Shown here one piece after another: positions 1 through 64,000 of a stretch of 64,000 nucleotides of DNA (within the stretch, counting starts at the first letter, position 1; each line of letters begins with the position of its first letter). Origin of the DNA: a virus. The stretch is from IMG/VR virus record IMGVR_UViG_3300037502_003770, positions 241,643 to 305,642 of that record; one strand, 5' to 3'. A program made the position numbers and the translations under genes. Under the pieces are notes generated by a model. That model ran no database searches and was not told the origin of the DNA. It saw only the letters and a program-made list of their open reading frames with translations.

Positions 1-3000
1 TATAATAACATCATCATTTCCAAATATTGTATTATTTAATAAAAGAATATATTTTTCTAGTGTATTATCAAATATTATATTACTTGATACACCTGTATAA
101 AATATATTTTCAGTAACAAAATTATTACTATTACCGTTAGTTAAATAACTTATATTTAAAACATCTTGATTAGGTATAAGAGTTTTAAATAAAATTTTAT
201 AATTGGTGTTTTGATAATCTACATTAGCGATACTAGTATCTTTAACATATTCAAAATCTTTCGCATATGTTAGACCATTTATATTAACAATAATATCACC
301 AACAGGAATAAAACTTAAAGTAAAACTAGTTGTATTAATATTAATGGGAATAACTTCATTATATAAAGTACTGTTACTATTTACAGATTGCGTTTGATTA
401 TCAAAATCTAAAATAGCTCTACTAGGGTTTACGGTTGTAATTAAATAATAATCTAAATTATCTTCATATACTACAGGAGCGGATATACTATTGGTAATAT
501 TACTTCCAGTAAATTGTAAATTTTTATTGTAATAAAGTTCTTTATTCTTATAAAATTCATTATTAAAGTATATATTTTCATAGAAATTTTCATATGTATT
601 AAACGGTGTTATTCTTGTAATAGTATTAGATGACGGTTGATTAATAAAATATGTATATTTTTGTTTTATTAAAAATTCATTATCTAATAATTCATAATTA
701 TTTGTAATATTGATTCCTGTATTACCAGTAATATATAAATTATTAGTAATTGTAGGTGTAGTATTAAATGAATTAGTTTGTTCGTTAAACTTATAATATA
801 ATAAATCTAATTTAGTATTGTTATAATTATTACCACTAAAATTGAAATATAATACAGGGTTAGGATTAACAGATAAATTATGAATATAATTATTATTTGT
901 AACAGCAGATTTAGTTATACCAGTGAACATAAAATTATATCTATTAAATATATTATTATTAAAATTAATATTTTTATATGTATTTTTTAAAGTAAAATTA
1001 CTTTTATTAAAAGAATCATTATCTAAACTAGGTGTATCTTTATCAAAAGAATCACCTTCAAAAGATAGAATTGGTATTTCTTGAATAATCTCTTTTTCAT
1101 AAGATGAATCTATTGTGATAATATTTATATCATCAGAAATTTCAATAGGTTGAATATTTAAAAATTCACTACCATCATCGATGCCATGTTTATATTGAAA
1201 CTTTTGTTGAGTAAAGATTGTATTTTTTATAATAGTTCCTTTACTTACTATAGTAGTGGGTGATATAAATCTTTTCACTAGGTTTTCCCATTTAAGATTT
1301 ATTTTATTTATAAAGGATAATATATTTTCGTAAGTATATTTATTACCATTATCATTATTTAAATAATCTTCATATACTTTATATAAACTAGGATAATGTT
1401 CACCTGTTTCAGAATAAATTACTTTTCTATTCTTAACAGATATATTTTTATTTAAAACATCTTTCAAATACTGATTAAATGTTATACCAGTAGAATTTAC
1501 TTTATAAACATCATTTTCAATTAAATTAGCAATATTATAAAAAATATCAACTTCTTTTGTATTAATAACAGCTTTACTTTCTTTTTGATAAAAAGTATTA
1601 TTTGTTAAAGAACTAAATGTTACTGAAGATAAATTATAAACCCAAGATTTTTTATTATCAATAGTTTTATTTATTTTAAAACCTATATTTTTATGATTTT
1701 CAAAATATAATTCAGGGTTAACATAATCATATTGTTGAAAATAAAATTCTTGGTTATCTCTTGGAAATAACGGATAATTTTCATTATCTATAATAGGTTC
1801 ACCAAAAGGAGATATTTGTTGTTCTGTTAAATCATTGATATTAACTAATTTATCTGTTAGATAAACATATTCATTTAATTGTAATAAAGCTTCTGGCGCA
1901 CCAATAAAATTAAATAAACCTTTAATTACATTAGATGTACCCTTATATTTTAAAAACCAATTAGTATTGATAATTAATCTTCTCCAAAATTCTATATTTA
2001 TTTCAGAAGTAGTTTTTTGAGTATTATCATTTAAATCAAAATCAAATAAATTATTAATTATAACATCATCATCTAAAATACTTTCATATTCCCATCCTAA
2101 TTCAGTTGCTAAATTTTTAACAAGTAAATCTGGGATATTTTCTATTTTATCATAAGAAACATTTTTAATATAGGTTAAAGAATCTATAAATACTTTTACA
2201 TCATCTACTAATCTACCATATGTATTTAATAATTTCTTTATTACACTATTATTAGTTCTATCAAATAATAATATGTTTTCAGGTACTAATAATCTTAAAA
2301 TTAAATTACTTTTTAAATCATCATAAATTTTTGCGATAGATAATAAATTATTAACATAATCAGTAAATCTAATACCATCAATATCAATATTATATCCATC
2401 ACTTGTTAACCATATAAAATCTTTAAAAATAAATTCATAATCATTTAAATCTTCATTAAAGATAGGTACTTCAAAAGTAGATAAATACTTTGGTGATGTT
2501 TCTAATGATAATAAATGTTTTTCTAAAGAAGAAAAAACTCTATTATATATTTCATAAAATTTATTATCAGTTAATTTAATATGAAATGATAAACTAACAG
2601 TTTTAAAACTAGGATTATTAAATAAATTACCTTCTACCGAAATATTTACATATCCACCTTGTTTATTATTAGTAATACCAGTAAAGTCTTTTAATTTATA
2701 CGTCTGATTATTTAATAGTACTTCATAATTTTTATAATTTACAGTAATATCTCTTTCATCTAAAAAGTCTGATTTGTTACTATAAATATTTATATTAAAA
2801 TTATTAACAATATAATAAGAAGGTATTCTAAAAGAAGTAATATTATTTTGTGAATCATATATAATATCAAAAATATTATTAATAATGTTTTCTTCAAATA
2901 CATTACTAATATAGAGTGAACCTGGAAATTTATTTATACAATTATTAATTGCTGTTCTAAAACTTTCATGTAATGAAGAAAAATATGAATAATTAGATAA

Positions 3001-3282
3001 TTTTCTTTTATCGTTATTAATAGTTATTTTTTGAGTAAAAAGATTTATATTTTTAACCTCAGAAATATTATTAATATTAAAATCTAATAAAGATACAAAT
3101 TTATCATCATCATTTGATTGAGATAACCTATATTTGTTTTCATCAAAATTTCTTGTTATATTTGTTGTTACCTTAAATGTACCTAAATCAAATACTGTAC
3201 TAGAAAATGGTGAATTAAATAAATTACCATTCGGTTGTTTATCAACAATATTTTTACCACCTATCGATACAAATTTTTTCAC
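1..3282 (-). CDS. Large tail/baseplate-associated structural protein (3' end outside window)
   Basis: The minus frame is open from 3282 to the window edge (1094 codons) with no stop. I place the start at a GTG at 3282-3280, because an in-frame TAA lies directly before it and no ATG is near. The protein is rich in Asn, Ile and Tyr with repeated beta-type segments. Around residues 350-480 it has a segment resembling phage tail protein I or baseplate-periphery proteins: ATELGWEYESIL, then a Trp/Arg helix and NWFLKYKGTSNVIKG. It follows two co-directional structural-looking genes. The role as a baseplate-edge or fibre-attachment protein is inferred from that segment and from context. The C-terminus is not visible. 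Confidence 0.6.
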   Translation of the reverse strand, partial: MKKFVSIGGKNIVDKQPNGNLFNSPFSSTVFDLGTFKVTTNITRNFDENKYRLSQSNDDDKFVSLLDFNINNISEVKNINLFTQKITINNDKRKLSNYSYFSSLHESFRTAINNCINKFPGSLYISNVFEENIINNIFDIIYDSQNNITSFRIPSYYIVNNFNINIYSNKSDFLDERDITVNYKNYEVLLNNQTYKLKDFTGITNNKQGGYVNISVEGNLFNNPSFKTVSLSFHIKLTDNKFYEIYNRVFSSLEKHLLSLETSPKYLSTFEVPIFNEDLNDYEFIFKDFIWLTSDGYNIDIDGIRFTDYVNNLLSIAKIYDDLKSNLILRLLVPENILLFDRTNNSVIKKLLNTYGRLVDDVKVFIDSLTYIKNVSYDKIENIPDLLVKNLATELGWEYESILDDDVIINNLFDFDLNDNTQKTTSEINIEFWRRLIINTNWFLKYKGTSNVIKGLFNFIGAPEALLQLNEYVYLTDKLVNINDLTEQQISPFGEPIIDNENYPLFPRDNQEFYFQQYDYVNPELYFENHKNIGFKINKTIDNKKSWVYNLSSVTFSSLTNNTFYQKESKAVINTKEVDIFYNIANLIENDVYKVNSTGITFNQYLKDVLNKNISVKNRKVIYSETGEHYPSLYKVYEDYLNNDNGNKYTYENILSFINKINLKWENLVKRFISPTTIVSKGTIIKNTIFTQQKFQYKHGIDDGSEFLNIQPIEISDDINIITIDSSYEKEIIQEIPILSFEGDSFDKDTPSLDNDSFNKSNFTLKNTYKNINFNNNIFNRYNFMFTGITKSAVTNNNYIHNLSVNPNPVLYFNFSGNNYNNTKLDLLYYKFNEQTNSFNTTPTITNNLYITGNTGINITNNYELLDNEFLIKQKYTYFINQPSSNTITRITPFNTYENFYENIYFNNEFYKNKELYYNKNLQFTGSNITNSISAPVVYEDNLDYYLITTVNPSRAILDFDNQTQSVNSNSTLYNEVIPININTTSFTLSFIPVGDIIVNINGLTYAKDFEYVKDTSIANVDYQNTNYKILFKTLIPNQDVLNISYLTNGNSNNFVTENIFYTGVSSNIIFDNTLEKYILLLNNTIFGNDDVII

Positions 3283-3310
3283 TTAGTAAATCCTATTTTT
3301 AGTAAATAGA

Positions 3311-3802
3311 TTATATAATTTTTTTAATTATTAGATTTAAAAAAGAATTTACATTTGAAGTAAGACCTTTAAAGAAATAAATCATATTATTAGTTTGTTT
3401 ATAATTACCTTTTAAATTATAACCTGTAATATTTCTGTTATTAAAGTAAAGTAATTTATTAGTATCTTCTGTATTTTTAAAAATTTCAACTATATCCTCT
3501 TTATCTACTTCAATAAAATCGGTTTTATAATTTTCACCATTAGCTAAAAATTTGGTATTAACAAAACCACCACCTAAAGGTCTATCATTATCTTTTAAAC
3601 GTTCACCAAAAGTAAAATGGTCGCATACTCTATTTCTTCTATCTTTTCTTTTTGTCCTATATAAAAATTGAGGGAAATATAAAGTAAAATTTAACCAAGC
3701 GTTACTAATACCGTTACTATTAATAACAACAGTATCTTCATTAGTAATTAATATTCGTAAATTATCTATTACTGAAGGTATTGGATTGAGTGGGTTAGAC
3801 AT
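3311..3802 (-). CDS. Hypothetical protein, likely structural, downstream of large tail gene
   Basis: This 163-residue protein starts one base after the stop of the 794-residue gene upstream, so the two are probably translated together. It has a basic patch (RTKRKDRRNRVCDHFTFGERLK) and a Gly-rich turn, with no signal peptide or clear family motif. The tight coupling suggests it is a virion component, or a part split off the larger protein before it. I do not recognise the family. Confidence 0.6.
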   Translation of the reverse strand: MSNPLNPIPSVIDNLRILITNEDTVVINSNGISNAWLNFTLYFPQFLYRTKRKDRRNRVCDHFTFGERLKDNDRPLGGGFVNTKFLANGENYKTDFIEVDKEDIVEIFKNTEDTNKLLYFNNRNITGYNLKGNYKQTNNMIYFFKGLTSNVNSFLNLIIKKII

Positions 3803-3803
3803 A

Positions 3804-6188
3804 TTATTCTAAAGTTAAAGTAGGGTCTATGTAGAAAGTAATTTGGGTTTGTTCAATAAGTATATTATTGGTGATAGGATTTGTACTTGTATTAGTCATT
3901 CTATAACCGTAATGATAGGCTGTTCGTTTTATATTATCAAGTTCAGTTGAACCTGTAATAGTTGAAATTCTATTAGGAAGATTAGTATTTTTATCACTTC
4001 TACCTATATCTCTATATTGTCTAAAAGTTGTTTTATAATTATTCAAAACAGTATTACTGGTAAGCGTATAATTCGTACTATAAAGACTTTCTAAGCTATC
4101 CAAATAAATTCCATAGTAATTACTACCATCTAAAGCCAGAGTATTTAAATAATCGTTGTAAGGGTTATTTTCAGTATTAGTTCTGTTTAATATAGTAAAA
4201 TCTCTTCTATTATAAATTAATTGGTCAATACAAATAAAAACTAAACTATAAAAATTTGCATAAGCGTTTACTAAATTTAAAGTATTATCAATTACAGGAG
4301 TTGGTAAATTCTCATTTGGTAAAATACCATCAGGGTCAAAATTATTTTCAATAACATAATCATAACCTAATATAATTTCTTTATTAGAAATTGAAGAATT
4401 AACATTTAAAATTAAACCTGTATTAGTATTAAAATTTGTATTACTATCGTTTTTTACTGGTATATGACAAGCTACACTATATATTTTATTATTTTTAAAA
4501 ATACTATGTTGTGCAATCCATTTTTTTACATTATTTTCATTACCATTTTCTTTATTATTATAATCAAAAGATTGAGGAATTTTTAATTTGATGGTTCCAA
4601 CTCTGTCTTGTGTTCTTGGATTAGGTAAATCGGTATTTGGTTCAACTATCATATACCCCCTAAATTCAGAAAATATACCAGTATCATCAGAACTTTCTAT
4701 TATATTACCTTCTTCATCTGTAATAACTTTTTTTCTATTAGATAAACCTATAACAATAAAACGACCACTTTCATCTAAAACTAAATAATCTTTATTTTCT
4801 TTTAAAAGAGTAATATCATCATCAATATTTAAATTATCAGTAAAACTAGTATTACCTAATCTAAATTGTTCTAAAGTATTTTCATCTAAATCAGTAGACA
4901 TAGATAATACATTTATTTTTAAATTAGTATCTCTATGAGTTTCAATATTTAATTTATTAGTAAAACCATCATTAGGAGCAGAATCTAACGCATCTTCCAT
5001 TGAACATTTATTAGTTCTACCATGATTTATAATATCATAGACATTTAAATCATATTTATCACCATCTAAATCACAATAATCATTTTTTGTTTTAAATTTA
5101 AAAAAAGGTATAATGTTTTTTATTTTAAGACCAAAATAAAACCCAAATCTAAATCTTTTAAAATCTATTCTATAATCTAATGTTATTACACCATCATCGT
5201 CTCTTATATTTCTATCAGCTAACGAACCAACACCCCTACTTATACATAAATTTCTTAATCCATAATGAAATCTAAAACCTATTCTATCACCCCAATAATT
5301 ATCTTTACCCATCATAATAGTTGAACCGAAAATAGTAAAATATGGTTTAATATTTTCCGTAAGAAAAATATCTTTTCTTGAAATACCTATTTCATTTAAA
5401 TCAGTATCTTGTGTCCATAAAGGTTGTATATTTACAGAAAGATTCTGACTTATAATATTAGGCATTTTTTCAAGTTCATTTTGTTTTATTAAAGAAGAAC
5501 CGTTTTCAGAAAAAAGATTTTCATTCATACCATTAATTCTTGACATAATTAAAGGATGTGTTGAAAATTGACCAATATCAGTTAAATCTAAATCATAATG
5601 TAATATATAATTACCAATAGGAACACCAAATAACATAAAATCACCTGATTCATTAGTTACAGTAGTATATTTTAAATATTTATCGAATACATATAAATAA
5701 CTTTCATTTGAAAGTAATTCTTCTTTAACAGGTAAAGAACCTACAGGGGTTTTAGGTTTAAATCCAATACCATAATCGTTATTAAGAAAACCAGTATGTT
5801 TATTATATGTTGAATTTTTAGGTAATAAATTATATCTTTTACCAGTAAAATCTTTATCGTAAACAGTTTCAAAAGGGTAATTAGAAATTGCTTCAATAAT
5901 TTTAATATTATCAATATTAGTTGAATCTATATTTTTATCATCTTCATCTAAAGGTATAAATAATGATATTTTTACATTAGGAATACCTGTACCACCATTC
6001 GCTAAAACTCTACCAACTAAACAACCATAATCAGATGTAAAAATTCTATAAATATCAGATTGTGATATTTTTAAAGAAAGAATATTTAGATAATTAAACG
6101 TATTTTTTAAATGTACTTTTATATATTGTTCATTATCAGATACTTTTGTCCTAATTCTTATATCATCAGTTGTTATGTTGTTTTTCAT
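3804..6188 (-). CDS. Large virion structural protein with carboxypeptidase-regulatory-like repeat
   Basis: 794 residues starting at MKNNITTDD. Residues about 55-75 (GRVLANGGTGIPNVKISLF) and about 180-205 (ESGDFMLFGVPIGNYILHY) match the usual pattern of carboxypeptidase-regulatory/Cna-B-like beta-sandwich folds: an insertion, a TD-rich loop, then a GxYxLxV strand. Such folds are common in phage tail and fibre proteins. The rest is Asn/Asp-rich beta sequence without a recognised domain. It begins 32 bases from the divergent plus-strand gene at 6221, so a control region for both lies between them. Tail or fibre function is inferred. Confidence 0.6.
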   Translation of the reverse strand: MKNNITTDDIRIRTKVSDNEQYIKVHLKNTFNYLNILSLKISQSDIYRIFTSDYGCLVGRVLANGGTGIPNVKISLFIPLDEDDKNIDSTNIDNIKIIEAISNYPFETVYDKDFTGKRYNLLPKNSTYNKHTGFLNNDYGIGFKPKTPVGSLPVKEELLSNESYLYVFDKYLKYTTVTNESGDFMLFGVPIGNYILHYDLDLTDIGQFSTHPLIMSRINGMNENLFSENGSSLIKQNELEKMPNIISQNLSVNIQPLWTQDTDLNEIGISRKDIFLTENIKPYFTIFGSTIMMGKDNYWGDRIGFRFHYGLRNLCISRGVGSLADRNIRDDDGVITLDYRIDFKRFRFGFYFGLKIKNIIPFFKFKTKNDYCDLDGDKYDLNVYDIINHGRTNKCSMEDALDSAPNDGFTNKLNIETHRDTNLKINVLSMSTDLDENTLEQFRLGNTSFTDNLNIDDDITLLKENKDYLVLDESGRFIVIGLSNRKKVITDEEGNIIESSDDTGIFSEFRGYMIVEPNTDLPNPRTQDRVGTIKLKIPQSFDYNNKENGNENNVKKWIAQHSIFKNNKIYSVACHIPVKNDSNTNFNTNTGLILNVNSSISNKEIILGYDYVIENNFDPDGILPNENLPTPVIDNTLNLVNAYANFYSLVFICIDQLIYNRRDFTILNRTNTENNPYNDYLNTLALDGSNYYGIYLDSLESLYSTNYTLTSNTVLNNYKTTFRQYRDIGRSDKNTNLPNRISTITGSTELDNIKRTAYHYGYRMTNTSTNPITNNILIEQTQITFYIDPTLTLE

Positions 6189-6195
6189 AAAAAAT

Positions 6196-6210
6196 CTATT
6201 TATTTATATA
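6196..6210 (+). promoter_or_regulatory. CTATTTAT element before start (candidate phage promoter)
   Basis: The sequence ctatttatttatata begins 25 bases before the ATG at 6221. Similar elements occur at a constant distance before several unrelated genes in this window. Reading it as a promoter is inference. Confidence 0.4.
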
Positions 6211-6220
6211 TTAAAAGAAA

Positions 6221-7648
6221 ATGGATATTCAATCTCAGTTTATATTAAATAGATTTAAAAATAAAAATTCAATAGATAAGGATTTTAATTTAAATGGTTA
6301 TTTAAAAAATACAACAGCATCATTAAATGATGTTGATATGAATACTATTATAAATCTTAATGATTTTTTTAATAAGAAAAGAAATCTTACTTTAGATTAT
6401 AAAATATATGGTACATTAAATAATTCAGAAAATTTTCTTTATAATAAAAAAATTAACCCTTCTAGTATAAGTGATTTCTTAAAAGATACTGATTTTTTTT
6501 ATGATGAAGATAATTTAGAAAATTCAAATTATGATATTTATAATCAATTTAATTATTATATCGTATATCCAAGTAATTATAAATTGGTAGATTCAGATAA
6601 TAATTATTTTCAAGTGCAATATAAAAAATTATCAGTTAATAATGATTTTAAAATACTAGATTGTTCATATTCTAATGATATTTACAATGGTAAAATATAT
6701 AATTATATTATAAATAATGATATTAATATAAAAGATAAATATACTTATTTAGAAAAATATGAAAAAGAAATACCATTAACTGATTTATATTTATATATCG
6801 AACCAAAAAATTATACTTCTTTTAATGAAAGAGTTTTTAAAAATTATAATACTTATAATAAAAGTTTTTCAGCTTTAACAACAGGATTTAATAATGTTAC
6901 ATCTATTACAACTACATTACTTAATATAATTAAACCATCAAATTTTAGTATATCAGAATTTAAAACATTTTATGAGAAAAAATTATTAACATTTTTTAAC
7001 TTATTTAATTTAGAATTAAATGATATTAATTTTCAAATATTAAAAGAGTTTTTAATAAATTATATAGATACATCTGATAATAGATTTTTTGATAAGTCAT
7101 TATTTTATAAAGAAAATGACGTTTTAAATGGAGAAGTTTATTTTTTTAATGAAGATGATTATAGTTTTTCATTAGTTCAAGAACAATATTATTCAATAAA
7201 AAATAAAATACAAGATGATTTAATTAATGAAAATAAATATACAGCTTACACTTATAATATAGTAAATAATAAAGTAGAAACTGAATTTGAATTTAAATAT
7301 AAACCATTTTATCCAATAAATATTAGGAAGTTTTCAAATTATCTTGAAACAATTTATATATCAGGAATTAATAATACAATTATACCTGATTATAGTATTA
7401 AAAATGAAACATATTATCTATGGAGAGATTTATTGGATATTGGTTTTATTGAACAAGATGAAAATGATACTAACGGTGTAGATTACCCTTTTATAAATCA
7501 AAAACATTATTTATATAATAATATAAATATACAAGTACTACCTGATTTGTCAGATAGAAATACAATAATTTTATTTAAAGATTTACTTAGTAATAAAACT
7601 ATTACAAAAGAAATTAATGAACTTAACATAGGTAATTTTATATGTTAA
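6221..7648 (+). CDS. Hypothetical virion-module protein, 475 aa
   Basis: The start MDIQSQFILNRFKNK lies just after a CTATTTAT-type element. The protein is very rich in Asn, Tyr and Asp, has no signal peptide or membrane segment, and no motif I recognise. Its last codons overlap the start of the 263-residue gene at 7642 (7 bases), so the two are coupled. It lies between two sets of structural genes and is probably a tail or fibre component. Confidence 0.6.
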   Translation: MDIQSQFILNRFKNKNSIDKDFNLNGYLKNTTASLNDVDMNTIINLNDFFNKKRNLTLDYKIYGTLNNSENFLYNKKINPSSISDFLKDTDFFYDEDNLENSNYDIYNQFNYYIVYPSNYKLVDSDNNYFQVQYKKLSVNNDFKILDCSYSNDIYNGKIYNYIINNDINIKDKYTYLEKYEKEIPLTDLYLYIEPKNYTSFNERVFKNYNTYNKSFSALTTGFNNVTSITTTLLNIIKPSNFSISEFKTFYEKKLLTFFNLFNLELNDINFQILKEFLINYIDTSDNRFFDKSLFYKENDVLNGEVYFFNEDDYSFSLVQEQYYSIKNKIQDDLINENKYTAYTYNIVNNKVETEFEFKYKPFYPINIRKFSNYLETIYISGINNTIIPDYSIKNETYYLWRDLLDIGFIEQDENDTNGVDYPFINQKHYLYNNINIQVLPDLSDRNTIILFKDLLSNKTITKEINELNIGNFIC

Positions 7649-8433
7649 AATTAAAAGATAAAAATAAAGTAATTAACTTTACATTAACTAAAAAAAATGA
7701 AAAAGTATCTTCTAAAGAAGATTATAATTCTTATATAAATAAAGTTTCAGAAGAAAATATTATATTTCCAAAAGATGAAGAAATTACATTATTTTATCCT
7801 GAAGATAATTTTAATATTATACCATTTTATAAAACAAACAATAGTGATTTTTTATCATTTAATACATACACTTCAATATTATATAATGAAAATGAATTAA
7901 AATATATTAATGATAATTTAAAGACTTCATATTATATTTTTTCAATATATGATAATTATGATAGTAATAACCAAAAATTATTAAATCAATTTAAAATTAA
8001 TGCTGGTGAGAAAGGTACGTATAATATTGTTAATCAACTTATAACTCCTAGATTAAAATATTTTAATAATCAAGGTTTAACTAAATCTTTTAATGTTTTA
8101 CCTATACCAATAGATAAACTGAAAAATAACACTATTTATTTAAAAATAGTGTTTTTTAATTCAAAAAATGGTTTGTTTACTTATTTCAATAATAGTAGTC
8201 AAATTTTAACAACTGAGGAAAAAAATTATATAACAACAATAATTAATCCTATAAATAAAACCTATACTTTTAATAGTAACACTATTGAAATTACCCAATC
8301 TTCTATTAAAGATAGTTTTATTTATGAAAATAATAAATTAAATACCAATAAGAATACTTTATCACCATTAAATGATTCTAATGATGATATTTCTTTTGGT
8401 ATAGATAATATTTTAAAAAAATTCAAAATATGA
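7642..8433 (+). CDS. Hypothetical virion-module protein, 263 aa
   Basis: It overlaps the preceding gene by 7 bases and the next small gene by 4 (ATGA type). It has mixed alpha/beta composition and no recognised domain. A strong hairpin with a T-run lies inside its coding sequence near 8128-8157. It is probably structural from position, with unknown function. Confidence 0.6.
   Translation: MLKLKDKNKVINFTLTKKNEKVSSKEDYNSYINKVSEENIIFPKDEEITLFYPEDNFNIIPFYKTNNSDFLSFNTYTSILYNENELKYINDNLKTSYYIFSIYDNYDSNNQKLLNQFKINAGEKGTYNIVNQLITPRLKYFNNQGLTKSFNVLPIPIDKLKNNTIYLKIVFFNSKNGLFTYFNNSSQILTTEEKNYITTIINPINKTYTFNSNTIEITQSSIKDSFIYENNKLNTNKNTLSPLNDSNDDISFGIDNILKKFKI
8128..8157 (+). terminator. Intragenic hairpin followed by T-run
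   Basis: The arms aacactattt (8128-8137) and aaatagtgtt (8144-8153) pair perfectly over 10 bases with a 6-base loop, followed by TTTT. The shape is that of an intrinsic terminator but it sits inside a coding region, so it could attenuate transcription or be incidental. Confidence 0.35.
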
Positions 8434-8606
8434 TAGAAGCATTAAGTCTATTTTTTTTATTTATGTCCATTGTTAAAGTTATAGGGACATTATACTATAT
8501 AGTTTACTCATTTATAAAGAAAGAACCTATATTCTTTGAAAAAGAAGAAGAAAGGTTAATGAACTGGTTTAGTTTTGCTTATATTCTAACATATATATTT
8601 TTTTAA
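8430..8606 (+). CDS. Small membrane protein, 58 aa
   Basis: The ATG overlaps the stop of the gene before (ATGA). An N-terminal hydrophobic stretch (residues about 5-30: LSLFFLFMSIVKVIGTLYYI) looks like one transmembrane helix. A charged KKEP...EKEEE segment and a second hydrophobic tail (FAYILTYIFF) follow. It ends 3 bases before the next start. A holin-like role is possible from size and topology but there is no direct evidence. Confidence 0.6.
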   Translation: MIEALSLFFLFMSIVKVIGTLYYIVYSFIKKEPIFFEKEEERLMNWFSFAYILTYIFF

Positions 8607-8609
8607 TGT

Positions 8610-9098
8610 ATGGATATAGTAATTATTTTAGAATATCTTGTTTATTATGAATCTAGGTCTGGGATAAAACAAATGCAAATAAATTTTCGTTTATTTAATA
8701 AATATCTCTATGATTATAGATATAATCTTTTAATGATGGATTTTATTAAGGTATATTATTCTTGTAATATAAATGAATGGTTTAGAAAGATTATATCTAG
8801 TGATGATGAATATTATCTTTTATTAAAAGATATATTAGAAAAAAATATAGAAGTATTTAATTATTTACCTTATATTACAATATTTAATAACGATAAATTA
8901 ATATGTAAACTTTTTAAATATAATACAAACCCTTTCAAAGATTTAAAAAAACGTTATATAGAACATTTTATAAATAAAAATTCATATTCAAAATTACAAT
9001 TTTTAAGAAATAAAGAAAGAATTATAAAAATATATAATGAAGGCGATAAATCTATTAAAGATTATCTACCTGAAAATTTTAAATATATTTTAGATTAA
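8610..9098 (+). CDS. Hypothetical protein, 162 aa
   Basis: Three bases separate it from the small membrane protein. The sequence is mostly helical with many Tyr, Lys and Ile residues, and has no signal peptide or known motif. It is the last gene before the promoter-like element that precedes the neck-like gene. Function unknown. Confidence 0.55.
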   Translation: MDIVIILEYLVYYESRSGIKQMQINFRLFNKYLYDYRYNLLMMDFIKVYYSCNINEWFRKIISSDDEYYLLLKDILEKNIEVFNYLPYITIFNNDKLICKLFKYNTNPFKDLKKRYIEHFINKNSYSKLQFLRNKERIIKIYNEGDKSIKDYLPENFKYILD

Positions 9099-9101
9099 AA
9101 A

Positions 9102-9117
9102 CTATTTATATTTATAA
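9102..9117 (+). promoter_or_regulatory. CTATTTATA element (candidate phage promoter)
   Basis: ctatttatatttata lies 27 bases before the ATG at 9129. It matches the element before 6221, 30045, 53285 and 57590. Confidence 0.45.
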
Positions 9118-9128
9118 GTTAAATATAA

Positions 9129-10247
9129 ATGGAAATCTTAGATAGGGAAAAATTATTTAGACAAATTAGAGTTGAATGTATAGCTACGGCTAGACCAGCA
9201 GTTAATAAAGATTTAACAGACGATGTTATATTAACTCAAATTGAAATAGCTATGGAAGATTACATGGCTTATATACAAAACTGGTTAACATTACAACAAT
9301 GGTCTTCTTTGTCTAATTTAGATATATCGCAAGCTGACTTAGTTAATGCTTTTACAACTAAAACATTAGATTTTGAAAAAGAATTCGCAGCAGCTTTTGG
9401 AAAACAAACTGGTATAGGTGTTATAGGTGATTGGGAATTAAAAAAGGATTTTGTAACAATATCCGCAAATACTCAAAGTTATTTAATACCAGCTAATAGA
9501 GAAATAAATCAAGTTTTATGGGAAACACCGCCACAATTGGCAGGAAATATTATAGACCCATTTACACCTAATTCTTGGGCAGCAGCCCCTTATGGTTGGA
9601 ATGTTGGGGGTGTACCAGCATCAGCTTTATTACCTGCATTTTCTTTAATGCTTACTTCGCAAGATAGGATGCAAAAGAAAAAACTTTTACAAAGTGAATT
9701 AACTTATAAAATAAGTCCTGGACCTAACGGTACGAAAAGATTATTTTTATATCCGATGCCTGGCGGTAGAGATGAAATGACTGGACCTGGTTTTGCATCT
9801 TTGAAAAGATTTGAAGGTTCTCAAGTATGGTATTGGTATTATGATACTAATACTTTGGGTAGAGATAAATGTTTAGAAGAAAATAATGATATTATAATAT
9901 TACCAACAGATGTACCTTTTAGAATTTTAAAATGGGAAAGATTAAATTCACCTACACAAAATAAAGTTAGAAGATTAGCTGTATCTTATTGTAAAAAATA
10001 TGTTGGTATGGTTATGGGTTTATATTCAGGTAAAATATCAGCACCTAATAACGATGATTTACAATTAGATTATAATATGTTTATTGAACAATCAGAAAAA
10101 GAAAAGGAAAAAATATTTGAAGAACTTAAAGAAGAACTTAAAGAATTAGATTATACTAATATAATAAAAAAGAAAGCTGAAATGGCTGACAGTTTAAATA
10201 CTGTATTAAAATATTCACCACCTCAACAACCATTCTATTTCTTTTAA
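9129..10247 (+). CDS. Probable neck/connector structural protein
   Basis: 372 residues. Composition is more balanced than its neighbours (Trp, Gly, Pro and Ala present), as expected of a conserved head-tail protein. The N-terminal half is helical and Asp/Glu-rich (DREKLFRQIRVECIATARPA). The middle holds the Trp- and Pro-rich segments SYLIPANREINQVLW and YKISPGPNGTKRLFLYPMPG. A charged coiled-coil segment (EKEKEKIFEELKEELKEL) precedes a PPQQPFYFF tail. I link it to the neck/connector proteins of T4-like phages on overall layout and context, not on a diagnostic motif. It has its own promoter-like element and terminator, suggesting a high-copy virion protein. Confidence 0.5.
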   Translation: MEILDREKLFRQIRVECIATARPAVNKDLTDDVILTQIEIAMEDYMAYIQNWLTLQQWSSLSNLDISQADLVNAFTTKTLDFEKEFAAAFGKQTGIGVIGDWELKKDFVTISANTQSYLIPANREINQVLWETPPQLAGNIIDPFTPNSWAAAPYGWNVGGVPASALLPAFSLMLTSQDRMQKKKLLQSELTYKISPGPNGTKRLFLYPMPGGRDEMTGPGFASLKRFEGSQVWYWYYDTNTLGRDKCLEENNDIIILPTDVPFRILKWERLNSPTQNKVRRLAVSYCKKYVGMVMGLYSGKISAPNNDDLQLDYNMFIEQSEKEKEKIFEELKEELKELDYTNIIKKKAEMADSLNTVLKYSPPQQPFYFF

Positions 10248-10251
10248 AATA

Positions 10252-10280
10252 AAAAATCTACTTTTATTAAGTAGATTTTT
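10252..10280. terminator. Bidirectional intrinsic terminator between convergent genes
   Basis: A perfect 12-base stem (aaaaatctactt / aagtagattttt) with a 5-base loop and A/T runs on both sides, so it can stop transcription in both directions. It overlaps the stop codon of the minus gene at 10267. Confidence 0.85.
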
Positions 10281-10650
10281 TATTTGGTTGCATTTGTTTA
10301 ATACTTTCTTGAATTTTCTTTCTTAATTCATCATCTAAAACTTCTAATTTCTTATTATCCTCATCTATTTCTTTAGAACTTAATTTACCATTGTTAATAG
10401 CTGTTACATATTGAATATGTAGTTTCATTAAATCCATCTGAAATTTAAAAAATTGTTCTAAACTCTTTTGAGCATTGTTTCTAACGGTTTCAAATTGTAT
10501 AATATCCGAATCATCCACCATCTTATCAATAGCTCTCCTGTAGTCTCTCTGTGCGTTATCAATCAACATATCAAGATGTCTATTGATTTCATTAAACCTC
10601 TTTTTTAAAGATTCGTCATTAAATTCAATTTCACTCTTTCTTCTTTGCAT
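10267..10650 (-). CDS. Hypothetical coiled-coil protein, 127 aa
   Basis: Almost entirely charged helix (KSEIEFNDESLKKRFNEINR through KKLEVLDDELRKKIQESIKQ), predicting a coiled coil. There is no membrane segment. It is the last gene of the 11881-to-10267 minus cluster, five bases after the gene before it, and its stop lies in the terminator stem. Function unknown. Confidence 0.6.
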   Translation of the reverse strand: MQRRKSEIEFNDESLKKRFNEINRHLDMLIDNAQRDYRRAIDKMVDDSDIIQFETVRNNAQKSLEQFFKFQMDLMKLHIQYVTAINNGKLSSKEIDEDNKKLEVLDDELRKKIQESIKQMQPNKKST

Positions 10651-10655
10651 TTTAT

Positions 10656-11186
10656 TTAAAATATTATTAAACCTAATAATAATAAAGTTAAAACATTAGT
10701 TGTACCTAATATTATTATTCTATTATTTCTAGTTTTTATTTTTTTATCTTTATCTTCTATAAGTAGTAATTTTTCATTAATAATTTTATCTTTATTTTGT
10801 AAAGATTTATTCATATTAGATATTTCACTATTTTGAACAGTAATTATTTCATGATAGTTTTCAATTATATCATCTTTTTCTTTTATAACCTCTTTATATT
10901 TAGCAATAATTTCCTTATTAACTTTAATAGATTCTTTAAGTTTACTAATTATACTATCTTTTTTTTCTAACCTTAATAATAAATATTCAGCATTTTTCTT
11001 ATTAAATAAATTCTCATTTTTTAAAACAGCTAAATCTCTTATTTGTTTAGTATTAAACAAAAATATAGTGTCCTTTAAAATAAAAGGTACTTTGCTTTCA
11101 TATCTAATTTCAGGTTTAATGCTTTGAGATAAACATATAAATGGAATCAATAGAAGCGTTATTAAGATAATATATATTTTTTTCAT
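10656..11186 (-). CDS. Spanin-like secreted coiled-coil protein (outer/unimolecular spanin candidate)
   Basis: 176 residues. A clear N-terminal signal sequence (MKKIYIILITLLLIPFICLS) contains a Cys at residue 18, though the residues before it are not a standard lipobox. A long coiled coil (about residues 60-150) follows, then a C-terminal hydrophobic helix (IIILGTTNVLTLLLLGLIIF). Its start lies 71 bases inside the end of the upstream gene in another frame, the nesting often seen in phage inner/outer spanin pairs. A signal plus coiled coil plus C-terminal membrane helix is also the layout of unimolecular spanins. A lysis role is inferred from topology alone. Confidence 0.5.
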   Translation of the reverse strand: MKKIYIILITLLLIPFICLSQSIKPEIRYESKVPFILKDTIFLFNTKQIRDLAVLKNENLFNKKNAEYLLLRLEKKDSIISKLKESIKVNKEIIAKYKEVIKEKDDIIENYHEIITVQNSEISNMNKSLQNKDKIINEKLLLIEDKDKKIKTRNNRIIILGTTNVLTLLLLGLIIF

Positions 11187-11529
11187 TTTTTTCTTTTATA
11201 TTATTATTGATTTTATTTTCTAATATTTTATCATTATAATTTAAAGTATCAATATCTTTATTTATTAAAGAATCTTTATATTCTAAAAGAGATATTTTAT
11301 TATTTAAATAAATAATGTTTTTATCTAAAGAATCTATTACGTTATTTAATGAATCTATTTTATAAATATTTTTATCCGTAAAATTATCTTCTACAAATTG
11401 TTTATTATTACTAATAATAAAATATAAAACAAAGTATGATAAAACAACTAATGAAATATATATTACATTTTTAGGTATTTTATTATATTTGTCCGATAGG
11501 GTTTGCATTATTTTCTTCATTCTCTTCAC
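11116..11529 (-). CDS. Inner-spanin-like protein: one N-terminal membrane helix plus coiled coil
   Basis: 137 residues. A single hydrophobic helix at about residues 20-42 (VIYISLVVLSYFVLYFIISN) is followed by a periplasm-type coiled coil with regular Leu/Ile/Asn spacing. This is the layout of an inner spanin or Rz-like protein. It overlaps the preceding gene by 47 bases and the following secreted protein by 71 bases. ATGs at residues 4 and 8 are alternative starts. No endolysin gene is adjacent. Confidence 0.5.
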   Translation of the reverse strand: MKRMKKIMQTLSDKYNKIPKNVIYISLVVLSYFVLYFIISNNKQFVEDNFTDKNIYKIDSLNNVIDSLDKNIIYLNNKISLLEYKDSLINKDIDTLNYNDKILENKINNNIKEKNEKNIYYLNNASIDSIYMFISKH

Positions 11530-11881
11530 CGTTTAACCATAAATCATAATAAGTATATATTTTTTCTATAACTTCTAATGATTCGTCTGTTAATTTTAAA
11601 TTATCAGTTGTTAAAGTACAACCATCCATAAAATTATACTTGAATAAAATTTTATTATTTGAATCAACTGGAACATAAGCTTCTATAAATTTATTATCTT
11701 CCGTTTCTTCATACTTTATAAATTTAATTCTAGTTGAAATAGCTTTTTTAAATTTATCTTGTATATCTTGTTGTATATCTAAATCAGCAGAGCTAACTTC
11801 TTCTTTAAGAAGATTAGTCTTACTTTTAAAATTTCTCATCTTGCTAACTAAATCTTTAGTTGATAAGTTTCTATCTTTCAT
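11483..11881 (-). CDS. Hypothetical acidic protein, 132 aa
   Basis: First gene of the spanin-like cluster. The N-terminus is polar and helical (MKDRNLSTKDLVSKMRNFKS), followed by a possible small beta domain and an acidic tail (EENEENNANPIGQI). It overlaps the next gene. A CTATTTATA-type element lies upstream on this strand at 11891-11904. No family recognised. Confidence 0.6.
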   Translation of the reverse strand: MKDRNLSTKDLVSKMRNFKSKTNLLKEEVSSADLDIQQDIQDKFKKAISTRIKFIKYEETEDNKFIEAYVPVDSNNKILFKYNFMDGCTLTTDNLKLTDESLEVIEKIYTYYDLWLNGEENEENNANPIGQI

Positions 11882-11887
11882 AATAAA

Positions 11888-12472
11888 ATGTTTTATATAA
11901 ATAGTAATTGTGAACTATTTAATAATATATTACATAATATTATGAATAATAAACAGAAAAAAATAATATCAACACCTACAGACCCATATAGATATTATGG
12001 AAATGAAGATTTTGAACATGATTTAGGTTATATTCAAGAATATTATAGTAGAGATGTTAGTACAAAAATAATACTTTACCAAATAGATACTGTTAAAACA
12101 AAAGTTAATCAACTTTATGGTGAAGCTAAAGCATACGATAAAAAAATATTACCACCAATAGAATTAACAGCTATGATTGAAATTGGTGATATAAATTCAA
12201 AAAATTTAACAAGTACTGGTATTGTAGATGAAACTTATGATAGTTTTAAATTCTCTGTGTTTATAAATGAACTTAATGAAAAAAATGTTTCTATAAAAAG
12301 AGGTGATTTTATATTATATAACGATGGTACAGTATCTAATTTCTTTGAAATAAATAAAGTATCAAATATATTATCAAAGAACACAATAGGAGGTTTAAAA
12401 CCATATTTCTTCTCTTGTGAAGCTATACTTCAAACAAATAACGTATTACCTAAAGAATTAAAGATTGTTTAA
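11888..12472 (+). CDS. Probable virion structural protein, 194 aa
   Basis: Two starts are possible: ATG at 11888, or the in-frame ATG at 11942 (MNNKQKKIISTPTDPYRYYG). The later one would clear the promoter-like element on the other strand. The remainder is soluble alpha/beta with a mid-region LPPIELTAMIEIGD and a strand-rich C-terminus (RGDFILYNDGTVSNFFEI). It is a lone plus-strand gene, convergent with the minus-strand array and ending 3 bases from it. A head-tail adaptor role is a guess from composition. Confidence 0.5.
   Translation: MFYINSNCELFNNILHNIMNNKQKKIISTPTDPYRYYGNEDFEHDLGYIQEYYSRDVSTKIILYQIDTVKTKVNQLYGEAKAYDKKILPPIELTAMIEIGDINSKNLTSTGIVDETYDSFKFSVFINELNEKNVSIKRGDFILYNDGTVSNFFEINKVSNILSKNTIGGLKPYFFSCEAILQTNNVLPKELKIV
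11891..11904 (-). promoter_or_regulatory. CTATTTATA element on minus strand (candidate promoter)
   Basis: The reverse complement reads ctatttatataaaa, 23 bases before the minus-strand ATG at 11881. It lies within the first codons of the divergent plus-strand gene, which makes the start of that gene less certain. Confidence 0.4.
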
Positions 12473-12475
12473 TAA

Positions 12476-12718
12476 TTATAATAATCGATAATAAATAATT
12501 TTATAATTATTATTAGTATGTATTTTATTCTTACTATATAGAGTAACCCATTCATAATATATATCTTTTTTACTTCTATTTAAATCAGACTTTAAACAAA
12601 GACAAAAATCTACATGATTAAATATATTAGCAGGGTTGTCAGTACCATCCATATTATTATCAATAATATATAAACTTTCTCTATAATAAGTTGTATTTAT
12701 TTGTATTTCTATTTTCAT
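12476..12718 (-). CDS. Array member 1: small YxE-cassette protein, 80 aa
   Basis: Last gene of the array in transcription order. The N-terminus MKIEIQINTTYYRE carries the shared cassette with Tyr12 and Glu14. The remainder, which has two Cys (CLCLKS) and a basic Tyr-rich end, resembles no other member. Unknown function. Its stop is 3 bases from the convergent plus gene with no visible terminator. Confidence 0.65.
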   Translation of the reverse strand: MKIEIQINTTYYRESLYIIDNNMDGTDNPANIFNHVDFCLCLKSDLNRSKKDIYYEWVTLYSKNKIHTNNNYKIIYYRLL

Positions 12719-12723
12719 ATTTT

Positions 12724-12909
12724 TTAGTAATAAGGTTTGTTTAATACATCTTCAAAACATACATGAGCTTCATTAATAAATGGAATGAAAATAGTAAATT
12801 GATAGTTTACAACATGTATACTTTTAATAATAACTAATGATTCGATACAACCATTTAAAAATAAATATTCATAATAAAAATTATTATTAATTCTAATTAA
12901 TATTTTCAT
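12724..12909 (-). CDS. Array member 2: small YxE-cassette protein, 61 aa
   Basis: Cassette MKILIRINNNFYYE with Tyr12 and Glu14. The rest is hydrophobic beta-type (SLVIIKSIHVVNYQFTIFI) and ends in KPYY. Five bases separate it from the next array gene. Unknown function. Confidence 0.65.
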   Translation of the reverse strand: MKILIRINNNFYYEYLFLNGCIESLVIIKSIHVVNYQFTIFIPFINEAHVCFEDVLNKPYY

Positions 12910-12915
12910 AATTTT

Positions 12916-13116
12916 TTATTTACCATAATCACGATAGTATTTTACTATATTATATTTACCAGGAAAAAAACAAAATTTATTTTCAAAATACTGATAAAAT
13001 AACCAATCAATAAATTTAAGAAACCTACAATTATATCTTATATCAAAAGAAAATTCTAAAACAGAATAAAGAAATTCACGATATATAATATGTGTTAAAG
13101 TAATATTTATATTCAT
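12916..13116 (-). CDS. Array member 3: small YxE-cassette protein, 66 aa
   Basis: Cassette MNINITLTHIIYRE with Tyr12 and Glu14. The body is aromatic-rich (Phe, Trp, Tyr) and ends KYYRDYGK. Six bases from its neighbours on either side. Unknown function. Confidence 0.65.
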   Translation of the reverse strand: MNINITLTHIIYREFLYSVLEFSFDIRYNCRFLKFIDWLFYQYFENKFCFFPGKYNIVKYYRDYGK

Positions 13117-13122
13117 AATTTT

Positions 13123-13326
13123 TTATTCGTGATAAGAATAATAAGTATTAACAACTATTCTATCTTTTAAGGTAGAATTTTTAAATAATAAAATACTATG
13201 ATATTTGTTTGTTTTGTTATAAAAATGAATTTTTATATATGAACCAATAAATGAATTTATAATATCGTTGTCAATATATATTTCTTTATATTCAAGAAAA
13301 TAATCAATGTAAATAAATATTTCCAT
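13123..13326 (-). CDS. Array member 4: small YxE-cassette protein, 67 aa
   Basis: Cassette MEIFIYIDYFLEYKE with the Tyr/Glu pair at 13 and 15 (one residue longer). The C-terminal part (YHSILLFKNSTLKDRIVVNT) is beta-type and ends TYYSYHE. Unknown function. Confidence 0.65.
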   Translation of the reverse strand: MEIFIYIDYFLEYKEIYIDNDIINSFIGSYIKIHFYNKTNKYHSILLFKNSTLKDRIVVNTYYSYHE

Positions 13327-13328
13327 AA

Positions 13329-13514
13329 TTAGAAACTATAATATTTATTACGATTTTTACTAGGATATTTAATCATATAAGAATAAATTAAAGAAAATTC
13401 ATTTAAAATTTTATTATCACTTTTTATTTCACATATAATATATGATATATTAGTATAATAATAACATTCAAAATATTTTACATGTATATTATATAAATCA
13501 ATTAATATTCGCAT
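13329..13514 (-). CDS. Array member 5: small YxE-cassette protein, 61 aa
   Basis: Divergent cassette MRILIDLYNIHVKYFE, Tyr14 and Glu16. The end (PSKNRNKYYSF) has the basic, Tyr-rich tail typical of the array. It overlaps the preceding array gene by 17 bases. Unknown function. Confidence 0.6.
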   Translation of the reverse strand: MRILIDLYNIHVKYFECYYYTNISYIICEIKSDNKILNEFSLIYSYMIKYPSKNRNKYYSF

Positions 13515-13737
13515 AAATATTATAATATTTACTGTGGTAACGTAAAAATATAAAATAACTAAAATAATAGTTATCTGATAGTAAATCAGGGAATTCTAAT
13601 TCATCTTTAATAAGAAAGAAATCATCTATAGTATTTATTTTTAATAAATTGATAATTACTATAATTTGATTATCATTTCCATTAAATAAATTTTCAAAAT
13701 AAGTTATAATATTTTCTATTTTAATTAATATTTCCAT
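13498..13737 (-). CDS. Array member 6: small YxE-cassette protein, 79 aa
   Basis: Cassette MEILIKIENIITYFE, Tyr13 and Glu15. The middle (NQIIVIINLLKINTIDDFFL) is followed by an acidic stretch, then an aromatic tail (YYNIYANIN). Its end overlaps the next array gene. Unknown function. Confidence 0.65.
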   Translation of the reverse strand: MEILIKIENIITYFENLFNGNDNQIIVIINLLKINTIDDFFLIKDELEFPDLLSDNYYFSYFIFLRYHSKYYNIYANIN

Positions 13738-13740
13738 AGT

Positions 13741-13938
13741 TTAATAAAATTTATACTGTTCATCATGTAAACTAAAATATATTTTATTATCGTTTTCCCA
13801 ATTATATATTATATAGTTAATATAATATTCTTTTCTTAGACGAGTTAAAGGATATAATATTAAATTAGAATTAAATAGAAATCCTGTATCAGAGTTCTCC
13901 CTATAATAAGAATTATACGTTTCTATTTCTATTTCCAT
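13741..13938 (-). CDS. Array member 7: small YxE-cassette protein, 65 aa (tandem duplicate of next gene upstream)
   Basis: Cassette MEIEIETYNSYYRE, the same as member 8 except for one residue. The C-termini also match (NDNKIYFSLHDEQYKFY against NDGKIYFSTHNKEYKYY). The first 38 bases around the start are identical in both genes. This is the clearest recent duplication in the array. Unknown function. Confidence 0.7.
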   Translation of the reverse strand: MEIEIETYNSYYRENSDTGFLFNSNLILYPLTRLRKEYYINYIIYNWENDNKIYFSLHDEQYKFY

Positions 13939-13939
13939 A
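13902..13939 (-). repeat. 38-base direct repeat, copy A (start of array member 7)
   Basis: Identical by eye to 14088-14125 and covering the first cassette codons. The copies are 186 bases apart, one gene length, consistent with tandem gene duplication. Confidence 0.8.
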
Positions 13940-13941
13940 GT

Positions 13942-14124
13942 TTAATAGTATTTATATTCTTTATTATGAGTCGAAAAATATATCTTACCATCATTTCTCC
14001 AATTATTATATATGATATATTTCTTTAATATTAAAGATAATTTTAAAATAGATTTAAATTTATATTCTTTGTCAGAGCTATATTCCTTATAATAAGAATT
14101 ATACGTTTCTATTTCTATTTCCAT
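13942..14124 (-). CDS. Array member 8: small YxE-cassette protein, 60 aa (duplicate of member 7)
   Basis: Cassette MEIEIETYNSYYKE. Only the middle differs markedly from member 7. Its first 26 bases overlap the end of the methyltransferase-like gene upstream, so the two are translationally coupled. Unknown function. Confidence 0.7.
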   Translation of the reverse strand: MEIEIETYNSYYKEYSSDKEYKFKSILKLSLILKKYIIYNNWRNDGKIYFSTHNKEYKYY

Positions 14125-14125
14125 A
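14088..14125 (-). repeat. 38-base direct repeat, copy B (start of array member 8)
   Basis: Partner of 13902-13939. It includes the last codons of the methyltransferase-like gene, so that gene's C-terminus is encoded by cassette DNA read in another frame. Confidence 0.8.
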
Positions 14126-14899
14126 ATTACTAAAATACTGATATATTTCCACTTTTGTTAAATAAGGACTTGTAATAAATGATTTTCCTTTAGTAAGGTC
14201 TTCATTTTCAAATACATCTTTTATATAAGAAAGATTATTTTTATCAAAAACTAAGACTTTATAAATCATATTATGTTTATCAGGTGTAGTTATTTTACCA
14301 ACATTGCTTCCACGTCTAATAATAGAAAAATCGTATTCTAAAGAATCATAATTTTTATCACGTTTATCAAATAATTTAAATAAATCACTTTTATTAGAAG
14401 TATTGCTTTTGTTTAATAAACCGTTCTTTGGTCTAATATAAATATTAAAACAACAATGAAGTTTTCTACTATCAGAAAAATTTACTATTCCTAAATCAAT
14501 ACTTTCAACTAAATCAAAATCAAATAAAGTATTTGTATTATTTAATTGAGTGATTGGTAAAATAAAACCTACTACATCAGATATTTTAACTGATTTTTTA
14601 AAAAAACTTCTAGCTAAATTATTTCTTTCACCAAAAGGAGGGTTTCCTATAATTAATCTACCTTTTTGATAATCAATACCTAATTTAAGAAAATCAGCTT
14701 TTATAATAGAATCATCTTCAGGTTCAATATCGTAACCAATACAATCAGGTATTAATTTTAGAAAAGAACCATTTCCAGCAGAAGGTTCTATTACTTGAGA
14801 AATTTCAATATTATGTAAATTACATATTTCATATATTTTATTTATACAAAATTGAGCTGTTTCTTGAGGAGTATAGTACTTGTCGTTTTCTATTTTCAT
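14099..14899 (-). CDS. DNA adenine-N6 methyltransferase-like protein
   Basis: 266 residues. The SAM-binding motif I is EPSAGNGSF (38-46) and the catalytic motif IV is NPPFG (86-90), the order and type of gamma-class N6-adenine DNA methyltransferases. GRLIIGNPPFG and the following FFKKSVKISDVVGFILP also fit the family. There is no obvious target-recognition domain, so it is either a short stand-alone enzyme or a protein/RNA methyltransferase of similar fold. It sits inside the small-protein array, overlapping member 8 by 26 bases and starting 4 bases into member 9. A likely role is protecting phage DNA from host restriction. Modifying another substrate cannot be excluded. Confidence 0.75.
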   Translation of the reverse strand: MKIENDKYYTPQETAQFCINKIYEICNLHNIEISQVIEPSAGNGSFLKLIPDCIGYDIEPEDDSIIKADFLKLGIDYQKGRLIIGNPPFGERNNLARSFFKKSVKISDVVGFILPITQLNNTNTLFDFDLVESIDLGIVNFSDSRKLHCCFNIYIRPKNGLLNKSNTSNKSDLFKLFDKRDKNYDSLEYDFSIIRRGSNVGKITTPDKHNMIYKVLVFDKNNLSYIKDVFENEDLTKGKSFITSPYLTKVEIYQYFSNYGNRNRNV

Positions 14900-15105
14900 A
14901 ATATTTGTGAATTAATGAATCTACTGTATTTTGCAATTTTGTTTATAATAAAATTAATATTTCTATAAAATTTAATATTTGTTTCACTATGATATAATCT
15001 ATTATATTGAATAAGCATTGTAAATGAAAATCTATAATTTTTAAAGATACTTAAATTATCTATTTCAAAATAAGTAAAGTTTTCAGTTTTAATACTTAAA
15101 ATCAT
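14896..15105 (-). CDS. Array member 9: small YxE-cassette protein, 69 aa
   Basis: Cassette MILSIKTENFTYFE, Tyr12 and Glu14. The body (FSFTMLIQYNRLYHSETNIK) ends in a basic SRFINSQIL. It overlaps the genes on both sides by 4 bases (ATGA type). Unknown function. Confidence 0.65.
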   Translation of the reverse strand: MILSIKTENFTYFEIDNLSIFKNYRFSFTMLIQYNRLYHSETNIKFYRNINFIINKIAKYSRFINSQIL

Positions 15106-15356
15106 TTTATTTTATATGAACGAAGTGTTTTTAATATTTCATCATCTATTAATTTAGTAGTTTCATATGATATGAGTTTTGACATGAAAGTTTCTATATT
15201 ATTAGTTTCATAATAAAAAGTTTTAGAATCAATATGATTTATACTATTTTCTTCAATATAAACAGTATATTCTAAATCTAATTTTATTAAAGTAATACTA
15301 ATTTCAAAAGAATTTTCTTTATAAGAAAAATTATTTGTTTTGATTAAAATTTTCAT
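15102..15356 (-). CDS. Array member 10: small YxE-cassette protein, 84 aa
   Basis: Cassette MKILIKTNNFSYKE, the closest to the array consensus. The body is acidic (LEYTVYIEENSINHIDSKTF) with a helical C-terminus (ETTKLIDDEILKTLRSYKIK). It overlaps member 11 by 26 bases. Unknown function. Confidence 0.7.
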   Translation of the reverse strand: MKILIKTNNFSYKENSFEISITLIKLDLEYTVYIEENSINHIDSKTFYYETNNIETFMSKLISYETTKLIDDEILKTLRSYKIK

Positions 15357-15621
15357 TTGTTAACATATTTAAATTAAAATTTAAAGGTACTTCACTAATA
15401 AATGAAGGTACTTTTATATTTATTGTACATAGGTGAAAATGGCTTTCATAATAAGTTGTTTTTTTAGAAAAACTAACAACATTATAGTAATAATTATTAT
15501 CAAAATATAATCTTATTATTAAACTAGGTAAATGAATAAAAGCACCAATATCATAATTAGAATTTTCATAATCAAAATTTTCTATATAAGAAAAATTATT
15601 TATTTTAATTTGTAATTTCAT
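15331..15621 (-). CDS. Array member 11: small YxE-cassette protein, 96 aa
   Basis: Longest member. The cassette MKLQIKINNFSYIE is followed by Asn/Tyr-rich turns and beta-type segments (FIHLPSLIIRLYFDNNYYYN). It overlaps member 10 by 26 bases and member 12 by 17. Unknown function. Confidence 0.65.
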   Translation of the reverse strand: MKLQIKINNFSYIENFDYENSNYDIGAFIHLPSLIIRLYFDNNYYYNVVSFSKKTTYYESHFHLCTINIKVPSFISEVPLNFNLNMLTNENFNQNK

Positions 15622-15793
15622 GATTTAAATAATATTTATTTTTTCTATTATTATGTAATAAAGTATCCTTTTCATAATATAATCTTATATAATCATATTC
15701 AGGTAAAAATATAATTCTACAATAAATGTAATAATATTTAAAATCATAATCTTCACTATATTCAAAATTTTCTAAAGTAATTAAAATCAACAT
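15605..15793 (-). CDS. Array member 12: small YxE-cassette protein, 62 aa
   Basis: Cassette MLILITLENFEYSE, Tyr12 and Glu14. The Tyr-rich body (DFKYYYIYCRIIFLPEYDYI) ends in a basic KYYLNHEITN. Unknown function. Confidence 0.65.
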   Translation of the reverse strand: MLILITLENFEYSEDYDFKYYYIYCRIIFLPEYDYIRLYYEKDTLLHNNRKNKYYLNHEITN

Positions 15794-15797
15794 AATT

Positions 15798-15986
15798 CTA
15801 AAGTTTATAATATTTTATATTTTGTAAATCAAATATTAGTTTAGATTTAAAAATATTATAATAAGATTTATCATCAATAAAATTTAATAAATTTATAGTA
15901 AATTTTATAATTGTAGAACTACCATGTACTAGACGTTCACAATAAAATTTATAATTATCAAACATTACTCTAATATTAATATTTTC
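15798..15986 (-). CDS. Array member 13: small YxE-cassette protein, 62 aa
   Basis: A longer open frame begins at 16025, but I choose the internal ATG at 15986 (MENINIRVMFDNYKFYCE). From there the protein has the array cassette (Tyr16/Glu18), the usual family length, and only an 11-base overlap with the ATP-grasp gene before it. The C-terminus ends in KYYKL. Unknown function. Confidence 0.6.
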   Translation of the reverse strand, partial: ENINIRVMFDNYKFYCERLVHGSSTIIKFTINLLNFIDDKSYYNIFKSKLIFDLQNIKYYKL

Positions 15987-16758
15987 CATCAATAACTTGT
16001 TTAAATCTTTTATAATAGTTTTCAAAAAAATTCATATTATCAAAACCATAAGTACCTGTACCAAAAATATCATTTATTTCAATTAAAGATGTTTTACCAT
16101 TTTTAAGTACTGCAAAATCTAATGTATATAATTCAGGAGTTTTATTATAAGTAATATTACTAAAATCTTGAATACATTCCATAACTAATTTTTTATCAAG
16201 AAAATAATTATTATCATTTAATGTATCACCAAGATATAATTTAACTGATAAAATTTCATTCTTATGAATCCATAATCTATATTCTGATAATATATCAATA
16301 TGTGTTGAATATAAAAACGGTACTGAAGATTCGATATTACTATCAACTAGTAAATTAAATTGTCTTTCATTTTCAATAAATGAACCATTAAATAATTTAG
16401 TCATGTTTAAAGGTTTTACAAAAATACCTTCATTATGTTCTTTGATTAATTTATCAAAACTGTTTATATTTCCAAGAATTAATTTTCTTTCAAAAAACTT
16501 CTCATTCATATAAATCATTTGATTTGTTAAAGAATAAGTTTCTTCAATATTATAATATTCTTTAAGTTTTTGAAAACAATATTCAACGCTACCAGAAAAA
16601 ATATCACCTTCTTGAAAGGAAGATTCATCTGTTGTGTATTCAATATTTGTTTTGTTCCACCAATTATATTTTTTAATTGAGGAAATTAAATCAAAAGTAT
16701 GTTGATAGAGCGGTAATCCGTCTTCATCTTTTTGATATATAAGTTTAATATTTTTCAT
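15976..16758 (-). CDS. ATP-grasp domain protein (possible peptide/amino-acid ligase)
   Basis: 260 residues. The C-terminal half carries ATP-grasp features: the substrate/ATP lysine strand GIFVKPLN (111-118) with a following FNGSF turn, SEYRLWIHKNEILSVKLY (158-175), and the metal-binding end YTLDFAVLKNGKTSLIEIND with D214, E227 and N229. The family layout resembles small ATP-grasp proteins of the DUF4343 type, several of which join amino acids or modify peptides. It lies in the middle of the small-protein array and overlaps members 13 (11 bases) and 14 (14 bases). This makes the array proteins or a host protein candidate substrates. That link is inference from position. Confidence 0.7.
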   Translation of the reverse strand: MKNIKLIYQKDEDGLPLYQHTFDLISSIKKYNWWNKTNIEYTTDESSFQEGDIFSGSVEYCFQKLKEYYNIEETYSLTNQMIYMNEKFFERKLILGNINSFDKLIKEHNEGIFVKPLNMTKLFNGSFIENERQFNLLVDSNIESSVPFLYSTHIDILSEYRLWIHKNEILSVKLYLGDTLNDNNYFLDKKLVMECIQDFSNITYNKTPELYTLDFAVLKNGKTSLIEINDIFGTGTYGFDNMNFFENYYKRFKQVIDGKY

Positions 16759-16966
16759 TAAATATATTAGGATTAAGTTTTAGTTGTAAATTAAACAACC
16801 TCCACATATCATATTCTTCATAATAATTATATTCGGACCAAATATGTGAAATAGTACCATCAGTAAAATAAAAATCTAATTTTAACGGTAAAAATCTACC
16901 TTCTAATTTAATTGTAAAATCTATTTCTGAATAAGTGATGTGATTTGTTTTAATTATTATATTCAT
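16745..16966 (-). CDS. Array member 14: small YxE-cassette protein, 73 aa
   Basis: Cassette MNIIIKTNHITYSE, Tyr12 and Glu14. The body has the pattern LPLKLDFYFTDGTISHIWSE, then a helical acidic end (NPNIFNEKY). It shares one base with member 15 and overlaps the ATP-grasp gene by 14. Unknown function. Confidence 0.65.
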   Translation of the reverse strand: MNIIIKTNHITYSEIDFTIKLEGRFLPLKLDFYFTDGTISHIWSEYNYYEEYDMWRLFNLQLKLNPNIFNEKY

Positions 16967-17241
16967 TAGAAACTGTTTTTATTATAAAAATTACAAGTAT
17001 GAAAATTTTTAGAACTAAATATTAGTACAATATCATTAAATATATCCATATATATAAACATTGTATTATATTTATAAAGAAAATCATTATCTTTAATATT
17101 AAATCCTATACAAGTAAGAAATTTACCATACGAAGTACTATAACTTTCAAGATAATTTACAGATTCTTCATATAGTATATTATTAATTGTAATTTGTAAA
17201 ATAATATATCTACCTGTTTTTTTATTAAAAATACCAGCCAT
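16966..17241 (-). CDS. Array member 15: small YxE-cassette protein with N-terminal extension, 91 aa
   Basis: An extra basic segment (MAGIFNKKTGRY) precedes the cassette, which reads IILQITINNILYEE with Tyr24/Glu26. No ATG occurs directly at the cassette, so the extension is probably real. The C-terminus (SKNFHTCNFYNKNSF) has a Cys-containing aromatic tail. Unknown function. Confidence 0.6.
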   Translation of the reverse strand: MAGIFNKKTGRYIILQITINNILYEESVNYLESYSTSYGKFLTCIGFNIKDNDFLYKYNTMFIYMDIFNDIVLIFSSKNFHTCNFYNKNSF

Positions 17242-17253
17242 AAAAAAATTTTA

Positions 17254-17523
17254 TTAAGTTAGTTGATTATAGTTGTAGTAATAATTATTTCCGTAATCTA
17301 AATAATAGTAAAATTGATTAAATCTAATAATTATATCTAATTCAATATATTCTCTATTTTTATCAATAGTTTTATTATTAAGATTATAAATATGATTATT
17401 ATGATAATAATCAGATGGAAAAGTAAATAATTCTTTATAAAAGTCGATTTTATAAAGAAAGAAATAAGAATCTACTAATTCTTTATATTCAAAAAAATCA
17501 TTTGCTATATATAAGTTATTCAT
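17254..17523 (-). CDS. Array member 16: divergent YxE-cassette protein, 89 aa
   Basis: Weak cassette MNNLYIANDFFEYKE (Tyr13/Glu15) that has lost the alternating Ile pattern. The body ends in a very Tyr/Asn-rich tail (FYYYLDYGNNYYYNYN). It overlaps member 17 by 8 bases. Unknown function. Confidence 0.55.
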   Translation of the reverse strand: MNNLYIANDFFEYKELVDSYFFLYKIDFYKELFTFPSDYYHNNHIYNLNNKTIDKNREYIELDIIIRFNQFYYYLDYGNNYYYNYNQLT

Positions 17524-17740
17524 AATATTTAAATTTTAAAATTTTATAACCAAAAGTACTAATATTAAGAATATCATGATTATCTGATATAGTTGAATTA
17601 TCTATATCAAATGCTAATCTATTTTTATATTGTAAATCATTTACTGATAATAAAATACCAGCATGTATAAATCTATTAAAAATTATACCTGTAGTTTCCT
17701 TATAAAGAAAGTTATCAGATAGTTTAATTATTATTTCCAT
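17516..17740 (-). CDS. Array member 17: small YxE-cassette protein, 74 aa
   Basis: Cassette MEIIIKLSDNFLYKE, Tyr13 and Glu15. The body is beta-type (FIHAGILLSVNDLQYKNRLA) and ends ILKFKYYE. It overlaps member 18 by 10 bases. Unknown function. Confidence 0.65.
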   Translation of the reverse strand: MEIIIKLSDNFLYKETTGIIFNRFIHAGILLSVNDLQYKNRLAFDIDNSTISDNHDILNISTFGYKILKFKYYE

Positions 17741-17997
17741 AAAAAATCAATTTTATCTTTAAAAGTAACATATTCAGAATTGTAATAATCATAAGATTTA
17801 TGCTGTGTAATTAAATAATTATATTCATAAATAAAATTATGTTCATTTAAAATATTACAAGTAATACCCTTATCAACACATTCAATAAAATTAAAATTGA
17901 AATATTCTTGTACTTCATACTTATTTAAGTAAACAAGATTAAAAGAATCACGTCTTTCAACATAGTTTATTTTATTTAAATAAAGTTTTATTTCCAT
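17731..17997 (-). CDS. Array member 18: small YxE-cassette protein, 88 aa
   Basis: Cassette MEIKLYLNKINYVE, Tyr12 and Glu14. The body has two Cys (FIECVDKGITCN), a Tyr/His-rich stretch and a KDKIDFLWK end. Unknown function. Confidence 0.65.
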   Translation of the reverse strand: MEIKLYLNKINYVERRDSFNLVYLNKYEVQEYFNFNFIECVDKGITCNILNEHNFIYEYNYLITQHKSYDYYNSEYVTFKDKIDFLWK

Positions 17998-18005
17998 AAA
18001 ATATT

Positions 18006-18194
18006 TTAGTTATAATAATTAAACTTTTCATAATCGAATAAATCAAATTTTATACAATTATAAGACCTTGATTTAAATACGAACTTTTCGGTGGTATCAA
18101 ATGATAATAAGTATATTATTTTGTAATGTAAAAAAATACCAATACTTGAATTTTCAGTATAATTGATTTCTAAAAGTTCAATTGAAATTAACAT
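18006..18194 (-). CDS. Array member 19: small YxE-cassette protein, 62 aa
   Basis: Cassette MLISIELLEINYTE, Tyr12 and Glu14. The short body (FVFKSRSYNCIKFDLFDYEK) ends FNYYN. It overlaps member 20 by 7 bases. Unknown function. Confidence 0.65.
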   Translation of the reverse strand: MLISIELLEINYTENSSIGIFLHYKIIYLLSFDTTEKFVFKSRSYNCIKFDLFDYEKFNYYN

Positions 18195-18439
18195 AATTGA
18201 TAAAAATTAAATTGAATATCTTTACGACCATCATAATCACCATCTTTAATTACAGAATCAATATAAGATTGAATATAATAAGATTGATTAAAACTATTAT
18301 AATCAAAAACAAAAATATATTCTTCTGTGATAATAGACCTTGATATTTTAAAAGATAAATAAAGTCGAGATTCTATTCTATATTTAGAACAACGTTCAAT
18401 ATATTCATAATTATTTGTTTTTATATCTATTTCTAACAT
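18188..18439 (-). CDS. Array member 20: small YxE-cassette protein, 83 aa
   Basis: First small gene after the SNF2 helicase, one base after its stop. Cassette MLEIDIKTNNYEYIE, Tyr13 and Glu15. The acidic/basic C-terminal half (KDGDYDGRKDIQFNFYQLC) ends with a Cys. Unknown function. Confidence 0.65.
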   Translation of the reverse strand: MLEIDIKTNNYEYIERCSKYRIESRLYLSFKISRSIITEEYIFVFDYNSFNQSYYIQSYIDSVIKDGDYDGRKDIQFNFYQLC

Positions 18440-18440
18440 A

Positions 18441-20285
18441 TTACTTTTTATAAATTTCTTTAAATTTATTAATTACTTCAGCAAGTACACTACTATTAGA
18501 ATTATCTATATAATCAATATTATCTACAACTTTGTTAATAACTTTAAGTTTATTATTAATAATTTCATAAATTGTCTCATCAATTGTTTCACTAAACAAA
18601 AATATAAATACATTTGTATGTTCTTTTTGTCCAGACCTATGTATTCTAGCATAACATTGTTCATTTTCGGCAGGAACATAGCTTTGTGATAACATAAACA
18701 TATTCTTTGCTTTAGTTAAAGTAATACCTGCGTTACCAGCCCCAACTGTTAATAATAAATTTTGTATAGTATTATTATCTCCTTGAAAAATATCAACAAT
18801 ATCTTGTCTTGTATCGGACTTTATATCACCAGTATATAATTCACTATTATTAAGAATGGTTTTAAGTTCTTTTAATGAAGATTTATAACAATCAAATATT
18901 AAAACTTTTTCATTTTCTTCATTTAAACGTTCAATATATTCTACTAAATATTTAGATTTTAATTTTGATGTATATTGTCTTAATTCGGTTAAGATTGTTA
19001 ACGGTGTTTTTTGTTTTTCATTTAAAGAAATATTCATATTACCATTTTTATCTTCTTTATAATCACTTAAATTATCCCAATTAGCATCTTTAAATCCACT
19101 TTCTATTCTTTTATATTCAGCTTCTTCTGAAGGTGTTAATTCTAAATAAATCTTATTTATTGTTAAAGGAGGTAATTCTTTAAGAACATCTTCTTTTTTT
19201 ACACGAAACATTATCTTTGATAATTTTTCATATATCATATCAAATTTAATATTATCATTTATTTGTACGTATGTATTAATCTTATTATTAAAGAACATAC
19301 CACAATATTCAGTATAGAATTTATTTTTACTTTTAAATTCTATCGGTCTTAATAATTTAAGTAAATTATATAATTCTTGTACTCTATTTGGAACTGGAGT
19401 ACCTGTTAATAACATAAGATTTGTATTACTTAAAGATTTCTTAAAACTTTTAGTAAAATTCTTAAACATTTGTGTTTTAGAATTCTTTAATTTATGTGCT
19501 TCATCAAAAATAATACTATCAACATTAGATAAACCTAAACTTGTTATTTTTTTATTAACATCAAAATTTCTTGAAAAATACTCATAGTTAGTAATAATAT
19601 ATTTACTTTCTTCTAAAGAATAACAATTTAACTTAGATTTTGAATTTAAAACAAAAGCTTTTGAATTTGTAAAGTGATGTATTTCTTTAAGCCAATTAAG
19701 TTTTAAAGAACTAGGTACTATAACTAAAACTTTTTTACTTTGATTGATTTCTGATGCTAATATAGCTAATAATGTTTTACCAGTACCTAAATCGGCAGCT
19801 ATTAAACTATTTTTTAAATGATTAGCAAATAATGCACCTTTTATTTGGTGATTATATGGTTTCACACCTTCTTTTAAATATTTAGAATAATCAAACTTTT
19901 CCGAAACTTCATCTAATGATTGTAAAAACGTATTTAGATTAGAATCTATTGTTGCAATAATTTCTTTGTTTTTATCTTCCTTAATTTTTTTTCTCTTATA
20001 GAAATCTAATTTTGAAGAAAAAACTTCTTTATCTTCACTATTTACAAAAGAAAAAAATATATCTTTCCTTGATTTATATTCAGATATTAAACAATATAAA
20101 TTATATCCGTTAAGATGCCAAGTCTTATCAGAAGGGTTATATTTTTTATCATCAAGTTTTTTTATATTAAAAACAAGCTCTTCATTATAAAATGACTTTA
20201 ATGAAAAGGTCTTTTTATCCGAAAGGAGAGTTATGTTTACTTTAAAAATTTCAGTTGCCGTATGTATATTTGTATTTTCAAACAT
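18441..20285 (-). CDS. SNF2/SWI2-type helicase (UvsW/SMARCAL1-like)
   Basis: 614 residues. The motor has Walker A DLGTGKT (165-171) after a Q-motif-like YNHQIKG, a DEAH box (IIFDEAHKLKN, near 260), motif III LTGTPVPNR, and the SNF2 signature ARIHRSGQKEHTNVF with a conserved TVGAGNAGITLTKA. The N-terminal about 60 residues (KKLDDKKYNPSDKTWHLNG) resemble the HARP-like segment of annealing helicases. Phage enzymes of this type remodel branched DNA during recombination-dependent replication. It is the first gene of the minus run that contains the small-protein array and reads away from the divergent control region. Confidence 0.85.
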   Translation of the reverse strand: MFENTNIHTATEIFKVNITLLSDKKTFSLKSFYNEELVFNIKKLDDKKYNPSDKTWHLNGYNLYCLISEYKSRKDIFFSFVNSEDKEVFSSKLDFYKRKKIKEDKNKEIIATIDSNLNTFLQSLDEVSEKFDYSKYLKEGVKPYNHQIKGALFANHLKNSLIAADLGTGKTLLAILASEINQSKKVLVIVPSSLKLNWLKEIHHFTNSKAFVLNSKSKLNCYSLEESKYIITNYEYFSRNFDVNKKITSLGLSNVDSIIFDEAHKLKNSKTQMFKNFTKSFKKSLSNTNLMLLTGTPVPNRVQELYNLLKLLRPIEFKSKNKFYTEYCGMFFNNKINTYVQINDNIKFDMIYEKLSKIMFRVKKEDVLKELPPLTINKIYLELTPSEEAEYKRIESGFKDANWDNLSDYKEDKNGNMNISLNEKQKTPLTILTELRQYTSKLKSKYLVEYIERLNEENEKVLIFDCYKSSLKELKTILNNSELYTGDIKSDTRQDIVDIFQGDNNTIQNLLLTVGAGNAGITLTKAKNMFMLSQSYVPAENEQCYARIHRSGQKEHTNVFIFLFSETIDETIYEIINNKLKVINKVVDNIDYIDNSNSSVLAEVINKFKEIYKK

Positions 20286-20395
20286 ATAAATATAGATTGT
20301 TAATGTGGTATATATTTTTATAATTCTTTTTTGTTAAAAAATTTTAACATTTTAAATATTAAGTTTTACTAGCAGTAAATTAAGAAGAAAATAGT
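20286..20395. promoter_or_regulatory. Divergent control region between the helicase/array run and the winged-helix gene
   Basis: 110 bases with no gene, very A/T rich, serving both strands. An inverted repeat gttaaaa-aa-ttttaac lies in the middle (about 20334-20349) and could be an operator or the hairpin of a leader. Minus-strand transcription of about 7.8 kb must start here or inside the first gene. I see no clear Bacteroidota promoter consensus. Confidence 0.45.
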
Positions 20396-21391
20396 ATGAT
20401 TAAGCCGATTAGGGTTAAAAATATTGAAAGAGCGGTTATATATGAACATAGAAGAATACTCTATGTTCCGTTACAACTTGCACATACTATTTTAAATACT
20501 GGTGTAGCCGAACTAAACATGTTCCGTTGTTATTTAGGTTTATCTTTTTATAGTTCAGGAAATATTAAATATACTAATGAATTATTAGAAAAAGTAGCCG
20601 AAACAACCGCTATGGATAAAAAATCAGTTAGAAATCATATCAAAACTTTATTAGATAAAAAATATATTGGTTTTAATCCTAAGACCAATACTATTTTTGT
20701 TAATGGTTTAGATAAATTAAGAAAAATGTTTAATATTTCTTCAAGAAAAGCATTTCTTCTTAATATAGAGGATATTTTTGATAAAAACCGATTTAAAGCT
20801 CTAATATTTTCTTCTTTTTCAGAAAACACTCTTTCTTTTCAAAAAAGAGTTAAATCTGAAAAGTTCATTAAAGAACAAATCCTGTCGTCAGCACTGGATT
20901 CAAAAAAAGACGTTGAATCTTATATAAAGCATCTTAACCTTTCAAAACCATCTTTAAGAAAAAGATATATTAAATCAATTTTAAACAGTACAAATGTATT
21001 TACCGAAGGGCGAGAACTTATACAGCGTGTTCCTGAAAATCCTAAAAATAAATATGTAGAAAATGTTGAGAGTTATTTAGGTATATCTTGTTCAATTTAT
21101 TCAGATAATTTTAAACGTAGTAAATCTTGGGCTTCCAAGATGAAAAAAAAATCTGTTGATTATAACTTTACAAGTTATCAACATATGTATAAACCTGTAT
21201 TTCAAGTATGGGAAAAGAATATTGAATTTACAAGAAAAGCTATTCTTGAATTTGATGATGTTAAATTTAATAGATATGCCGTTCATAGAGTAGGAAACAG
21301 ACTTATGGTTTGTGAACAACTATATGATAGTATTGTTATTAATAAAGAATCTATTAAGTTAGTTAATAGAAAGCCATTCTCTAAGATATAA
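20396..21391 (+). CDS. Winged-helix DNA-binding protein (regulator or replication-initiator-like)
   Basis: 331 residues. Residues about 60-110 form a winged-helix pattern (LEKVAETTAMDKKSVRNHIK, then LLDKKYIGFNPKTNTIFVNG), typical of phage and plasmid regulators and initiators. The C-terminal half is basic, with many Lys, Ser and Arg residues. Base and codon use is noticeably less A/T-extreme than in the flanking genes (gcg, gcc and ccg codons occur). A 200-base non-coding stretch with hairpins follows. It sits at a switch point between transcription directions. Regulation of the adjacent early genes is plausible, but so is an origin-binding role. Confidence 0.6.
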   Translation: MIKPIRVKNIERAVIYEHRRILYVPLQLAHTILNTGVAELNMFRCYLGLSFYSSGNIKYTNELLEKVAETTAMDKKSVRNHIKTLLDKKYIGFNPKTNTIFVNGLDKLRKMFNISSRKAFLLNIEDIFDKNRFKALIFSSFSENTLSFQKRVKSEKFIKEQILSSALDSKKDVESYIKHLNLSKPSLRKRYIKSILNSTNVFTEGRELIQRVPENPKNKYVENVESYLGISCSIYSDNFKRSKSWASKMKKKSVDYNFTSYQHMYKPVFQVWEKNIEFTRKAILEFDDVKFNRYAVHRVGNRLMVCEQLYDSIVINKESIKLVNRKPFSKI

Positions 21392-21591
21392 AACTTTTGG
21401 GAAAATACGGAAACCATACTATACAGCGTAGCTGTATATAATATATAGACTGCAAGTCTAACCGATAGGAAAGAGAAAAAGAATATTTACTAAGAATAGC
21501 TGTCTTTTAAGAATAATTATATATATTCTATAGTAGAAATCTATTTATTATAAAATAACTATTTATTAAAGAATAGATTATTTATACAGTA
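21392..21591 (+). promoter_or_regulatory. Non-coding 200-base region with two adjacent hairpins and CTATTTATT elements
   Basis: No gene is seen. Two perfect hairpins lie in tandem: tatacagc-gta-gctgtata (21420-21438) and tagact-gca-agtcta (21446-21460), followed by a purine-rich tract. Two ctatttatta copies (21541, 21559) and attatttata (about 21574) precede the ATG at 21592. The first part could be a terminator pair, a structured RNA or an iteron-type binding site. The second part looks like the promoter of the baseplate module. Confidence 0.5.
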
Positions 21592-24285
21592 ATGGGACTA
21601 CTAAAGGACAGTACTAAACTTAGAGAACAGCTTTTATCTAAAAATTTATATAATTATAAAGATGCTTATGATTTATCAAGGGATGAGTTTACTTCTATTC
21701 TTAATAAATCTTTAAGTTTAGGTATAGAGTTAAGAAGGAATCTTTTTATTGACACAATAGAAAGACTTTCAGATAACACTTCTTTAGTAAACATAGGTTA
21801 TCAACAATTAGCTAAATCTTTACAAAATAGAATAGCTGATAGGTTTTTATCTAATAATTTAGAAGTTACTCCAACAACTATTTCTTTTAAAGGTAAAAGT
21901 TCTTTTAAAAGTAAAGATTTTAAAATAACCCCTTATGTTAATCAGAATGTATCTGAAGTATTTATAAATGAATTTCTAGGATATAATTCTGATGATAATT
22001 TACCTAGACTTACTTTAGAAAATGATTTATTTAATAATTTAGGGGATTTTCAAAAAAGAACGCTTATTAGTAATATTTCTAAGAATAGATTTTATAATCC
22101 AATATTTGATTCTTCTATAACAGAAAAACCTAAACAAAAAGAAAACTTTGTTTATTCTAATAGATATTTATCTCAAGATAATACGACTTACCAAAGTAAC
22201 ATAGAACCTAATTTAAATATAGATATTCAAAAACCTTCTGATACAGTATTACAAGTATTAGATAATTATGATATTGAATTTGATATGGGTTTTGGTAACA
22301 CTAAAAAACCTTATTTAAATAATTTATCTGATGAAGAAAAATATTTATACTATAGTAATTTATCTGATGATGATTTAAATAATAAATTTAACATTAAAAG
22401 AGGATTATTGTATTATACAAATAAAATTATTACAGATAAAAGTATTGATAATAAAATATCTAAAACCTTAGATGCTCTAAATATAGAGTATGGTGTTGAT
22501 GAAAATACTGGTAATAGAGTATATAGAGGTGCTTCTGAATGTAGGTCTTTTACAATTGCCGACCAATATGATAGATTTGAAAGATTAATAAGAAGCAATG
22601 GTAATGATAATTCAAAAAGCGTATTAAGAGATTCACCTTCACCTAAAATATTTTTTAAGAATAGTGATTCTTTGGATGAAAAGAAAAGAGTTTCTTTTTC
22701 AATAGAAAATCTAGCTGTTAATAAAAAGGGTATTCCTGATTGTGAGATTGGTCCTAATGGTGGTAGATTACTTTGGTTTGTTCCTTATGATTTAAAGATT
22801 TCGGATAATAATAGTATTAACTGGGAAAGTAAAGATATTGTTGGTAGAATAGAAAAATTATATTCTTATACCAATACAGAAAGAAGACTTTCTTTAACAT
22901 TTAAATTATTAATGGATTTTCCTCCTCAATTTAAAGAGTATTTTGAACAAGATACTACTAATTATACTAATTTAGTTTCTTATATACAAGGTTGTTTAAA
23001 TACAAATAATAATTCAACTCCACAGGTAAATCAAACACAAGTTATAACCACACCTACTATTAATCAACCTAAAACTAAAATACCTTCTATTACAGTAAAA
23101 CCAATAGTTTATTTTGATAATGATATTGATATAATTGATAGTAGTTACGAATTTACAAATTTAAATAAAGAATATGATAAAGATATTGATTTATTAGTTG
23201 AAAAATTAATAGAAAATATAAATGTTAATAGAAAAAAAATACAGATAAAAATATTGGGTCAAGCTAGTTCATTATATTTAAGTGATTATAATGCAGCCTT
23301 ATCATTTAGAAGGTCTAAAGCTATTATGTTAGATATAATAGAAAGATATAATAATTCTCAATTAGATAAATCAATATTACCAAATATTGTTTTAGAAAAC
23401 TTTAACCCTAATGAAAGATTTAATTATATTAAAAAAGAAGATGTTTTAAGAGGTGTAAATAATTTAATAAATGAATCAAAGGGATATGTTAAATTTTTAT
23501 TAGGTGGTTTTGGTGAAGAACCTTCTAATAGTACACAGGTAATTCCTGTAGATGCTACTGATTTTGAGAAAAATAAAATTATTAACGATATTAAAGCTAA
23601 AAAAGAAAGAAATTCAAGAGTTACTGATGTTGAATTTATTGGTGATATAAATATTTCAGATAATACAACAACTTCAAGTAATATTACTCAAAATACTGAT
23701 TCTACTGTTACTTTAGGAAATGATAATAATATAAATATAGTTAATATTCCTTGCGATGATGATTATTTAGATTTTCAAGCTAGAAATATAACTGATAGAA
23801 TAAAAAGTTCTTTTGATAATTTTAAATATCTTACACCTATATTTCATTCTCAAACTCCTTATGATTTTGTTAAAAGATATTTATTTTTACAACAATTAAC
23901 TAGACCAGGTTCTACTGAGGATAGAATTAATCAAATTGGAGGAAATTCAGTTTTTGGTAAAATGCCTGTTATTGTAATAAAATTATATGATTTTATTTAT
24001 TCAAAAGCTATTTGTAATAGTATAAACTTTTCATTTGATGATGCTACATGGGATTTTAATCCTGAAGGTATGGGTGCTATTCCAATGAGTTGTACTGTAA
24101 CAATGGATATGGTTTTAATTGGTGGTCAATCATTATCAGGACCAATTGATAAAATACAAACAGCAGATGATTTTAATTTCTTATCAACTTCAACTTTTGA
24201 AAGTAATTATTATCAATCATATTCTATTGATAAAGCTAAACAACAGGAAATAAATCAGGAAAAATTAAATCAAAATAAAAAATAA
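21592..24285 (+). CDS. Baseplate/tail-tube-associated protein with embedded OmpA-like domain
   Basis: 897 residues. The N-terminal half is structural, Asn/Asp-rich sequence. Residues about 500-620 resemble an OmpA C-terminal (peptidoglycan-binding) domain: the strand VYFDNDIDII, then ILGQASSLYLSDYNAALSFR with the classic YN...LS.RR arrangement. The C-terminal part (GKMPVIVIKLYDFIYSKAIC, then ATWDFNPEGMGAIPMSCTVT) resembles tail-tube/baseplate hub-cap proteins. It heads a run of baseplate genes, one base before the gp53-like gene. The OmpA-like domain may hold peptidoglycan at the site of injection. Confidence 0.6.
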   Translation: MGLLKDSTKLREQLLSKNLYNYKDAYDLSRDEFTSILNKSLSLGIELRRNLFIDTIERLSDNTSLVNIGYQQLAKSLQNRIADRFLSNNLEVTPTTISFKGKSSFKSKDFKITPYVNQNVSEVFINEFLGYNSDDNLPRLTLENDLFNNLGDFQKRTLISNISKNRFYNPIFDSSITEKPKQKENFVYSNRYLSQDNTTYQSNIEPNLNIDIQKPSDTVLQVLDNYDIEFDMGFGNTKKPYLNNLSDEEKYLYYSNLSDDDLNNKFNIKRGLLYYTNKIITDKSIDNKISKTLDALNIEYGVDENTGNRVYRGASECRSFTIADQYDRFERLIRSNGNDNSKSVLRDSPSPKIFFKNSDSLDEKKRVSFSIENLAVNKKGIPDCEIGPNGGRLLWFVPYDLKISDNNSINWESKDIVGRIEKLYSYTNTERRLSLTFKLLMDFPPQFKEYFEQDTTNYTNLVSYIQGCLNTNNNSTPQVNQTQVITTPTINQPKTKIPSITVKPIVYFDNDIDIIDSSYEFTNLNKEYDKDIDLLVEKLIENINVNRKKIQIKILGQASSLYLSDYNAALSFRRSKAIMLDIIERYNNSQLDKSILPNIVLENFNPNERFNYIKKEDVLRGVNNLINESKGYVKFLLGGFGEEPSNSTQVIPVDATDFEKNKIINDIKAKKERNSRVTDVEFIGDINISDNTTTSSNITQNTDSTVTLGNDNNINIVNIPCDDDYLDFQARNITDRIKSSFDNFKYLTPIFHSQTPYDFVKRYLFLQQLTRPGSTEDRINQIGGNSVFGKMPVIVIKLYDFIYSKAICNSINFSFDDATWDFNPEGMGAIPMSCTVTMDMVLIGGQSLSGPIDKIQTADDFNFLSTSTFESNYYQSYSIDKAKQQEINQEKLNQNKK

Positions 24286-24286
24286 T

Positions 24287-24586
24287 ATGAGTTTAAATAG
24301 ATATATAAATATAAGTAAAGAACCTTTAATAGATTTTATTAAAATTCCTGTATTACCAACTGATGAATATATACAATATAAAGTAGGTGTTACTGTTTTT
24401 GATAATTTATCTTTTGAATATTATGGTAATAGTGAATACTCATATTTAATAAAAAACGCTAATCCTCAAAAAATATTTGAATTTGATTTTGAAAATGGTG
24501 ATATAATAAGAATACCTTTACCATTACAGTCAGCTATTGATAGATATAACATTTCTAAAAATAAACTATATACTTTAAATAATTAA
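24287..24586 (+). CDS. gp53-like baseplate wedge protein (LysM-related)
   Basis: 99 residues, the normal size for short gp53 or tail-protein-X relatives. The core FEYYGNSEYSYLIKNANPQ, then FENGDIIRIPLP, matches the pattern of this family: aromatic YYG, a Trp/Tyr-Leu-Ile, Asn-Pro, then Gly...Ile-Arg-Ile-Pro. It lies between the OmpA-domain protein and the large hub protein with short spacing. It probably connects baseplate wedges around the hub. Confidence 0.7.
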   Translation: MSLNRYINISKEPLIDFIKIPVLPTDEYIQYKVGVTVFDNLSFEYYGNSEYSYLIKNANPQKIFEFDFENGDIIRIPLPLQSAIDRYNISKNKLYTLNN

Positions 24587-24593
24587 AAATTAT

Positions 24594-27500
24594 ATGGTAA
24601 ATAAAATACTATCAAATAAATACAATAATGTTTTATTTGTAGACCCTAATGCTGTTGCTGCTAATGATACTGTAGATATTTATAATATTTCAACAAGTCC
24701 TGAAAATATAAGACCTCACTTAGAGTTTTATTGTATTCCTAGAATTGGTAATAATATAACACTAGATAAAAATAATAAAGCTATTTTATCTGATAATAAT
24801 TCTATTAATAATATAAAAGTTAATTTTTTAGGTTTTGATAGTAACACTGGTCATTATACAAATAAATATTTAACTGATATATATAATCAAGAAAGAACTG
24901 ATAATTTTGAAGGTTTTGGTATTACTAATATAAATATTAAAATATCAGCAAATTATGTCCCTGAAGTAAATATAGAATTTATTGATATTAAAGGTAGAAG
25001 TATAAGTGATATTAATTCACCATATAGAAGATTATTTGATGTACCACCTCCTTTATTTAAATTAATAGTTAAAGGTGGTTATGGTTTATTTACTGAATTT
25101 GATTTATATATTACAAAACATGAAATAAGTTCTGATGAATCTCAAAATTTAATTATAAAAGCTGATTTTATTGGTGATAGATATGGTGTTTTAACCGATG
25201 TATTATTAGGTTATTTAAATTCAGTTTATTTCATGGAAAGTAATTCTACTGGAATAGATATTAGTTCACAAACAAAAGCTACAAGTTTTTATGAATTTAT
25301 GTCTAGGTCTAAAGTTCTTTATTCAAATGTAGATAAATTTAAAAAGAATAGCTCTTTATTTAAAAAACAAGAAGCTATTCAAGAAAAAATAAACAAAATA
25401 AAAGAAGTAGATGATAATATAAAAAATCTATTATCAATAGATGAATTACTTTCTCAAATAAAAAGTCTTTATGAAACAAATAGTACTAAATATACTTTAG
25501 TAAATAATAATTTAATTTCATCACCTAATATTATTAATATTGGTGATAATGAATTTTCTATTGAGTTAGATAAAATTTTTGTATCAGATTATATTAAAAC
25601 AGTAAAAAAACAATTTTCAGATTTATTATTTAATATAAATTCTAGTTTTCCTGAATTTGGTCTAAATTATAATATTGATGAAGATATTGAAATTCTTACG
25701 TTTACAAACCAAAATAATTCTTTAGGTTTAAGATTTACTAAAATAATAGAAAAAAACAAAAATTATTTATCTACTTTAGAAAAAGAGTTAAAATCAACAA
25801 ATGAATTATTAGCAAAAGAAGCTGAAGATATAGTATTTCAAACAATTTCATCAAAACCTACTATTGGTAATATATTTTCTTTTATTCTAAAAGATACTGA
25901 TAAATTTTTAAAATTATTAAAACAATCAGGAGATGAAGGTGGTAAACGTACTTTACGAATAAATAATAATATTAAAACAAGAGGCGGTTATCCTACTGTA
26001 ATTAATAATAGTGGTAAAGTTATATATCCTGGTATTTTAGATGAGTTTAAAGATTTTCCTGAAGTAAAATTTGTTGAAAAATATTTAAATGCTTTAATTA
26101 ATAAAAAACTAACTGATTCTGAAATAGATAGACAATTTATTTCACAAGGTACTAATACAACACAAACTGGTAATGAAAGTTATATACCTATTTCTGTTGA
26201 CGAATCATTTTCAATAAGGAAAAGTTTAGGTGTAGAAAATTATTATTATAATATAAATAATGATTTTAGAAAAATATTTACTAATGTATTTTTACGTTAT
26301 GTAGTTTTAAGGGATAGTATTTATTATAATCAATTTAATAATGAAAATATTTTAACTTTTTATGCAAAAGCTGAAGCTAGAAACATAGTTTATTCTATGA
26401 TAGCTAATAAAAAAATGTTAGATATTTTAACAAAAAAAGGTTTTGATACTTTAAATAAAAGTAATTATTATGAAGATTTAGTTAGAACTATATTTAATAA
26501 TCAATTACCTGAAGAGATTATTAAAATTAATAAAGGTAAAGAAGAAAAAATACCATTTGAAATTGGTTTAATTAAAGAAAAAATAGATTATTTATCAACA
26601 TCTAATAAAGATTATAATTCATTAAAAATAATTAAAGCAGATGAAAATTATACATTTTCACCTAGTCAAGTTACTATTTCATCAACAAATGATATTATTT
26701 CAGAATACATAAATGGTCAGAAAAATTTTATTGATAATATATTAGATTCTTTTGTATTTGATGATTTAAATAAATTGGAATTTAATCAAAATTTTTTCTT
26801 TAATAAAGATAAGAATTATAATAATGAATTAGGTAATTCAAATAGTGATTTTTTAAATTTAAAAGATAATAATATATTAACTAAAATTTTTAATTATATA
26901 GTTGGTATTGAAACAAAAAATAATTTATATTCGTTTTTTCAAACAGCTACAATAAAAGAATATAATTTTTCTAAAGATTCAATTGATACTACCAATGGTA
27001 TATCTATTGATGTATTATTTAATAGTTTATCTTATTCTTCCGATGCTTCTTATTTTCGTGATTTTATTACCAAAATGACTTTTAAATTATCAACACCATC
27101 TTTAGTTGAAATACCATATTTATTCATTTTATATTTTGGTTATATATTAAAAGAAATGAATAAATCTAATAGTACTTTTATTAATGATATTGGTCGTAGT
27201 ATTGATTTTCAAGGTTTAAATTCTAATATTGACGAACAGTTTTTTATTGATGAATATAATTCTTTTTTAAATAATAGTAACTTATTTGAATATAAAATTT
27301 TACCTGAATCAACTGATGAGAATGAAAAATTCTTTTTGGATAATTTTTTAATTAAAAGATATATTTTAGTTAAAAATAATAATTGTTTTAGAATATTGAA
27401 ACAAGAAAGTAAAAGAACTTTTTCTCAAGTAAATGATAATAAAATAAATACTTATTTAAAACACTTAATAAGTGAAATGCTTAATGTTGCAAAATCTTAT

Positions 27501-29204
27501 TTATCTGATTTAAATAAAGAAGAACAAAAAATTCGTTCCGAAATAAATGATAATGATTTAAAAGAACAGGTTTATTATAATTTTAAAACAATATATGAAA
27601 GATATTTATATAATAAAGAATATAAACCTTTTGCCGATAATAATGGTATTCCGTTAGAACAAAGTTTTCAATTTGTTGATAGAGTATATAAAGATATTTC
27701 TCAAGACGTAATATTGACTTATGATAAACTTGTTCAAGATTCAAAAACCGATGATATAAGTATTTATACATCTATTTCAAATTTATTATCACATAATAAT
27801 TTTATATTTTTCCCTTTTCAAAATTTTATAGCATCAGGTGATGGTAATTTAGAAGAGTGGATAAAATGTTTTCAAGTAAGTAATACTAATATAAGAGAAA
27901 ATCAATCAAAACCTAGTTTTGTTTGTATGTTTACAGGTGGTTATTCTAATTATTTAAATATTGATAATAATTCTCCATCATATCCTGATGATGGTGTTAA
28001 AATATATAATTTTGATGAAAACAGTAATTATGTTATAAATAATAATTTACCACAAGATTTTTTATCTGGTAATACAATATATTGTTTTAGATATAATTAT
28101 GGTCAACAAAATGAAGCTGTTTTTAATGGTATTAATTTAAGTACAACCCAATTTAATAATACTGATGCTTCTTTAAAAATACAAGATTCCGTAATTAATC
28201 AACAATATAATTCAAACCCTATTTCTAAAGGACAGAGTTTATTAAATATTTATAGAAATTTATCATATACTCTATCTTCAGGTATATATTATGGTAATGT
28301 ATGTATTCAACCTACACAATATATACAATTAGATAATGTACCTTTATTTAATGGTTTATATATGATATATGAAGTTGAACATAAAATGTCTACTAATAAT
28401 AGATTAGAAACATCTTTTAAGGCTTACCGTATTAATAAATATGTTATTCGTTTAGTAACAGATATTGCTTTAGATATATTTGGTATTGATACAGGTGTTA
28501 ATAGTTCACAAAATGAAATTAATACTACTAATACAAATAATTCTAACGATACACTATTTTTACAAAGTAAAGTAAAAGAAAATTCAACTCAATTTGTTCA
28601 GAAAGCACAAGATATAGCTACTAAATTTAATATTAATCCAGATTGGTTAATGTTAGTTATTGATACTGAAACAGGTTTTAATGATAATGTAATTAGAGGT
28701 AGAGTAAATAATAATGTTGGTTTAACTCAATTATTACCGATTACAATTCAAGAATTAATTAACCAATATAAATTAAATATTTCAGTAGAAACATTAAGAA
28801 ATAGAATTATAAATGCACCTTATGTAAATATTAATTCAAATGGTTTAGATAAAACTAAAGGTTTCTTTTATACAGGTAATCATGATAATAATGACCAATT
28901 AGATTATTTTTATATGTACTATAATATAGCTTCAATAAAAAACAGAAACATTAAAGATATTTATCCAAGTTTTTATCATATGAAAGCTTTTGGTTTTGAA
29001 CCTTATGGGGTATATGTCAAATATCTTAAAAGTAATTCTTCTGATTCTGAATTTAGAAAAGATTCTTTATCTTATAATCCAGAAGTTTTAAAATATAATT
29101 CTGATGTTATTGGTAAAGAAGGTATTATTGAAAATATGATTCAATTCTTTAACAATAAAATGAAAAAAGAGTACAAGTATCCTATCGAAAATCTTGTTTC
29201 TTAA
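24594..29204 (+). CDS. Giant baseplate hub protein with C-terminal lytic transglycosylase domain
   Basis: 1536 residues. The first about 200 residues (IKISANYVPEVNIEFIDIKG, later PPPLFKLIVKGGYGLFTEFD) resemble tail-hub domains of the gp27/gpD kind. A long central region contains coiled-coil segments. Residues about 1330-1480 are an SLT-type domain: AQDIATKFNINPDWLMLVI, the catalytic Glu at about 1359 in DTETGFN, and NNVGLTQLLP. This is the expected place for a tail lysin that cuts peptidoglycan at injection, as gp5 does in T4 with a different fold. The next gene starts 3 bases later. Confidence 0.75.
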   Translation: MVNKILSNKYNNVLFVDPNAVAANDTVDIYNISTSPENIRPHLEFYCIPRIGNNITLDKNNKAILSDNNSINNIKVNFLGFDSNTGHYTNKYLTDIYNQERTDNFEGFGITNINIKISANYVPEVNIEFIDIKGRSISDINSPYRRLFDVPPPLFKLIVKGGYGLFTEFDLYITKHEISSDESQNLIIKADFIGDRYGVLTDVLLGYLNSVYFMESNSTGIDISSQTKATSFYEFMSRSKVLYSNVDKFKKNSSLFKKQEAIQEKINKIKEVDDNIKNLLSIDELLSQIKSLYETNSTKYTLVNNNLISSPNIINIGDNEFSIELDKIFVSDYIKTVKKQFSDLLFNINSSFPEFGLNYNIDEDIEILTFTNQNNSLGLRFTKIIEKNKNYLSTLEKELKSTNELLAKEAEDIVFQTISSKPTIGNIFSFILKDTDKFLKLLKQSGDEGGKRTLRINNNIKTRGGYPTVINNSGKVIYPGILDEFKDFPEVKFVEKYLNALINKKLTDSEIDRQFISQGTNTTQTGNESYIPISVDESFSIRKSLGVENYYYNINNDFRKIFTNVFLRYVVLRDSIYYNQFNNENILTFYAKAEARNIVYSMIANKKMLDILTKKGFDTLNKSNYYEDLVRTIFNNQLPEEIIKINKGKEEKIPFEIGLIKEKIDYLSTSNKDYNSLKIIKADENYTFSPSQVTISSTNDIISEYINGQKNFIDNILDSFVFDDLNKLEFNQNFFFNKDKNYNNELGNSNSDFLNLKDNNILTKIFNYIVGIETKNNLYSFFQTATIKEYNFSKDSIDTTNGISIDVLFNSLSYSSDASYFRDFITKMTFKLSTPSLVEIPYLFILYFGYILKEMNKSNSTFINDIGRSIDFQGLNSNIDEQFFIDEYNSFLNNSNLFEYKILPESTDENEKFFLDNFLIKRYILVKNNNCFRILKQESKRTFSQVNDNKINTYLKHLISEMLNVAKSYLSDLNKEEQKIRSEINDNDLKEQVYYNFKTIYERYLYNKEYKPFADNNGIPLEQSFQFVDRVYKDISQDVILTYDKLVQDSKTDDISIYTSISNLLSHNNFIFFPFQNFIASGDGNLEEWIKCFQVSNTNIRENQSKPSFVCMFTGGYSNYLNIDNNSPSYPDDGVKIYNFDENSNYVINNNLPQDFLSGNTIYCFRYNYGQQNEAVFNGINLSTTQFNNTDASLKIQDSVINQQYNSNPISKGQSLLNIYRNLSYTLSSGIYYGNVCIQPTQYIQLDNVPLFNGLYMIYEVEHKMSTNNRLETSFKAYRINKYVIRLVTDIALDIFGIDTGVNSSQNEINTTNTNNSNDTLFLQSKVKENSTQFVQKAQDIATKFNINPDWLMLVIDTETGFNDNVIRGRVNNNVGLTQLLPITIQELINQYKLNISVETLRNRIINAPYVNINSNGLDKTKGFFYTGNHDNNDQLDYFYMYYNIASIKNRNIKDIYPSFYHMKAFGFEPYGVYVKYLKSNSSDSEFRKDSLSYNPEVLKYNSDVIGKEGIIENMIQFFNNKMKKEYKYPIENLVS

Positions 29205-29207
29205 TTT

Positions 29208-29816
29208 ATGCCGTTATTTAATTTTCTTATTGAAGATAAAAAGATTATCACAAATCAAAATAATTCTGAAATATATAATTATTGTTCTTATTCAGATAAT
29301 ATATTTGAAAATGAAGTCAATATTATATATGGTTATGAAAAAGCTAAACAAATTTTAAATAAAAAAATAGATGTTTCTACATACAAAATAACTGATAACA
29401 TATATTGGTTAGCTAAAAAAGATGAAAGTAGTAAATATTTTATTGATGGATTAAATTATATTACTGATAATATATATGATATACTAACAAAAAATATTCA
29501 TATTAAAAAAATAGATATTTCTTTTGAAGAAGATTATTTTAGTAAATTAGATAATATTATTAAAGATGAAAGTATTATATATACAAATAATAAAATTGAC
29601 TATTATCTTTATTTAGATAATATTATTTATATTTTTGATTTAAGGTATTTATATTATTTTGAAATGAATAAAGAAATATCATTATTATATAATAAACTCA
29701 ATAAAGGTGTATATGATAAAACTAATGAAAAATATAATATATACAAGAGTTTATTTTATAAAGAAAATGATATTTTAAAATATATACCATTCTTTTTGAA
29801 AAAGCACTATTTATAA
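29208..29816 (+). CDS. Hypothetical baseplate-module protein, 202 aa
   Basis: It starts 3 bases after the hub gene. It is rich in Ile, Tyr, Asp and Asn, with alternating strands and helices (YYLYLDNIIYIFDLRYLYYF) and no known motif. From position it may be a baseplate or fibre-attachment component. Confidence 0.55.
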   Translation: MPLFNFLIEDKKIITNQNNSEIYNYCSYSDNIFENEVNIIYGYEKAKQILNKKIDVSTYKITDNIYWLAKKDESSKYFIDGLNYITDNIYDILTKNIHIKKIDISFEEDYFSKLDNIIKDESIIYTNNKIDYYLYLDNIIYIFDLRYLYYFEMNKEISLLYNKLNKGVYDKTNEKYNIYKSLFYKENDILKYIPFFLKKHYL

Positions 29817-29826
29817 TAAAAATATT

Positions 29827-30012
29827 ATGGAAAATAATAAAATAACAAATAAAGTAGAAAAGTTTTTAAATAAAACTTCTAAAGAAGAAACAAAAGAAAC
29901 TGTTAAAGTTATCAATAATAATGATGGTTTAATTGATTTGAATGAAGTAATAAACAAAACAGTTAAGAGTTCAGACGGTAGAACTTTATTACGTGAAGTT
30001 ACAAATTACTAA
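29827..30012 (+). CDS. Small hypothetical protein, 61 aa
   Basis: Highly charged and soluble (KFLNKTSKEETKETVKVINN), ending GRTLLREVTNY. Ten bases after the previous gene. No known family. Possibly a chaperone or scaffold fragment, but nothing shows this. Confidence 0.55.
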   Translation: MENNKITNKVEKFLNKTSKEETKETVKVINNNDGLIDLNEVINKTVKSSDGRTLLREVTNY

Positions 30013-30018
30013 AAAATA

Positions 30019-30035
30019 CTATTTATAAATAAATA
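30019..30035 (+). promoter_or_regulatory. CTATTTATA element (candidate phage promoter)
   Basis: ctatttataaataaata begins 26 bases before the ATG at 30045. It also contains TATAAATA, the T4 late promoter core, in the same strand. Confidence 0.5.
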
Positions 30036-30044
30036 ATATTTATA

Positions 30045-30656
30045 ATGGAATATAAATCTAAATTTAAACATTTACTTGAATTTAATATTAAAGGTACTAA
30101 AGATTTATCTTTAAAAGAAATAGATGGTGATAACAATACGGATTCTACTGGTTTAGAATTACCAGATTTAGGTTTAGATGAACCTAATCAAAATAATGAA
30201 TTACCTTCATTACCACCTACTAATAATGAAACACCTCCTGAAATGGAGAGTAATATTGATACAAATGAAAATCCTTTAAGCGGTGATGTTGATGTTTTAG
30301 GTTCTATTGCTAAAGTACATGCTCAAAAATTAGATAAAGTTTTAGATTTTATCAATGATTTAAATGATAAAATGAAAAATTTAGATAAAACAATTGAAAC
30401 ACAAACTGAAACAATATCCAAACAACAAGAAGAAATAAAAAAATTAAAACCTCCTACTCCATTAGAAAATTTATATAGAATGGTAGATATAACTGGTGGT
30501 AAAACAATAGACCAATATTGGAATAGTTATTCTCAAGATAAAGGTTTAGATAAAAGCTTTACTCCAGATGAAGAAGGTTTTTATAGTATAGATATTAAAG
30601 ATATTAATACTAAATCTAGTACATCAGTTAAAGATTCTCTTTTTAATAATAAATAA
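30045..30656 (+). CDS. Virion-module protein with Pro/Asn-rich linker and coiled coil, 203 aa
   Basis: The N-terminus is short and basic. Residues 40-75 are acidic and Pro-rich (LPSLPPTNNETPPEMESNID). Residues about 95-145 form a coiled coil (KLDKVLDFINDLNDKMKNLD). It has its own promoter-like element and ends 2 bases before the next gene. The layout suits a structural or scaffold/linker protein. Confidence 0.55.
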   Translation: MEYKSKFKHLLEFNIKGTKDLSLKEIDGDNNTDSTGLELPDLGLDEPNQNNELPSLPPTNNETPPEMESNIDTNENPLSGDVDVLGSIAKVHAQKLDKVLDFINDLNDKMKNLDKTIETQTETISKQQEEIKKLKPPTPLENLYRMVDITGGKTIDQYWNSYSQDKGLDKSFTPDEEGFYSIDIKDINTKSSTSVKDSLFNNK

Positions 30657-30658
30657 AA

Positions 30659-32056
30659 ATGTCAATTTTTAGAAGTTATATCAATAAACAATCTACATTA
30701 ATAAACAGTAATGCTAGTACAAACACGACTAATAATTCATTAAATCCTATTATAGAAATAGGTTATGGTAATAGTAGTATGAGTTTTACAGGGACAACTG
30801 TACCTATAACAGCTACAACTTCTAGTAGATATATTTTTGATATTGATTTAACTCCTTTAAGAAATAAAATAAATTATTATGAATATAATTCATCTCTTTT
30901 TGAAAAACATACTTTAAATTTTACAAATGTTATTTCTTTTAGTAAAGATGAAATAATGTATGATTTTTTAGAAAATAAAAGAGCAAATGATATTACTTTA
31001 GTTTTATATAAACTAAATGAAAGTTTTATACAAGGTAATGGATATGATTATGTTTATAATACAAATACTGTAATTAATCAAAATCAATTAAATACAGCTT
31101 CTAATTGGATAAAAAGAGATAATACGAATAATTGGACAGAAGAAGGTTCTTTTACTACATTAGACCCATCTGATATTATTGATACACAATATATTGAATA
31201 TGGTTATGAAGATTTAAATTTTGATGTTACAAACTATATTAATAGTGTTTTATTTAGTGGAACAACTCATTATGGTTTTGGGATATGTTTATCATCTAGT
31301 ACTGAAACTTTAAAAAGTGAAAAGTATAATGTAATAACTTTTTATTCAAGAACAACTAATACTTTTTATAAACCTTATTTACAAAGTAAATATAATGATT
31401 TTGTTTATGAGAACAGGAATAAATTTTATTTAGATAATGTAAACACTTTATGTTTTAGTACATCTAAACCTTTAAACTCATCTCCTACCGTATCTATTAA
31501 AGATTATAATAATCTATCTTTTTCAAGTTTTACACCTATTAAAATAAGTAAGTTTTTATATAAAATAGATTTTTCCGTAAGTTCATCATCTTACCCTGAT
31601 TTAGTTAATTTTTATGATGAATGGTCTTATAATAATAAAACTAGAATACAAGAATTTACTCTTTATGATAGTGAATCATTATATGAAATGGATAGTCATA
31701 TAAATAATTATGAATTATGGTATGGTGTACATGGTATTAAAAACAATCAAACCATTTCAAATAGTACAGGTACTAAAAGAATAAATTTAAATATTAAACA
31801 ATTAAAAGATTCAAGAATAACAAACGAACCTGAAATTTTTAATTTACAATATAGAGTTTACACAACACAAGGTAAGAATGAAATAGAAATCATTCCTTAT
31901 ACAAATATAAATAAAATTGAAAGTAATTATTACTTTGATATAGATTTTTCTTGGTTTATACCTCAATTCTATTATTTACAAATAAGAGTTGCCAATAATG
32001 ATATAGAATATAAAAACAACCAATTAATAAAGTTTAGAATTGTGGAGAATTTTTAA
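30659..32056 (+). CDS. Virion surface/fibre-type protein, 465 aa
   Basis: Beta-rich, Ser/Thr/Asn-rich sequence. Residues about 150-240 show the pattern W-E-E-G-S-F-T-T-L-D, then FDVTNYINSVLF, GFGICLS and NVITFYSRTTNTFYKPYL. It is reminiscent of DNRLRE-type beta domains in fibres and cell-surface proteins (Asp-Val-Thr strand, sheet, then FxSRe....P.L). There is no signal peptide. It is the last gene of the structural run before the replication module. Confidence 0.55.
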   Translation: MSIFRSYINKQSTLINSNASTNTTNNSLNPIIEIGYGNSSMSFTGTTVPITATTSSRYIFDIDLTPLRNKINYYEYNSSLFEKHTLNFTNVISFSKDEIMYDFLENKRANDITLVLYKLNESFIQGNGYDYVYNTNTVINQNQLNTASNWIKRDNTNNWTEEGSFTTLDPSDIIDTQYIEYGYEDLNFDVTNYINSVLFSGTTHYGFGICLSSSTETLKSEKYNVITFYSRTTNTFYKPYLQSKYNDFVYENRNKFYLDNVNTLCFSTSKPLNSSPTVSIKDYNNLSFSSFTPIKISKFLYKIDFSVSSSSYPDLVNFYDEWSYNNKTRIQEFTLYDSESLYEMDSHINNYELWYGVHGIKNNQTISNSTGTKRINLNIKQLKDSRITNEPEIFNLQYRVYTTQGKNEIEIIPYTNINKIESNYYFDIDFSWFIPQFYYLQIRVANNDIEYKNNQLIKFRIVENF

Positions 32057-32129
32057 AAAATATTTTTCTACTATTTATATAAAACTATTAACAATTTTAA
32101 ACTACAATAGTATATTAAACAAATTAAAT

Positions 32130-32157
32130 AATTTTAAACAAACAAAAACATTTTAAC
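32130..32157 (+). promoter_or_regulatory. Conserved A-rich leader before ssb
   Basis: Immediately before the ATG at 32160 is aattttaaacaaac followed by aaaaacattttaa. The same order (aattttaaacaaa, then aaaacattttaa) occurs at 35896-35923 before the VWA gene. A ctatttatat copy lies upstream at 32071. It could be a leader for translation without a Shine-Dalgarno sequence, or part of a promoter. Confidence 0.45.
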
Positions 32158-32159
32158 TT

Positions 32160-32990
32160 ATGGGATTTCAATCAAAATCTAATGCCCCACAAAAAAACGT
32201 TCATTTTATCCAAATCAAATCTGAACAAGACGAAAACAAAGTAATTACTGGTAAATTTTTTCAAGTAACAACTAAAGACCCTGAAACTAACGGTTATAAA
32301 ACCGAACTAATGAAATCAGGTGCTAATCCAAAACCATTTTTCGGTTATCTAATTAGAATAGATAGAAAATTAGATGCAACAATTAAGAAAAAAGATGGTA
32401 CAATTATTTTAGACCCACATTTAGTATTTGTATTTAACGATGGTCCGAAAGACCCGAATGAATATCATTTAAAAATGCGTTGGACAACCGATAAAGGTCA
32501 AGTAGAAATTAATACTGGTACTTTATTAAATAGTTTAGCTGGTTGTAAGAAGTTTGGTTATTTTAAACTTTCAATTGTAGAAAGCGAAGATAAAGAAACT
32601 AACAAAAAAAGACACAATATCTATCTTAGAAATGATATTAACTTTAAAGGTGATGTAGCATCTTTCTATCCTCCAAAAGACGGTTCAGAAGATAAAACAA
32701 AAACCAGATGGATGTATGACTACAAAGATATTCCAGCTTTTTCTATTAAAGAAAATATTAAAGGTAAACTTAGAGATGTAGATAATAAGGAAGAACATCA
32801 AGAATTTTATTTAAATTTGATTGATAATCATATTCAACATAAAATTGATAAGTACTTGGAATCAATATCTGTAACAAAATCTGATGAATTTCCTTTAGAT
32901 GTAGAAGACTATGAAGAAGATGATATTATTTCAGATGTAGAAGAAACGGAAACAAATGAAGTTTTAGAAGACGATGATTTACCGTTTTAA
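32160..32990 (+). CDS. Single-stranded DNA-binding protein (gp32-type)
   Basis: 276 residues. The N-terminal two thirds form a beta/OB-type domain. The last about 45 residues are strongly acidic and end EVLEDDDLPF, the typical C-terminal tip by which SSB proteins recruit partners. It heads the replication/recombination module, next to the UvsX gene, and is followed by a strong terminator. This suggests it is made in large amounts as an independent transcript. The gp32 relationship is inferred from tail and context. Confidence 0.75.
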   Translation: MGFQSKSNAPQKNVHFIQIKSEQDENKVITGKFFQVTTKDPETNGYKTELMKSGANPKPFFGYLIRIDRKLDATIKKKDGTIILDPHLVFVFNDGPKDPNEYHLKMRWTTDKGQVEINTGTLLNSLAGCKKFGYFKLSIVESEDKETNKKRHNIYLRNDINFKGDVASFYPPKDGSEDKTKTRWMYDYKDIPAFSIKENIKGKLRDVDNKEEHQEFYLNLIDNHIQHKIDKYLESISVTKSDEFPLDVEDYEEDDIISDVEETETNEVLEDDDLPF

Positions 32991-33008
32991 TTAATTTTTA
33001 TTATTAAG

Positions 33009-33053
33009 TTAACAAGCGTTATTGATATTTTCTTTAACGCTTGTTAATTATAT
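33009..33053 (+). terminator. Intrinsic terminator after ssb
   Basis: A 13-base stem: ttaacaagcgtta (33009-33021) pairs with taacgcttgttaa (33035-33047), with a 13-base loop and a T-rich tail. It rules out the upstream in-frame ATG at 33022 as the recombinase start. Confidence 0.85.
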
Positions 33054-33090
33054 TCATATTTTTATCAATATTAAATCCAAATTTATACAC

Positions 33091-34218
33091 ATGTCAAGAA
33101 TTAAAGAAAAAGAAGAGAAAAAAAGTATTACAAAAAAAGTTTTTTCATTATCAGATTATAAAGAAAATAATGATTTAAACGAATCATCAAAAGACAAAGA
33201 AATGTCTTTTTATGAATTAAGTCCAGCTTTTAAAGAAGCTACTGGGTTGCCTGGTTTTGCAAAAGGTTATGTCCATGTTGTAAGGGGGTTTTCAGATACA
33301 GGTAAAAGTACAGCAGCATTTGAGGCAGCTGTAGCAGCACAAAAATGTGGTGATATTCCTGTGATTATGGATATGGAAAACAACTTAGATTGGAAACACT
33401 TAGAAAATATGGGTTTTGAGTATACTGAAATTGTTGACCCAGATACAGGTGAAGTAACAGGTTATGATGGTAATTTTATTTATGCTGATACATCTTATAT
33501 TGTAAGACATATTTCTAAAAAAAGAGATAAAGCTGCGACAGAAGCAACAATTGAAGATAGTGCCAAGTTTATACATAAACTTTTAGACGACCAAGCATCA
33601 GGAAAACTACCATTTAATTTATGTTTTATTTATGATTCAGTTGGTGTACTTAATAGTATTCAAACTGTAAAATCATTAGATAATGAAACATCTAATAATA
33701 ATCAATGGAACGCAGGTGCTTATGAATCATCTTTTAAAAGTATTTTAAATCAATTAATTCCAAATTCAAGAAAAGAAATTTCTGAATATATTAATACTTT
33801 AATTGTAGTAAATAGAGTTTGGGAGAAAAGTGTAGCTGGAAAACCTGTTATTGAAAATAAAGGTGGTAAATCTTTTTATTCAGCTTGTAGAACACTTATT
33901 CATTGTGGTGGTGTAATGTCTCATGGTATTAAGAAAATTAATGCTGTTAAGAATGGTAATACTGTTTTATTAGGTAATGTTACTAAATTATCAGTTGTTA
34001 AAAATCAATTAGGTGGTGGTTACGGAGGTATTTCACTAGAAGGTGATATTATTTCAACTCCACATGGTTATATTTCAAATACACCTGAAGCTATTAAAAA
34101 ATACAAACAAGATTATTTAGAGTATTTTGCTAAATTATTAGGTGATAATGATTTTGAATTAAAAGAAGATATTAAATATACAAAAGAATTTTTAGATGAA
34201 GAAGGAAGTATTGAGTAG
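33091..34218 (+). CDS. uvsX: UvsX/RecA-type recombinase
   Basis: I choose ATG at 33091 (MSRIKEKEEK) rather than 33022, since the earlier codons lie in the terminator. The protein is 375 residues. Walker A is GFSDTGKST (66-74) and a Walker-B-like strand occurs at LCFIYDSVGVL, followed by a QWNAG segment and a Gly-rich loop (LGGGYGGISLEGD). Size and motif order fit the strand-exchange recombinases of T4-like phages, which load on SSB-coated DNA. The next gene (exonuclease) overlaps its end by 23 bases. Confidence 0.8.
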   Translation: MSRIKEKEEKKSITKKVFSLSDYKENNDLNESSKDKEMSFYELSPAFKEATGLPGFAKGYVHVVRGFSDTGKSTAAFEAAVAAQKCGDIPVIMDMENNLDWKHLENMGFEYTEIVDPDTGEVTGYDGNFIYADTSYIVRHISKKRDKAATEATIEDSAKFIHKLLDDQASGKLPFNLCFIYDSVGVLNSIQTVKSLDNETSNNNQWNAGAYESSFKSILNQLIPNSRKEISEYINTLIVVNRVWEKSVAGKPVIENKGGKSFYSACRTLIHCGGVMSHGIKKINAVKNGNTVLLGNVTKLSVVKNQLGGGYGGISLEGDIISTPHGYISNTPEAIKKYKQDYLEYFAKLLGDNDFELKEDIKYTKEFLDEEGSIE

Positions 34219-35335
34219 AACTGTTAAACCAATACCTAAATTAAATACACTACCATTAACCAATACTATAACTTTATTAGTTGATGGTAGTTATTTAATT
34301 AAAAAATCATTTTTAGGTGCTGATAGTTTAAACAATTCTCAAGGCACACATATTGGTGCATTATATTCATTTATAATGACAATTAGAAAAATTATAAAAG
34401 AAACTAATGCTAATAAATGTGTTGTATTTTTTGATGGTGATAATTCAGGTAAATATAGATATACTTTATATGAAGATTATAAAGCTAATAGAACAAGTAA
34501 AGATTGGTATAAAAAAATATCTCTTTCAGAAAAAGAAGTTTTAAATGAAGAGATAAAACAAAAATCACTTCTTTCCCAAAAAGTAAAAATTCAAAACTAT
34601 TTAGAAAACTTGTATATTAGACAAATAGAATGTGAATATATAGAATCTGATGATTTAATAGCTCAATATTGTAAAAATTATCATAAAGAAGAAAAAATAC
34701 ACATATATACTAATGATAGAGATATGTGCCAATTAATAGAATATGATAATGTATCAATTTATTTAGCTAATCAGAAGAAACTTTTTAACAAAGATAATTA
34801 TTTTTTGTTATTTAAACATTCTTATAAAAATCTTAAATTGATAAAAACTATTTGCGGTGATTCATCTGATAATATAAAAGGTATTAAAGGTTGTGGTGAA
34901 ACTGTTTTATTAAAACATTTTCCTGAATTAAACGATAATACTACATACGATTTTTATTATATTATAAATAAAGCAAAAGAAATAAATGAAGAAAGAATTA
35001 AAAACAAACAAAAACCTTTAGCTTTTTTAGATAATATAGTAGATGGTATTTTTTCAGGTGATTTAAAAGTAAAATCAGCTATTAATCAATTTAAGATTTA
35101 TGATGAAATCATTGACTTACTAAACCCAATATTAAACCATGAAGCAATACACGAATTAAAGATTATATCTGAATATCCATTGGATATTGAAAATAGGACA
35201 AGCAAACATTTACTTGAAATGATGAACCAAGATAGTTTTTTTGAAAATTATAAAGGTAGTCTATCAAGTTTTACCGAACCGTTTCATCCTTTAATTTTAA
35301 AGGAAAAACAACTTTATAAAGAAAACAATAATTAA
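34196..35335 (+). CDS. FEN/5'-3' exonuclease family protein (T4 RNase H-like)
   Basis: 379 residues. It contains the acidic metal sites of the FEN/PIN fold: TLLVDGSYLIKKSF, KCVVFFDGDNSGKYRYTLYE, ESDDLIAQY, YTNDRDMCQL, and the helix-3-turn segment CGDSSDNIKGIKGCGETVLL. This order matches phage 5' nucleases that remove RNA primers and flaps. It is coupled to the recombinase gene by a 23-base overlap, and the C-terminal about 120 residues lack known motifs. Confidence 0.85.
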   Translation: MKKEVLSRTVKPIPKLNTLPLTNTITLLVDGSYLIKKSFLGADSLNNSQGTHIGALYSFIMTIRKIIKETNANKCVVFFDGDNSGKYRYTLYEDYKANRTSKDWYKKISLSEKEVLNEEIKQKSLLSQKVKIQNYLENLYIRQIECEYIESDDLIAQYCKNYHKEEKIHIYTNDRDMCQLIEYDNVSIYLANQKKLFNKDNYFLLFKHSYKNLKLIKTICGDSSDNIKGIKGCGETVLLKHFPELNDNTTYDFYYIINKAKEINEERIKNKQKPLAFLDNIVDGIFSGDLKVKSAINQFKIYDEIIDLLNPILNHEAIHELKIISEYPLDIENRTSKHLLEMMNQDSFFENYKGSLSSFTEPFHPLILKEKQLYKENNN

Positions 35336-35351
35336 TTAAATTCAAATTTAT

Positions 35352-35888
35352 ATGGAAAATAATAAATCAGATTACATTTTTACTTTAAAAATCAATAATC
35401 ATAATATTTCTCAAAGATGCTTCCCAGCTGATATTTTTAATCATGATGTTAGATATAATGTTGATATTAAAGATATTAGTAAAAATTTTATTCACAGATT
35501 ACAAACTATTCTTAGTAAAAAAACTAATGAATTAACATTTTTTGATACTGAAGTAAAGGGTCTTTCTAAAAGAAAACCAGATTTTATAGTACCAGAAGAT
35601 TTAACAGAAGCTTTCAGTTATTCATTATCTTATGATAATAATACAATTATTGAAAGAAAGTTTACAGTTAAAAACTTTAATATTAAATCAACATATAGTA
35701 ATGAACTATATGAAGAAATTTTAAATATTACTAGAGATATTTCTGATAAGCTTTTAGCTGCTGATAAAAAACAACAAATCGAAGAATATTTATTAACAAA
35801 TTATTATAATTATCAAATTTCTGATATTAGAGTAATGGAACCTTCTAAGAAAAAAGCTCTTTTACAAAAAGTAAATCATTTAATTTAA
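35352..35888 (+). CDS. Hypothetical protein, 178 aa, in replication module
   Basis: Mixed alpha/beta protein with many charged residues, starting 16 bases after the exonuclease. No signal peptide or metal motif is visible. It may be a small replication or recombination accessory protein from position only. Confidence 0.55.
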   Translation: MENNKSDYIFTLKINNHNISQRCFPADIFNHDVRYNVDIKDISKNFIHRLQTILSKKTNELTFFDTEVKGLSKRKPDFIVPEDLTEAFSYSLSYDNNTIIERKFTVKNFNIKSTYSNELYEEILNITRDISDKLLAADKKQQIEEYLLTNYYNYQISDIRVMEPSKKKALLQKVNHLI

Positions 35889-35895
35889 TAAAACT

Positions 35896-35923
35896 AATTT
35901 TAAACAAAACTAAAACATTTTAA
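35896..35923 (+). promoter_or_regulatory. Conserved A-rich leader before the VWA gene
   Basis: Shares aattttaaacaaa and aaaacattttaa with the ssb leader, at a similar distance from the ATG (here 35932). Confidence 0.45.
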
Positions 35924-35931
35924 ACAACTTT

Positions 35932-38286
35932 ATGTCAACAAAGTATCTTAAACTTAAAGAAAACTATTTTTTAATCAAACAAGAAATAGAAAAAAAAGAA
36001 ACGGTTTTAAAGAAACCAAATATTAACCATATTATTGTTATTGATTGCTCAGGTTCAATGTATTACGAACTTGAGTCAATCAGAAAGCAATTAAAAAATA
36101 AATTACCTAACTTAGTAAATATAAACGATACTGTTAGTATAATTTATTTTTCAGGTAAAAACCAATATGGTATTTTAAAAGAATCTGTAGAGATTAAATC
36201 TCCTCAACAATTAACAGATTTAAATAAAGCAATTGATAAATGGTTAGTCCCTATGGGATTAACAGGTTTTAAACAACCTTTAGAAGAAGTAAAATCTTTA
36301 ATAGAAAGAATTAAATCTTCTAAAAATGATGGTTCTTTATTTAGTATGTTGTTTTTAACTGATGGATATGATAATCAATGGTCTGAAAAAGAAATATTAA
36401 ATGTTATTTCTGATTTAGATAGAGATTTATCAAACGCTACTTTTGTAGAATATGGTAACTATTGTAATCATAATCTTTTAGTTAAAATGGCTGAAGGCTG
36501 TGGTGGTAAATTAATATATTCAGATAATTTTGATGAATATGATATTATTTTTGAGAAAGAAATTTCTTTAGAAAGTATCTACCCTAAAACATATGTTAAA
36601 TTATCACATGTTTCTAATAGCGATATTTATTTCTCTTTTGATAATGTTACTAAAAATGTATTAACATTTACACCAAATCAAAATAATGAAATCGCTATTA
36701 ATGATAATTTAGAATATATTTGTTATATTTCTAACACTAAACCTGAAAATTCTTCATTAATTGAAATAGGTGATACTAGAGATGATATAAATTATTCATT
36801 TTTATATCTTCTTTCAATGAAAATGAAGAGTAAAGAAATTTATTATCTTTTAGAAAACGAACTTAACGATTCTTATTTGTATAATATATACAAAAATTGT
36901 ATAGGTAAACAAAAGTATAATAGTTTTCAAAATGATATTTTATCATGTTTAAGTGATAAATCATTAAGATATAGAACTGGTAGAAATTTAGATTTATCAG
37001 AATCAAAAGTTTCAGTATTAGATTTAATTTCATTTTTATCTGAGTATCGAATAATTACTCATAAAGATTATTTTAAATATAATAAAATTGGTAGAGCTAA
37101 AAAATCAGCTTCTTTAGTATTAAATCAAGATGATAAAAATCAAATTTTATCCTTACTTGAAGATAACTCTAATATAAGTTCTATTGAAAGTTTATTAGAA
37201 AGTATCAAAAGTAGTAAACCAAAAGATTTGACTTTTGAATATAAAGAATCTTTATATGAAAACAACTTTCCTTTTTTGAAAGATATTGTTTATAATACTG
37301 ATAGAGCTAATTTATCGTTTAGAGTTAAATATGAAGGTCATGTAAATATTAAAGAAACGTTGCAAAATACTGATGAGTTCATTAAACTTTCAGAAAATAA
37401 TGTTCCTTTTGATTTCCCAACTTTTATATATAGAACTTTTACTATTATTAAAGATGGTATTTTAAATATTAGTAAATTACCGATATTTGTACCTTCAGAT
37501 ATAGAAAGTGCTAATAAATTGTTTGATTATTTAAATGATAATAAAATTAAATATGAATTAGAAGTATTTAATGATGATTTTTTAAATGAATCATGTGTTG
37601 TTTTAATAGATTTAAATTCTTTACCAATTATCAAACGTTCAGATATTGCTGATATTAAAGCAGTTAATACTTTCACTAATTTTGCTAAATTACAAGTATT
37701 AAAAGCTAAACAAAAGGTATATAAATACTTTGAAAATGAACACTTCCCTAAAGTAAGTAAAGGTTTTATTGAATTTTACGGTGAAGAATGTACTAATATT
37801 TTAAAGAATTTAGGTTTAACAGAAAGTAATGGTTTTGCACCTAAGACTGTTAATGATGAAGTTTCTGATGTGTATATTGCAACTGAAATTAAATTATCAG
37901 CTAAAGGGTTAAGTTCTTTCCCTAAAGTTACAGATGTTATAACTAAATTCCAATCTGGAAAGAAAATGACTATTTCTGAAAGTTTAATGTATCCTCCAAT
38001 TAAAGAATATCAAGATTTAGTTAATAGTGAATATTATTTAAATTCTCCTGATAAAGATAAGACTAATATTTTATCTAAATTCTTTAAAGAAAGAACAAAA
38101 GAAACTATTAATGAAACTAGATATGTTAACAGTTTAATTGCAAAGGATGTATTTTCTTTAGTATTATCTCAAACTTGGTTTGAAGAGTTTCAAGAAAATA
38201 TTGATAATTCAAAAATGAGTATTACTTTAGATAATAATGTTTTTGAAATATCAGCTGCAATGAAAGAAGTTGAGGTTGCTATATAA
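35932..38286 (+). CDS. Large von Willebrand factor A (VWA) domain protein
   Basis: 784 residues. Residues about 30-205 form a VWA domain with the metal-ion site DCSGSM (38-43), a Thr in GLTGFKQPLEEV and the Asp of LFLTDGYDNQW, all three parts of the usual MIDAS. The remaining 580 residues are not recognised and are mostly helical. No membrane segment or signal is seen. VWA proteins usually act in large assemblies, often beside a MoxR AAA+ ATPase; none is here. It lies between the FEN exonuclease and the helicase, suggesting a DNA-processing or host-interaction role. Confidence 0.75.
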   Translation: MSTKYLKLKENYFLIKQEIEKKETVLKKPNINHIIVIDCSGSMYYELESIRKQLKNKLPNLVNINDTVSIIYFSGKNQYGILKESVEIKSPQQLTDLNKAIDKWLVPMGLTGFKQPLEEVKSLIERIKSSKNDGSLFSMLFLTDGYDNQWSEKEILNVISDLDRDLSNATFVEYGNYCNHNLLVKMAEGCGGKLIYSDNFDEYDIIFEKEISLESIYPKTYVKLSHVSNSDIYFSFDNVTKNVLTFTPNQNNEIAINDNLEYICYISNTKPENSSLIEIGDTRDDINYSFLYLLSMKMKSKEIYYLLENELNDSYLYNIYKNCIGKQKYNSFQNDILSCLSDKSLRYRTGRNLDLSESKVSVLDLISFLSEYRIITHKDYFKYNKIGRAKKSASLVLNQDDKNQILSLLEDNSNISSIESLLESIKSSKPKDLTFEYKESLYENNFPFLKDIVYNTDRANLSFRVKYEGHVNIKETLQNTDEFIKLSENNVPFDFPTFIYRTFTIIKDGILNISKLPIFVPSDIESANKLFDYLNDNKIKYELEVFNDDFLNESCVVLIDLNSLPIIKRSDIADIKAVNTFTNFAKLQVLKAKQKVYKYFENEHFPKVSKGFIEFYGEECTNILKNLGLTESNGFAPKTVNDEVSDVYIATEIKLSAKGLSSFPKVTDVITKFQSGKKMTISESLMYPPIKEYQDLVNSEYYLNSPDKDKTNILSKFFKERTKETINETRYVNSLIAKDVFSLVLSQTWFEEFQENIDNSKMSITLDNNVFEISAAMKEVEVAI

Positions 38287-38327
38287 TTTAGCAACTTCAA
38301 ACTTTATATATTAACAATTTTCAACTT

Positions 38328-38370
38328 GTATTGGTAGTATTTACATATTTATATTACCAATACTTTTAAT
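38328..38370 (+). terminator. Putative terminator after VWA gene
   Basis: gtattggta (38328-38336) pairs with taccaatac (38355-38363), loop 18 bases, followed by TTTTAAT. A second small hairpin, gttgcta/tagcaac (38275-38295), spans the VWA stop codon. Confidence 0.55.
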
Positions 38371-38383
38371 CTATATAATAAAA

Positions 38384-39841
38384 ATGTCAAATAATATAGT
38401 ACTACCACCTTTAACAGAAGAGTTTCAAAGAAAACTTTTATACCATTTATTTTTTAATTCCACACATTTTACTAAGGATGTTATTACTGAATTAACTCCT
38501 CAACACTTCACTAAAGATTCTCATAAAGTAATTTATTCTTTGATAAAGAATTATTTTGAAACATATAATGTTTTTCCTAATATTTCTAATATTAAAGAAG
38601 AAATCAATACTAATTATGGTAATGAAATAGAAAAAGCTACATACAAAAATGAACTTTTAAACATCTTTAATTTAAAGAAAGAAAATAATGATGTTAAGTT
38701 TATTGAACAAAATCTTGTAAGATTTATTAAAATACAAATGGTTTCTAACTTTCAGGAAGAATTATCTGAAATGTTACAATCAGGTGATTTAAGTAAAATA
38801 GATATTATACAAGATATTTATAAAAAAATATCACATATTGGTGATAAAGAAGATTATGGTGTCAATGTATTTGATGCTGATAATAAAAATGTATTCTCTA
38901 CTGTACAAAGAGACCCTATTCCAACAGGATTTAAAAATTTAGATAAAGTAATTACAGGTTTAGGTAAAGGTAAATTAGGATTGATATTAGCACCTCAAGG
39001 TGTTGGTAAAACTACTATTTTAACAGCTATGGCTACCAATGCTTATGAATCTGGTAAAAAAGTTTTACATGTTATTTTTGATGAAAATGAAGAATCTGAA
39101 ATTAGAAGGTTAGCCTATGCTAAATGGAGTAAAGTTTCTATTAAAGAATTTTCTAAACAAAAAGAATTAATTGAAAAAAGAGTAGATGAATTTAAAAAGA
39201 AACATTTTAAAACTATATCTTTAGGGTATTATTGTATTAAAAGGTTTTGTAGTGATGGTATGACAGTTTCTAAATTAAAAAACTGGATTATTAAACACGA
39301 AGAAACTATGGGTATTAAATTTGAAATAATTTTTGTTGATTATTTAGATGAAATTGAACCTACTAAAAATAAAACAGGTGATATTTATAATGGACAAGTA
39401 GAAGTTGTAAAATCATTCCGTTCAATGTTAGTTGATTTAGATATTCCTGGTTGGAGTGCTATTCAAGCGAAAAAAGAATCTAATACTAAAGCTGTTTTAG
39501 ATTTAAATGATGTAGGTGGTTCAGCTTCTCGTATTAAAAAAGCACAACTTATTGTAGGTATAGCAAGAGATAATGATATGAGAAAACAAGGTACTGCAAC
39601 TTTTAATATATTAAAATCAAATATATCAGGTTCAGGTCATGTATTCCCTAATTCAACTTTTGATACTGAAACATTAAATATTGTTTTAAATAAACCTGAA
39701 GGCGGTTCTTGGGATATTAACGAAGATGAAGATGAAAGAGTAGACCAATATGTTTCTCAAGAAGAGAAAAAAGCCCTTTCTTCAAATAATATTGTTAAAG
39801 ACGATATAGAAGAACTTATTCATGAAATAGATTTTAATTAA
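38384..39841 (+). CDS. Replicative DNA helicase (DnaB/gp41 type)
   Basis: 485 residues. An N-terminal helical domain (about 1-150) is followed by the RecA-fold core with Walker A APQGVGKTT (203-211), an acidic strand VIFDENEESEIRR, Walker B-like EIIFVDYLDEIEP, and ASRIKKAQLIVGIARDN. The segment PIPTGFKNLDKVITGLGKGK is typical of DnaB-family helicases. The C-terminus is acidic. No primase gene is seen beside it. Confidence 0.85.
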   Translation: MSNNIVLPPLTEEFQRKLLYHLFFNSTHFTKDVITELTPQHFTKDSHKVIYSLIKNYFETYNVFPNISNIKEEINTNYGNEIEKATYKNELLNIFNLKKENNDVKFIEQNLVRFIKIQMVSNFQEELSEMLQSGDLSKIDIIQDIYKKISHIGDKEDYGVNVFDADNKNVFSTVQRDPIPTGFKNLDKVITGLGKGKLGLILAPQGVGKTTILTAMATNAYESGKKVLHVIFDENEESEIRRLAYAKWSKVSIKEFSKQKELIEKRVDEFKKKHFKTISLGYYCIKRFCSDGMTVSKLKNWIIKHEETMGIKFEIIFVDYLDEIEPTKNKTGDIYNGQVEVVKSFRSMLVDLDIPGWSAIQAKKESNTKAVLDLNDVGGSASRIKKAQLIVGIARDNDMRKQGTATFNILKSNISGSGHVFPNSTFDTETLNIVLNKPEGGSWDINEDEDERVDQYVSQEEKKALSSNNIVKDDIEELIHEIDFN

Positions 39842-39851
39842 AAAATAAAAT

Positions 39852-40922
39852 ATGAAAGACATAAAATTTGATTTTAACGATATAACATTATTTCCTGATA
39901 CTTTATCAGAAATAGAATCAAGAAAAGAATGTATATCATTATATAATGATGGTAATTTACCAATTATTTCATCACCAATGTATAGTATAATTCCTCATAA
40001 TATTAACTATACAGACCTCTCTAAGACGTTGGAACTATTCAAACATAATAGTATAGTTCCAACTATTCCTAGAGGCATTACAGTACCTTTATGTTCAAAA
40101 TACTTTACTTCTTTTTCATTACAAGAATTTAAAGAAAAGTTTTTATCTAAAAAAATAGATAATAACCCACATAAAGATAAACAACCATATAAAGTATTAA
40201 TTGATATGGCAAATGGTCATATGAAATCTTTATTAGATGCTGTAATTGAATTTAGAAAATTATATAATAGAGATGAAATTTTACTTATGGTTGGAAATAT
40301 TGCAAATCCAAATACATATAGAGAATTATCTCAAGCTGGAGCTGATTATATTAGAATAGGTATTGGTGGTGGATTTAATTGTTTAACATCTACTCAAACA
40401 TCAGTACATTATCCTTTAGCTTCTTTAATTATTAGTTGTTACGAACAAAAGAAATTTTTATTTAATCCAGCTAAAATTGTTGTAGATGGTGGTATTAGAA
40501 ATTATTCTGATATAATAAAATCCCTTAATTTAGGTGCGGATTATGTTATGTTAGGTAGTCTAATATCAAAATCATATGATTTACCTAAAGAAAATTATAT
40601 TAAAATATTTAATAAATATTATAAGATTAATTCTTATTTAAGTAATTATATTTATTCTAAAACAAAAATTCCTTTATATAGAAAAACAGAAGGAATGTCA
40701 AGTAAATCAGTACAAAAACTATGGGGTAAAAAATTAACAACTTCAGAAGGAAATGTTACTTATCAAAAAGTAACTCATACAGTAAATAGTTTTGTTAATA
40801 ATTTAAATGATTATTTAAAATCAGCTATGAGTTATAGTAATTGTAAAACCCTAGAAGAATTTATAGGTAATCAAAACTTTATTTTTATTACAGAAAACTC
40901 TTTTAAACGAATAAATAAATAA
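39852..40922 (+). CDS. GMP reductase/IMP dehydrogenase-like enzyme
   Basis: 356 residues forming a TIM barrel of the IMPDH/GMPR family. DITLFPDTLSEIESR gives the N-terminal flap. The catalytic loop reads IGIGGGFNCLTS with Cys177, and VVDGGIRNYSDIIKSLNLGA and MLGSLISKS form the phosphate site. EGMSSKSVQKLWGKK is a mobile-flap-like segment. It would convert purine mononucleotides (IMP/XMP/GMP), altering the guanine pool. It is shorter than bacterial IMPDH and has no CBS pair, as in phage and GMPR forms. It lies between the helicase and a DUF4031 gene. Confidence 0.8.
   Translation: MKDIKFDFNDITLFPDTLSEIESRKECISLYNDGNLPIISSPMYSIIPHNINYTDLSKTLELFKHNSIVPTIPRGITVPLCSKYFTSFSLQEFKEKFLSKKIDNNPHKDKQPYKVLIDMANGHMKSLLDAVIEFRKLYNRDEILLMVGNIANPNTYRELSQAGADYIRIGIGGGFNCLTSTQTSVHYPLASLIISCYEQKKFLFNPAKIVVDGGIRNYSDIIKSLNLGADYVMLGSLISKSYDLPKENYIKIFNKYYKINSYLSNYIYSKTKIPLYRKTEGMSSKSVQKLWGKKLTTSEGNVTYQKVTHTVNSFVNNLNDYLKSAMSYSNCKTLEEFIGNQNFIFITENSFKRINK
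40028..40063. other. 11-base-pair hairpin inside the GMPR-like gene
   Basis: gttggaactat (40028-40038) pairs perfectly with atagttccaac (40053-40063) around a 14-base loop in coding sequence. Possible RNA structure, unexplained by the protein. Confidence 0.5.
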
Positions 40923-40923
40923 T

Positions 40924-41172
40924 ATGTTATATACTGATGGAATACATTTAATTACTGATGAAGTATCTATGAATGAATTACATGAATTCGCTGAAAGTAT
41001 TGGTGTTAAAAGATGTTGGTTTCACAACCCTCGTGGAAAAAATAAACCACACTATGATTTAACAAAACCTGAATTAATTGAAAAAGCTATTGAAAATGGA
41101 GTAAAATTAGTTTCTTCTAAAGAAATAGTTTTAATATTAAAAGATAGACTATCTAAAAAAAACTTTAAATAA
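40924..41172 (+). CDS. DUF4031-like small protein
   Basis: 82 residues. The pattern MLYTDGIHLITDEVSMNELH, with FAESIGVKR and later HYDLTKPELIEKAIENGVKL, matches the layout of the DUF4031 family found in phages and bacteria, whose function is not known to me. It starts one base after the GMPR-like gene and runs into the methyltransferase gene. Confidence 0.65.
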   Translation: MLYTDGIHLITDEVSMNELHEFAESIGVKRCWFHNPRGKNKPHYDLTKPELIEKAIENGVKLVSSKEIVLILKDRLSKKNFK

Positions 41173-41176
41173 AAAT

Positions 41177-42142
41177 ATGTTAGAAATAAATAAAACACAC
41201 TTAGATGATTGTTTAAATGTGTTAAAAACAACTGATGAAAATTCAATTGATTCATTAGTAACAGACCCACCATACGGTATATCATATCAAAATAATGAAT
41301 GGGACAAATTATTACCTAATAAAGAAATTTGGTCTGAAACTTTAAGGATTTTAAAGCCAGGTGCTTTTGGTGCTGTATTTTCATCTGTTAGATTAATGCA
41401 CAGATTAATGGTTGATATTGAAGATAGTGGTTTTATAATAAAAGATGTATTATTTTGGGCATACCTGAATGGTATGCCCAAAAATAGAGATATATCATTG
41501 GATATAGATAAAGAATTAAATATTGAAAGTAACATTATAGGTGAATATAAATACAAACAGGGGTATGTTAAAGGTGGTTCTGATACATATAAAGCTGATA
41601 GTAAATTAAAAAAAGAAGCTAATTCTGAATTAGGAAAGAAATATAAAGGTTCAGGGTTAGGATTAAAACCAGCATACGAACCTATAATATTGATACAAAA
41701 ACCTATTGAGTGTGAGAACGTAGCACAAAATATTATAAAATATAGTACAGGTGTTTTAAATTTAGAAGAATGTAGAATACCTTATTTAAAAAATGAAAAA
41801 AAAGTAGGGCATAATCCTCACGATTTAGGTAGAGTTCCTTCTAATATTATTAGAATAGATGAGTTTGAAGATGATTTAGATAAATTCTTTTTAATACCTA
41901 AAGTTCGTCAAAAAGCTGATAAGTTTAATAATCACCCAACAATAAAACCTATTGAATTAATAGGACATTTAGTTAATCTAACAAGTTTTAAAAACCAAAC
42001 AGTATTAGACCCATTTGCAGGTTCAGGCACAACAGGCGTAGCCTGTATAAATACAAATAGAAATTATATTATGATAGAAAAAGAAAAAGAATATTATGAT
42101 ATAATAAATAAAAGAATTGAACAAACTTTAACAAATAAATAA
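41177..42142 (+). CDS. DNA methyltransferase, DPPY type
   Basis: 321 residues. Motif IV DPPYGISY (30-37) lies near the N-terminus and the SAM-binding motif I LDPFAGSGTTG near the C-terminus. This is the beta-class permuted order of N6-adenine or N4-cytosine DNA methyltransferases. It is closely related to the protein at 45414 at both ends (MLEINKT, and NTNRNYIMIE near the end). It probably modifies phage DNA against host restriction. A perfect 13-base hairpin lies in its coding sequence at 41453-41483. Confidence 0.85.
   Translation: MLEINKTHLDDCLNVLKTTDENSIDSLVTDPPYGISYQNNEWDKLLPNKEIWSETLRILKPGAFGAVFSSVRLMHRLMVDIEDSGFIIKDVLFWAYLNGMPKNRDISLDIDKELNIESNIIGEYKYKQGYVKGGSDTYKADSKLKKEANSELGKKYKGSGLGLKPAYEPIILIQKPIECENVAQNIIKYSTGVLNLEECRIPYLKNEKKVGHNPHDLGRVPSNIIRIDEFEDDLDKFFLIPKVRQKADKFNNHPTIKPIELIGHLVNLTSFKNQTVLDPFAGSGTTGVACINTNRNYIMIEKEKEYYDIINKRIEQTLTNK
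41453..41483. other. Perfect 13-base-pair hairpin inside methyltransferase gene
   Basis: ttttgggcatacc and ggtatgcccaaaa pair exactly around a 5-base loop (tgaat), with T and A runs that make it terminator-like in both directions. It encodes WAYLNGMPKN, a region that may be constrained at protein level too. Confidence 0.6.
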
Positions 42143-42147
42143 TTTTT

Positions 42148-42705
42148 ATGAATAAAAATCAATTTTTTCTAGCTGCTTTATTAGAATACCTTAAATTAGG
42201 TTATATTTATATTAATGATGAAATTTATATTGGTGATATTAAAGAAGCTAGAAAATCTCATAAACTTTCTTATAATCTTTTTAAAGAAAATTCTATTATA
42301 GAATTAGGTGATTTTATAGAACAATTTTATAAAAAACCTATACATAGATTTGAATTTTTAAGTAAAAATTCTATTATAGATAAAGATACAAATATTCATT
42401 ATTATTTTACATTTTCATACGATATGAAAAATAATATCAATACTACAACTCTTAAAGAATTAGCTAAAGAAAAGATTTTAGATGATGTTGAAAATGACTT
42501 AGATTATGAATATCATAAGTATTTTGATTTTGATTGGTATGTTAAAGACCAACTTAAATATTTCGATTATAATGAATTAGATTATAAAGAAATAGAAGTT
42601 AAATGGTTTAATATTCTTGGTACAGATGTTTTTATTAGTGAAAATAAAGATGCTTTTCAAGAAGAAAAATTTATTGTTAGTAAAAATCAACTTAAACTAT
42701 TTTAA
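42148..42705 (+). CDS. Hypothetical protein, 185 aa
   Basis: Acidic, helical and Tyr-rich protein (DDVENDLDYEYHKYFDFDWY). It follows the methyltransferase by 5 bases with no known domain. It may be an accessory to that gene, but nothing shows this. Confidence 0.55.
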   Translation: MNKNQFFLAALLEYLKLGYIYINDEIYIGDIKEARKSHKLSYNLFKENSIIELGDFIEQFYKKPIHRFEFLSKNSIIDKDTNIHYYFTFSYDMKNNINTTTLKELAKEKILDDVENDLDYEYHKYFDFDWYVKDQLKYFDYNELDYKEIEVKWFNILGTDVFISENKDAFQEEKFIVSKNQLKLF

Positions 42706-42758
42706 CAAACAATAAATTTAATAATATTATTAGTAATTTTAAACTAACTAAAATTCTA

Positions 42759-43331
42759 ATGAAAAAACAAACGTTTTTTATAAAACCTACTAAAGAAACA
42801 ATCCTTTCAGAATTAGATAAGTTCAAACAAGTCTTATCTAATTCTGTTGATAAAAATATTTTTAAAATAAATGAAGATTATAGTAAATATGATTTTTCTT
42901 CTTTAAAGAAGAATATTACTAAAAAAGTAGATAATTTATTAAAGGATTTTAATAAAATTCATATATGTACTAAATTTAATCATGACCAATCTATGTTTAT
43001 TCATCATAATTGGAAGTTTTTTTCTAATAAGAAAGAATTACTTTCTTTTATAAAAAATAATATTATATTAGACTCTAATAATAATGAAATATCTTTTAAG
43101 GAATTTTGTAAAAGAAATAACTTAAATTCTAAATTAGAATATACTATTGAGGAAGAAAACAATGCTTATAAAATATTTTATAACAATTATGATTTTAATA
43201 TTATGAATAATACTTATAATAATATAAGTAAAGATATTACAATTGAAGAATTTTATAATGAAGAATTTAAAACAAAGTTTCCACATATATCTTTTGATTT
43301 CTATTTAGAAGGATTAAGATTTTTAAATTAA
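42759..43331 (+). CDS. Hypothetical protein, 190 aa
   Basis: Lys/Asn-rich, largely helical protein, preceded by an A/T-rich leader with aattttaaact similar to other replication-module leaders. Two similar hydrophilic halves are not evident. No family recognised. Followed 7 bases later by an HD hydrolase gene. Confidence 0.5.
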   Translation: MKKQTFFIKPTKETILSELDKFKQVLSNSVDKNIFKINEDYSKYDFSSLKKNITKKVDNLLKDFNKIHICTKFNHDQSMFIHHNWKFFSNKKELLSFIKNNIILDSNNNEISFKEFCKRNNLNSKLEYTIEEENNAYKIFYNNYDFNIMNNTYNNISKDITIEEFYNEEFKTKFPHISFDFYLEGLRFLN

Positions 43332-43338
43332 TTGTATA

Positions 43339-43920
43339 ATGAATACAAGTCCTTATAATTTAGGTGATATTACAGCACCAACAAAAAAATATCATATGTT
43401 GACTTTTACTGGCAAACATATTAATCCTTTTGAAATTGAACCTGACGATATTGATATTATTGATATAGGTCAAGCTTTATCAAAGATTTGTCGTTTTGGT
43501 GGTCATATAAAACATTTTTATAGTGTTGCTCAACATAGTATTTATGTTTCACTTTTTTGTAATCCTGAACATGCTTTATATGGTTTACTACATGATGCAA
43601 CAGAAGCATATTGTGGTGATGTAATTAGACCAATAAAATATAGAGATGAATTTAAATTTTATAGAGAAGCTGAAGATATTTTATTCAAAAAAGTATTACT
43701 TAAATTTGGTTTAGACCCAAATAAAGAAATTCCTGATGTTTGGAACATTGATAATAGTATTCTAATTAATGAAAAGAAAGCTCTTAGCAATACACCTGAT
43801 TTTGAATGGGATGCTGCTTATAATTTTGAGCCTGTTAATGGTTTAAAAATAACAGAATTTCACTCACCAGAAATAGCATTTACTAATTTTATGTCAAGAT
43901 TTAATGATTTAACAAAATAA
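43339..43920 (+). CDS. HD-domain phosphohydrolase (YfbR-like nucleotidase)
   Basis: 193 residues. The metal-binding HD set is H66 (VAQHSIYV), H85-D86 (GLLHDATEAY) and an Asp in YCGDVIRPIK (94). The segment SKICRFGGH with a following basic region resembles YfbR-type 5'-deoxynucleotidases, which dephosphorylate dNMPs. It fits the nucleotide-metabolism neighbourhood (dNMP kinase, ThyX, RNR). Confidence 0.75.
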   Translation: MNTSPYNLGDITAPTKKYHMLTFTGKHINPFEIEPDDIDIIDIGQALSKICRFGGHIKHFYSVAQHSIYVSLFCNPEHALYGLLHDATEAYCGDVIRPIKYRDEFKFYREAEDILFKKVLLKFGLDPNKEIPDVWNIDNSILINEKKALSNTPDFEWDAAYNFEPVNGLKITEFHSPEIAFTNFMSRFNDLTK

Positions 43921-43925
43921 TTATT

Positions 43926-44150
43926 ATGTATCTTATTGTAAAATATAAAGATAGCGCAATACCAATACCAGATACATTAAATTTAAAAAATTATAGAATG
44001 ACACTACATTATAGTGATGGTAAAAGTGAAAACTTTTTTCCTGATATGAAAAATAATATTTGGGAAAGTGAAATAACTGATAAAATTTATAAATCTGGTG
44101 AGGGTGTTAATAATGTTGAACAAATATTATTAATTAAAATGAATAAATGA
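43926..44150 (+). CDS. Hypothetical protein, 74 aa
   Basis: Small beta-type protein (MYLIVKYKDSAIPIPDTLNL). Its end overlaps the next start by 4 bases (ATGA type), so the two are likely coupled. Unknown function. Confidence 0.5.
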   Translation: MYLIVKYKDSAIPIPDTLNLKNYRMTLHYSDGKSENFFPDMKNNIWESEITDKIYKSGEGVNNVEQILLIKMNK

Positions 44151-44563
44151 AAAAATTAGAGATTGAAATTTTTATTGATGATAAAGATGAATTTACATGC
44201 TTTCAATATTTAAAACAAATTTCTTTATTTGAAGATAAATTATCTATTAGAAAAACAGATATTCCTAATATATATCAATCATTTATTAATGGTGAACATA
44301 TTTTAGTAATAGAAGTTGATAAACATTTAGATTGTTTTGAATTTGAAATTCATCATCGTGATTATTATCCTCATACAGACCAATATGAAATATCAGCTTA
44401 TAATCTTATAACAAATGAAAGTGTTACTATTATTGATAGCTCTGATTTAGAAGATATTTTAAATATTGATATGAATGATTTAACAATAATAAATGTTTTC
44501 GATACTTTAGAAGGATTAGAAATAAAAGATAAAAAATTTTTACTATTAAAATATGAAAGATAA
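44147..44563 (+). CDS. Hypothetical protein, 138 aa
   Basis: Acidic protein with many Asp/Ile pairs and several His (FEIHHRDYYPHTDQY), overlapping both neighbours. No known fold. It lies directly before the nucleotide kinase gene. Confidence 0.5.
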   Translation: MKKLEIEIFIDDKDEFTCFQYLKQISLFEDKLSIRKTDIPNIYQSFINGEHILVIEVDKHLDCFEFEIHHRDYYPHTDQYEISAYNLITNESVTIIDSSDLEDILNIDMNDLTIINVFDTLEGLEIKDKKFLLLKYER

Positions 44564-45161
44564 TAAAATTAAATTTATTGGAATAAGTGGAAAAATTGGT
44601 TCAGGTAAAGATACCTCCGCTTTAGAATTAAGAACTATTATTAATAATCATTTTAAAAATGAGGTGATTAAACCTGAAATATATATTAGATATTTTGCAG
44701 ATACTTTAAAAGAAATAACTTCTATTTTATCAGGTGTAGAAATAAACAAACTTTATACTCAAGAAGGTAAAAATATTTACGTAGATTCATTTGAAATGAC
44801 AACAGGTGAGATGTTACAAAAATTAGGTACTGATGTAATGAGAAATCATTTTGATACTGATGTTTGGATAAAAGCATTATTAAATAATTATTATACATAT
44901 CCAAAAAATACAATATTTATTTTACCTGATGTAAGGTTTGAAAATGAATATAATCTAGTAAATGAAAATGGTATTATGATTAGAATTAATGGAGACCCTG
45001 CATTAGTTAGAGCAAATTCTAATAGAGATTTAAATCACATATCTGAAACAGCATTGGATAACGCTGATTTTGAATATGTTATTAATAATAATGGTACTCT
45101 TACTGAATTAAGAGAAAAACTTGAACAAATTTTTTCTGAAATAAAAAGCGATTTAATATAA
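44553..45161 (+). CDS. Deoxynucleoside monophosphate kinase-like protein
   Basis: 202 residues. The P-loop GKIGSGKDTSA lies at the N-terminus. The segments MTTGEMLQKLGTDVMRNHFD, FILPDVRFENEYN and IMIRINGDP match T4 gene 1-type dNMP kinases, which phosphorylate dTMP, dGMP and 5-hydroxymethyl-dCMP. It sits near ThyX and RNR, in keeping with dNTP supply. It overlaps the preceding gene by 11 bases. Confidence 0.8.
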   Translation: MKDNKIKFIGISGKIGSGKDTSALELRTIINNHFKNEVIKPEIYIRYFADTLKEITSILSGVEINKLYTQEGKNIYVDSFEMTTGEMLQKLGTDVMRNHFDTDVWIKALLNNYYTYPKNTIFILPDVRFENEYNLVNENGIMIRINGDPALVRANSNRDLNHISETALDNADFEYVINNNGTLTELREKLEQIFSEIKSDLI

Positions 45162-45206
45162 GTTATATAACTTTTAATAAATCAAAAACTTTATAACTAA
45201 TACAAT

Positions 45207-45386
45207 ATGAAAACAGTAAATATTTTAATTCAAGCAAAAGAAAAATTTGAATCTATCGAAAAAATTAATGAATATCTTAATAATAATATAGATGAGGTTA
45301 ATAAGTTTAATGAAACTAAAAAACAAATTAATCTTTTAACCAAAAAATATAAACGTAAATTAAAAGAATTAACTGATAAAATTTAA
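45207..45386 (+). CDS. Small coiled-coil hypothetical protein, 59 aa
   Basis: ATG at 45207 follows a 45-base leader. The protein is all charged helix (AKEKFESIEKINEYLNNNID, then KKYKRKLKELTDKI). No known family. The open frame and composition match its neighbours. Confidence 0.55.
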   Translation: MKTVNILIQAKEKFESIEKINEYLNNNIDEVNKFNETKKQINLLTKKYKRKLKELTDKI

Positions 45387-45413
45387 TCTTTTATAAAGAA
45401 ATATTTAATATTT

Positions 45414-46172
45414 ATGTTAGAAATAAATAAAACATATCTTGGTGATTGTTTAGAAATAATGAAAGATATTGATAATAAATCAATAGATTTAATATTATGT
45501 GATTTGCCATATGGTACAACGCAATGTAAATGGGATGTGATAGTTCCTTTTGATAAACTTTGGCAACAATATGAAAGAATAATAAAAGATAATGGTGCGA
45601 TTCTTCTTTTCGCCCAAACACCTTTTGATAAAGTTTTAGGTTGTTCAAATTTACCTTTACTTAGATATGAGTGGATATATGAAAAGGGAACGGCTACAGG
45701 TTCTTTAAATTCTAAAAAGATGCCAATGAAAGCACATGAAAATATTTTAGTATTTTATAAAAATCTTCCTACTTATAATCCTCAAAAAACATACAATCAT
45801 AAACCTGTTAATAGTAATTTTAAAACAGCTGCGGTTTATAATAAATCACCGATTTATGGTAAAGTAAATAAAGATATTAAAGGTGGAGGCAATACTGATA
45901 GGTTACCAAGAAGCGTAATTAAATTTTCAACAGACACTCAAAAGAATAGAAAAAAAGAATTTAATTTCCCAACTCAAAAACCTGTCGCTTTATGTGAATA
46001 TTTAATAAAAACATATTCTAATGAAGGGAATTTAGTTTTGGATAATTGTGCAGGTTCAGGAACAACTGGTATTGCTGCAATTAATACAAATAGAAATTAT
46101 ATTATGATTGAAAATAATGAAAATCATTTTAATTTAATAAATAAAAGAATCGAAGAAACTTTAACAAAATAA
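45414..46172 (+). CDS. DNA methyltransferase, DLPY type (paralogue of 41177 gene)
   Basis: 252 residues. Motif IV is DLPYGTTQCKW (30-40) and the C-terminal SAM motif is LDNCAGSGTTG. The protein shares MLEINKT at its start and NTNRNYIMIE near its end with the enzyme at 41177, but the middle, including the likely target-recognition part, differs. It may have a different DNA target. Beta-class adenine/cytosine N-methyltransferase. Confidence 0.85.
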   Translation: MLEINKTYLGDCLEIMKDIDNKSIDLILCDLPYGTTQCKWDVIVPFDKLWQQYERIIKDNGAILLFAQTPFDKVLGCSNLPLLRYEWIYEKGTATGSLNSKKMPMKAHENILVFYKNLPTYNPQKTYNHKPVNSNFKTAAVYNKSPIYGKVNKDIKGGGNTDRLPRSVIKFSTDTQKNRKKEFNFPTQKPVALCEYLIKTYSNEGNLVLDNCAGSGTTGIAAINTNRNYIMIENNENHFNLINKRIEETLTK

Positions 46173-46206
46173 AAATAGTTTAATAGTAACAAAAAATTTA
46201 AATAAT

Positions 46207-46461
46207 ATGAAAAAAACTACATTAGAAAATTTAATAGAACTTAAAGAAAAACTACCTTCATTTCATAGTAGACGTAATTTTGTAAAATTACAAGAATTCA
46301 ATTTATATATTAAATACCATACTTATCAACAGGACCAAAAACTTATTGATGAAAAATATAATCAATACCTTGATTGTTTAGAATATTATTTTAATGATGT
46401 TTTTAGTTTTTATAATCATAATTATGATAATGAAAAAATTTTTAATAGATACATTTATTGA
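46207..46461 (+). CDS. Hypothetical protein, 84 aa
   Basis: Basic, helical small protein (LKEKLPSFHSRRNFVKLQEF). Its C-terminal end overlaps the next gene by 32 bases. Function unknown. Confidence 0.5.
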   Translation: MKKTTLENLIELKEKLPSFHSRRNFVKLQEFNLYIKYHTYQQDQKLIDEKYNQYLDCLEYYFNDVFSFYNHNYDNEKIFNRYIY

Positions 46462-46804
46462 GAATGAAACTTTTTTAGAAGAAAAAAAACATAAAGTAAA
46501 AAATGCTATTTCTGAAAAAGTAAAACCTTTAGAAGAAAATTTATCTGATTTAAATAAGTCTATTACAACAAATCAATCTGATTCAGAAGAAATAAAATCT
46601 TTTAAAGAAAAAGTTTCTTCTTTAGAAGAAAGGATTAAAAAATTAGAAAATAAAATTTCTATAAATGATTATTTAGGACCTAATCGTATTGGCGGTAAAC
46701 CTTATCTCCCATATCCTTTACCTCAACCAACAATACCATACACACCAGTAACACCGTATTATATTATTTGTACTACTAGTACTGGCGAAATCAATAAAAA
46801 ATAA
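46430..46804 (+). CDS. Coiled-coil protein with Pro/Tyr-rich tail
   Basis: I choose the ATG at 46430 (MKKFLIDTFIENETF) over 46394, because the earlier codons only encode a hydrophobic read of the neighbouring gene. The protein has a coiled coil (about 15-85), then GGKPYLPYPLPQPTIPYTPV, a Pro-rich tail. It suggests a fibre- or linker-type protein but lies in the nucleotide module. Unknown function. Confidence 0.5.
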   Translation: MKKFLIDTFIENETFLEEKKHKVKNAISEKVKPLEENLSDLNKSITTNQSDSEEIKSFKEKVSSLEERIKKLENKISINDYLGPNRIGGKPYLPYPLPQPTIPYTPVTPYYIICTTSTGEINKK

Positions 46805-46834
46805 AATTAATTTAGAATAAATTTATATATAAAA

Positions 46835-47701
46835 ATGAATAAAATATCAGCAAGAATTATTGCAGACTCTTTAAATCCTATTGGTATTAGATTAACAACT
46901 ATGGTTGTAGTCTTTCCTAGAATGATTTTAAGTGAATTTAATACTCATAGAGTGTTTTCAAGAAACTCAGCTTCTTCAAGAGCAATTCCATTTAATAAAA
47001 TGATTAAACTTGTAAATGAAGAACCATTTATCCCTATATCTTTTATGAAAGAACATAAAGGTATGCAAGGAAATGAATATTTTACTGAAGAAAAAGATAT
47101 TCAAGAATTAACAAAAAATTGGTTATTAGCTAGAGATAAAGCTGTAGAATCAGCAAAAATTTTATCAGAACAAGGATTAACAAAACAATTATGTAATAGA
47201 ATTCTTGAACCTTTTATGTATCATACTGTAATTGTAACAGCAACAGAATGGAATAATTTCTTAAATTTAAGAATGGATTCTGGAGCTGAAATACATATAC
47301 AAGAATTGGCAAGACAAATGTATACAGCTTTACAAGAATCTACACCAAAACAATTACAAGATAATGAATGGCATATTCCTTTTGGTGAAATGATGGATAT
47401 TAACAGAATTAATGATACAGCATTAAAAATGTTAAGTACAGAAGAAGAAATGAGATTAAAAATTGCAACAGCAAGATGTGCAAGAGTATCATATTTGAAT
47501 TTTGAAGGAAAAGATGATTATACAGCTGATTATATTTTACATGATACTTTAGCTTCATCAGGTCATTTTTCTCCTATGGAACATTGTGCTTTAGCAATAG
47601 ATAGTGATGAATTAATATTAGAAAATGGAAATCTAAGAGGTTTTATACAATATAGAAAAACCTTTGAAAACGAAAACAGAACTCAAGAGGTAAAAATATA
47701 A
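46835..47701 (+). CDS. thyX: Flavin-dependent thymidylate synthase (ThyX)
   Basis: 288 residues. The ThyX signature is present as THRVFSRNSASSRAIP (37-52). The usual RHR triplet reads Thr-His-Arg, and the R-x7-S spacing to Ser47 is kept. RMDSGAEIHIQELARQMYTA and SGHFSPMEHCALA are the second conserved block. It makes dTMP from dUMP with folate and FAD. It lies just before the ribonucleotide reductase large-subunit gene, separated by a terminator. Confidence 0.85.
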   Translation: MNKISARIIADSLNPIGIRLTTMVVVFPRMILSEFNTHRVFSRNSASSRAIPFNKMIKLVNEEPFIPISFMKEHKGMQGNEYFTEEKDIQELTKNWLLARDKAVESAKILSEQGLTKQLCNRILEPFMYHTVIVTATEWNNFLNLRMDSGAEIHIQELARQMYTALQESTPKQLQDNEWHIPFGEMMDINRINDTALKMLSTEEEMRLKIATARCARVSYLNFEGKDDYTADYILHDTLASSGHFSPMEHCALAIDSDELILENGNLRGFIQYRKTFENENRTQEVKI

Positions 47702-47755
47702 TATTTTTTAACAAAATCATATTTAAAAAAATATATTAAGTCTATTTAAAGGAAC

Positions 47756-47793
47756 AAGCTTAACTTTGATATTAAATCATTGTTAAGCTTTTG
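47756..47793 (+). terminator. Intrinsic terminator after thyX
   Basis: aagcttaac (47756-47764) pairs with gttaagctt (47782-47790) with a 17-base loop and short T-run. It lies between thyX and the RNR large-subunit gene. Confidence 0.65.
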
Positions 47794-47810
47794 TCATCTA
47801 AAATAAAAAA

Positions 47811-47819
47811 TATTTATAA
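47811..47819 (+). promoter_or_regulatory. TATTTATAA element before nrdA
   Basis: tatttataa begins 21 bases before the ATG at 47832, at the spacing seen for the CTATTTATA elements, then an A-rich leader. Confidence 0.35.
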
Positions 47820-47831
47820 CAAACAAAACAA

Positions 47832-50117
47832 ATGCAAGTCAAAAAACGAAACGGACAACTAGAAGAATTACATTACGAAAAAATTAACAAAGTATTAAAT
47901 TGGGCTGTTATGGATATATCTGACGTAAATAGTTCAGATGTAGCTATGAACGCTAAACTACAATTATATGATGGGATTTCAACAGACTCTATTCATGAGG
48001 TATTAATTAATTCAGCTGTAGAATTAATTTCAGAAGAAAATCCAAACTATCAATATGTTGCTTCTTCATTATTAAATTATCTTATCAGAAAAAGATTATT
48101 TAATTCACAAAATGATTTACCTTCATTATATGAATTAGTTAAGAAAAATATTAAACTAGGTTTTTATAACTCAGAATTTTTAGATTTATATACAGAAGAA
48201 GAATTTAATACTATCAACGGTTATATTAAACATGATAGAGATTATCTTTTAACTTATAGTGGATTACAACAAGTAATAGACAAATATTTAGTAAAGGATA
48301 GGTTTAATAATCAAATATTTGAAACACCACAATATATGTGGATATTAATTTCAATGTATTTATTTAAACATTATCCAAAAGACAAAAGATTAAAACAAGT
48401 TAAATCTTTTTATGATGATATTTCTAAATTAAAATTAAATTTATCTACACCAATATTGTCAGGCGTTAGAACACCTATGACGCAATTTAGTTCTTGTGTA
48501 TTAGTTGAAGTAGGTGATAATTTAGATTCTATTTTTGCCTCCGTACAGGCTGTTGGTAAGTACACAGCAAGAAAAGCTGGTATAGGTCTTCATTTAGGAA
48601 ACATTCGTGCATTAGGTGATAAAATTAGGAATGGTGAAGTAATTCATACAGGTGTAGTACCTTTTGCAAAAGTTTTTGAATCAACTGTTAAATCTTGTCA
48701 ACAAGCAGGTTTAAGAGGAGGTGGTGCAACTACTTATTTCCCTATTTGGCATAAAGAAATTGAAAATATTGTAGTATTAAAAAATAATAGAGGAACAGAA
48801 GATAATAGAGTTAGAAAACTTGATTATGGTATACAAATTAATAAATTATTCTACAATAGGTTAATTAAAAAACAAAATATTACTTTATTTTCTCCTCATG
48901 ATGTTCCTTCTTTAAAAGAAGCTTTTTATTCAGGAAATAATGAAGTTTTTGAAAAAATATATACTGAATTAGAGAATGACCCATCTATTTCAAAAAAGAG
49001 TATTCCTGCAACAGAATTATTTAATTCAATAGCAAAAGAAAGATTGGAAACAGGTCGTATTTACATTATGAATGTGGATAATGTAAATAATAATGGTTCT
49101 TTTAATGTACAAACTCGTATGTCGAATTTGTGTGCTGAAATCACGTTACCAACAAAACCTATCCAACATATTGATGACCCTGATGGTGAAATAGCTTTAT
49201 GTGTACTTTCAAATATTAATTTAGCACATATTAAAGATTTTACTGATTTAAGAGAACTATGTCATAACACAGTAAGAGCTTTAGATAGTATTATAGATAT
49301 TCAGGATTACCCAATTGAGGCTGCAAAGAAAATGTTAAAAAGAAGAAGTATTGGTGTTGGTGTAACTAATTTAGCATATTTTTTAGCTAAAAGAAATTTA
49401 AAATATGGTTCTGATGAAAGTTTAGTTTTATTAGATGAACTATTTGAACATTTTGCTTATTATTTAACAGAAGCTACAGTACAATTAGCAAAAGAATTTG
49501 GTAAATGTGAATATTTTGAAGAAAGTAAATATTCTAAAGGTTTATTAAATATTGATAGATATAATAAAAAAGTAGATTCTTTAACTCAAAATAGACCACT
49601 TTCTTTAGATTGGGATTCTTTAAGAAAAGATGTTTTAACTTACGGTGTAAGAAACTCTTGCATTTCAGCATTTCCACCAAATGAGTCCAGCTCGTTGGTG
49701 TCGAATTCTACTAATGGTATTGAACCTATTAGGTCATTAATTACCGCAAAGAAGTCTAAGCAAGGCGTTTTAAAAGTTGTCGCTCCTGAAAGTAATAAAC
49801 TTAAAAACAAATATGAATTAGCTTTTGATATTAGTAATTCAGCAATAAATAAAACAGTTGCAGTAATACAGAAATATACAGACCAAGCAATATCAGTAAA
49901 TCATTATTACTCACCAAAGAAATATGATAATGGAAATATTCCTATTTCTGTAATTATAAAAGATATATTAGAATTTTATAATTATGGTGGAAAATGTTTA
50001 TATTATGCAAATACTGATAATAATAAAAACTCAGCTGAAAATGAAGTAAATAAAGAATTAGAATATATTGTTTCTAATGATGATACTTCTTGCGAAAGTG
50101 GTGCTTGTTCACTTTAA
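47832..50117 (+). CDS. nrdA: Class Ia ribonucleotide reductase large subunit
   Basis: 761 residues. An N-terminal ATP-cone-like segment is visible (MQVKKRNGQLEELHYEKINK). The active-site cysteines lie in FSSCVLVEVGDN, RMSNLCAEITLP and LCVLSNINLAH. NPPN-type radical-site residues follow (AFPPNESSSLVSNSTNGIEP). The C-terminus SCESGACSL provides the redox-shuttle Cys pair. It reduces ribonucleoside diphosphates to make dNDPs, with NrdB encoded nearby (50927). A strong terminator follows. Confidence 0.9.
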   Translation: MQVKKRNGQLEELHYEKINKVLNWAVMDISDVNSSDVAMNAKLQLYDGISTDSIHEVLINSAVELISEENPNYQYVASSLLNYLIRKRLFNSQNDLPSLYELVKKNIKLGFYNSEFLDLYTEEEFNTINGYIKHDRDYLLTYSGLQQVIDKYLVKDRFNNQIFETPQYMWILISMYLFKHYPKDKRLKQVKSFYDDISKLKLNLSTPILSGVRTPMTQFSSCVLVEVGDNLDSIFASVQAVGKYTARKAGIGLHLGNIRALGDKIRNGEVIHTGVVPFAKVFESTVKSCQQAGLRGGGATTYFPIWHKEIENIVVLKNNRGTEDNRVRKLDYGIQINKLFYNRLIKKQNITLFSPHDVPSLKEAFYSGNNEVFEKIYTELENDPSISKKSIPATELFNSIAKERLETGRIYIMNVDNVNNNGSFNVQTRMSNLCAEITLPTKPIQHIDDPDGEIALCVLSNINLAHIKDFTDLRELCHNTVRALDSIIDIQDYPIEAAKKMLKRRSIGVGVTNLAYFLAKRNLKYGSDESLVLLDELFEHFAYYLTEATVQLAKEFGKCEYFEESKYSKGLLNIDRYNKKVDSLTQNRPLSLDWDSLRKDVLTYGVRNSCISAFPPNESSSLVSNSTNGIEPIRSLITAKKSKQGVLKVVAPESNKLKNKYELAFDISNSAINKTVAVIQKYTDQAISVNHYYSPKKYDNGNIPISVIIKDILEFYNYGGKCLYYANTDNNKNSAENEVNKELEYIVSNDDTSCESGACSL

Positions 50118-50138
50118 ACAATCTTTTTAATAAAACAT

Positions 50139-50180
50139 AAATCAACCATATAATAATATTTTGTATGGTTGATTTTTTTT
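50139..50180 (+). terminator. Intrinsic terminator after nrdA
   Basis: Twelve-base stem: aaatcaaccata (50139-50150) pairs with tatggttgattt (50164-50175), then a T8 run. Confidence 0.85.
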
Positions 50181-50237
50181 AACAAAAAGATAAACTTTAT
50201 ATACTATTAAAAAATAAAAACCCTTTATAAAAAAAAT

Positions 50238-50564
50238 ATGTTTACAAAAATAATAAATTTCTTTAAAAGAAAACCTAAACAAGAAAATAAACCTACTAAA
50301 AAAACTAGTTATACTAGCAGTAGAATGATATCAGAAAGTAATTATTCATCTAATATAGATAATACTTATTCAGATATTACAGCGCAACATATCATATTTA
50401 ATAATATGTTTAATTCTTCAAATGATTCTACTTCTGATTCAAGCGATAATTCATCAAGTAGTTATATTCCTGATTCTTGGTCTTCTTCTGATAGTTATTC
50501 TAGTTCAGATTCTTCATATTCAAGCGATAGTTCAAGTTGTGATTCATCAAGTTCTTCAGATTAA
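50238..50564 (+). CDS. Ser/Asp-repeat low-complexity protein, 108 aa
   Basis: The basic N-terminus (MFTKIINFFKRKPKQENKPT) is followed by a Ser/Asp-rich tail of about 45 residues (SSSSYIPDSWSSSDSYSSSD onward). No signal peptide is seen. The tail resembles an SD-type disordered and possibly phosphorylatable region. Between nrdA and nrdB it interrupts the usual pair. Unknown function. Confidence 0.55.
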   Translation: MFTKIINFFKRKPKQENKPTKKTSYTSSRMISESNYSSNIDNTYSDITAQHIIFNNMFNSSNDSTSDSSDNSSSSYIPDSWSSSDSYSSSDSSYSSDSSSCDSSSSSD

Positions 50565-50569
50565 TAATT

Positions 50570-50920
50570 ATGATTTTATCATTTCCTTTACATCTTCATA
50601 AAAATGATAGGGTTTTACAAGAAATTAAAATTCATACTTATAAATTATATAAAAAGTATCAAAATATATTAAGACTAGTTATAAACCATATTTATAAAAT
50701 AAATAATAGATTTGAGTTACATCTATCTGAAATAGATAAAAAACTTAGATTATCACTATTTATAGATAAAGATACTACTTTAAATTACATTCTTGATTTA
50801 ACTAGTAAAACCTTTAATTATTCTTTATCTAATAAAGAAAATATTATAGTAGAATATACTTTCTCTTTAAAAGAGTTTTTTATTCATAGTAAATTATTAT
50901 CAGAGTACAAAAAAATATAA
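50570..50920 (+). CDS. Hypothetical protein, 116 aa
   Basis: Soluble basic alpha/beta protein (DRVLQEIKIHTYKLYKKYQN), 6 bases after the SD-repeat protein and 6 before nrdB. No family recognised. Confidence 0.5.
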   Translation: MILSFPLHLHKNDRVLQEIKIHTYKLYKKYQNILRLVINHIYKINNRFELHLSEIDKKLRLSLFIDKDTTLNYILDLTSKTFNYSLSNKENIIVEYTFSLKEFFIHSKLLSEYKKI

Positions 50921-50926
50921 AAAAAT

Positions 50927-52012
50927 ATGACAAATAATACAATTATTAATTTAAATAAAAATATTGATTTCTCAAAAGAACCTATTTTCTTTGGTGAAAA
51001 ATTAAATATACAAAGATACGATAACCCTAAACATGGTGTATTTTTAAAATTTTTTAATGAACAGGTTTCAGCTTTTTGGAGACCTGAAGAAGTAACTATA
51101 TCTAATGATAGGTTAGATTATGAAAAAATGGAAGACTTTGAGAAATTCATTTTTACAAAAAATCTAGGATATCAAATTCTTTTAGATTCAGTACAAAGTA
51201 GGGGTATCCATAATTTACTTGAGAATTGTTCTTCTCCAGAAGTTGAAGTTTTTTGTAAGAGTTGGGAGTTTTTTGAAACAATACATAGTTATTCATATAC
51301 ATATATTATTCAAAATATTTATCCTAATGCTAAGGAAATATTGGATAATATAATGCTTGATGAAGAAATCTTAAAAAGAACAACATCTGTTACAAAATAT
51401 TATGATAGTTTAATTAATAATATTGGCGATGAAAGTTTAGAAGAATTAAAGAAAAAATTATATCTTACTTTAGTAAGTATTAATATTTTAGAAGGTATTA
51501 GATTTTATATTTCATTTGCTTGTTCTTTTTCTTTTGCTCAAAATAAGAAAATGGAAGGTAACGCTAAAATTATTTCTTTAATTGCTGGTGATGAAAATAA
51601 ACATTTAGGTTTTACACAAAAATTAATTAATATATTAAAAACAGAAGAAAGCGAAGGTTTTGTTGAAATAGCAAAAGAATGTGAACCTTTAGTTGAACAA
51701 ATGTTTAAAGATGCTGCTGAAGAAGAAATGAGATGGGCTGAATATTTATTTAAAGATGGTAAACATATGCTTGGTTTAAATAAAGATATTCTTGTTCAGT
51801 ACATGAAGTTTTTAACAAATCAAAGAATGGCTGCTATTAAAAGTAAACCATGTTTTGAAAAAACTAAAAATCCTATTACTTGGATGAATCATTGGTTAGA
51901 CAATAAATCTTTACAAGTAGCACCTCAAGAAACAGAAATTGAATCTTATGTAATATCTTCAACTAAAAATGATTTAGAAAGTATAGATTTTGATGGTTTT
52001 GATTTAGATTAA
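50927..52012 (+). CDS. nrdB: Ribonucleotide reductase small subunit
   Basis: 361 residues. Diiron ligands are in the segments SWEFFETIHSYSYTYIIQ (Glu and His), LEGIRFYISFACSFSFAQ (Glu) and AGDENKHLGFTQ (Glu and His). It has the usual helical-bundle features and an acidic C-terminus (DLESIDFDGFDLD) typical of NrdB tails that bind NrdA. It forms the class Ia enzyme with the 47832 gene. Two bases before the stray cassette protein. Confidence 0.9.
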   Translation: MTNNTIINLNKNIDFSKEPIFFGEKLNIQRYDNPKHGVFLKFFNEQVSAFWRPEEVTISNDRLDYEKMEDFEKFIFTKNLGYQILLDSVQSRGIHNLLENCSSPEVEVFCKSWEFFETIHSYSYTYIIQNIYPNAKEILDNIMLDEEILKRTTSVTKYYDSLINNIGDESLEELKKKLYLTLVSINILEGIRFYISFACSFSFAQNKKMEGNAKIISLIAGDENKHLGFTQKLINILKTEESEGFVEIAKECEPLVEQMFKDAAEEEMRWAEYLFKDGKHMLGLNKDILVQYMKFLTNQRMAAIKSKPCFEKTKNPITWMNHWLDNKSLQVAPQETEIESYVISSTKNDLESIDFDGFDLD

Positions 52013-52014
52013 TA

Positions 52015-52302
52015 ATGGAAATATCAATTAAAACTAATAATATTACTTATTTTGAATCAAATAATGTTCATAATATTATTAAATGTTATTTTAGTAATCT
52101 TTATCTGATTTATGAATTAGAAATTCTTAAAGATAAGGATTACTTTTTAAGAATAAAATTTGAAGATTATGATTGTTTCCTTTCTATTAAAAGAAATTTA
52201 TTAGAATATAGATATATTAGTATTAAAGATTTTAATATATTATCTATTGGTACATACTTAAAAAATCCTCAGCACACAAAATACGAAAAACTTATTAAAT
52301 AA
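52015..52302 (+). CDS. Array-family protein outside the array (member 21), 95 aa
   Basis: Cassette MEISIKTNNITYFE with Tyr12/Glu14, the same pattern as the minus-strand array at 12476-18439, but here on the plus strand between nrdB and thioredoxin. The C-terminal 80 residues (YELEILKDKDYFLRIKFEDY) are unlike the others. It shows the family is not limited to the cluster. Confidence 0.65.
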   Translation: MEISIKTNNITYFESNNVHNIIKCYFSNLYLIYELEILKDKDYFLRIKFEDYDCFLSIKRNLLEYRYISIKDFNILSIGTYLKNPQHTKYEKLIK

Positions 52303-52307
52303 TTCTT

Positions 52308-52619
52308 ATGAAAGAAATAAAAAATCAAGAAGAAATAATCTCTTTATTAGAAAATAAAGAATCTTTTATGTTGTATTGTTCAACACAAACTTGCATGCCT
52401 TGCAAAATATTAAAACCTGAAATAGAAAGTAATTTATCAGAATTTAATGATAAAATGAATTATGTTTCTTTAGAAAACACAGAAGATTTACCAGCAAGAT
52501 TTAATTTTAAATCTGTTCCTACAATTTTATTTTTTAGAGAAGGTCAATTAGTAAACAAAGGTACTGGTACTAAAGAATTAACTTTAGATTTTATTAAAAA
52601 TAATTTACTTACTTTATAA
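52308..52619 (+). CDS. Thioredoxin-like protein
   Basis: 103 residues with active site CMPC (29-32) in CSTQTCMPCKILKPEI and the cis-Pro region VPTILFFREGQL. It has the usual length and fold for thioredoxin. It probably reduces the phage ribonucleotide reductase encoded next to it. The next gene starts on its last base. Confidence 0.85.
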   Translation: MKEIKNQEEIISLLENKESFMLYCSTQTCMPCKILKPEIESNLSEFNDKMNYVSLENTEDLPARFNFKSVPTILFFREGQLVNKGTGTKELTLDFIKNNLLTL

Positions 52620-52870
52620 TGGAAAATTTAGTATTACGATATTTTGAATCTGAAGAATTTGTTGGGAATTGGGAACATATAAAACCTTTTAAATATTCTT
52701 CAAAAGAAGATTTCTTTTTACATATTATGTATCAACCTATAATTTTAAAAGAATTTAATTTATGGGATGAAACAGATTTAACTACATCTGAAAGAATAGA
52801 AGAAATACTTGACAATATAGAAGTTTTTACTTTAGAAGAATGGTTTTCACAAAATGAAATTAAACTATGA
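52619..52870 (+). CDS. Hypothetical acidic protein, 83 aa
   Basis: Shares one base with the thioredoxin gene and overlaps the next gene by 4 bases. Acidic, Glu-rich alpha-helical protein with several Trp. Function unknown. Confidence 0.5.
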   Translation: MENLVLRYFESEEFVGNWEHIKPFKYSSKEDFFLHIMYQPIILKEFNLWDETDLTTSERIEEILDNIEVFTLEEWFSQNEIKL

Positions 52871-53238
52871 TAAAAGTGAGGTTTAATTTAGCTAGAGGTA
52901 AAAATTATAAAAAATGGAAAATTGATTATGGTAATAATAATGTTACATATCATTCTATTGATGAAGTTTTTTTAATTATGAAAAATTGTTTTCTTAAAAA
53001 TAATACTAAAATAGCTAATAAAATATTTAACGGTGCTAATAAAAATGTTTGTGCTTTTATCATATGTGAAAATATCGAAATAATATTAAAAACAGAATCT
53101 ATCTTAGAAAAAAATGATTTAGAATTAAAATATAATCCTAAAGTAAATCCATATTGGGTTTTTAATGATGTTAATTATGATAATAAGACTATTAGTGAAT
53201 TATATACAGTAAGTAACAAAATATATATTAAAAATTAA
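52867..53238 (+). CDS. Hypothetical protein, 123 aa
   Basis: Basic N-terminus (MIKVRFNLARGKNYKKWKID) and beta-type body. Overlaps the previous gene by 4 bases. No known family. Confidence 0.5.
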   Translation: MIKVRFNLARGKNYKKWKIDYGNNNVTYHSIDEVFLIMKNCFLKNNTKIANKIFNGANKNVCAFIICENIEIILKTESILEKNDLELKYNPKVNPYWVFNDVNYDNKTISELYTVSNKIYIKN

Positions 53239-53258
53239 CATCATATATAAAATAAATA

Positions 53259-53275
53259 CTATTTATAAATAAATA
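53259..53275 (+). promoter_or_regulatory. CTATTTATA element (candidate phage promoter)
   Basis: ctatttataaataaata begins 26 bases before ATG 53285 and matches 30019-30035 in sequence and in spacing to the start. Confidence 0.5.
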
Positions 53276-53284
53276 TTTAATAGA

Positions 53285-54259
53285 ATGGAAAATACTTCCT
53301 TTAAAAATAAAAAATTAGTACAGGTTGATAATAATTTAAAAGAATATTTATTAAAAGAATTAATAAATACAGGTTTAATTCAAGAAGATTTTAACAAACC
53401 AACAGCTTATAAACCTTTACAGGATAAAGTTTCTAAAAATAGTGTTACTTATTTTAAAAATAAAATAGATAATGATGAACATATTGATGAACCCATTGTA
53501 GATATTAATAATAATATTTTAGATGGTCATCACAGAATGAAAGCCTTTAGTTTAGACCCTTTAATTTCACAAGTTAAAACATTAAAAATAATGTTAAGTG
53601 GTGAGGATGCTATTAAACTATTAAATAAAATTAAAGATAGATATGATTTCTTTTCTAAGGATGTAGAGTTTATTGAATATAATCCTTTTCATACTGAAAG
53701 AGAAGAAAGTATTTCACAAGAAGATATCACCAATTATAATACATCTAATTTAGGTATTGATAATTCACAATTTTATCAAAATTATAAACCTCAAGCACCA
53801 GCTGATTTTTTTGGTCAAGGTACAATGGATTCATTTTTTCCTGAAAACGATAATATTTATAATCAAGATACCAATCAACAAAATATAACTGACATAAACA
53901 ATTTAACATCTTCAGATAGTAGTGAAATAATAGATTATGAAAATGATTACACAGTTTATTCAATGAAACCTATTGATAAAAATGATAGAACAGGTTTTGT
54001 TGTTTCATTGATTAATAATAATCATAAATTTGAATATACTTTATCTTTTGATAATTTAATTGAATTTGAAGATATGGCTTATTTAGATTTTTTAAAATAT
54101 TTTGTTTCATTAAATGATGAGAATAATTTTTATAATAAATTTAAATCAGAAAACCCAACAGAAAGTTTAGCTTTACAAAAAACAGTTAATCATATTTGTA
54201 AAATAAATAATGTTGACGGTGTGAAAATTGGTGAAAAATTTATTTTTATTGTAAATTAA
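53285..54259 (+). CDS. ParB/Srx-fold-like protein, 324 aa
   Basis: The core DEPIVDINNNILDGHHRMKA (68-87) with DGHHR is the conserved ligand-binding motif of ParB/sulfiredoxin-like proteins. It is preceded by a short helix and followed by LKIMLSGEDAIKLLNKIKD. The middle is acidic and disordered. The C-terminal domain (VYSMKPIDKNDRTGFVVSL) is not recognised. It has its own promoter-like element and terminator. Possible nuclease, transferase or virion role. Confidence 0.6.
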   Translation: MENTSFKNKKLVQVDNNLKEYLLKELINTGLIQEDFNKPTAYKPLQDKVSKNSVTYFKNKIDNDEHIDEPIVDINNNILDGHHRMKAFSLDPLISQVKTLKIMLSGEDAIKLLNKIKDRYDFFSKDVEFIEYNPFHTEREESISQEDITNYNTSNLGIDNSQFYQNYKPQAPADFFGQGTMDSFFPENDNIYNQDTNQQNITDINNLTSSDSSEIIDYENDYTVYSMKPIDKNDRTGFVVSLINNNHKFEYTLSFDNLIEFEDMAYLDFLKYFVSLNDENNFYNKFKSENPTESLALQKTVNHICKINNVDGVKIGEKFIFIVN

Positions 54260-54286
54260 TTCTAAAATACACTTAATAATTTTAAC

Positions 54287-54327
54287 AATTGTCCAATAGA
54301 TTATTTACTATTGGACAATTACTTTTT
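54287..54327 (+). terminator. Intrinsic terminator after ParB-like gene
   Basis: Perfect 13-base stem: aattgtccaatag (54287-54299) with ctattggacaatt (54308-54320), 8-base loop, then T-rich. It shows the open frame upstream of 54343 is not coding. Confidence 0.9.
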
Positions 54328-54342
54328 AATATAAATTTAAAT

Positions 54343-55752
54343 ATGAATAAATATAAAATTTTAGTATACAATCAAGATACTCATGGTGTTGGATTTTATC
54401 GGATGACACAACCAGCTTTACAATTAAATAAAGATTATTCAGATATTTTTGATATTGAAATAAATCCTTTAGCTGATGTTAATAATGATGATTATATTAA
54501 ACAATTTTCTATGATATGGTGTCACAGAACAATAGTTGATTATAATAATATGGAATCATATATGAAAAAAATGAGGTCTTTTGGAATAAAAGTTGTATTA
54601 GATATAGATGATTATTGGTCTGTACCTGAAACCCACTATTTATATCATGACCTTAAAGCTAGTGGGTTAGCTAAAATGATTATTAATAATATTAAATTAG
54701 TTGATGCTGTTACTACAACAAACCCATATTTTGCTTCTTTAATTAGACCTTTTAATAAAAATGTTTTTGTTATTGAAAATGGTATCGATACTTCATTAGA
54801 CCAATACAATGAAGAAAAAAATAATTCTAAATTTACTAGAATTGGTTATTTAGGTGGTTCTTCTCACTATGAAGATTTATCTTTATTAAAAGATGGTTTT
54901 GAAATAATGTTAAATGATTCTTCAATTGAAAATAAATATCAATTTAATTTGGTTGGTTGGGATTTAAGAGGTACAATGACTGAAAATAAAGTTAACGATG
55001 AATTATATAGAGAATTTGTTGAAGAAATGCAAAATGTATATAAAATTCAATATACAAGAGAATTAGCTAATCTTTTAGCTAAAGCTGGACAAGATTTATC
55101 AAGAATTAATAATTTTCCACAACCTTTAGTTGAAAAATATAATAATAAACTAGTTACTAGAACTCAAAGAGCAATTAAACCTACTGAAAGTATTTGGTAT
55201 AAATATGAAAAAGATATTTTTACTTCAAATTATAAATTAATTAAAGATAAAAATTATTATGAATATTTAATGGAATTCAATCTAAATGATAGGTTTGGAA
55301 ATGAATTAGAAGAACAACCATATGTAAGACATAAAACAGATGGTATTTATGAATTTGCTAAAAACTATAAACATATTGATGTTGCTTTAGCTCCTTTAAA
55401 AGTTACAGGTAAAGTAAAAAATGGTATTTTACTAATGAATGATAATAATAATTTTCAATTATGTAAATCTAATTTAAAAATATTAGAATCAGCTTTTTAT
55501 AAAACACCTATCATTTGTTCAGAAATATCTACTTATACTTATGATAAGGATTTTCAACATGGTAAAAATATTTTATTTGTATCACCTGAAAGACAAGAAA
55601 AAGATTGGTATAAGAATATTAAAAGATTAATTAATAATCCTAATGAAAGAATAGACATGGGATTACTTGCTTATGAAACAGTAAAAGATAAGTATAATCT
55701 AAAAACATTAACTGAAAAAAGAAAAGATATTTATTTATCAATTCTAAAATAA
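54343..55752 (+). CDS. Glycosyltransferase-like protein (GT4 type)
   Basis: Start at ATG 54343 (MNKYKILVYNQDTHGVGFYR), since upstream codons fall in the terminator. 469 residues. The GT-B fold is supported by VVLDIDDYWSVPETHYLYHD, VIENGIDTSLDQ, RIGYLGGSSHYEDLSLLKDG and a C-terminal EXFYK-type donor site (ILESAFYKTPIICSEISTYT). It may add sugars to modified DNA bases or to host surface/virion proteins. Other glycosyltransferases occur at 61620 and 63311. Confidence 0.75.
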   Translation: MNKYKILVYNQDTHGVGFYRMTQPALQLNKDYSDIFDIEINPLADVNNDDYIKQFSMIWCHRTIVDYNNMESYMKKMRSFGIKVVLDIDDYWSVPETHYLYHDLKASGLAKMIINNIKLVDAVTTTNPYFASLIRPFNKNVFVIENGIDTSLDQYNEEKNNSKFTRIGYLGGSSHYEDLSLLKDGFEIMLNDSSIENKYQFNLVGWDLRGTMTENKVNDELYREFVEEMQNVYKIQYTRELANLLAKAGQDLSRINNFPQPLVEKYNNKLVTRTQRAIKPTESIWYKYEKDIFTSNYKLIKDKNYYEYLMEFNLNDRFGNELEEQPYVRHKTDGIYEFAKNYKHIDVALAPLKVTGKVKNGILLMNDNNNFQLCKSNLKILESAFYKTPIICSEISTYTYDKDFQHGKNILFVSPERQEKDWYKNIKRLINNPNERIDMGLLAYETVKDKYNLKTLTEKRKDIYLSILK

Positions 55753-55771
55753 TAAAATATATTAAATTAAT

Positions 55772-56620
55772 ATGGAAGAAAATAACAATATAGATAGTTT
55801 TTTTGATTTATTAAAAAATCTACCTGAAAATATTAAAAATAAACTAGCCTCCACAATAATAAGTGGAGGTATAGCTTTAAGTAATGTTGAAAAGAATACT
55901 TTAAATGATTCTAATAAAACAGAAATTTCTCAAGCAATGGGTCTTGAACAAGGAAATTTTTTAGCTGATTTACTTGCAGGTAGAAAAACTAAAGCTTCTC
56001 AAGAATATGTTAAGAAATATTATGAAATTTTAAATAGAAGTGTTCTTTTAGAACAAAAACATCGTGATATAGAATCTAAAAAAGATGGTTTATATAATAG
56101 AATGGCTAATGCTTTTCTTGATGAAGGAAATGTCAATCAATATCAAAAATATAATTTTAGACAAAACGCTTCTCATGAAGAAAATAAAGAACTTTTAAAT
56201 GAACAATTTAATAGACAATTATCAAATAATCCAAATTATAAATTCTTATTTAATGTACAACCTAAATTAGAAAGTTATTCACCTGATTATAGTAACCCTT
56301 CTTTAATAAGTCATAATTATAATGTTATTATAAATAATAATGCTGATATACAATATTTAAAATTCATCTATGCTTTGATTAATAGTATTTATGTATATGA
56401 AAATAAATCAAACAAAAATGATGTTTTAATTGAAATAAAACTTATTTCAGATAATGGATTTAATACTTTTGTAAAAAATATTATGACAGTTACAAGTCTT
56501 GATATTTTAATTAAATCAATTGTTAATGAAGGCGATAAAGAATATTCTTTTAATATGTACTCTCAAGAAAATATTCAATCTGAAAGAAAAATTATTTTAA
56601 AAGGTGATGTTATTTTTTAA
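55772..56620 (+). CDS. Hypothetical protein, 282 aa
   Basis: N-terminal helical part (KNLPENIKNKLASTIISGGI) followed by QAMGLEQGNFLADLLAGRKT and an alpha/beta C-terminal domain. No signal peptide. A small hairpin (cctccac/gtggagg, 55848-55869) lies in its start region. It could be structural or regulatory; I do not recognise the family. The tRNA cluster follows. Confidence 0.5.
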   Translation: MEENNNIDSFFDLLKNLPENIKNKLASTIISGGIALSNVEKNTLNDSNKTEISQAMGLEQGNFLADLLAGRKTKASQEYVKKYYEILNRSVLLEQKHRDIESKKDGLYNRMANAFLDEGNVNQYQKYNFRQNASHEENKELLNEQFNRQLSNNPNYKFLFNVQPKLESYSPDYSNPSLISHNYNVIINNNADIQYLKFIYALINSIYVYENKSNKNDVLIEIKLISDNGFNTFVKNIMTVTSLDILIKSIVNEGDKEYSFNMYSQENIQSERKIILKGDVIF

Positions 56621-56659
56621 CAAAATATATTTCTAAAAGTATTATCTATATCAAACAAG

Positions 56660-56731
56660 ACGATTGTAGTTCAGCAGGTAGAACGAAGGTCAGAAAACCT
56701 TGAGTCGACAGTTCAAGTCTGTCCTTTCGTT
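56660..56731 (+). tRNA. tRNA-like gene with odd anticodon loop (isotype uncertain, Phe possible)
   Basis: The T-arm is perfect (gacag-ttcaagt-ctgtc) and the D-arm pairs (gttc/gaac). The acceptor stem has two T-T mismatches (acgattg with ctttcgt). The anticodon arm pairs as aaggt/acctt, leaving a 6-base loop, cagaaa, where 7 is normal. If read as cagaaaa the anticodon is GAA (Phe), but the base at position 33 is A, not T. It may be degenerate, edited or specialised. Confidence 0.5.
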
Positions 56732-56750
56732 TGTTTGATATTTTAATTTT

Positions 56751-56823
56751 GGTGTTGTAGCTCAGTTGGTAGAGCGATTGACTGTTAATCAATTGGTCGT
56801 AGGTTCAATCCCTACCATCACCG
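56751..56823 (+). tRNA. tRNA-Asn (anticodon GTT)
   Basis: Full cloverleaf: acceptor ggtgttg with catcacc (one T-T mismatch), D-arm with the usual AGCTCAGTTGG sequence, anticodon loop ctgttaa, T-arm gtagg-ttcaatc-cctac. It lacks an encoded CCA. It decodes AAC/AAT, which are frequent in this Asn-rich phage. Confidence 0.85.
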
Positions 56824-56854
56824 CTTTATTTTAAAAATATAATCTTTCTTTAAT

Positions 56855-57460
56855 ATGAATTATTCTAAACATTTATTTATTTCTATTGGTACTGAAATTA
56901 ACTTTGATTTTCATTCTATTTCTGATGAATATGAATTAAAATTAGTTAATGATTCTAAAAATAACAATGAATATGCTAGTTTAGTTTATTTAGGTGAATT
57001 TTCTGAATTAAAACAATTTACTTTAGGTTATGTAGATTCAACAACAAATGAATTTAAAAGTAGTACATTTAAAATAGATGATAAATATACAACAGAAAAA
57101 GAATTATTAACGATTTTAGTTAAATGTTTAAAACAATTTTATCAAAAATATCCTGTTTTAAACGGTTATATGTTATTTGATTATATAACTCCTTTTTTAA
57201 TAAAAAGATTAATTGTTAATGGTTTTTTATTAAATGAATTACCAGCTCATTTAACAGATTATACAAAAAAGCCTTGGGAAAAAATAAACTTTTGTTTATA
57301 TGATTTCTGGAAGTTTGGTAGTTATAATAAATCTGCAACAATGTATATTCTATGTAAACTATTTAATGTTGAATTTGATATACATAATATAAATAGTGAG
57401 ACCTTTCTAAAAAGTTATTTTTCTTTAATTGAGAAAATCTTTAAGAAGAATACTATTTAA
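56855..57460 (+). CDS. Divergent PolB-like 3'-5' exonuclease relative, catalytic residues apparently lost
   Basis: 201 residues. PFLIKRLIVNGFLLNELPAH, then TKKPWEKINFC and DFWKFGSYNKSATMYI, match a characteristic order of predicted PolB-like 3'-5' exonucleases (FDIPFIxRRxxINGIxLP, KKPWE, DxxxxWKFGDYK). The expected acidic residues of the DEDD site are not clear: the first strand reads LFISIGTEINF. So it may be inactive. It lies between two tRNA genes. Confidence 0.5.
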   Translation: MNYSKHLFISIGTEINFDFHSISDEYELKLVNDSKNNNEYASLVYLGEFSELKQFTLGYVDSTTNEFKSSTFKIDDKYTTEKELLTILVKCLKQFYQKYPVLNGYMLFDYITPFLIKRLIVNGFLLNELPAHLTDYTKKPWEKINFCLYDFWKFGSYNKSATMYILCKLFNVEFDIHNINSETFLKSYFSLIEKIFKKNTI

Positions 57461-57475
57461 ATAAAATATAAACAA

Positions 57476-57549
57476 CGCAGGGTAGAGCAGTGGTCAGCTC
57501 GCAAGGCTCATAACCTTTGAGGTCGTTGGTTCGAATCCAATCCCTGCTA
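57476..57549 (+). tRNA. tRNA-Met (anticodon CAT), initiator-like
   Basis: Six Watson-Crick pairs (gcaggg/ccctgc) and a mismatched 1:72 end (C-T), D-arm gagc/gctc with an A11-T24 pair, loop ctcataa, and a T-arm (gttgg-ttcgaat-ccaat). The mismatch and the A11-T24 pair are initiator features. The three G-C pairs usual in initiator anticodon stems are absent (only two). No CCA is encoded. Confidence 0.8.
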
Positions 57550-57568
57550 CTAATTTAAATTAATTTTA

Positions 57569-57581
57569 CTATTTATATAAT
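57569..57581 (+). promoter_or_regulatory. CTATTTATA element before tnpB
   Basis: ctatttatataat begins 21 bases before the ATG at 57590. The mobile gene therefore carries the same candidate promoter as phage genes. Confidence 0.4.
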
Positions 57582-57589
57582 ATATATTT

Positions 57590-58843
57590 ATGTACTCTAT
57601 TAAAATAAGACTTTATTTAAATAAAAAACAACAAGAAAAATTAGAATCAATTTTTAATTCTTGTCGTTTTATTTATAATAAATGTCTTTCTTATAAAATA
57701 GATACATATAATAATGAAAAAAGAATTTTAAGTGAATTTGATTTAGTAAATTATTATGGGCAAGTTTTAAGAAAAGACCCTAATTATAGTTTTTTATTAA
57801 ATACAAATTCTAAACTACATAATTCTACAATTCTTCATGTTAATTCATCATTTGTCAATTTTATTAAACATAATAAAGGTTTTCCTAAGTTTAAAAGTAA
57901 AAGAGAAAAAGAAAAAAGTTGTAAATTTCCTAATAAAGCTATTTCTGTTAACTTTTTATCAGAAGGAAAGTATTTAAATTTTATAACTGATTTTAATAGA
58001 GTAAGGTTTAGAACTTCAAAAAAATATTTAGAAATATTAAAATCTATTAAAAGAGATGATATACAAAACATAACTGTTACTAAGAAAAGAAGTGGTATTT
58101 ATGAAGCTTCCATTTGTTTAAATAAATCAAAACCAAAGGGAAAAAAGTTAAAAGATACCAATTCTATTATAGGAATAGATTTAGGTGTTAAACAACTATT
58201 AACCCTTTCTGATAATACCTCCTTTCAAAATAAAAAGTTTTATAAGAAAGAGGATATTAAATTAAAGAAATTACAAAGAAAGCTTTCTAAAAGTATAAAG
58301 TGTTTTAAAGAGAGTAAAAATGAAGATAGTAAGTATTTTGGAAAAAATAAAGGTAAAAATTTAGAAAAGAACAGATTAAAAGTAGCAAGACTTAATGAAA
58401 AAATAACAAACCAAAAAGATACTTATATTCATGAAATAACTTCTAAAATTATAAACGAAAACCAAGTTATAATAATGGAAGATTTGAATGTACAAGGAAT
58501 GTTAAAAAATCATAAACTTGCAAGGTCAATTCAAAATGTCTCTTTTTATGAAATAAAGAGGCAGTTAGAATATAAATCGTCTTTTTATGGAAGAGAATTA
58601 ATCCTTGTAGATAGGTTTTTTCCATCAAGTAAGACTTGTTCTTGCTGCGGAAGTAAAAAGAAAGATTTAAAATTAAGTGACCGAGTATACAAATGTAATA
58701 ACCCTTCATGCGGAGTAGAAATCGATAGAGATTTAAATGCAGCGATTAATATTCGCAACGAAGGAATAAAAATAAAAAATAACCTTCACTTAAATGTGAA
58801 GGTTATTAAAAAGAAAAGTAGGGGTCCGTTGCTCCGAACATAA
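57590..58843 (+). CDS. tnpB: TnpB RNA-guided nuclease (IS200/IS605 family)
   Basis: 417 residues, normal for TnpB. The RuvC site is complete: D197 (IIGIDLGVKQ), E297 (IIMEDLNVQG) and Asp in EIDRDLNAAINI (379-381). A zinc finger C350-C353 (TCSCCG) and C369/C374 lie between. A helix-turn-helix-like N-terminus (LNKKQQEKLESIFNSCRFIY) is typical. No TnpA transposase is next to it. It is inserted in the tRNA cluster between tRNA-Met and tRNA-Glu and has a phage-type promoter element. The last codons lie in a hairpin of the presumed RNA. Confidence 0.9.
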   Translation: MYSIKIRLYLNKKQQEKLESIFNSCRFIYNKCLSYKIDTYNNEKRILSEFDLVNYYGQVLRKDPNYSFLLNTNSKLHNSTILHVNSSFVNFIKHNKGFPKFKSKREKEKSCKFPNKAISVNFLSEGKYLNFITDFNRVRFRTSKKYLEILKSIKRDDIQNITVTKKRSGIYEASICLNKSKPKGKKLKDTNSIIGIDLGVKQLLTLSDNTSFQNKKFYKKEDIKLKKLQRKLSKSIKCFKESKNEDSKYFGKNKGKNLEKNRLKVARLNEKITNQKDTYIHEITSKIINENQVIIMEDLNVQGMLKNHKLARSIQNVSFYEIKRQLEYKSSFYGRELILVDRFFPSSKTCSCCGSKKKDLKLSDRVYKCNNPSCGVEIDRDLNAAINIRNEGIKIKNNLHLNVKVIKKKSRGPLLRT

Positions 58844-58890
58844 CGCTTGCGGACTATCCACTATCGGGGTTATAATTGCAATATATTATA
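58778..58890 (+). ncRNA. Candidate omegaRNA/right-end RNA at the 3' end of tnpB
   Basis: Two hairpins lie here. A 12-base-pair stem (58778-58807) is inside the last codons. A second, gtccg (58824-28) with cggac (58850-54), includes the stop codon in its loop. TnpB guide RNAs typically arise from this overlap of coding end and element end, with the guide downstream. The guide and processing site are not determined. Confidence 0.5.
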
Positions 58891-58953
58891 ATTAGATATG
58901 ATAGGTTGAAACAAGAAAAATATAAAACGATGTCTCTCAGGTAACATTTAATA

Positions 58954-59027
58954 TGCTCGGTTGGTCTAACGGTCATGACGACTCACTTTCTATGAGTAAA
59001 TAAGAGTTCGATTCTCTTATCGAGTAC
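58954..59027 (+). tRNA. tRNA-Glu (anticodon TTC)
   Basis: Acceptor tgctcgg with tcgagta (two G-T wobbles), anticodon stem actca/tgagt with loop ctttcta, T-arm aagag-ttcgatt-ctctt. The anticodon TTC reads GAA/GAG. No CCA is encoded. Confidence 0.85.
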
Positions 59028-59037
59028 AATAAAATAC

Positions 59038-59112
59038 GGAGTATTGGTATAATGGTTATTACGCTTCACTGTCTATGAAGTAATACGAGTTCGATTCTCG
59101 TATACTCCGCCA
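59038..59112 (+). tRNA. tRNA-Asp (anticodon GTC) with encoded CCA
   Basis: Perfect acceptor ggagtat/atactcc, G73, then CCA at 59110-59112. Anticodon stem cttca/tgaag with loop ctgtcta, T-arm acgag-ttcgatt-ctcgt. The only tRNA here with a clear 3' CCA. Confidence 0.9.
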
Positions 59113-59131
59113 AATTAAATTAATATATAAT

Positions 59132-59347
59132 ATGACAACAGAACAAGGAAAATTTTTTACAGTAAAAGTAAAATACGAAGAAACTACTGAAAAGGGTGGT
59201 ACAAAATTAAAAACAGAATATAAAATTGTAAGAGCAGATTCTACAACAGAAGCTACCGAAAAGGTTTATAAATTATTCGATAACACAATGCTTATTTTTG
59301 AAGTTACTGATGTAAATTCAATGAAAGCTAATGAATATGTTAACTAA
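59132..59347 (+). CDS. DUF4494-like small protein
   Basis: 71 residues with a pattern of a Bacteroidota family: KVKYEETTEKGGTKLKTEYK, IVRADSTTEATEKVYKLF. The family is of unknown role. It is useful as a taxonomic marker for a Bacteroidota host. No neighbour suggests a function. Confidence 0.65.
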   Translation: MTTEQGKFFTVKVKYEETTEKGGTKLKTEYKIVRADSTTEATEKVYKLFDNTMLIFEVTDVNSMKANEYVN

Positions 59348-59362
59348 AAATAATTATTTTTT

Positions 59363-59728
59363 ATGATTTCTATTAATTTAGAAGAAACTAAAAATCAAAT
59401 AAAAGAACTTTTATTTAAAAAAGGAAATCTTTATTTTGAAAGTAAAGATACTGAAATAAATAAAACTTTTGATGAAGTATATGATATTAATTTATTTCAT
59501 AATGGAAGTCAGTTTATTTTAACTTTTTTATATAAAAGTTTTTATATTGATGAAGATAGATTTTTCTTTTTTAAAACCCTTTCTTCAGATAAAGTATTTT
59601 TTAATCAAGATGAAAATCTTGATGATGTTATTAATAAAGCTATTGATAACCTAAATATGAATAAAATAAATAAAACAATCTTTAATAAAGAATATAGGTC
59701 TTTTTTAAAGAAAATTAAAGAATTATAA
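59363..59728 (+). CDS. Hypothetical protein, 121 aa
   Basis: Helix- and Phe-rich protein (RFFFFKTLSSDKVFFNQDEN). Four bases before the next gene. No known family. Confidence 0.5.
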   Translation: MISINLEETKNQIKELLFKKGNLYFESKDTEINKTFDEVYDINLFHNGSQFILTFLYKSFYIDEDRFFFFKTLSSDKVFFNQDENLDDVINKAIDNLNMNKINKTIFNKEYRSFLKKIKEL

Positions 59729-59732
59729 AAAT

Positions 59733-59942
59733 ATGTTTTTAGATGTAAGGGACCAAGATTATTTAGATAGTAAAGAAAAAAATTCTATTAAAGAAATCAT
59801 GACAAGTATTATTAATAGAACTGAAAAAACTTTAGAAGAAAGTAGGAAAATATCTAATAAAGTACCAGGATTAAATGAAAATTTAAATGATATTGAAAAA
59901 ATACTTTTAAAAATAAAAGAAAATTTACAAAAATTAAATTAA
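59733..59942 (+). CDS. Small coiled-coil protein, 69 aa
   Basis: Charged helix throughout (NSIKEIMTSIINRTEKTLEE, then NDIEKILLKIKENLQKLN). Shares only one base of spacing with the next gene. Unknown function. Confidence 0.5.
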   Translation: MFLDVRDQDYLDSKEKNSIKEIMTSIINRTEKTLEESRKISNKVPGLNENLNDIEKILLKIKENLQKLN

Positions 59943-59943
59943 A

Positions 59944-60705
59944 ATGGATAATACAGAACAACAAATAGAAGAATCAAAAGTAATAGTTACTTATGATGAA
60001 AATGGTTTTGCTACGATTCTTTTAAAAGAATTTAATGATATTAAAAATGTTAATATACCATCTTGTACAATTAAAGAAATTAAATTATTATCTAATGCTT
60101 TATCTGATACCGATAGTAAATATATTACTAAATTAATATATATTGAAAATAAATTAAAAGATATAGAAAAAGTAGTTAATAAACTACCAACCAAATCAAA
60201 TTTTGATACATTATATAATAAAGTATCAAGAATTAATGATTATATTTATGAATTAAAAAATCCTAAAATAGAAGATAGTGAAGAAACTAAAAAGTTTTTA
60301 GCTGAACAAAAGGTTTTAAATGATAAAAAGAAAGAAGAATTATTAAAACAATTACTTGAAGATGAAATTAATGACAATGAGTATAATACAACAAATTATA
60401 CAAATAAAAATACTCATAAAGTTCATATTAAAGATAATTGCATTATACATAAACATGATTTAGAATATACTAAAGATAATTTTTACAATGAAGCAACCAA
60501 GTTTCATGGTGAAGATATATTAAAAACAGTAGTTGATATGGATTATAGTTGGTATAAGAAAAAGTTTTCTATTATAAAAGAAGTTCCAATTATACATGAA
60601 TATACTGATAATGCAATTTGTATTTTTTTAAAAGATTATTCTGATTTAAAAGATATTGAAGAACAAATAAAAGATAAAACAATAAAAGAAATTAAATTAA
60701 TATAA
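59944..60705 (+). CDS. Hypothetical protein with repeated xLKxYSDI motif, 253 aa
   Basis: A beta-type motif occurs near the N-terminus (ILLKEFNDIKNV...TIKEIKLL, residues about 20-48) and again at the C-terminus (IFLKDYSDLKDIEEQIKDKT, KEIKLI, 222-253). Between them is a coiled coil and an acidic linker. The C-terminal copy resembles the end of the next protein (60709). No known function. Confidence 0.55.
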   Translation: MDNTEQQIEESKVIVTYDENGFATILLKEFNDIKNVNIPSCTIKEIKLLSNALSDTDSKYITKLIYIENKLKDIEKVVNKLPTKSNFDTLYNKVSRINDYIYELKNPKIEDSEETKKFLAEQKVLNDKKKEELLKQLLEDEINDNEYNTTNYTNKNTHKVHIKDNCIIHKHDLEYTKDNFYNEATKFHGEDILKTVVDMDYSWYKKKFSIIKEVPIIHEYTDNAICIFLKDYSDLKDIEEQIKDKTIKEIKLI

Positions 60706-60708
60706 ATT

Positions 60709-61224
60709 ATGGACATGCAACCTTTCATAGAAAGTACAACAGATAAATTAAATCTTATCTTAGAAAAAATTTCTTCTTTAGAAGAAAGAGTAAATAAAAC
60801 ATCTAACTTAGAAAATTTTCCAAAAGAAAATAAACTTACAAGTAAAGAGAATAATTCTTTAAATTTAAAATTTTTTAAAGATGGTACATTAAATATTGAA
60901 ACAATTGATTTAATTGATTTGTATTATCAAAAAACGTATATTTCTTTGTATAGTTCAAGATTTTTAGATAAATTAATTTTTAATGATAAAGATAATTTTT
61001 TATTATTTTTAAGTGAAGTTAATTCAGATTTTATAAATAATCCTAGAAAACAAGAAAAATTAATTAAACTTGGTTATAATAATATAACTAGTGTACCTAT
61101 TATTTTTTATCATAAATATTTAGGTAATGAAAAATTAAATATTTATTTAAAACAATATTCTGATATTAGTTTAATATCAGAAGAAATAAAAAATAAAGAT
61201 ATAAATGGTATATTTTTATATTAA
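60709..61224 (+). CDS. Hypothetical protein sharing the C-terminal motif, 171 aa
   Basis: Coiled coil (about 10-35), then a globular part ending VPIIFYHKYLGNEKLNIYLK, QYSDISLISEEIKNKDINGI, which parallels the C-terminus of the preceding protein. Unknown function. Confidence 0.55.
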   Translation: MDMQPFIESTTDKLNLILEKISSLEERVNKTSNLENFPKENKLTSKENNSLNLKFFKDGTLNIETIDLIDLYYQKTYISLYSSRFLDKLIFNDKDNFLLFLSEVNSDFINNPRKQEKLIKLGYNNITSVPIIFYHKYLGNEKLNIYLKQYSDISLISEEIKNKDINGIFLY

Positions 61225-61228
61225 AATT

Positions 61229-61447
61229 ATGGCAATAACAAATGAAAAATTTGATACTGATGAAGAATATTATTCTTATATTAAAAATCAACCTTTAACA
61301 AAAGAAGATTTTAATACAATTAAAAATTCTATAATTAAAACAGAAACAAATTCTGATTATTTAATATCAAAATTAAATAATCTTGAAAATGAATTAAATT
61401 ATAAAAGAATATCAACATCTATTAGAATAAACGAAAAAGAAGATTAA
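61229..61447 (+). CDS. Hypothetical protein, 72 aa
   Basis: Start placed at ATG 61229 (MAITNEKFDTDEEYYSYIKN), 4 bases after the previous stop. An upstream in-frame ATG (61205) lies within that gene. Acidic helical protein. Unknown function. Confidence 0.5.
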   Translation: MAITNEKFDTDEEYYSYIKNQPLTKEDFNTIKNSIIKTETNSDYLISKLNNLENELNYKRISTSIRINEKED

Positions 61448-61464
61448 TTTTTAAAATAAAAAAT

Positions 61465-61623
61465 ATGTTTTCAGAAGACTACGCATCCCCACCACAACCT
61501 TCAGCTGAAGTGAGATTACTAATTGATATTAGTAAATCTTTAAAAGAAATTCTTGCAATATTAAAAGAATCACAAAATTCTAATAATTATCAATATAATT
61601 TTAATAATAAAATACGTAAATGA
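61465..61623 (+). CDS. Small hypothetical protein, 52 aa
   Basis: MFSEDYASPPQPSAEVRLLI followed by a helix (DISKSLKEILAILKESQNSN). It ends TGA inside the ATGA overlap with the glycosyltransferase gene, showing that TGA is a stop. Unknown function. Confidence 0.55.
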   Translation: MFSEDYASPPQPSAEVRLLIDISKSLKEILAILKESQNSNNYQYNFNNKIRK

Positions 61624-63152
61624 TTTCAATAGTAGTATCATCACATCTTTCAGATAATGAAGATGAACTTTTTAGAAAACATATTTTATCTACCGTAGGA
61701 TTAAAACCTTCTATGGTAGATATTCACATCTATAAAAATTACAAACAGTATTCTTTATCAGAAATATATAATAAAGGATTAAAAGATTCTATCTTTGATA
61801 AAGTTATTTTTTGTCATAATGATATTATTTTTAATACTCAAAACTGGGGGAAAAGATTGTTATCTAATTTTGAAAATAATCCTAAATATGGTATATTAGG
61901 TCTTGCAGGTACAACTGATTTATCAGCTCAATCACAAGGTATGTGGTGGCATCACAGCGAAAGAATGATAGGTCAAGTATCTCATTCTCATAATGGCAGA
62001 ACTACTGAAAGTAAATACTCTTCAAATTTTGGTGATACTATTTTAGATGTTGTATGTATTGATGGATTATTTATTGCTGTAGATAAAACTAAATTAAAAA
62101 AAGGTTTTAATCAAGAGTTTGAAGGGTTTCACTTTTATGATATTTCTTTTTGTTGTGATAATTTTTTAGAAGGTGTAAATATTGGTGTTATATTTAATAT
62201 TAAATTAACACATAAATCTATTGGTATGGTAAATGATGAATGGCATGCTAATAGACAAAAATTTGTTTTTAATTATTGGAATGAATTATCTGAAAATAAG
62301 TTTACTTTAAAACCTGATATTCTTTTCACAAAAGAAGTTAAAGTAAATATAAAGAAAGCACCAAAGGTTGCAATTATTATACCAAATAAATCTAATAATA
62401 AAATATTATTTGATTGTATAAATTCTTTTATTCAAAATAATAAATATACAAACTATACTTTCTTTATTGCTGATACTGGTTCTAGTGAAGATGAACTTTC
62501 TGAAATTGAATCTTTTCTAAAAGAAAATAGTGTTCAATCAAAATTAATTAAGTACAATTATTATAATTACGCAAAGATTAATAATGATGTTGTTAAAAAT
62601 CATGTTACAGATGAATATGAACTTCTATTGTTCTGCAATAACGATATAAAGCTTCTAAATAATGTTTTGGACCAAATGGTTCAAGAATATAATTCAAACC
62701 CTCACGTTGGTACTATTGGTGCAAGATTACACTATATCGATAATAGTATTCAACATTCAGGAATAGAATGTTTTTTAAGTAATAAAAATAAACAAGTATA
62801 TTTAACCCATCATGGTTTAAGGTCTTATTATAATTATTATAATCAAAATACTAATGTAATAGGAAATACTGCTGCATTAATGATGATTAATAAAAAATTA
62901 TTTAATACATTTAATATGTTTAATGAAGAATATAATGAATGTTTTGAAGATGTTGAACTTAATGTAAAATGTATTCTTTCTAAAAGAAGTAATATTTTTT
63001 TAAGTAACGCTGTTGCTTATCATTATGAATCTATAACAAGAAATCAAGATTTAAATAAAATAGAAAGACAAAATCAAGATTATCCAAAAATAATTAATTT
63101 TATTTTAACAAATTTTAATAAACTATCTACTTATATAAAACAAGTAAACTAA
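61620..63152 (+). CDS. Two-domain glycosyltransferase (GT2-like)
   Basis: 510 residues. The N-terminal half (MISIVVSSHLSDNEDELFRK, CHNDIIFNTQNWGKRLLSNF, DVVCIDGLFIAVDKTKLKKG) resembles a GT-A-type domain. The C-terminal half starts VAIIIPNKSNNKILFDCINS and has LLFCNNDIKLLNNV (a DxD-like NND) and EECFEDVELN-like segments. It probably transfers sugars, perhaps to modified bases or tail proteins. Confidence 0.75.
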   Translation: MISIVVSSHLSDNEDELFRKHILSTVGLKPSMVDIHIYKNYKQYSLSEIYNKGLKDSIFDKVIFCHNDIIFNTQNWGKRLLSNFENNPKYGILGLAGTTDLSAQSQGMWWHHSERMIGQVSHSHNGRTTESKYSSNFGDTILDVVCIDGLFIAVDKTKLKKGFNQEFEGFHFYDISFCCDNFLEGVNIGVIFNIKLTHKSIGMVNDEWHANRQKFVFNYWNELSENKFTLKPDILFTKEVKVNIKKAPKVAIIIPNKSNNKILFDCINSFIQNNKYTNYTFFIADTGSSEDELSEIESFLKENSVQSKLIKYNYYNYAKINNDVVKNHVTDEYELLLFCNNDIKLLNNVLDQMVQEYNSNPHVGTIGARLHYIDNSIQHSGIECFLSNKNKQVYLTHHGLRSYYNYYNQNTNVIGNTAALMMINKKLFNTFNMFNEEYNECFEDVELNVKCILSKRSNIFLSNAVAYHYESITRNQDLNKIERQNQDYPKIINFILTNFNKLSTYIKQVN

Positions 63153-63158
63153 AATAAT

Positions 63159-63311
63159 ATGGAAGAAAATACTATACCAGAAGAAACATTACCAATGGCA
63201 GATTGTATCGATTGCGATGAATGTACATGTGGTAAAAAACCACAAGAAGAAAAAATAACAACTACACAAGAAGAATGTTTTTGTGGTAAAGCAAATTGTG
63301 ATTGTGAATAA
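63159..63311 (+). CDS. Cys-rich small protein, 50 aa
   Basis: Eight Cys in two clusters: ADCIDCDECTCGKK (16, 19, 22, 24) and EECFCGKANCDCE (40, 42, 47, 49), in an acidic protein. This could bind zinc or form a metallothionein-like site. It overlaps the next ATG by one base. Unknown function. Confidence 0.6.
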   Translation: MEENTIPEETLPMADCIDCDECTCGKKPQEEKITTTQEECFCGKANCDCE

Positions 63312-64000
63312 TGAAGTTAGGTGTTTCTTATAATCTTTTTGATGGTGAAGAACTATTAGAAAAATCCATTCTCTCAATTCGAGAGAATGTTGATTATATA
63401 TCAGTTGTTTTTCAGATGGTTTCTAATTTAGGTGATATTTGTAATCCTGAAATTAAAAATCAATTAATAGAACTTAAATCTAAAGGTTTAATTAATGATT
63501 TTTATTTATATATTCCTGATTTACATAATTCTCCACATTATAATGAAATTACAAAAAGAAATATTGGTTTAGACTTATCTAAATTAAATAATTGTACTCA
63601 TCATATGTCAATGGATACTGATGAGTTTTATTTAGATAAAGAATTTAAGTTCTTAAAAGAAGAAATGATTACTAATGATTATGATTCATCTTGTTGTCAA
63701 ATGCAAACTTATTATAAAGAACCAATATATCAAATTTTTCCTCCTGAAGAATATTATGTTTCTTTAATATTTAAAATAAGAGAAGGAATTAATTTTGAAT
63801 TTAATACTTCTTTTCCAACACTAGTTGACCCAACAAGAAGAATGCTTCCTGAAAATTGTAGAATTTTTAATAGAGAAGAAATTCAAATGCACCATTTTTC
63901 TTATGTTAGAAATGATATTAGAAAGAAATTAAGTAATTCTTCAGCTATTTCTAATATAAAAAATAATATTGAGACAGTAATTAATCATTTTGAAAATTAC
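63311..64000 (+). CDS. Glycosyltransferase-like protein, 3' end cut by window
   Basis: ATG at 63311. 230 codons are visible without a stop. MKLGVSYNLFDGEELLEKSI is the GT2-like nucleotide-binding start and HHMSMDTDEFYLDKEF contains a DxD-type metal site, followed by acceptor-type strands. It resembles GT2 family or glycosyltransferase-like enzymes of phages. It is incomplete here. Confidence 0.6.
   Translation, partial: MKLGVSYNLFDGEELLEKSILSIRENVDYISVVFQMVSNLGDICNPEIKNQLIELKSKGLINDFYLYIPDLHNSPHYNEITKRNIGLDLSKLNNCTHHMSMDTDEFYLDKEFKFLKEEMITNDYDSSCCQMQTYYKEPIYQIFPPEEYYVSLIFKIREGINFEFNTSFPTLVDPTRRMLPENCRIFNREEIQMHHFSYVRNDIRKKLSNSSAISNIKNNIETVINHFENY

Follow-up and report, generated by a model that had tools for sequence, protein, structure and literature searches.

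A previously undescribed family of tiny proteins with a shared Tyr-x-Glu start, present in about 100 copies in a T4-like jumbo phage

Why would a phage keep, side by side, twenty tiny genes whose products begin alike and then part ways? This question is raised by a minus-strand array in a 64,000-nucleotide stretch (the window) of the 312,694-bp genome (313 kb) of a T4-like jumbo phage. An initial annotation had described the array as 20 paralogous genes with a conserved N-terminal Tyr-x-Glu (YxE) cassette and unrelated C-termini. We found the open reading frames (ORFs) at the coordinates given there and the cassette in all 20 array genes and in a further copy at 52015; the tally of its positions was exact (Tyr12/Glu14 in 13 proteins, Tyr13/Glu15 in five, further in in three). 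When YxE is required within residues 10–18 of the ORF read from its first ATG, 18 of the 20 array proteins match, whereas 2000 shuffles of the residues give 1.24 matches on average and never more than 6. The annotation had also named an outcome that would speak against it, namely a pattern no more common here than among AT-rich background ORFs. In fact, M..[ILV]x[ILV]...YxE is present in 88 of the 102 family members that we count in the genome, but in only 1 of its 362 other ORFs and in 2 of 244 ORFs of other AT-rich viral contigs.

The array operon is headed by a gene outside the family, coding for a SNF2-type DNA helicase (18441..20285, minus strand, 614 aa; PHROG 62 DNA helicase, E 1.5e-92), and a single base separates it from the first member. 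In the direction of transcription, all on the minus strand, the members lie at 18188..18439 (83 aa), 18006..18194 (62 aa), 17731..17997 (88 aa), 17516..17740 (74 aa; Y13/E15, ending KFKYYE), 17254..17523 (89 aa; Y13/E15), 16966..17241 (91 aa; Y24/E26, with an 11-residue extension ahead of the cassette) and 16745..16966 (73 aa); then, beyond an unrelated gene, at 15798..15989 (63 aa from the ATG at 15989, Y16/E18; the ORF tool placed the start at a TTG at 16025), 15605..15793 (62 aa), 15331..15621 (96 aa), 15102..15356 (84 aa) and 14896..15105 (69 aa); and, beyond a second unrelated gene, at 13942..14124 (60 aa) and 13741..13938 (65 aa), which are recent tandem duplicates (54% identity), 13498..13737 (79 aa; Y13/E15), 13329..13514 (61 aa; Y14/E16), 13123..13326 (67 aa; Y13/E15), 12916..13116 (66 aa), 12724..12909 (61 aa) and 12476..12718 (80 aa; Y12/E14, ending KIIYYRLL). 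This last member keeps its C-terminal YY despite a convergent next gene. Thus the count of 20 members stands, but two genes that do not belong to the family are embedded among them, one for an R2K-clade ATP-grasp protein (15976..16758, minus strand, 260 aa; Pfam R2K_2 E 5e-26, R2K_3 E 1e-12), the only R2K gene of the genome, and one for a DNA-methyltransferase-like protein (14099..14899, minus strand, 266 aa; PHROG 5172 E 2e-33, PHROG 799, DNA methyltransferase, E 5e-14).

The isolated copy (52015..52302, plus strand, 95 aa) is flanked by a ribonucleotide-reductase-type gene on one side and a thioredoxin-like gene on the other. A second plus-strand member of the window, at 8610..9098 (162 aa, long class, Y12/E14), had been missed; it scores E 1.8e-10 against the family profile, of which it is itself a row. 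The array is moreover only a small part of the family, whose 102 members are spread over 12 clusters on both strands and make up 22% of the ORFs and 9% of the bases of the genome. Among them are 77 short members (56–97 aa) and about 25 longer ones with other bodies. All listed copies are intact ORFs; the genes of an array are tightly packed, head-to-tail on one strand, with no decay in between. By our own count this is, to our knowledge, the largest paralog expansion in a phage. The family genes occur amid clearly accessory genes (methyltransferases, the R2K ATP-grasp gene, IS605-type genes), and mobile genes of the IS605 type or of an unnamed 436-aa family lie within or adjoin several arrays.

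The statement that no known family has this pattern holds: the YxE domain has no significant profile match in Pfam, PHROGs, NCBIfam or PDB, and only weak matches of single members were seen (one PHROG, E 0.006; one Pfam family, E 0.03). A tblastn search with three members against 50,697 phage records gave no match. Two strict cassette patterns had no match in IMG/VR, and the 21 matches of one loose pattern were all unrelated; in 84,980 prokaryote genomes two patterns gave 0 and 24 matches, the 24 again unrelated. Relatives were also sought in IMG/VR by single-sequence scans with helicase and terminase, and a profile search that covered three named phages and those 33 viral records whose terminases were nearest returned nothing credible. 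As diverged motifs escape a scan for exact patterns and close records could have been passed over, this failure to find relatives is no proof of their absence; within this scope, the tiny-protein family of this T4-like jumbo phage is previously undescribed and probably lineage-specific.

What is conserved within the family is not confined to its start. Profiles of the short and long classes align over the first 16 columns only (hhalign, E 4e-5) with YxE invariant across both, in keeping with the idea of one N-terminal element on differing bodies. The claim of unrelated C-termini, on the other hand, was wrong for the short members: 63 of the 77 have an aromatic pair [YF]Y, typically as Lys-Tyr-Tyr, among their last 12 residues, compared to 4 of 103 other short ORFs. 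Between these conserved ends the sequences are unalignable; given the shared pair, a short member looks like a single bounded domain whose middle varies. A role of KYY as translation signal for the next gene could be ruled out, since the pair is kept in five members without a nearby downstream start; it is therefore conserved at the protein level. The codons of YxE occur at background rates, which points the same way for the cassette. For the member at 17516..17740 AlphaFold2 predicts a confident N-terminal three-stranded sheet (strands 2–6, 11–20 and 23–32; pLDDT ~87 over residues 1–30) with YxE inside a continuous strand, while its C-terminal half (pLDDT <50) is assigned no fold; the model of the member at 18006..18194 is poor. 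A Foldseek search of the model against PDB gave nothing at E up to 0.001. The M-x-I-x-I-K-T start had suggested a ubiquitin-like fold, but the model is a three-stranded meander with no helix after the hairpin.

In some long members the N-terminal element is followed by DUF4116 (PF13475), a predicted alpha-solenoid repeat (PMC8078820) that this phage also carries in many separate proteins. The long member at genome positions 64153-64704 scores 34.9 bits (cut-off 24.9), and in alignment A3 the repeat is matched by 6 of 18 sequences, one of which (L027:25-276) has no cassette. DUF4116 and the YxE domain are distinct, and none of the short members of the window matches the repeat.

Could such short frames be spurious products of AT-rich DNA, or could a DNA or RNA element at the beginning of genes have been mistaken for protein sequence? 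The array has a G/C content of 18%, and the starts show a synonymous bias (Ile3 is ATA in 55 of 66 cases, Ile5 is ATT in 54 of 74), both of which would fit. Other genes of the phage deviate at codon 3 too, so that the bias is partly general here; for this reason, and because a RegA homologue was not found, control of translation at the start codons by a RegA-type protein was also discarded. The G/C content of the family falls over the codon positions as in real genes (0.225 / 0.188 / 0.106, the third-position value matching the 0.103 of large genes), which supports coding. Together with the head-to-tail packing, the rate of 2 in 244 for the motif elsewhere and the conserved C-terminal residues, this makes an artefact hardly credible.

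Real genes may still do little. Tandem duplication drives the growth of the family: best-hit paralogs are adjacent in 22 of 84 cases (1.6 expected), a strong local clustering that would also result from mostly selfish or near-neutral duplication at a duplication-prone locus, with most copies having little present function. The mobile genes in or beside several arrays are compatible with this, and so is an amino-acid content near the AT-rich default (rich in I, Y, N and F, poor in G, A and P), which fits weak constraint. dN/dS of family pairs (0.39–1.2) is elevated but not clearly above that of the genome's other paralogs of similar identity, and thus no special diversifying selection is indicated. 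However, drift would hardly conserve both ends while the middles become unalignable, or leave the copies intact and packed without decay. Phage genomes are tight and under size pressure, and yet 9% of this one has been retained for the family. We regard near-neutral growth as an unlikely explanation.

Two further explanations assign the conserved start to processing. T4 internal proteins are small and diverse and have only a short N-terminal targeting sequence in common (PMC3012670). By analogy, the cassette might direct the proteins to the capsid and be removed there by the prohead protease, which would cleave behind the Glu; the variable part would then stay in the head and enter the host along with the phage DNA. 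A prohead protease of the T4 type is indeed encoded by this T4-like phage (Peptidase_S77, E 1.2e-27, genome 199874-200542; PHROG 207), and cleavage at [SA]-x-E in the heads of phiKZ (PMC9026906) makes it conceivable that a residue-x-Glu rule could start with yet another residue. The phage's own head proteins, however, carry T4-type candidate sites (LxE followed by A or S, as read from sequence rather than mapped by mass spectrometry): in the major capsid protein LNE|S stands at the gp23 position, and two N-termini of the head module read MKKLLTE|A and MRKLTLLE|A. The family residue at this place is Tyr, never Leu or Ile, bulky residues are common after the Glu (Asn 14, Ile 12, Arg 10 and Phe 8 of 101), YxE is modelled inside a strand, and the short members have their C-terminus in common. 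Capsid targeting thus appears quite improbable. Alternatively, the embedded R2K ATP-grasp enzyme could act on the members as ribosomally made peptides composed of leader and core; the R2K gene lies inside the array in the same direction, and the clade is predicted to comprise protein-peptide ligases, with phage members (PMC4431377; PMC7824862). Yet there is one such gene, in one of 12 clusters, for 102 members; R2K genes are present in phages without any such family, and the short members resemble folded domains with conserved ends. With a single-copy enzyme and nothing to suggest that it acts on the family, this is very improbable. The leader with a free, unconserved core proposed initially is likewise at odds with the aromatic pair that most short members share.

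Promoter-like motifs bear on when the genes would be used. A late-type motif (TACTATTTA) precedes the genes for prohead protease, scaffold, portal and other structural proteins; none of its 44 sites is the nearest upstream site of a family gene. A different motif, TTTAACA, is found at 39 intergenic sites (best-kept copies TTTAACA-N~17-TGTAATATAAATC), and judged by sequence the array operon appears to start at one such non-late promoter-like site, TTTAACA...AAATATATA (20300..20344, minus strand), ahead of the helicase gene; this copy of the motif matches well in its first half and poorly in its second. We infer that the members are non-virion proteins made early or in mid infection, although the location of some arrays downstream of structural genes speaks against this.

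With a probability of about 0.4, we propose that these roughly 100 small, beta-rich paralogs are non-virion early or mid binders, in which a shared scaffold presents a different variable surface for each target. Many non-essential small phage genes bind host, defence or rival-phage proteins. The short type would be a single bounded domain that opens at the N-terminus with a strand and a tight turn rich in Asn, leading into a second strand with the invariant Tyr-x-Glu and at least one more strand, followed by the variable middle and a closing segment ending Lys-Tyr-Tyr; the same N-terminal element also heads the longer proteins, some with DUF4116 repeats. The N-terminal hairpin may serve as scaffold, or as docking site for one common partner, and each member may bind a different host, defence or rival-phage protein. 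Diversified anti-host effectors, for host takeover or counter-defence, are the most plausible reading, with hypothetical targets. More tentatively, the family may be a new class of phage protein, with a scaffold of conserved ends, a hypervariable middle, about 100 copies and N-terminal fusion to DUF4116 proteins, that supplies combinatorial binders of host and rival-phage proteins; the logic of this resembles that of expanded binding-domain families in giant viruses.

Among known systems, T4 IPI, IPII and IPIII and the variable internal-protein loci of T-even phages are similar in that their genes are small and fast-changing and code for proteins of variable body behind a short N-terminal stretch that is conserved, and mature IPI*, of 76 residues, inhibits a host restriction enzyme (PMC3012670). 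They are few, however, and are packaged after removal of the targeting sequence at LxE, whereas the present family has about 100 genes, an invariant YxE within a strand, a C-terminus common to the short members and no late motif directly upstream. A similar case is the zinc ribbon of Bacillus phage G, another jumbo phage in which a single type of small protein has undergone a lineage-specific expansion; its ~35 copies were called unprecedented by those who described them (PMC7824862). The protein is a different one, however (a zinc ribbon, possibly a transcription factor), and the present family has about three times as many copies.

One family without detected relative thus takes 9% of the bases and about one fifth of the ORFs of a tight genome. 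If its members are binders, a single scaffold in about 100 natural versions would be ready for use in the search for host targets and for inhibitors of defence; otherwise, an expansion of this size would challenge the idea that phages retain only what is necessary. Either way, the family offers a direct handle on what jumbo phages use their many small uncharacterised genes for.

All 20 minus-strand open reading frames (ORFs) at window positions 12476-18439, and the isolated copy at 52015, were found where the initial annotation had placed them, and its counts of Tyr/Glu positions (13, 5 and 3) were exact. The Tyr-x-Glu (YxE) motif falls at residues 10-18 in 18 of the 20 array proteins, compared to 1.24 of 20 expected from residue shuffles of the same proteins, and Tyr12 and Glu14 are the only invariant columns in an alignment of the 21 window members. 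Inside the array lie also a methyltransferase-like gene (14099-14899) and an R2K ATP-grasp gene (15976-16758). The window corresponds to positions 241643-305642 of a 312,694-bp virus record, and a profile built from its members also matched elsewhere in that genome, so the array belongs to a family spread over the whole genome. Profile search and reading of the matched stretches gave 102 members, a total that takes in six with trimmed or odd starts added by eye and that, membership resting on motif and judgement, could be wrong by a few. Of these, 77 are shorter than 100 aa (short class) and 25 have 103-266 aa (long class). Among the 464 non-overlapping ATG ORFs of 40 aa or more, family members account for 22%; they occupy 9.2% of the bases and are grouped in 12 clusters (20.7-23.9, 29.1-31.1, 34.2-38.4, 61.8-76.0, 86.1-92.7, 99.4-104.5, 112.0, 121.3-122.6, 208.0-210.7, 250.3, 254.1-260.1 and 293.7 kb). 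The full cassette motif occurs in 88 members vs 1 of the 362 non-family ORFs in this genome, and in 2 of 244 ORFs from other AT-rich viral contigs.

Short-class genes have GC contents of 0.225, 0.188 and 0.106 by codon position, an order reversed on the antisense strand, and the codons of the motif Tyr and Glu match background usage. Near the gene starts, the equally conserved Ile3 and Ile5 show opposite synonymous choices (ATA in 55/66 and ATT in 54/74, respectively). The best BLAST partner is the adjacent family gene in 22 of 84 cases (expected 1.6; maximum 8 in 2000 permutations), hence tandem duplication is the main route of expansion. Other genes noted in the genome are an ABC-transporter permease and ATPase pair (6399-7211 and 8372-9163 of genome stretch L027) within a family cluster, a nicotinamide phosphoribosyltransferase gene (L029:1243-2700), and five tRNA genes at window 56659-59112 flanking an IS605-type gene (57590-58843). 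Three minus-strand genes of 436 aa, 85-87% identical and with a late-type motif upstream, are located at genome 69747-71057, 76259-77566 and 86891-88204 (L027, L028); the one copy searched had no Pfam or PHROG match. Two of them each overlap a convergent family gene at its 3' end; the C-terminus of that family gene is SNSIKEKDSHLAFL or SNSFKDKGFHLAFP, as though insertion had replaced its end.

Aligning the 77 short members reveals an N-terminus of M-x-I-x-I, an Asn-rich turn and aromatic-x-Tyr-x-Glu, followed by stretches of alternating hydrophobic residues; the proteins close with (Leu/Phe)-Lys-Tyr-Tyr. The last 12 residues include an aromatic pair [YF]Y in 63/77 of them, vs 4/103 other short ORFs and 21/362 other ORFs. 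Five members located at the end of an operon or opposite a convergent gene retain this pair, so it does not serve as a ribosome-binding signal for a downstream gene. The AlphaFold2 model of 17516-17740, with the 21 window sequences as input, predicts strands at residues 2-6, 11-20 and 23-32 (pLDDT 84-90 to residue 30; nothing confident past about residue 38), and no solved structure matched it at E ≤0.001. Long and short classes have the N-terminal element alone in common (hhalign, 16 columns, E 4e-5). In the long alignment, whose 18 sequences include one cassette-less neighbour (L027:25-276), six match DUF4116 at E ≤1 (best 1.1e-8). Most of the 40 DUF4116 matches genome-wide are in separate proteins, so two protein types have expanded in this phage. 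About a dozen proteins of the second type, at genome 6.4-10.4 and 157-198 kb, begin NNFDKLSD..IDL.SLN.FLLEKGD and adjoin head and tail genes, several with a late-type motif just up- or downstream. No credible relative of the family turned up in Pfam, PHROGs, NCBIfam or PDB, when three members were compared with 50,697 phage records by tblastn, in the Flavobacterium phage and the two uncultured jumbo phages nearest to this one, in the 33 viral records with the nearest terminases (several of them fragments), or by pattern scans of IMG/VR and 84,980 prokaryote genomes, where exact patterns miss diverged copies; nor did the literature covered contain a description.

The terminase is similar to T4-like phage terminases, the closest (28-30% identity) belonging to a 484-kb uncultured phage and immuto-group Flavobacterium phages. 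T4-type portal, prohead protease and major head protein genes are present, the portal gene (genome 189610-192015, minus strand; L035:4611-7016) carrying an intein-splicing domain (Pfam Intein_splicing). The terminase neighbours, together with TAnnTTTG, the Bacteroidota -7 box, at a few sites, suggest a Bacteroidota host. The motif TACTATTTA occurs at 44 sites genome-wide, 36 of them no more than 150 bases ahead of a start; it precedes the prohead protease, scaffold and portal genes, and another copy (at L168) lies directly upstream of the major capsid gene, the distance to structural genes being about 20-35 bases. We interpret it as the phage's late promoter, apparently the counterpart of that of T4. 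A second promoter-like class (best copies TTTAACA-N~17-TGTAATATAAATC) has 39 intergenic sites, most concentrated at genome 95-139 kb; several copies overlap an AAGAAGTCTTTTTT terminator-like hairpin. A family gene is the nearest downstream start at 0/44 TACTATTTA sites, and one of the 39 TTTAACA-class sites, a partial copy, lies upstream of the helicase gene heading the window array (window ~20338), which suggests early or mid-infection expression of this array. No recognisable promoter was found ahead of several other arrays.

The initial annotation had considered a leader, which we examined as a T4-type capsid-targeting sequence. This ranks low, since the site specificity differs: the phage's own head proteins read LxE and then Ala or Ser (LNE before S in the capsid protein; MKKLLTE and MRKLTLLE before A), whereas the family has Tyr-x-Glu exclusively, with mixed residues after Glu, and YxE is predicted to sit within a strand. 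In phiKZ the site is [SA]-x-E (PMC9026906). That the members are peptides modified by the R2K ATP-grasp enzyme is unlikely, with a single enzyme for 102 members. Neutral expansion is a serious rival; dN/dS is 0.39-1.2 for family pairs vs 0.26-1.06 for the phage's other paralogs at the same identity and, given these similar values, special diversifying selection is not claimed.

The interpretation that fits best is that these are non-virion proteins built on a common beta scaffold, in which the variable middle and, in long members, the repeat domain would contact different partners. The data establish the family, its conserved ends, its distribution and how it grew; the binding and its targets are what we infer. 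Lineage-specific expansions in jumbo phages are already known, e.g. in Bacillus phage G, where a zinc ribbon has about 35 copies, an expansion termed unprecedented (PMC7824862). The present family is unrelated to it, about three times larger, and has a distinctive conserved pair of ends; its working principle has a fair chance of being new.
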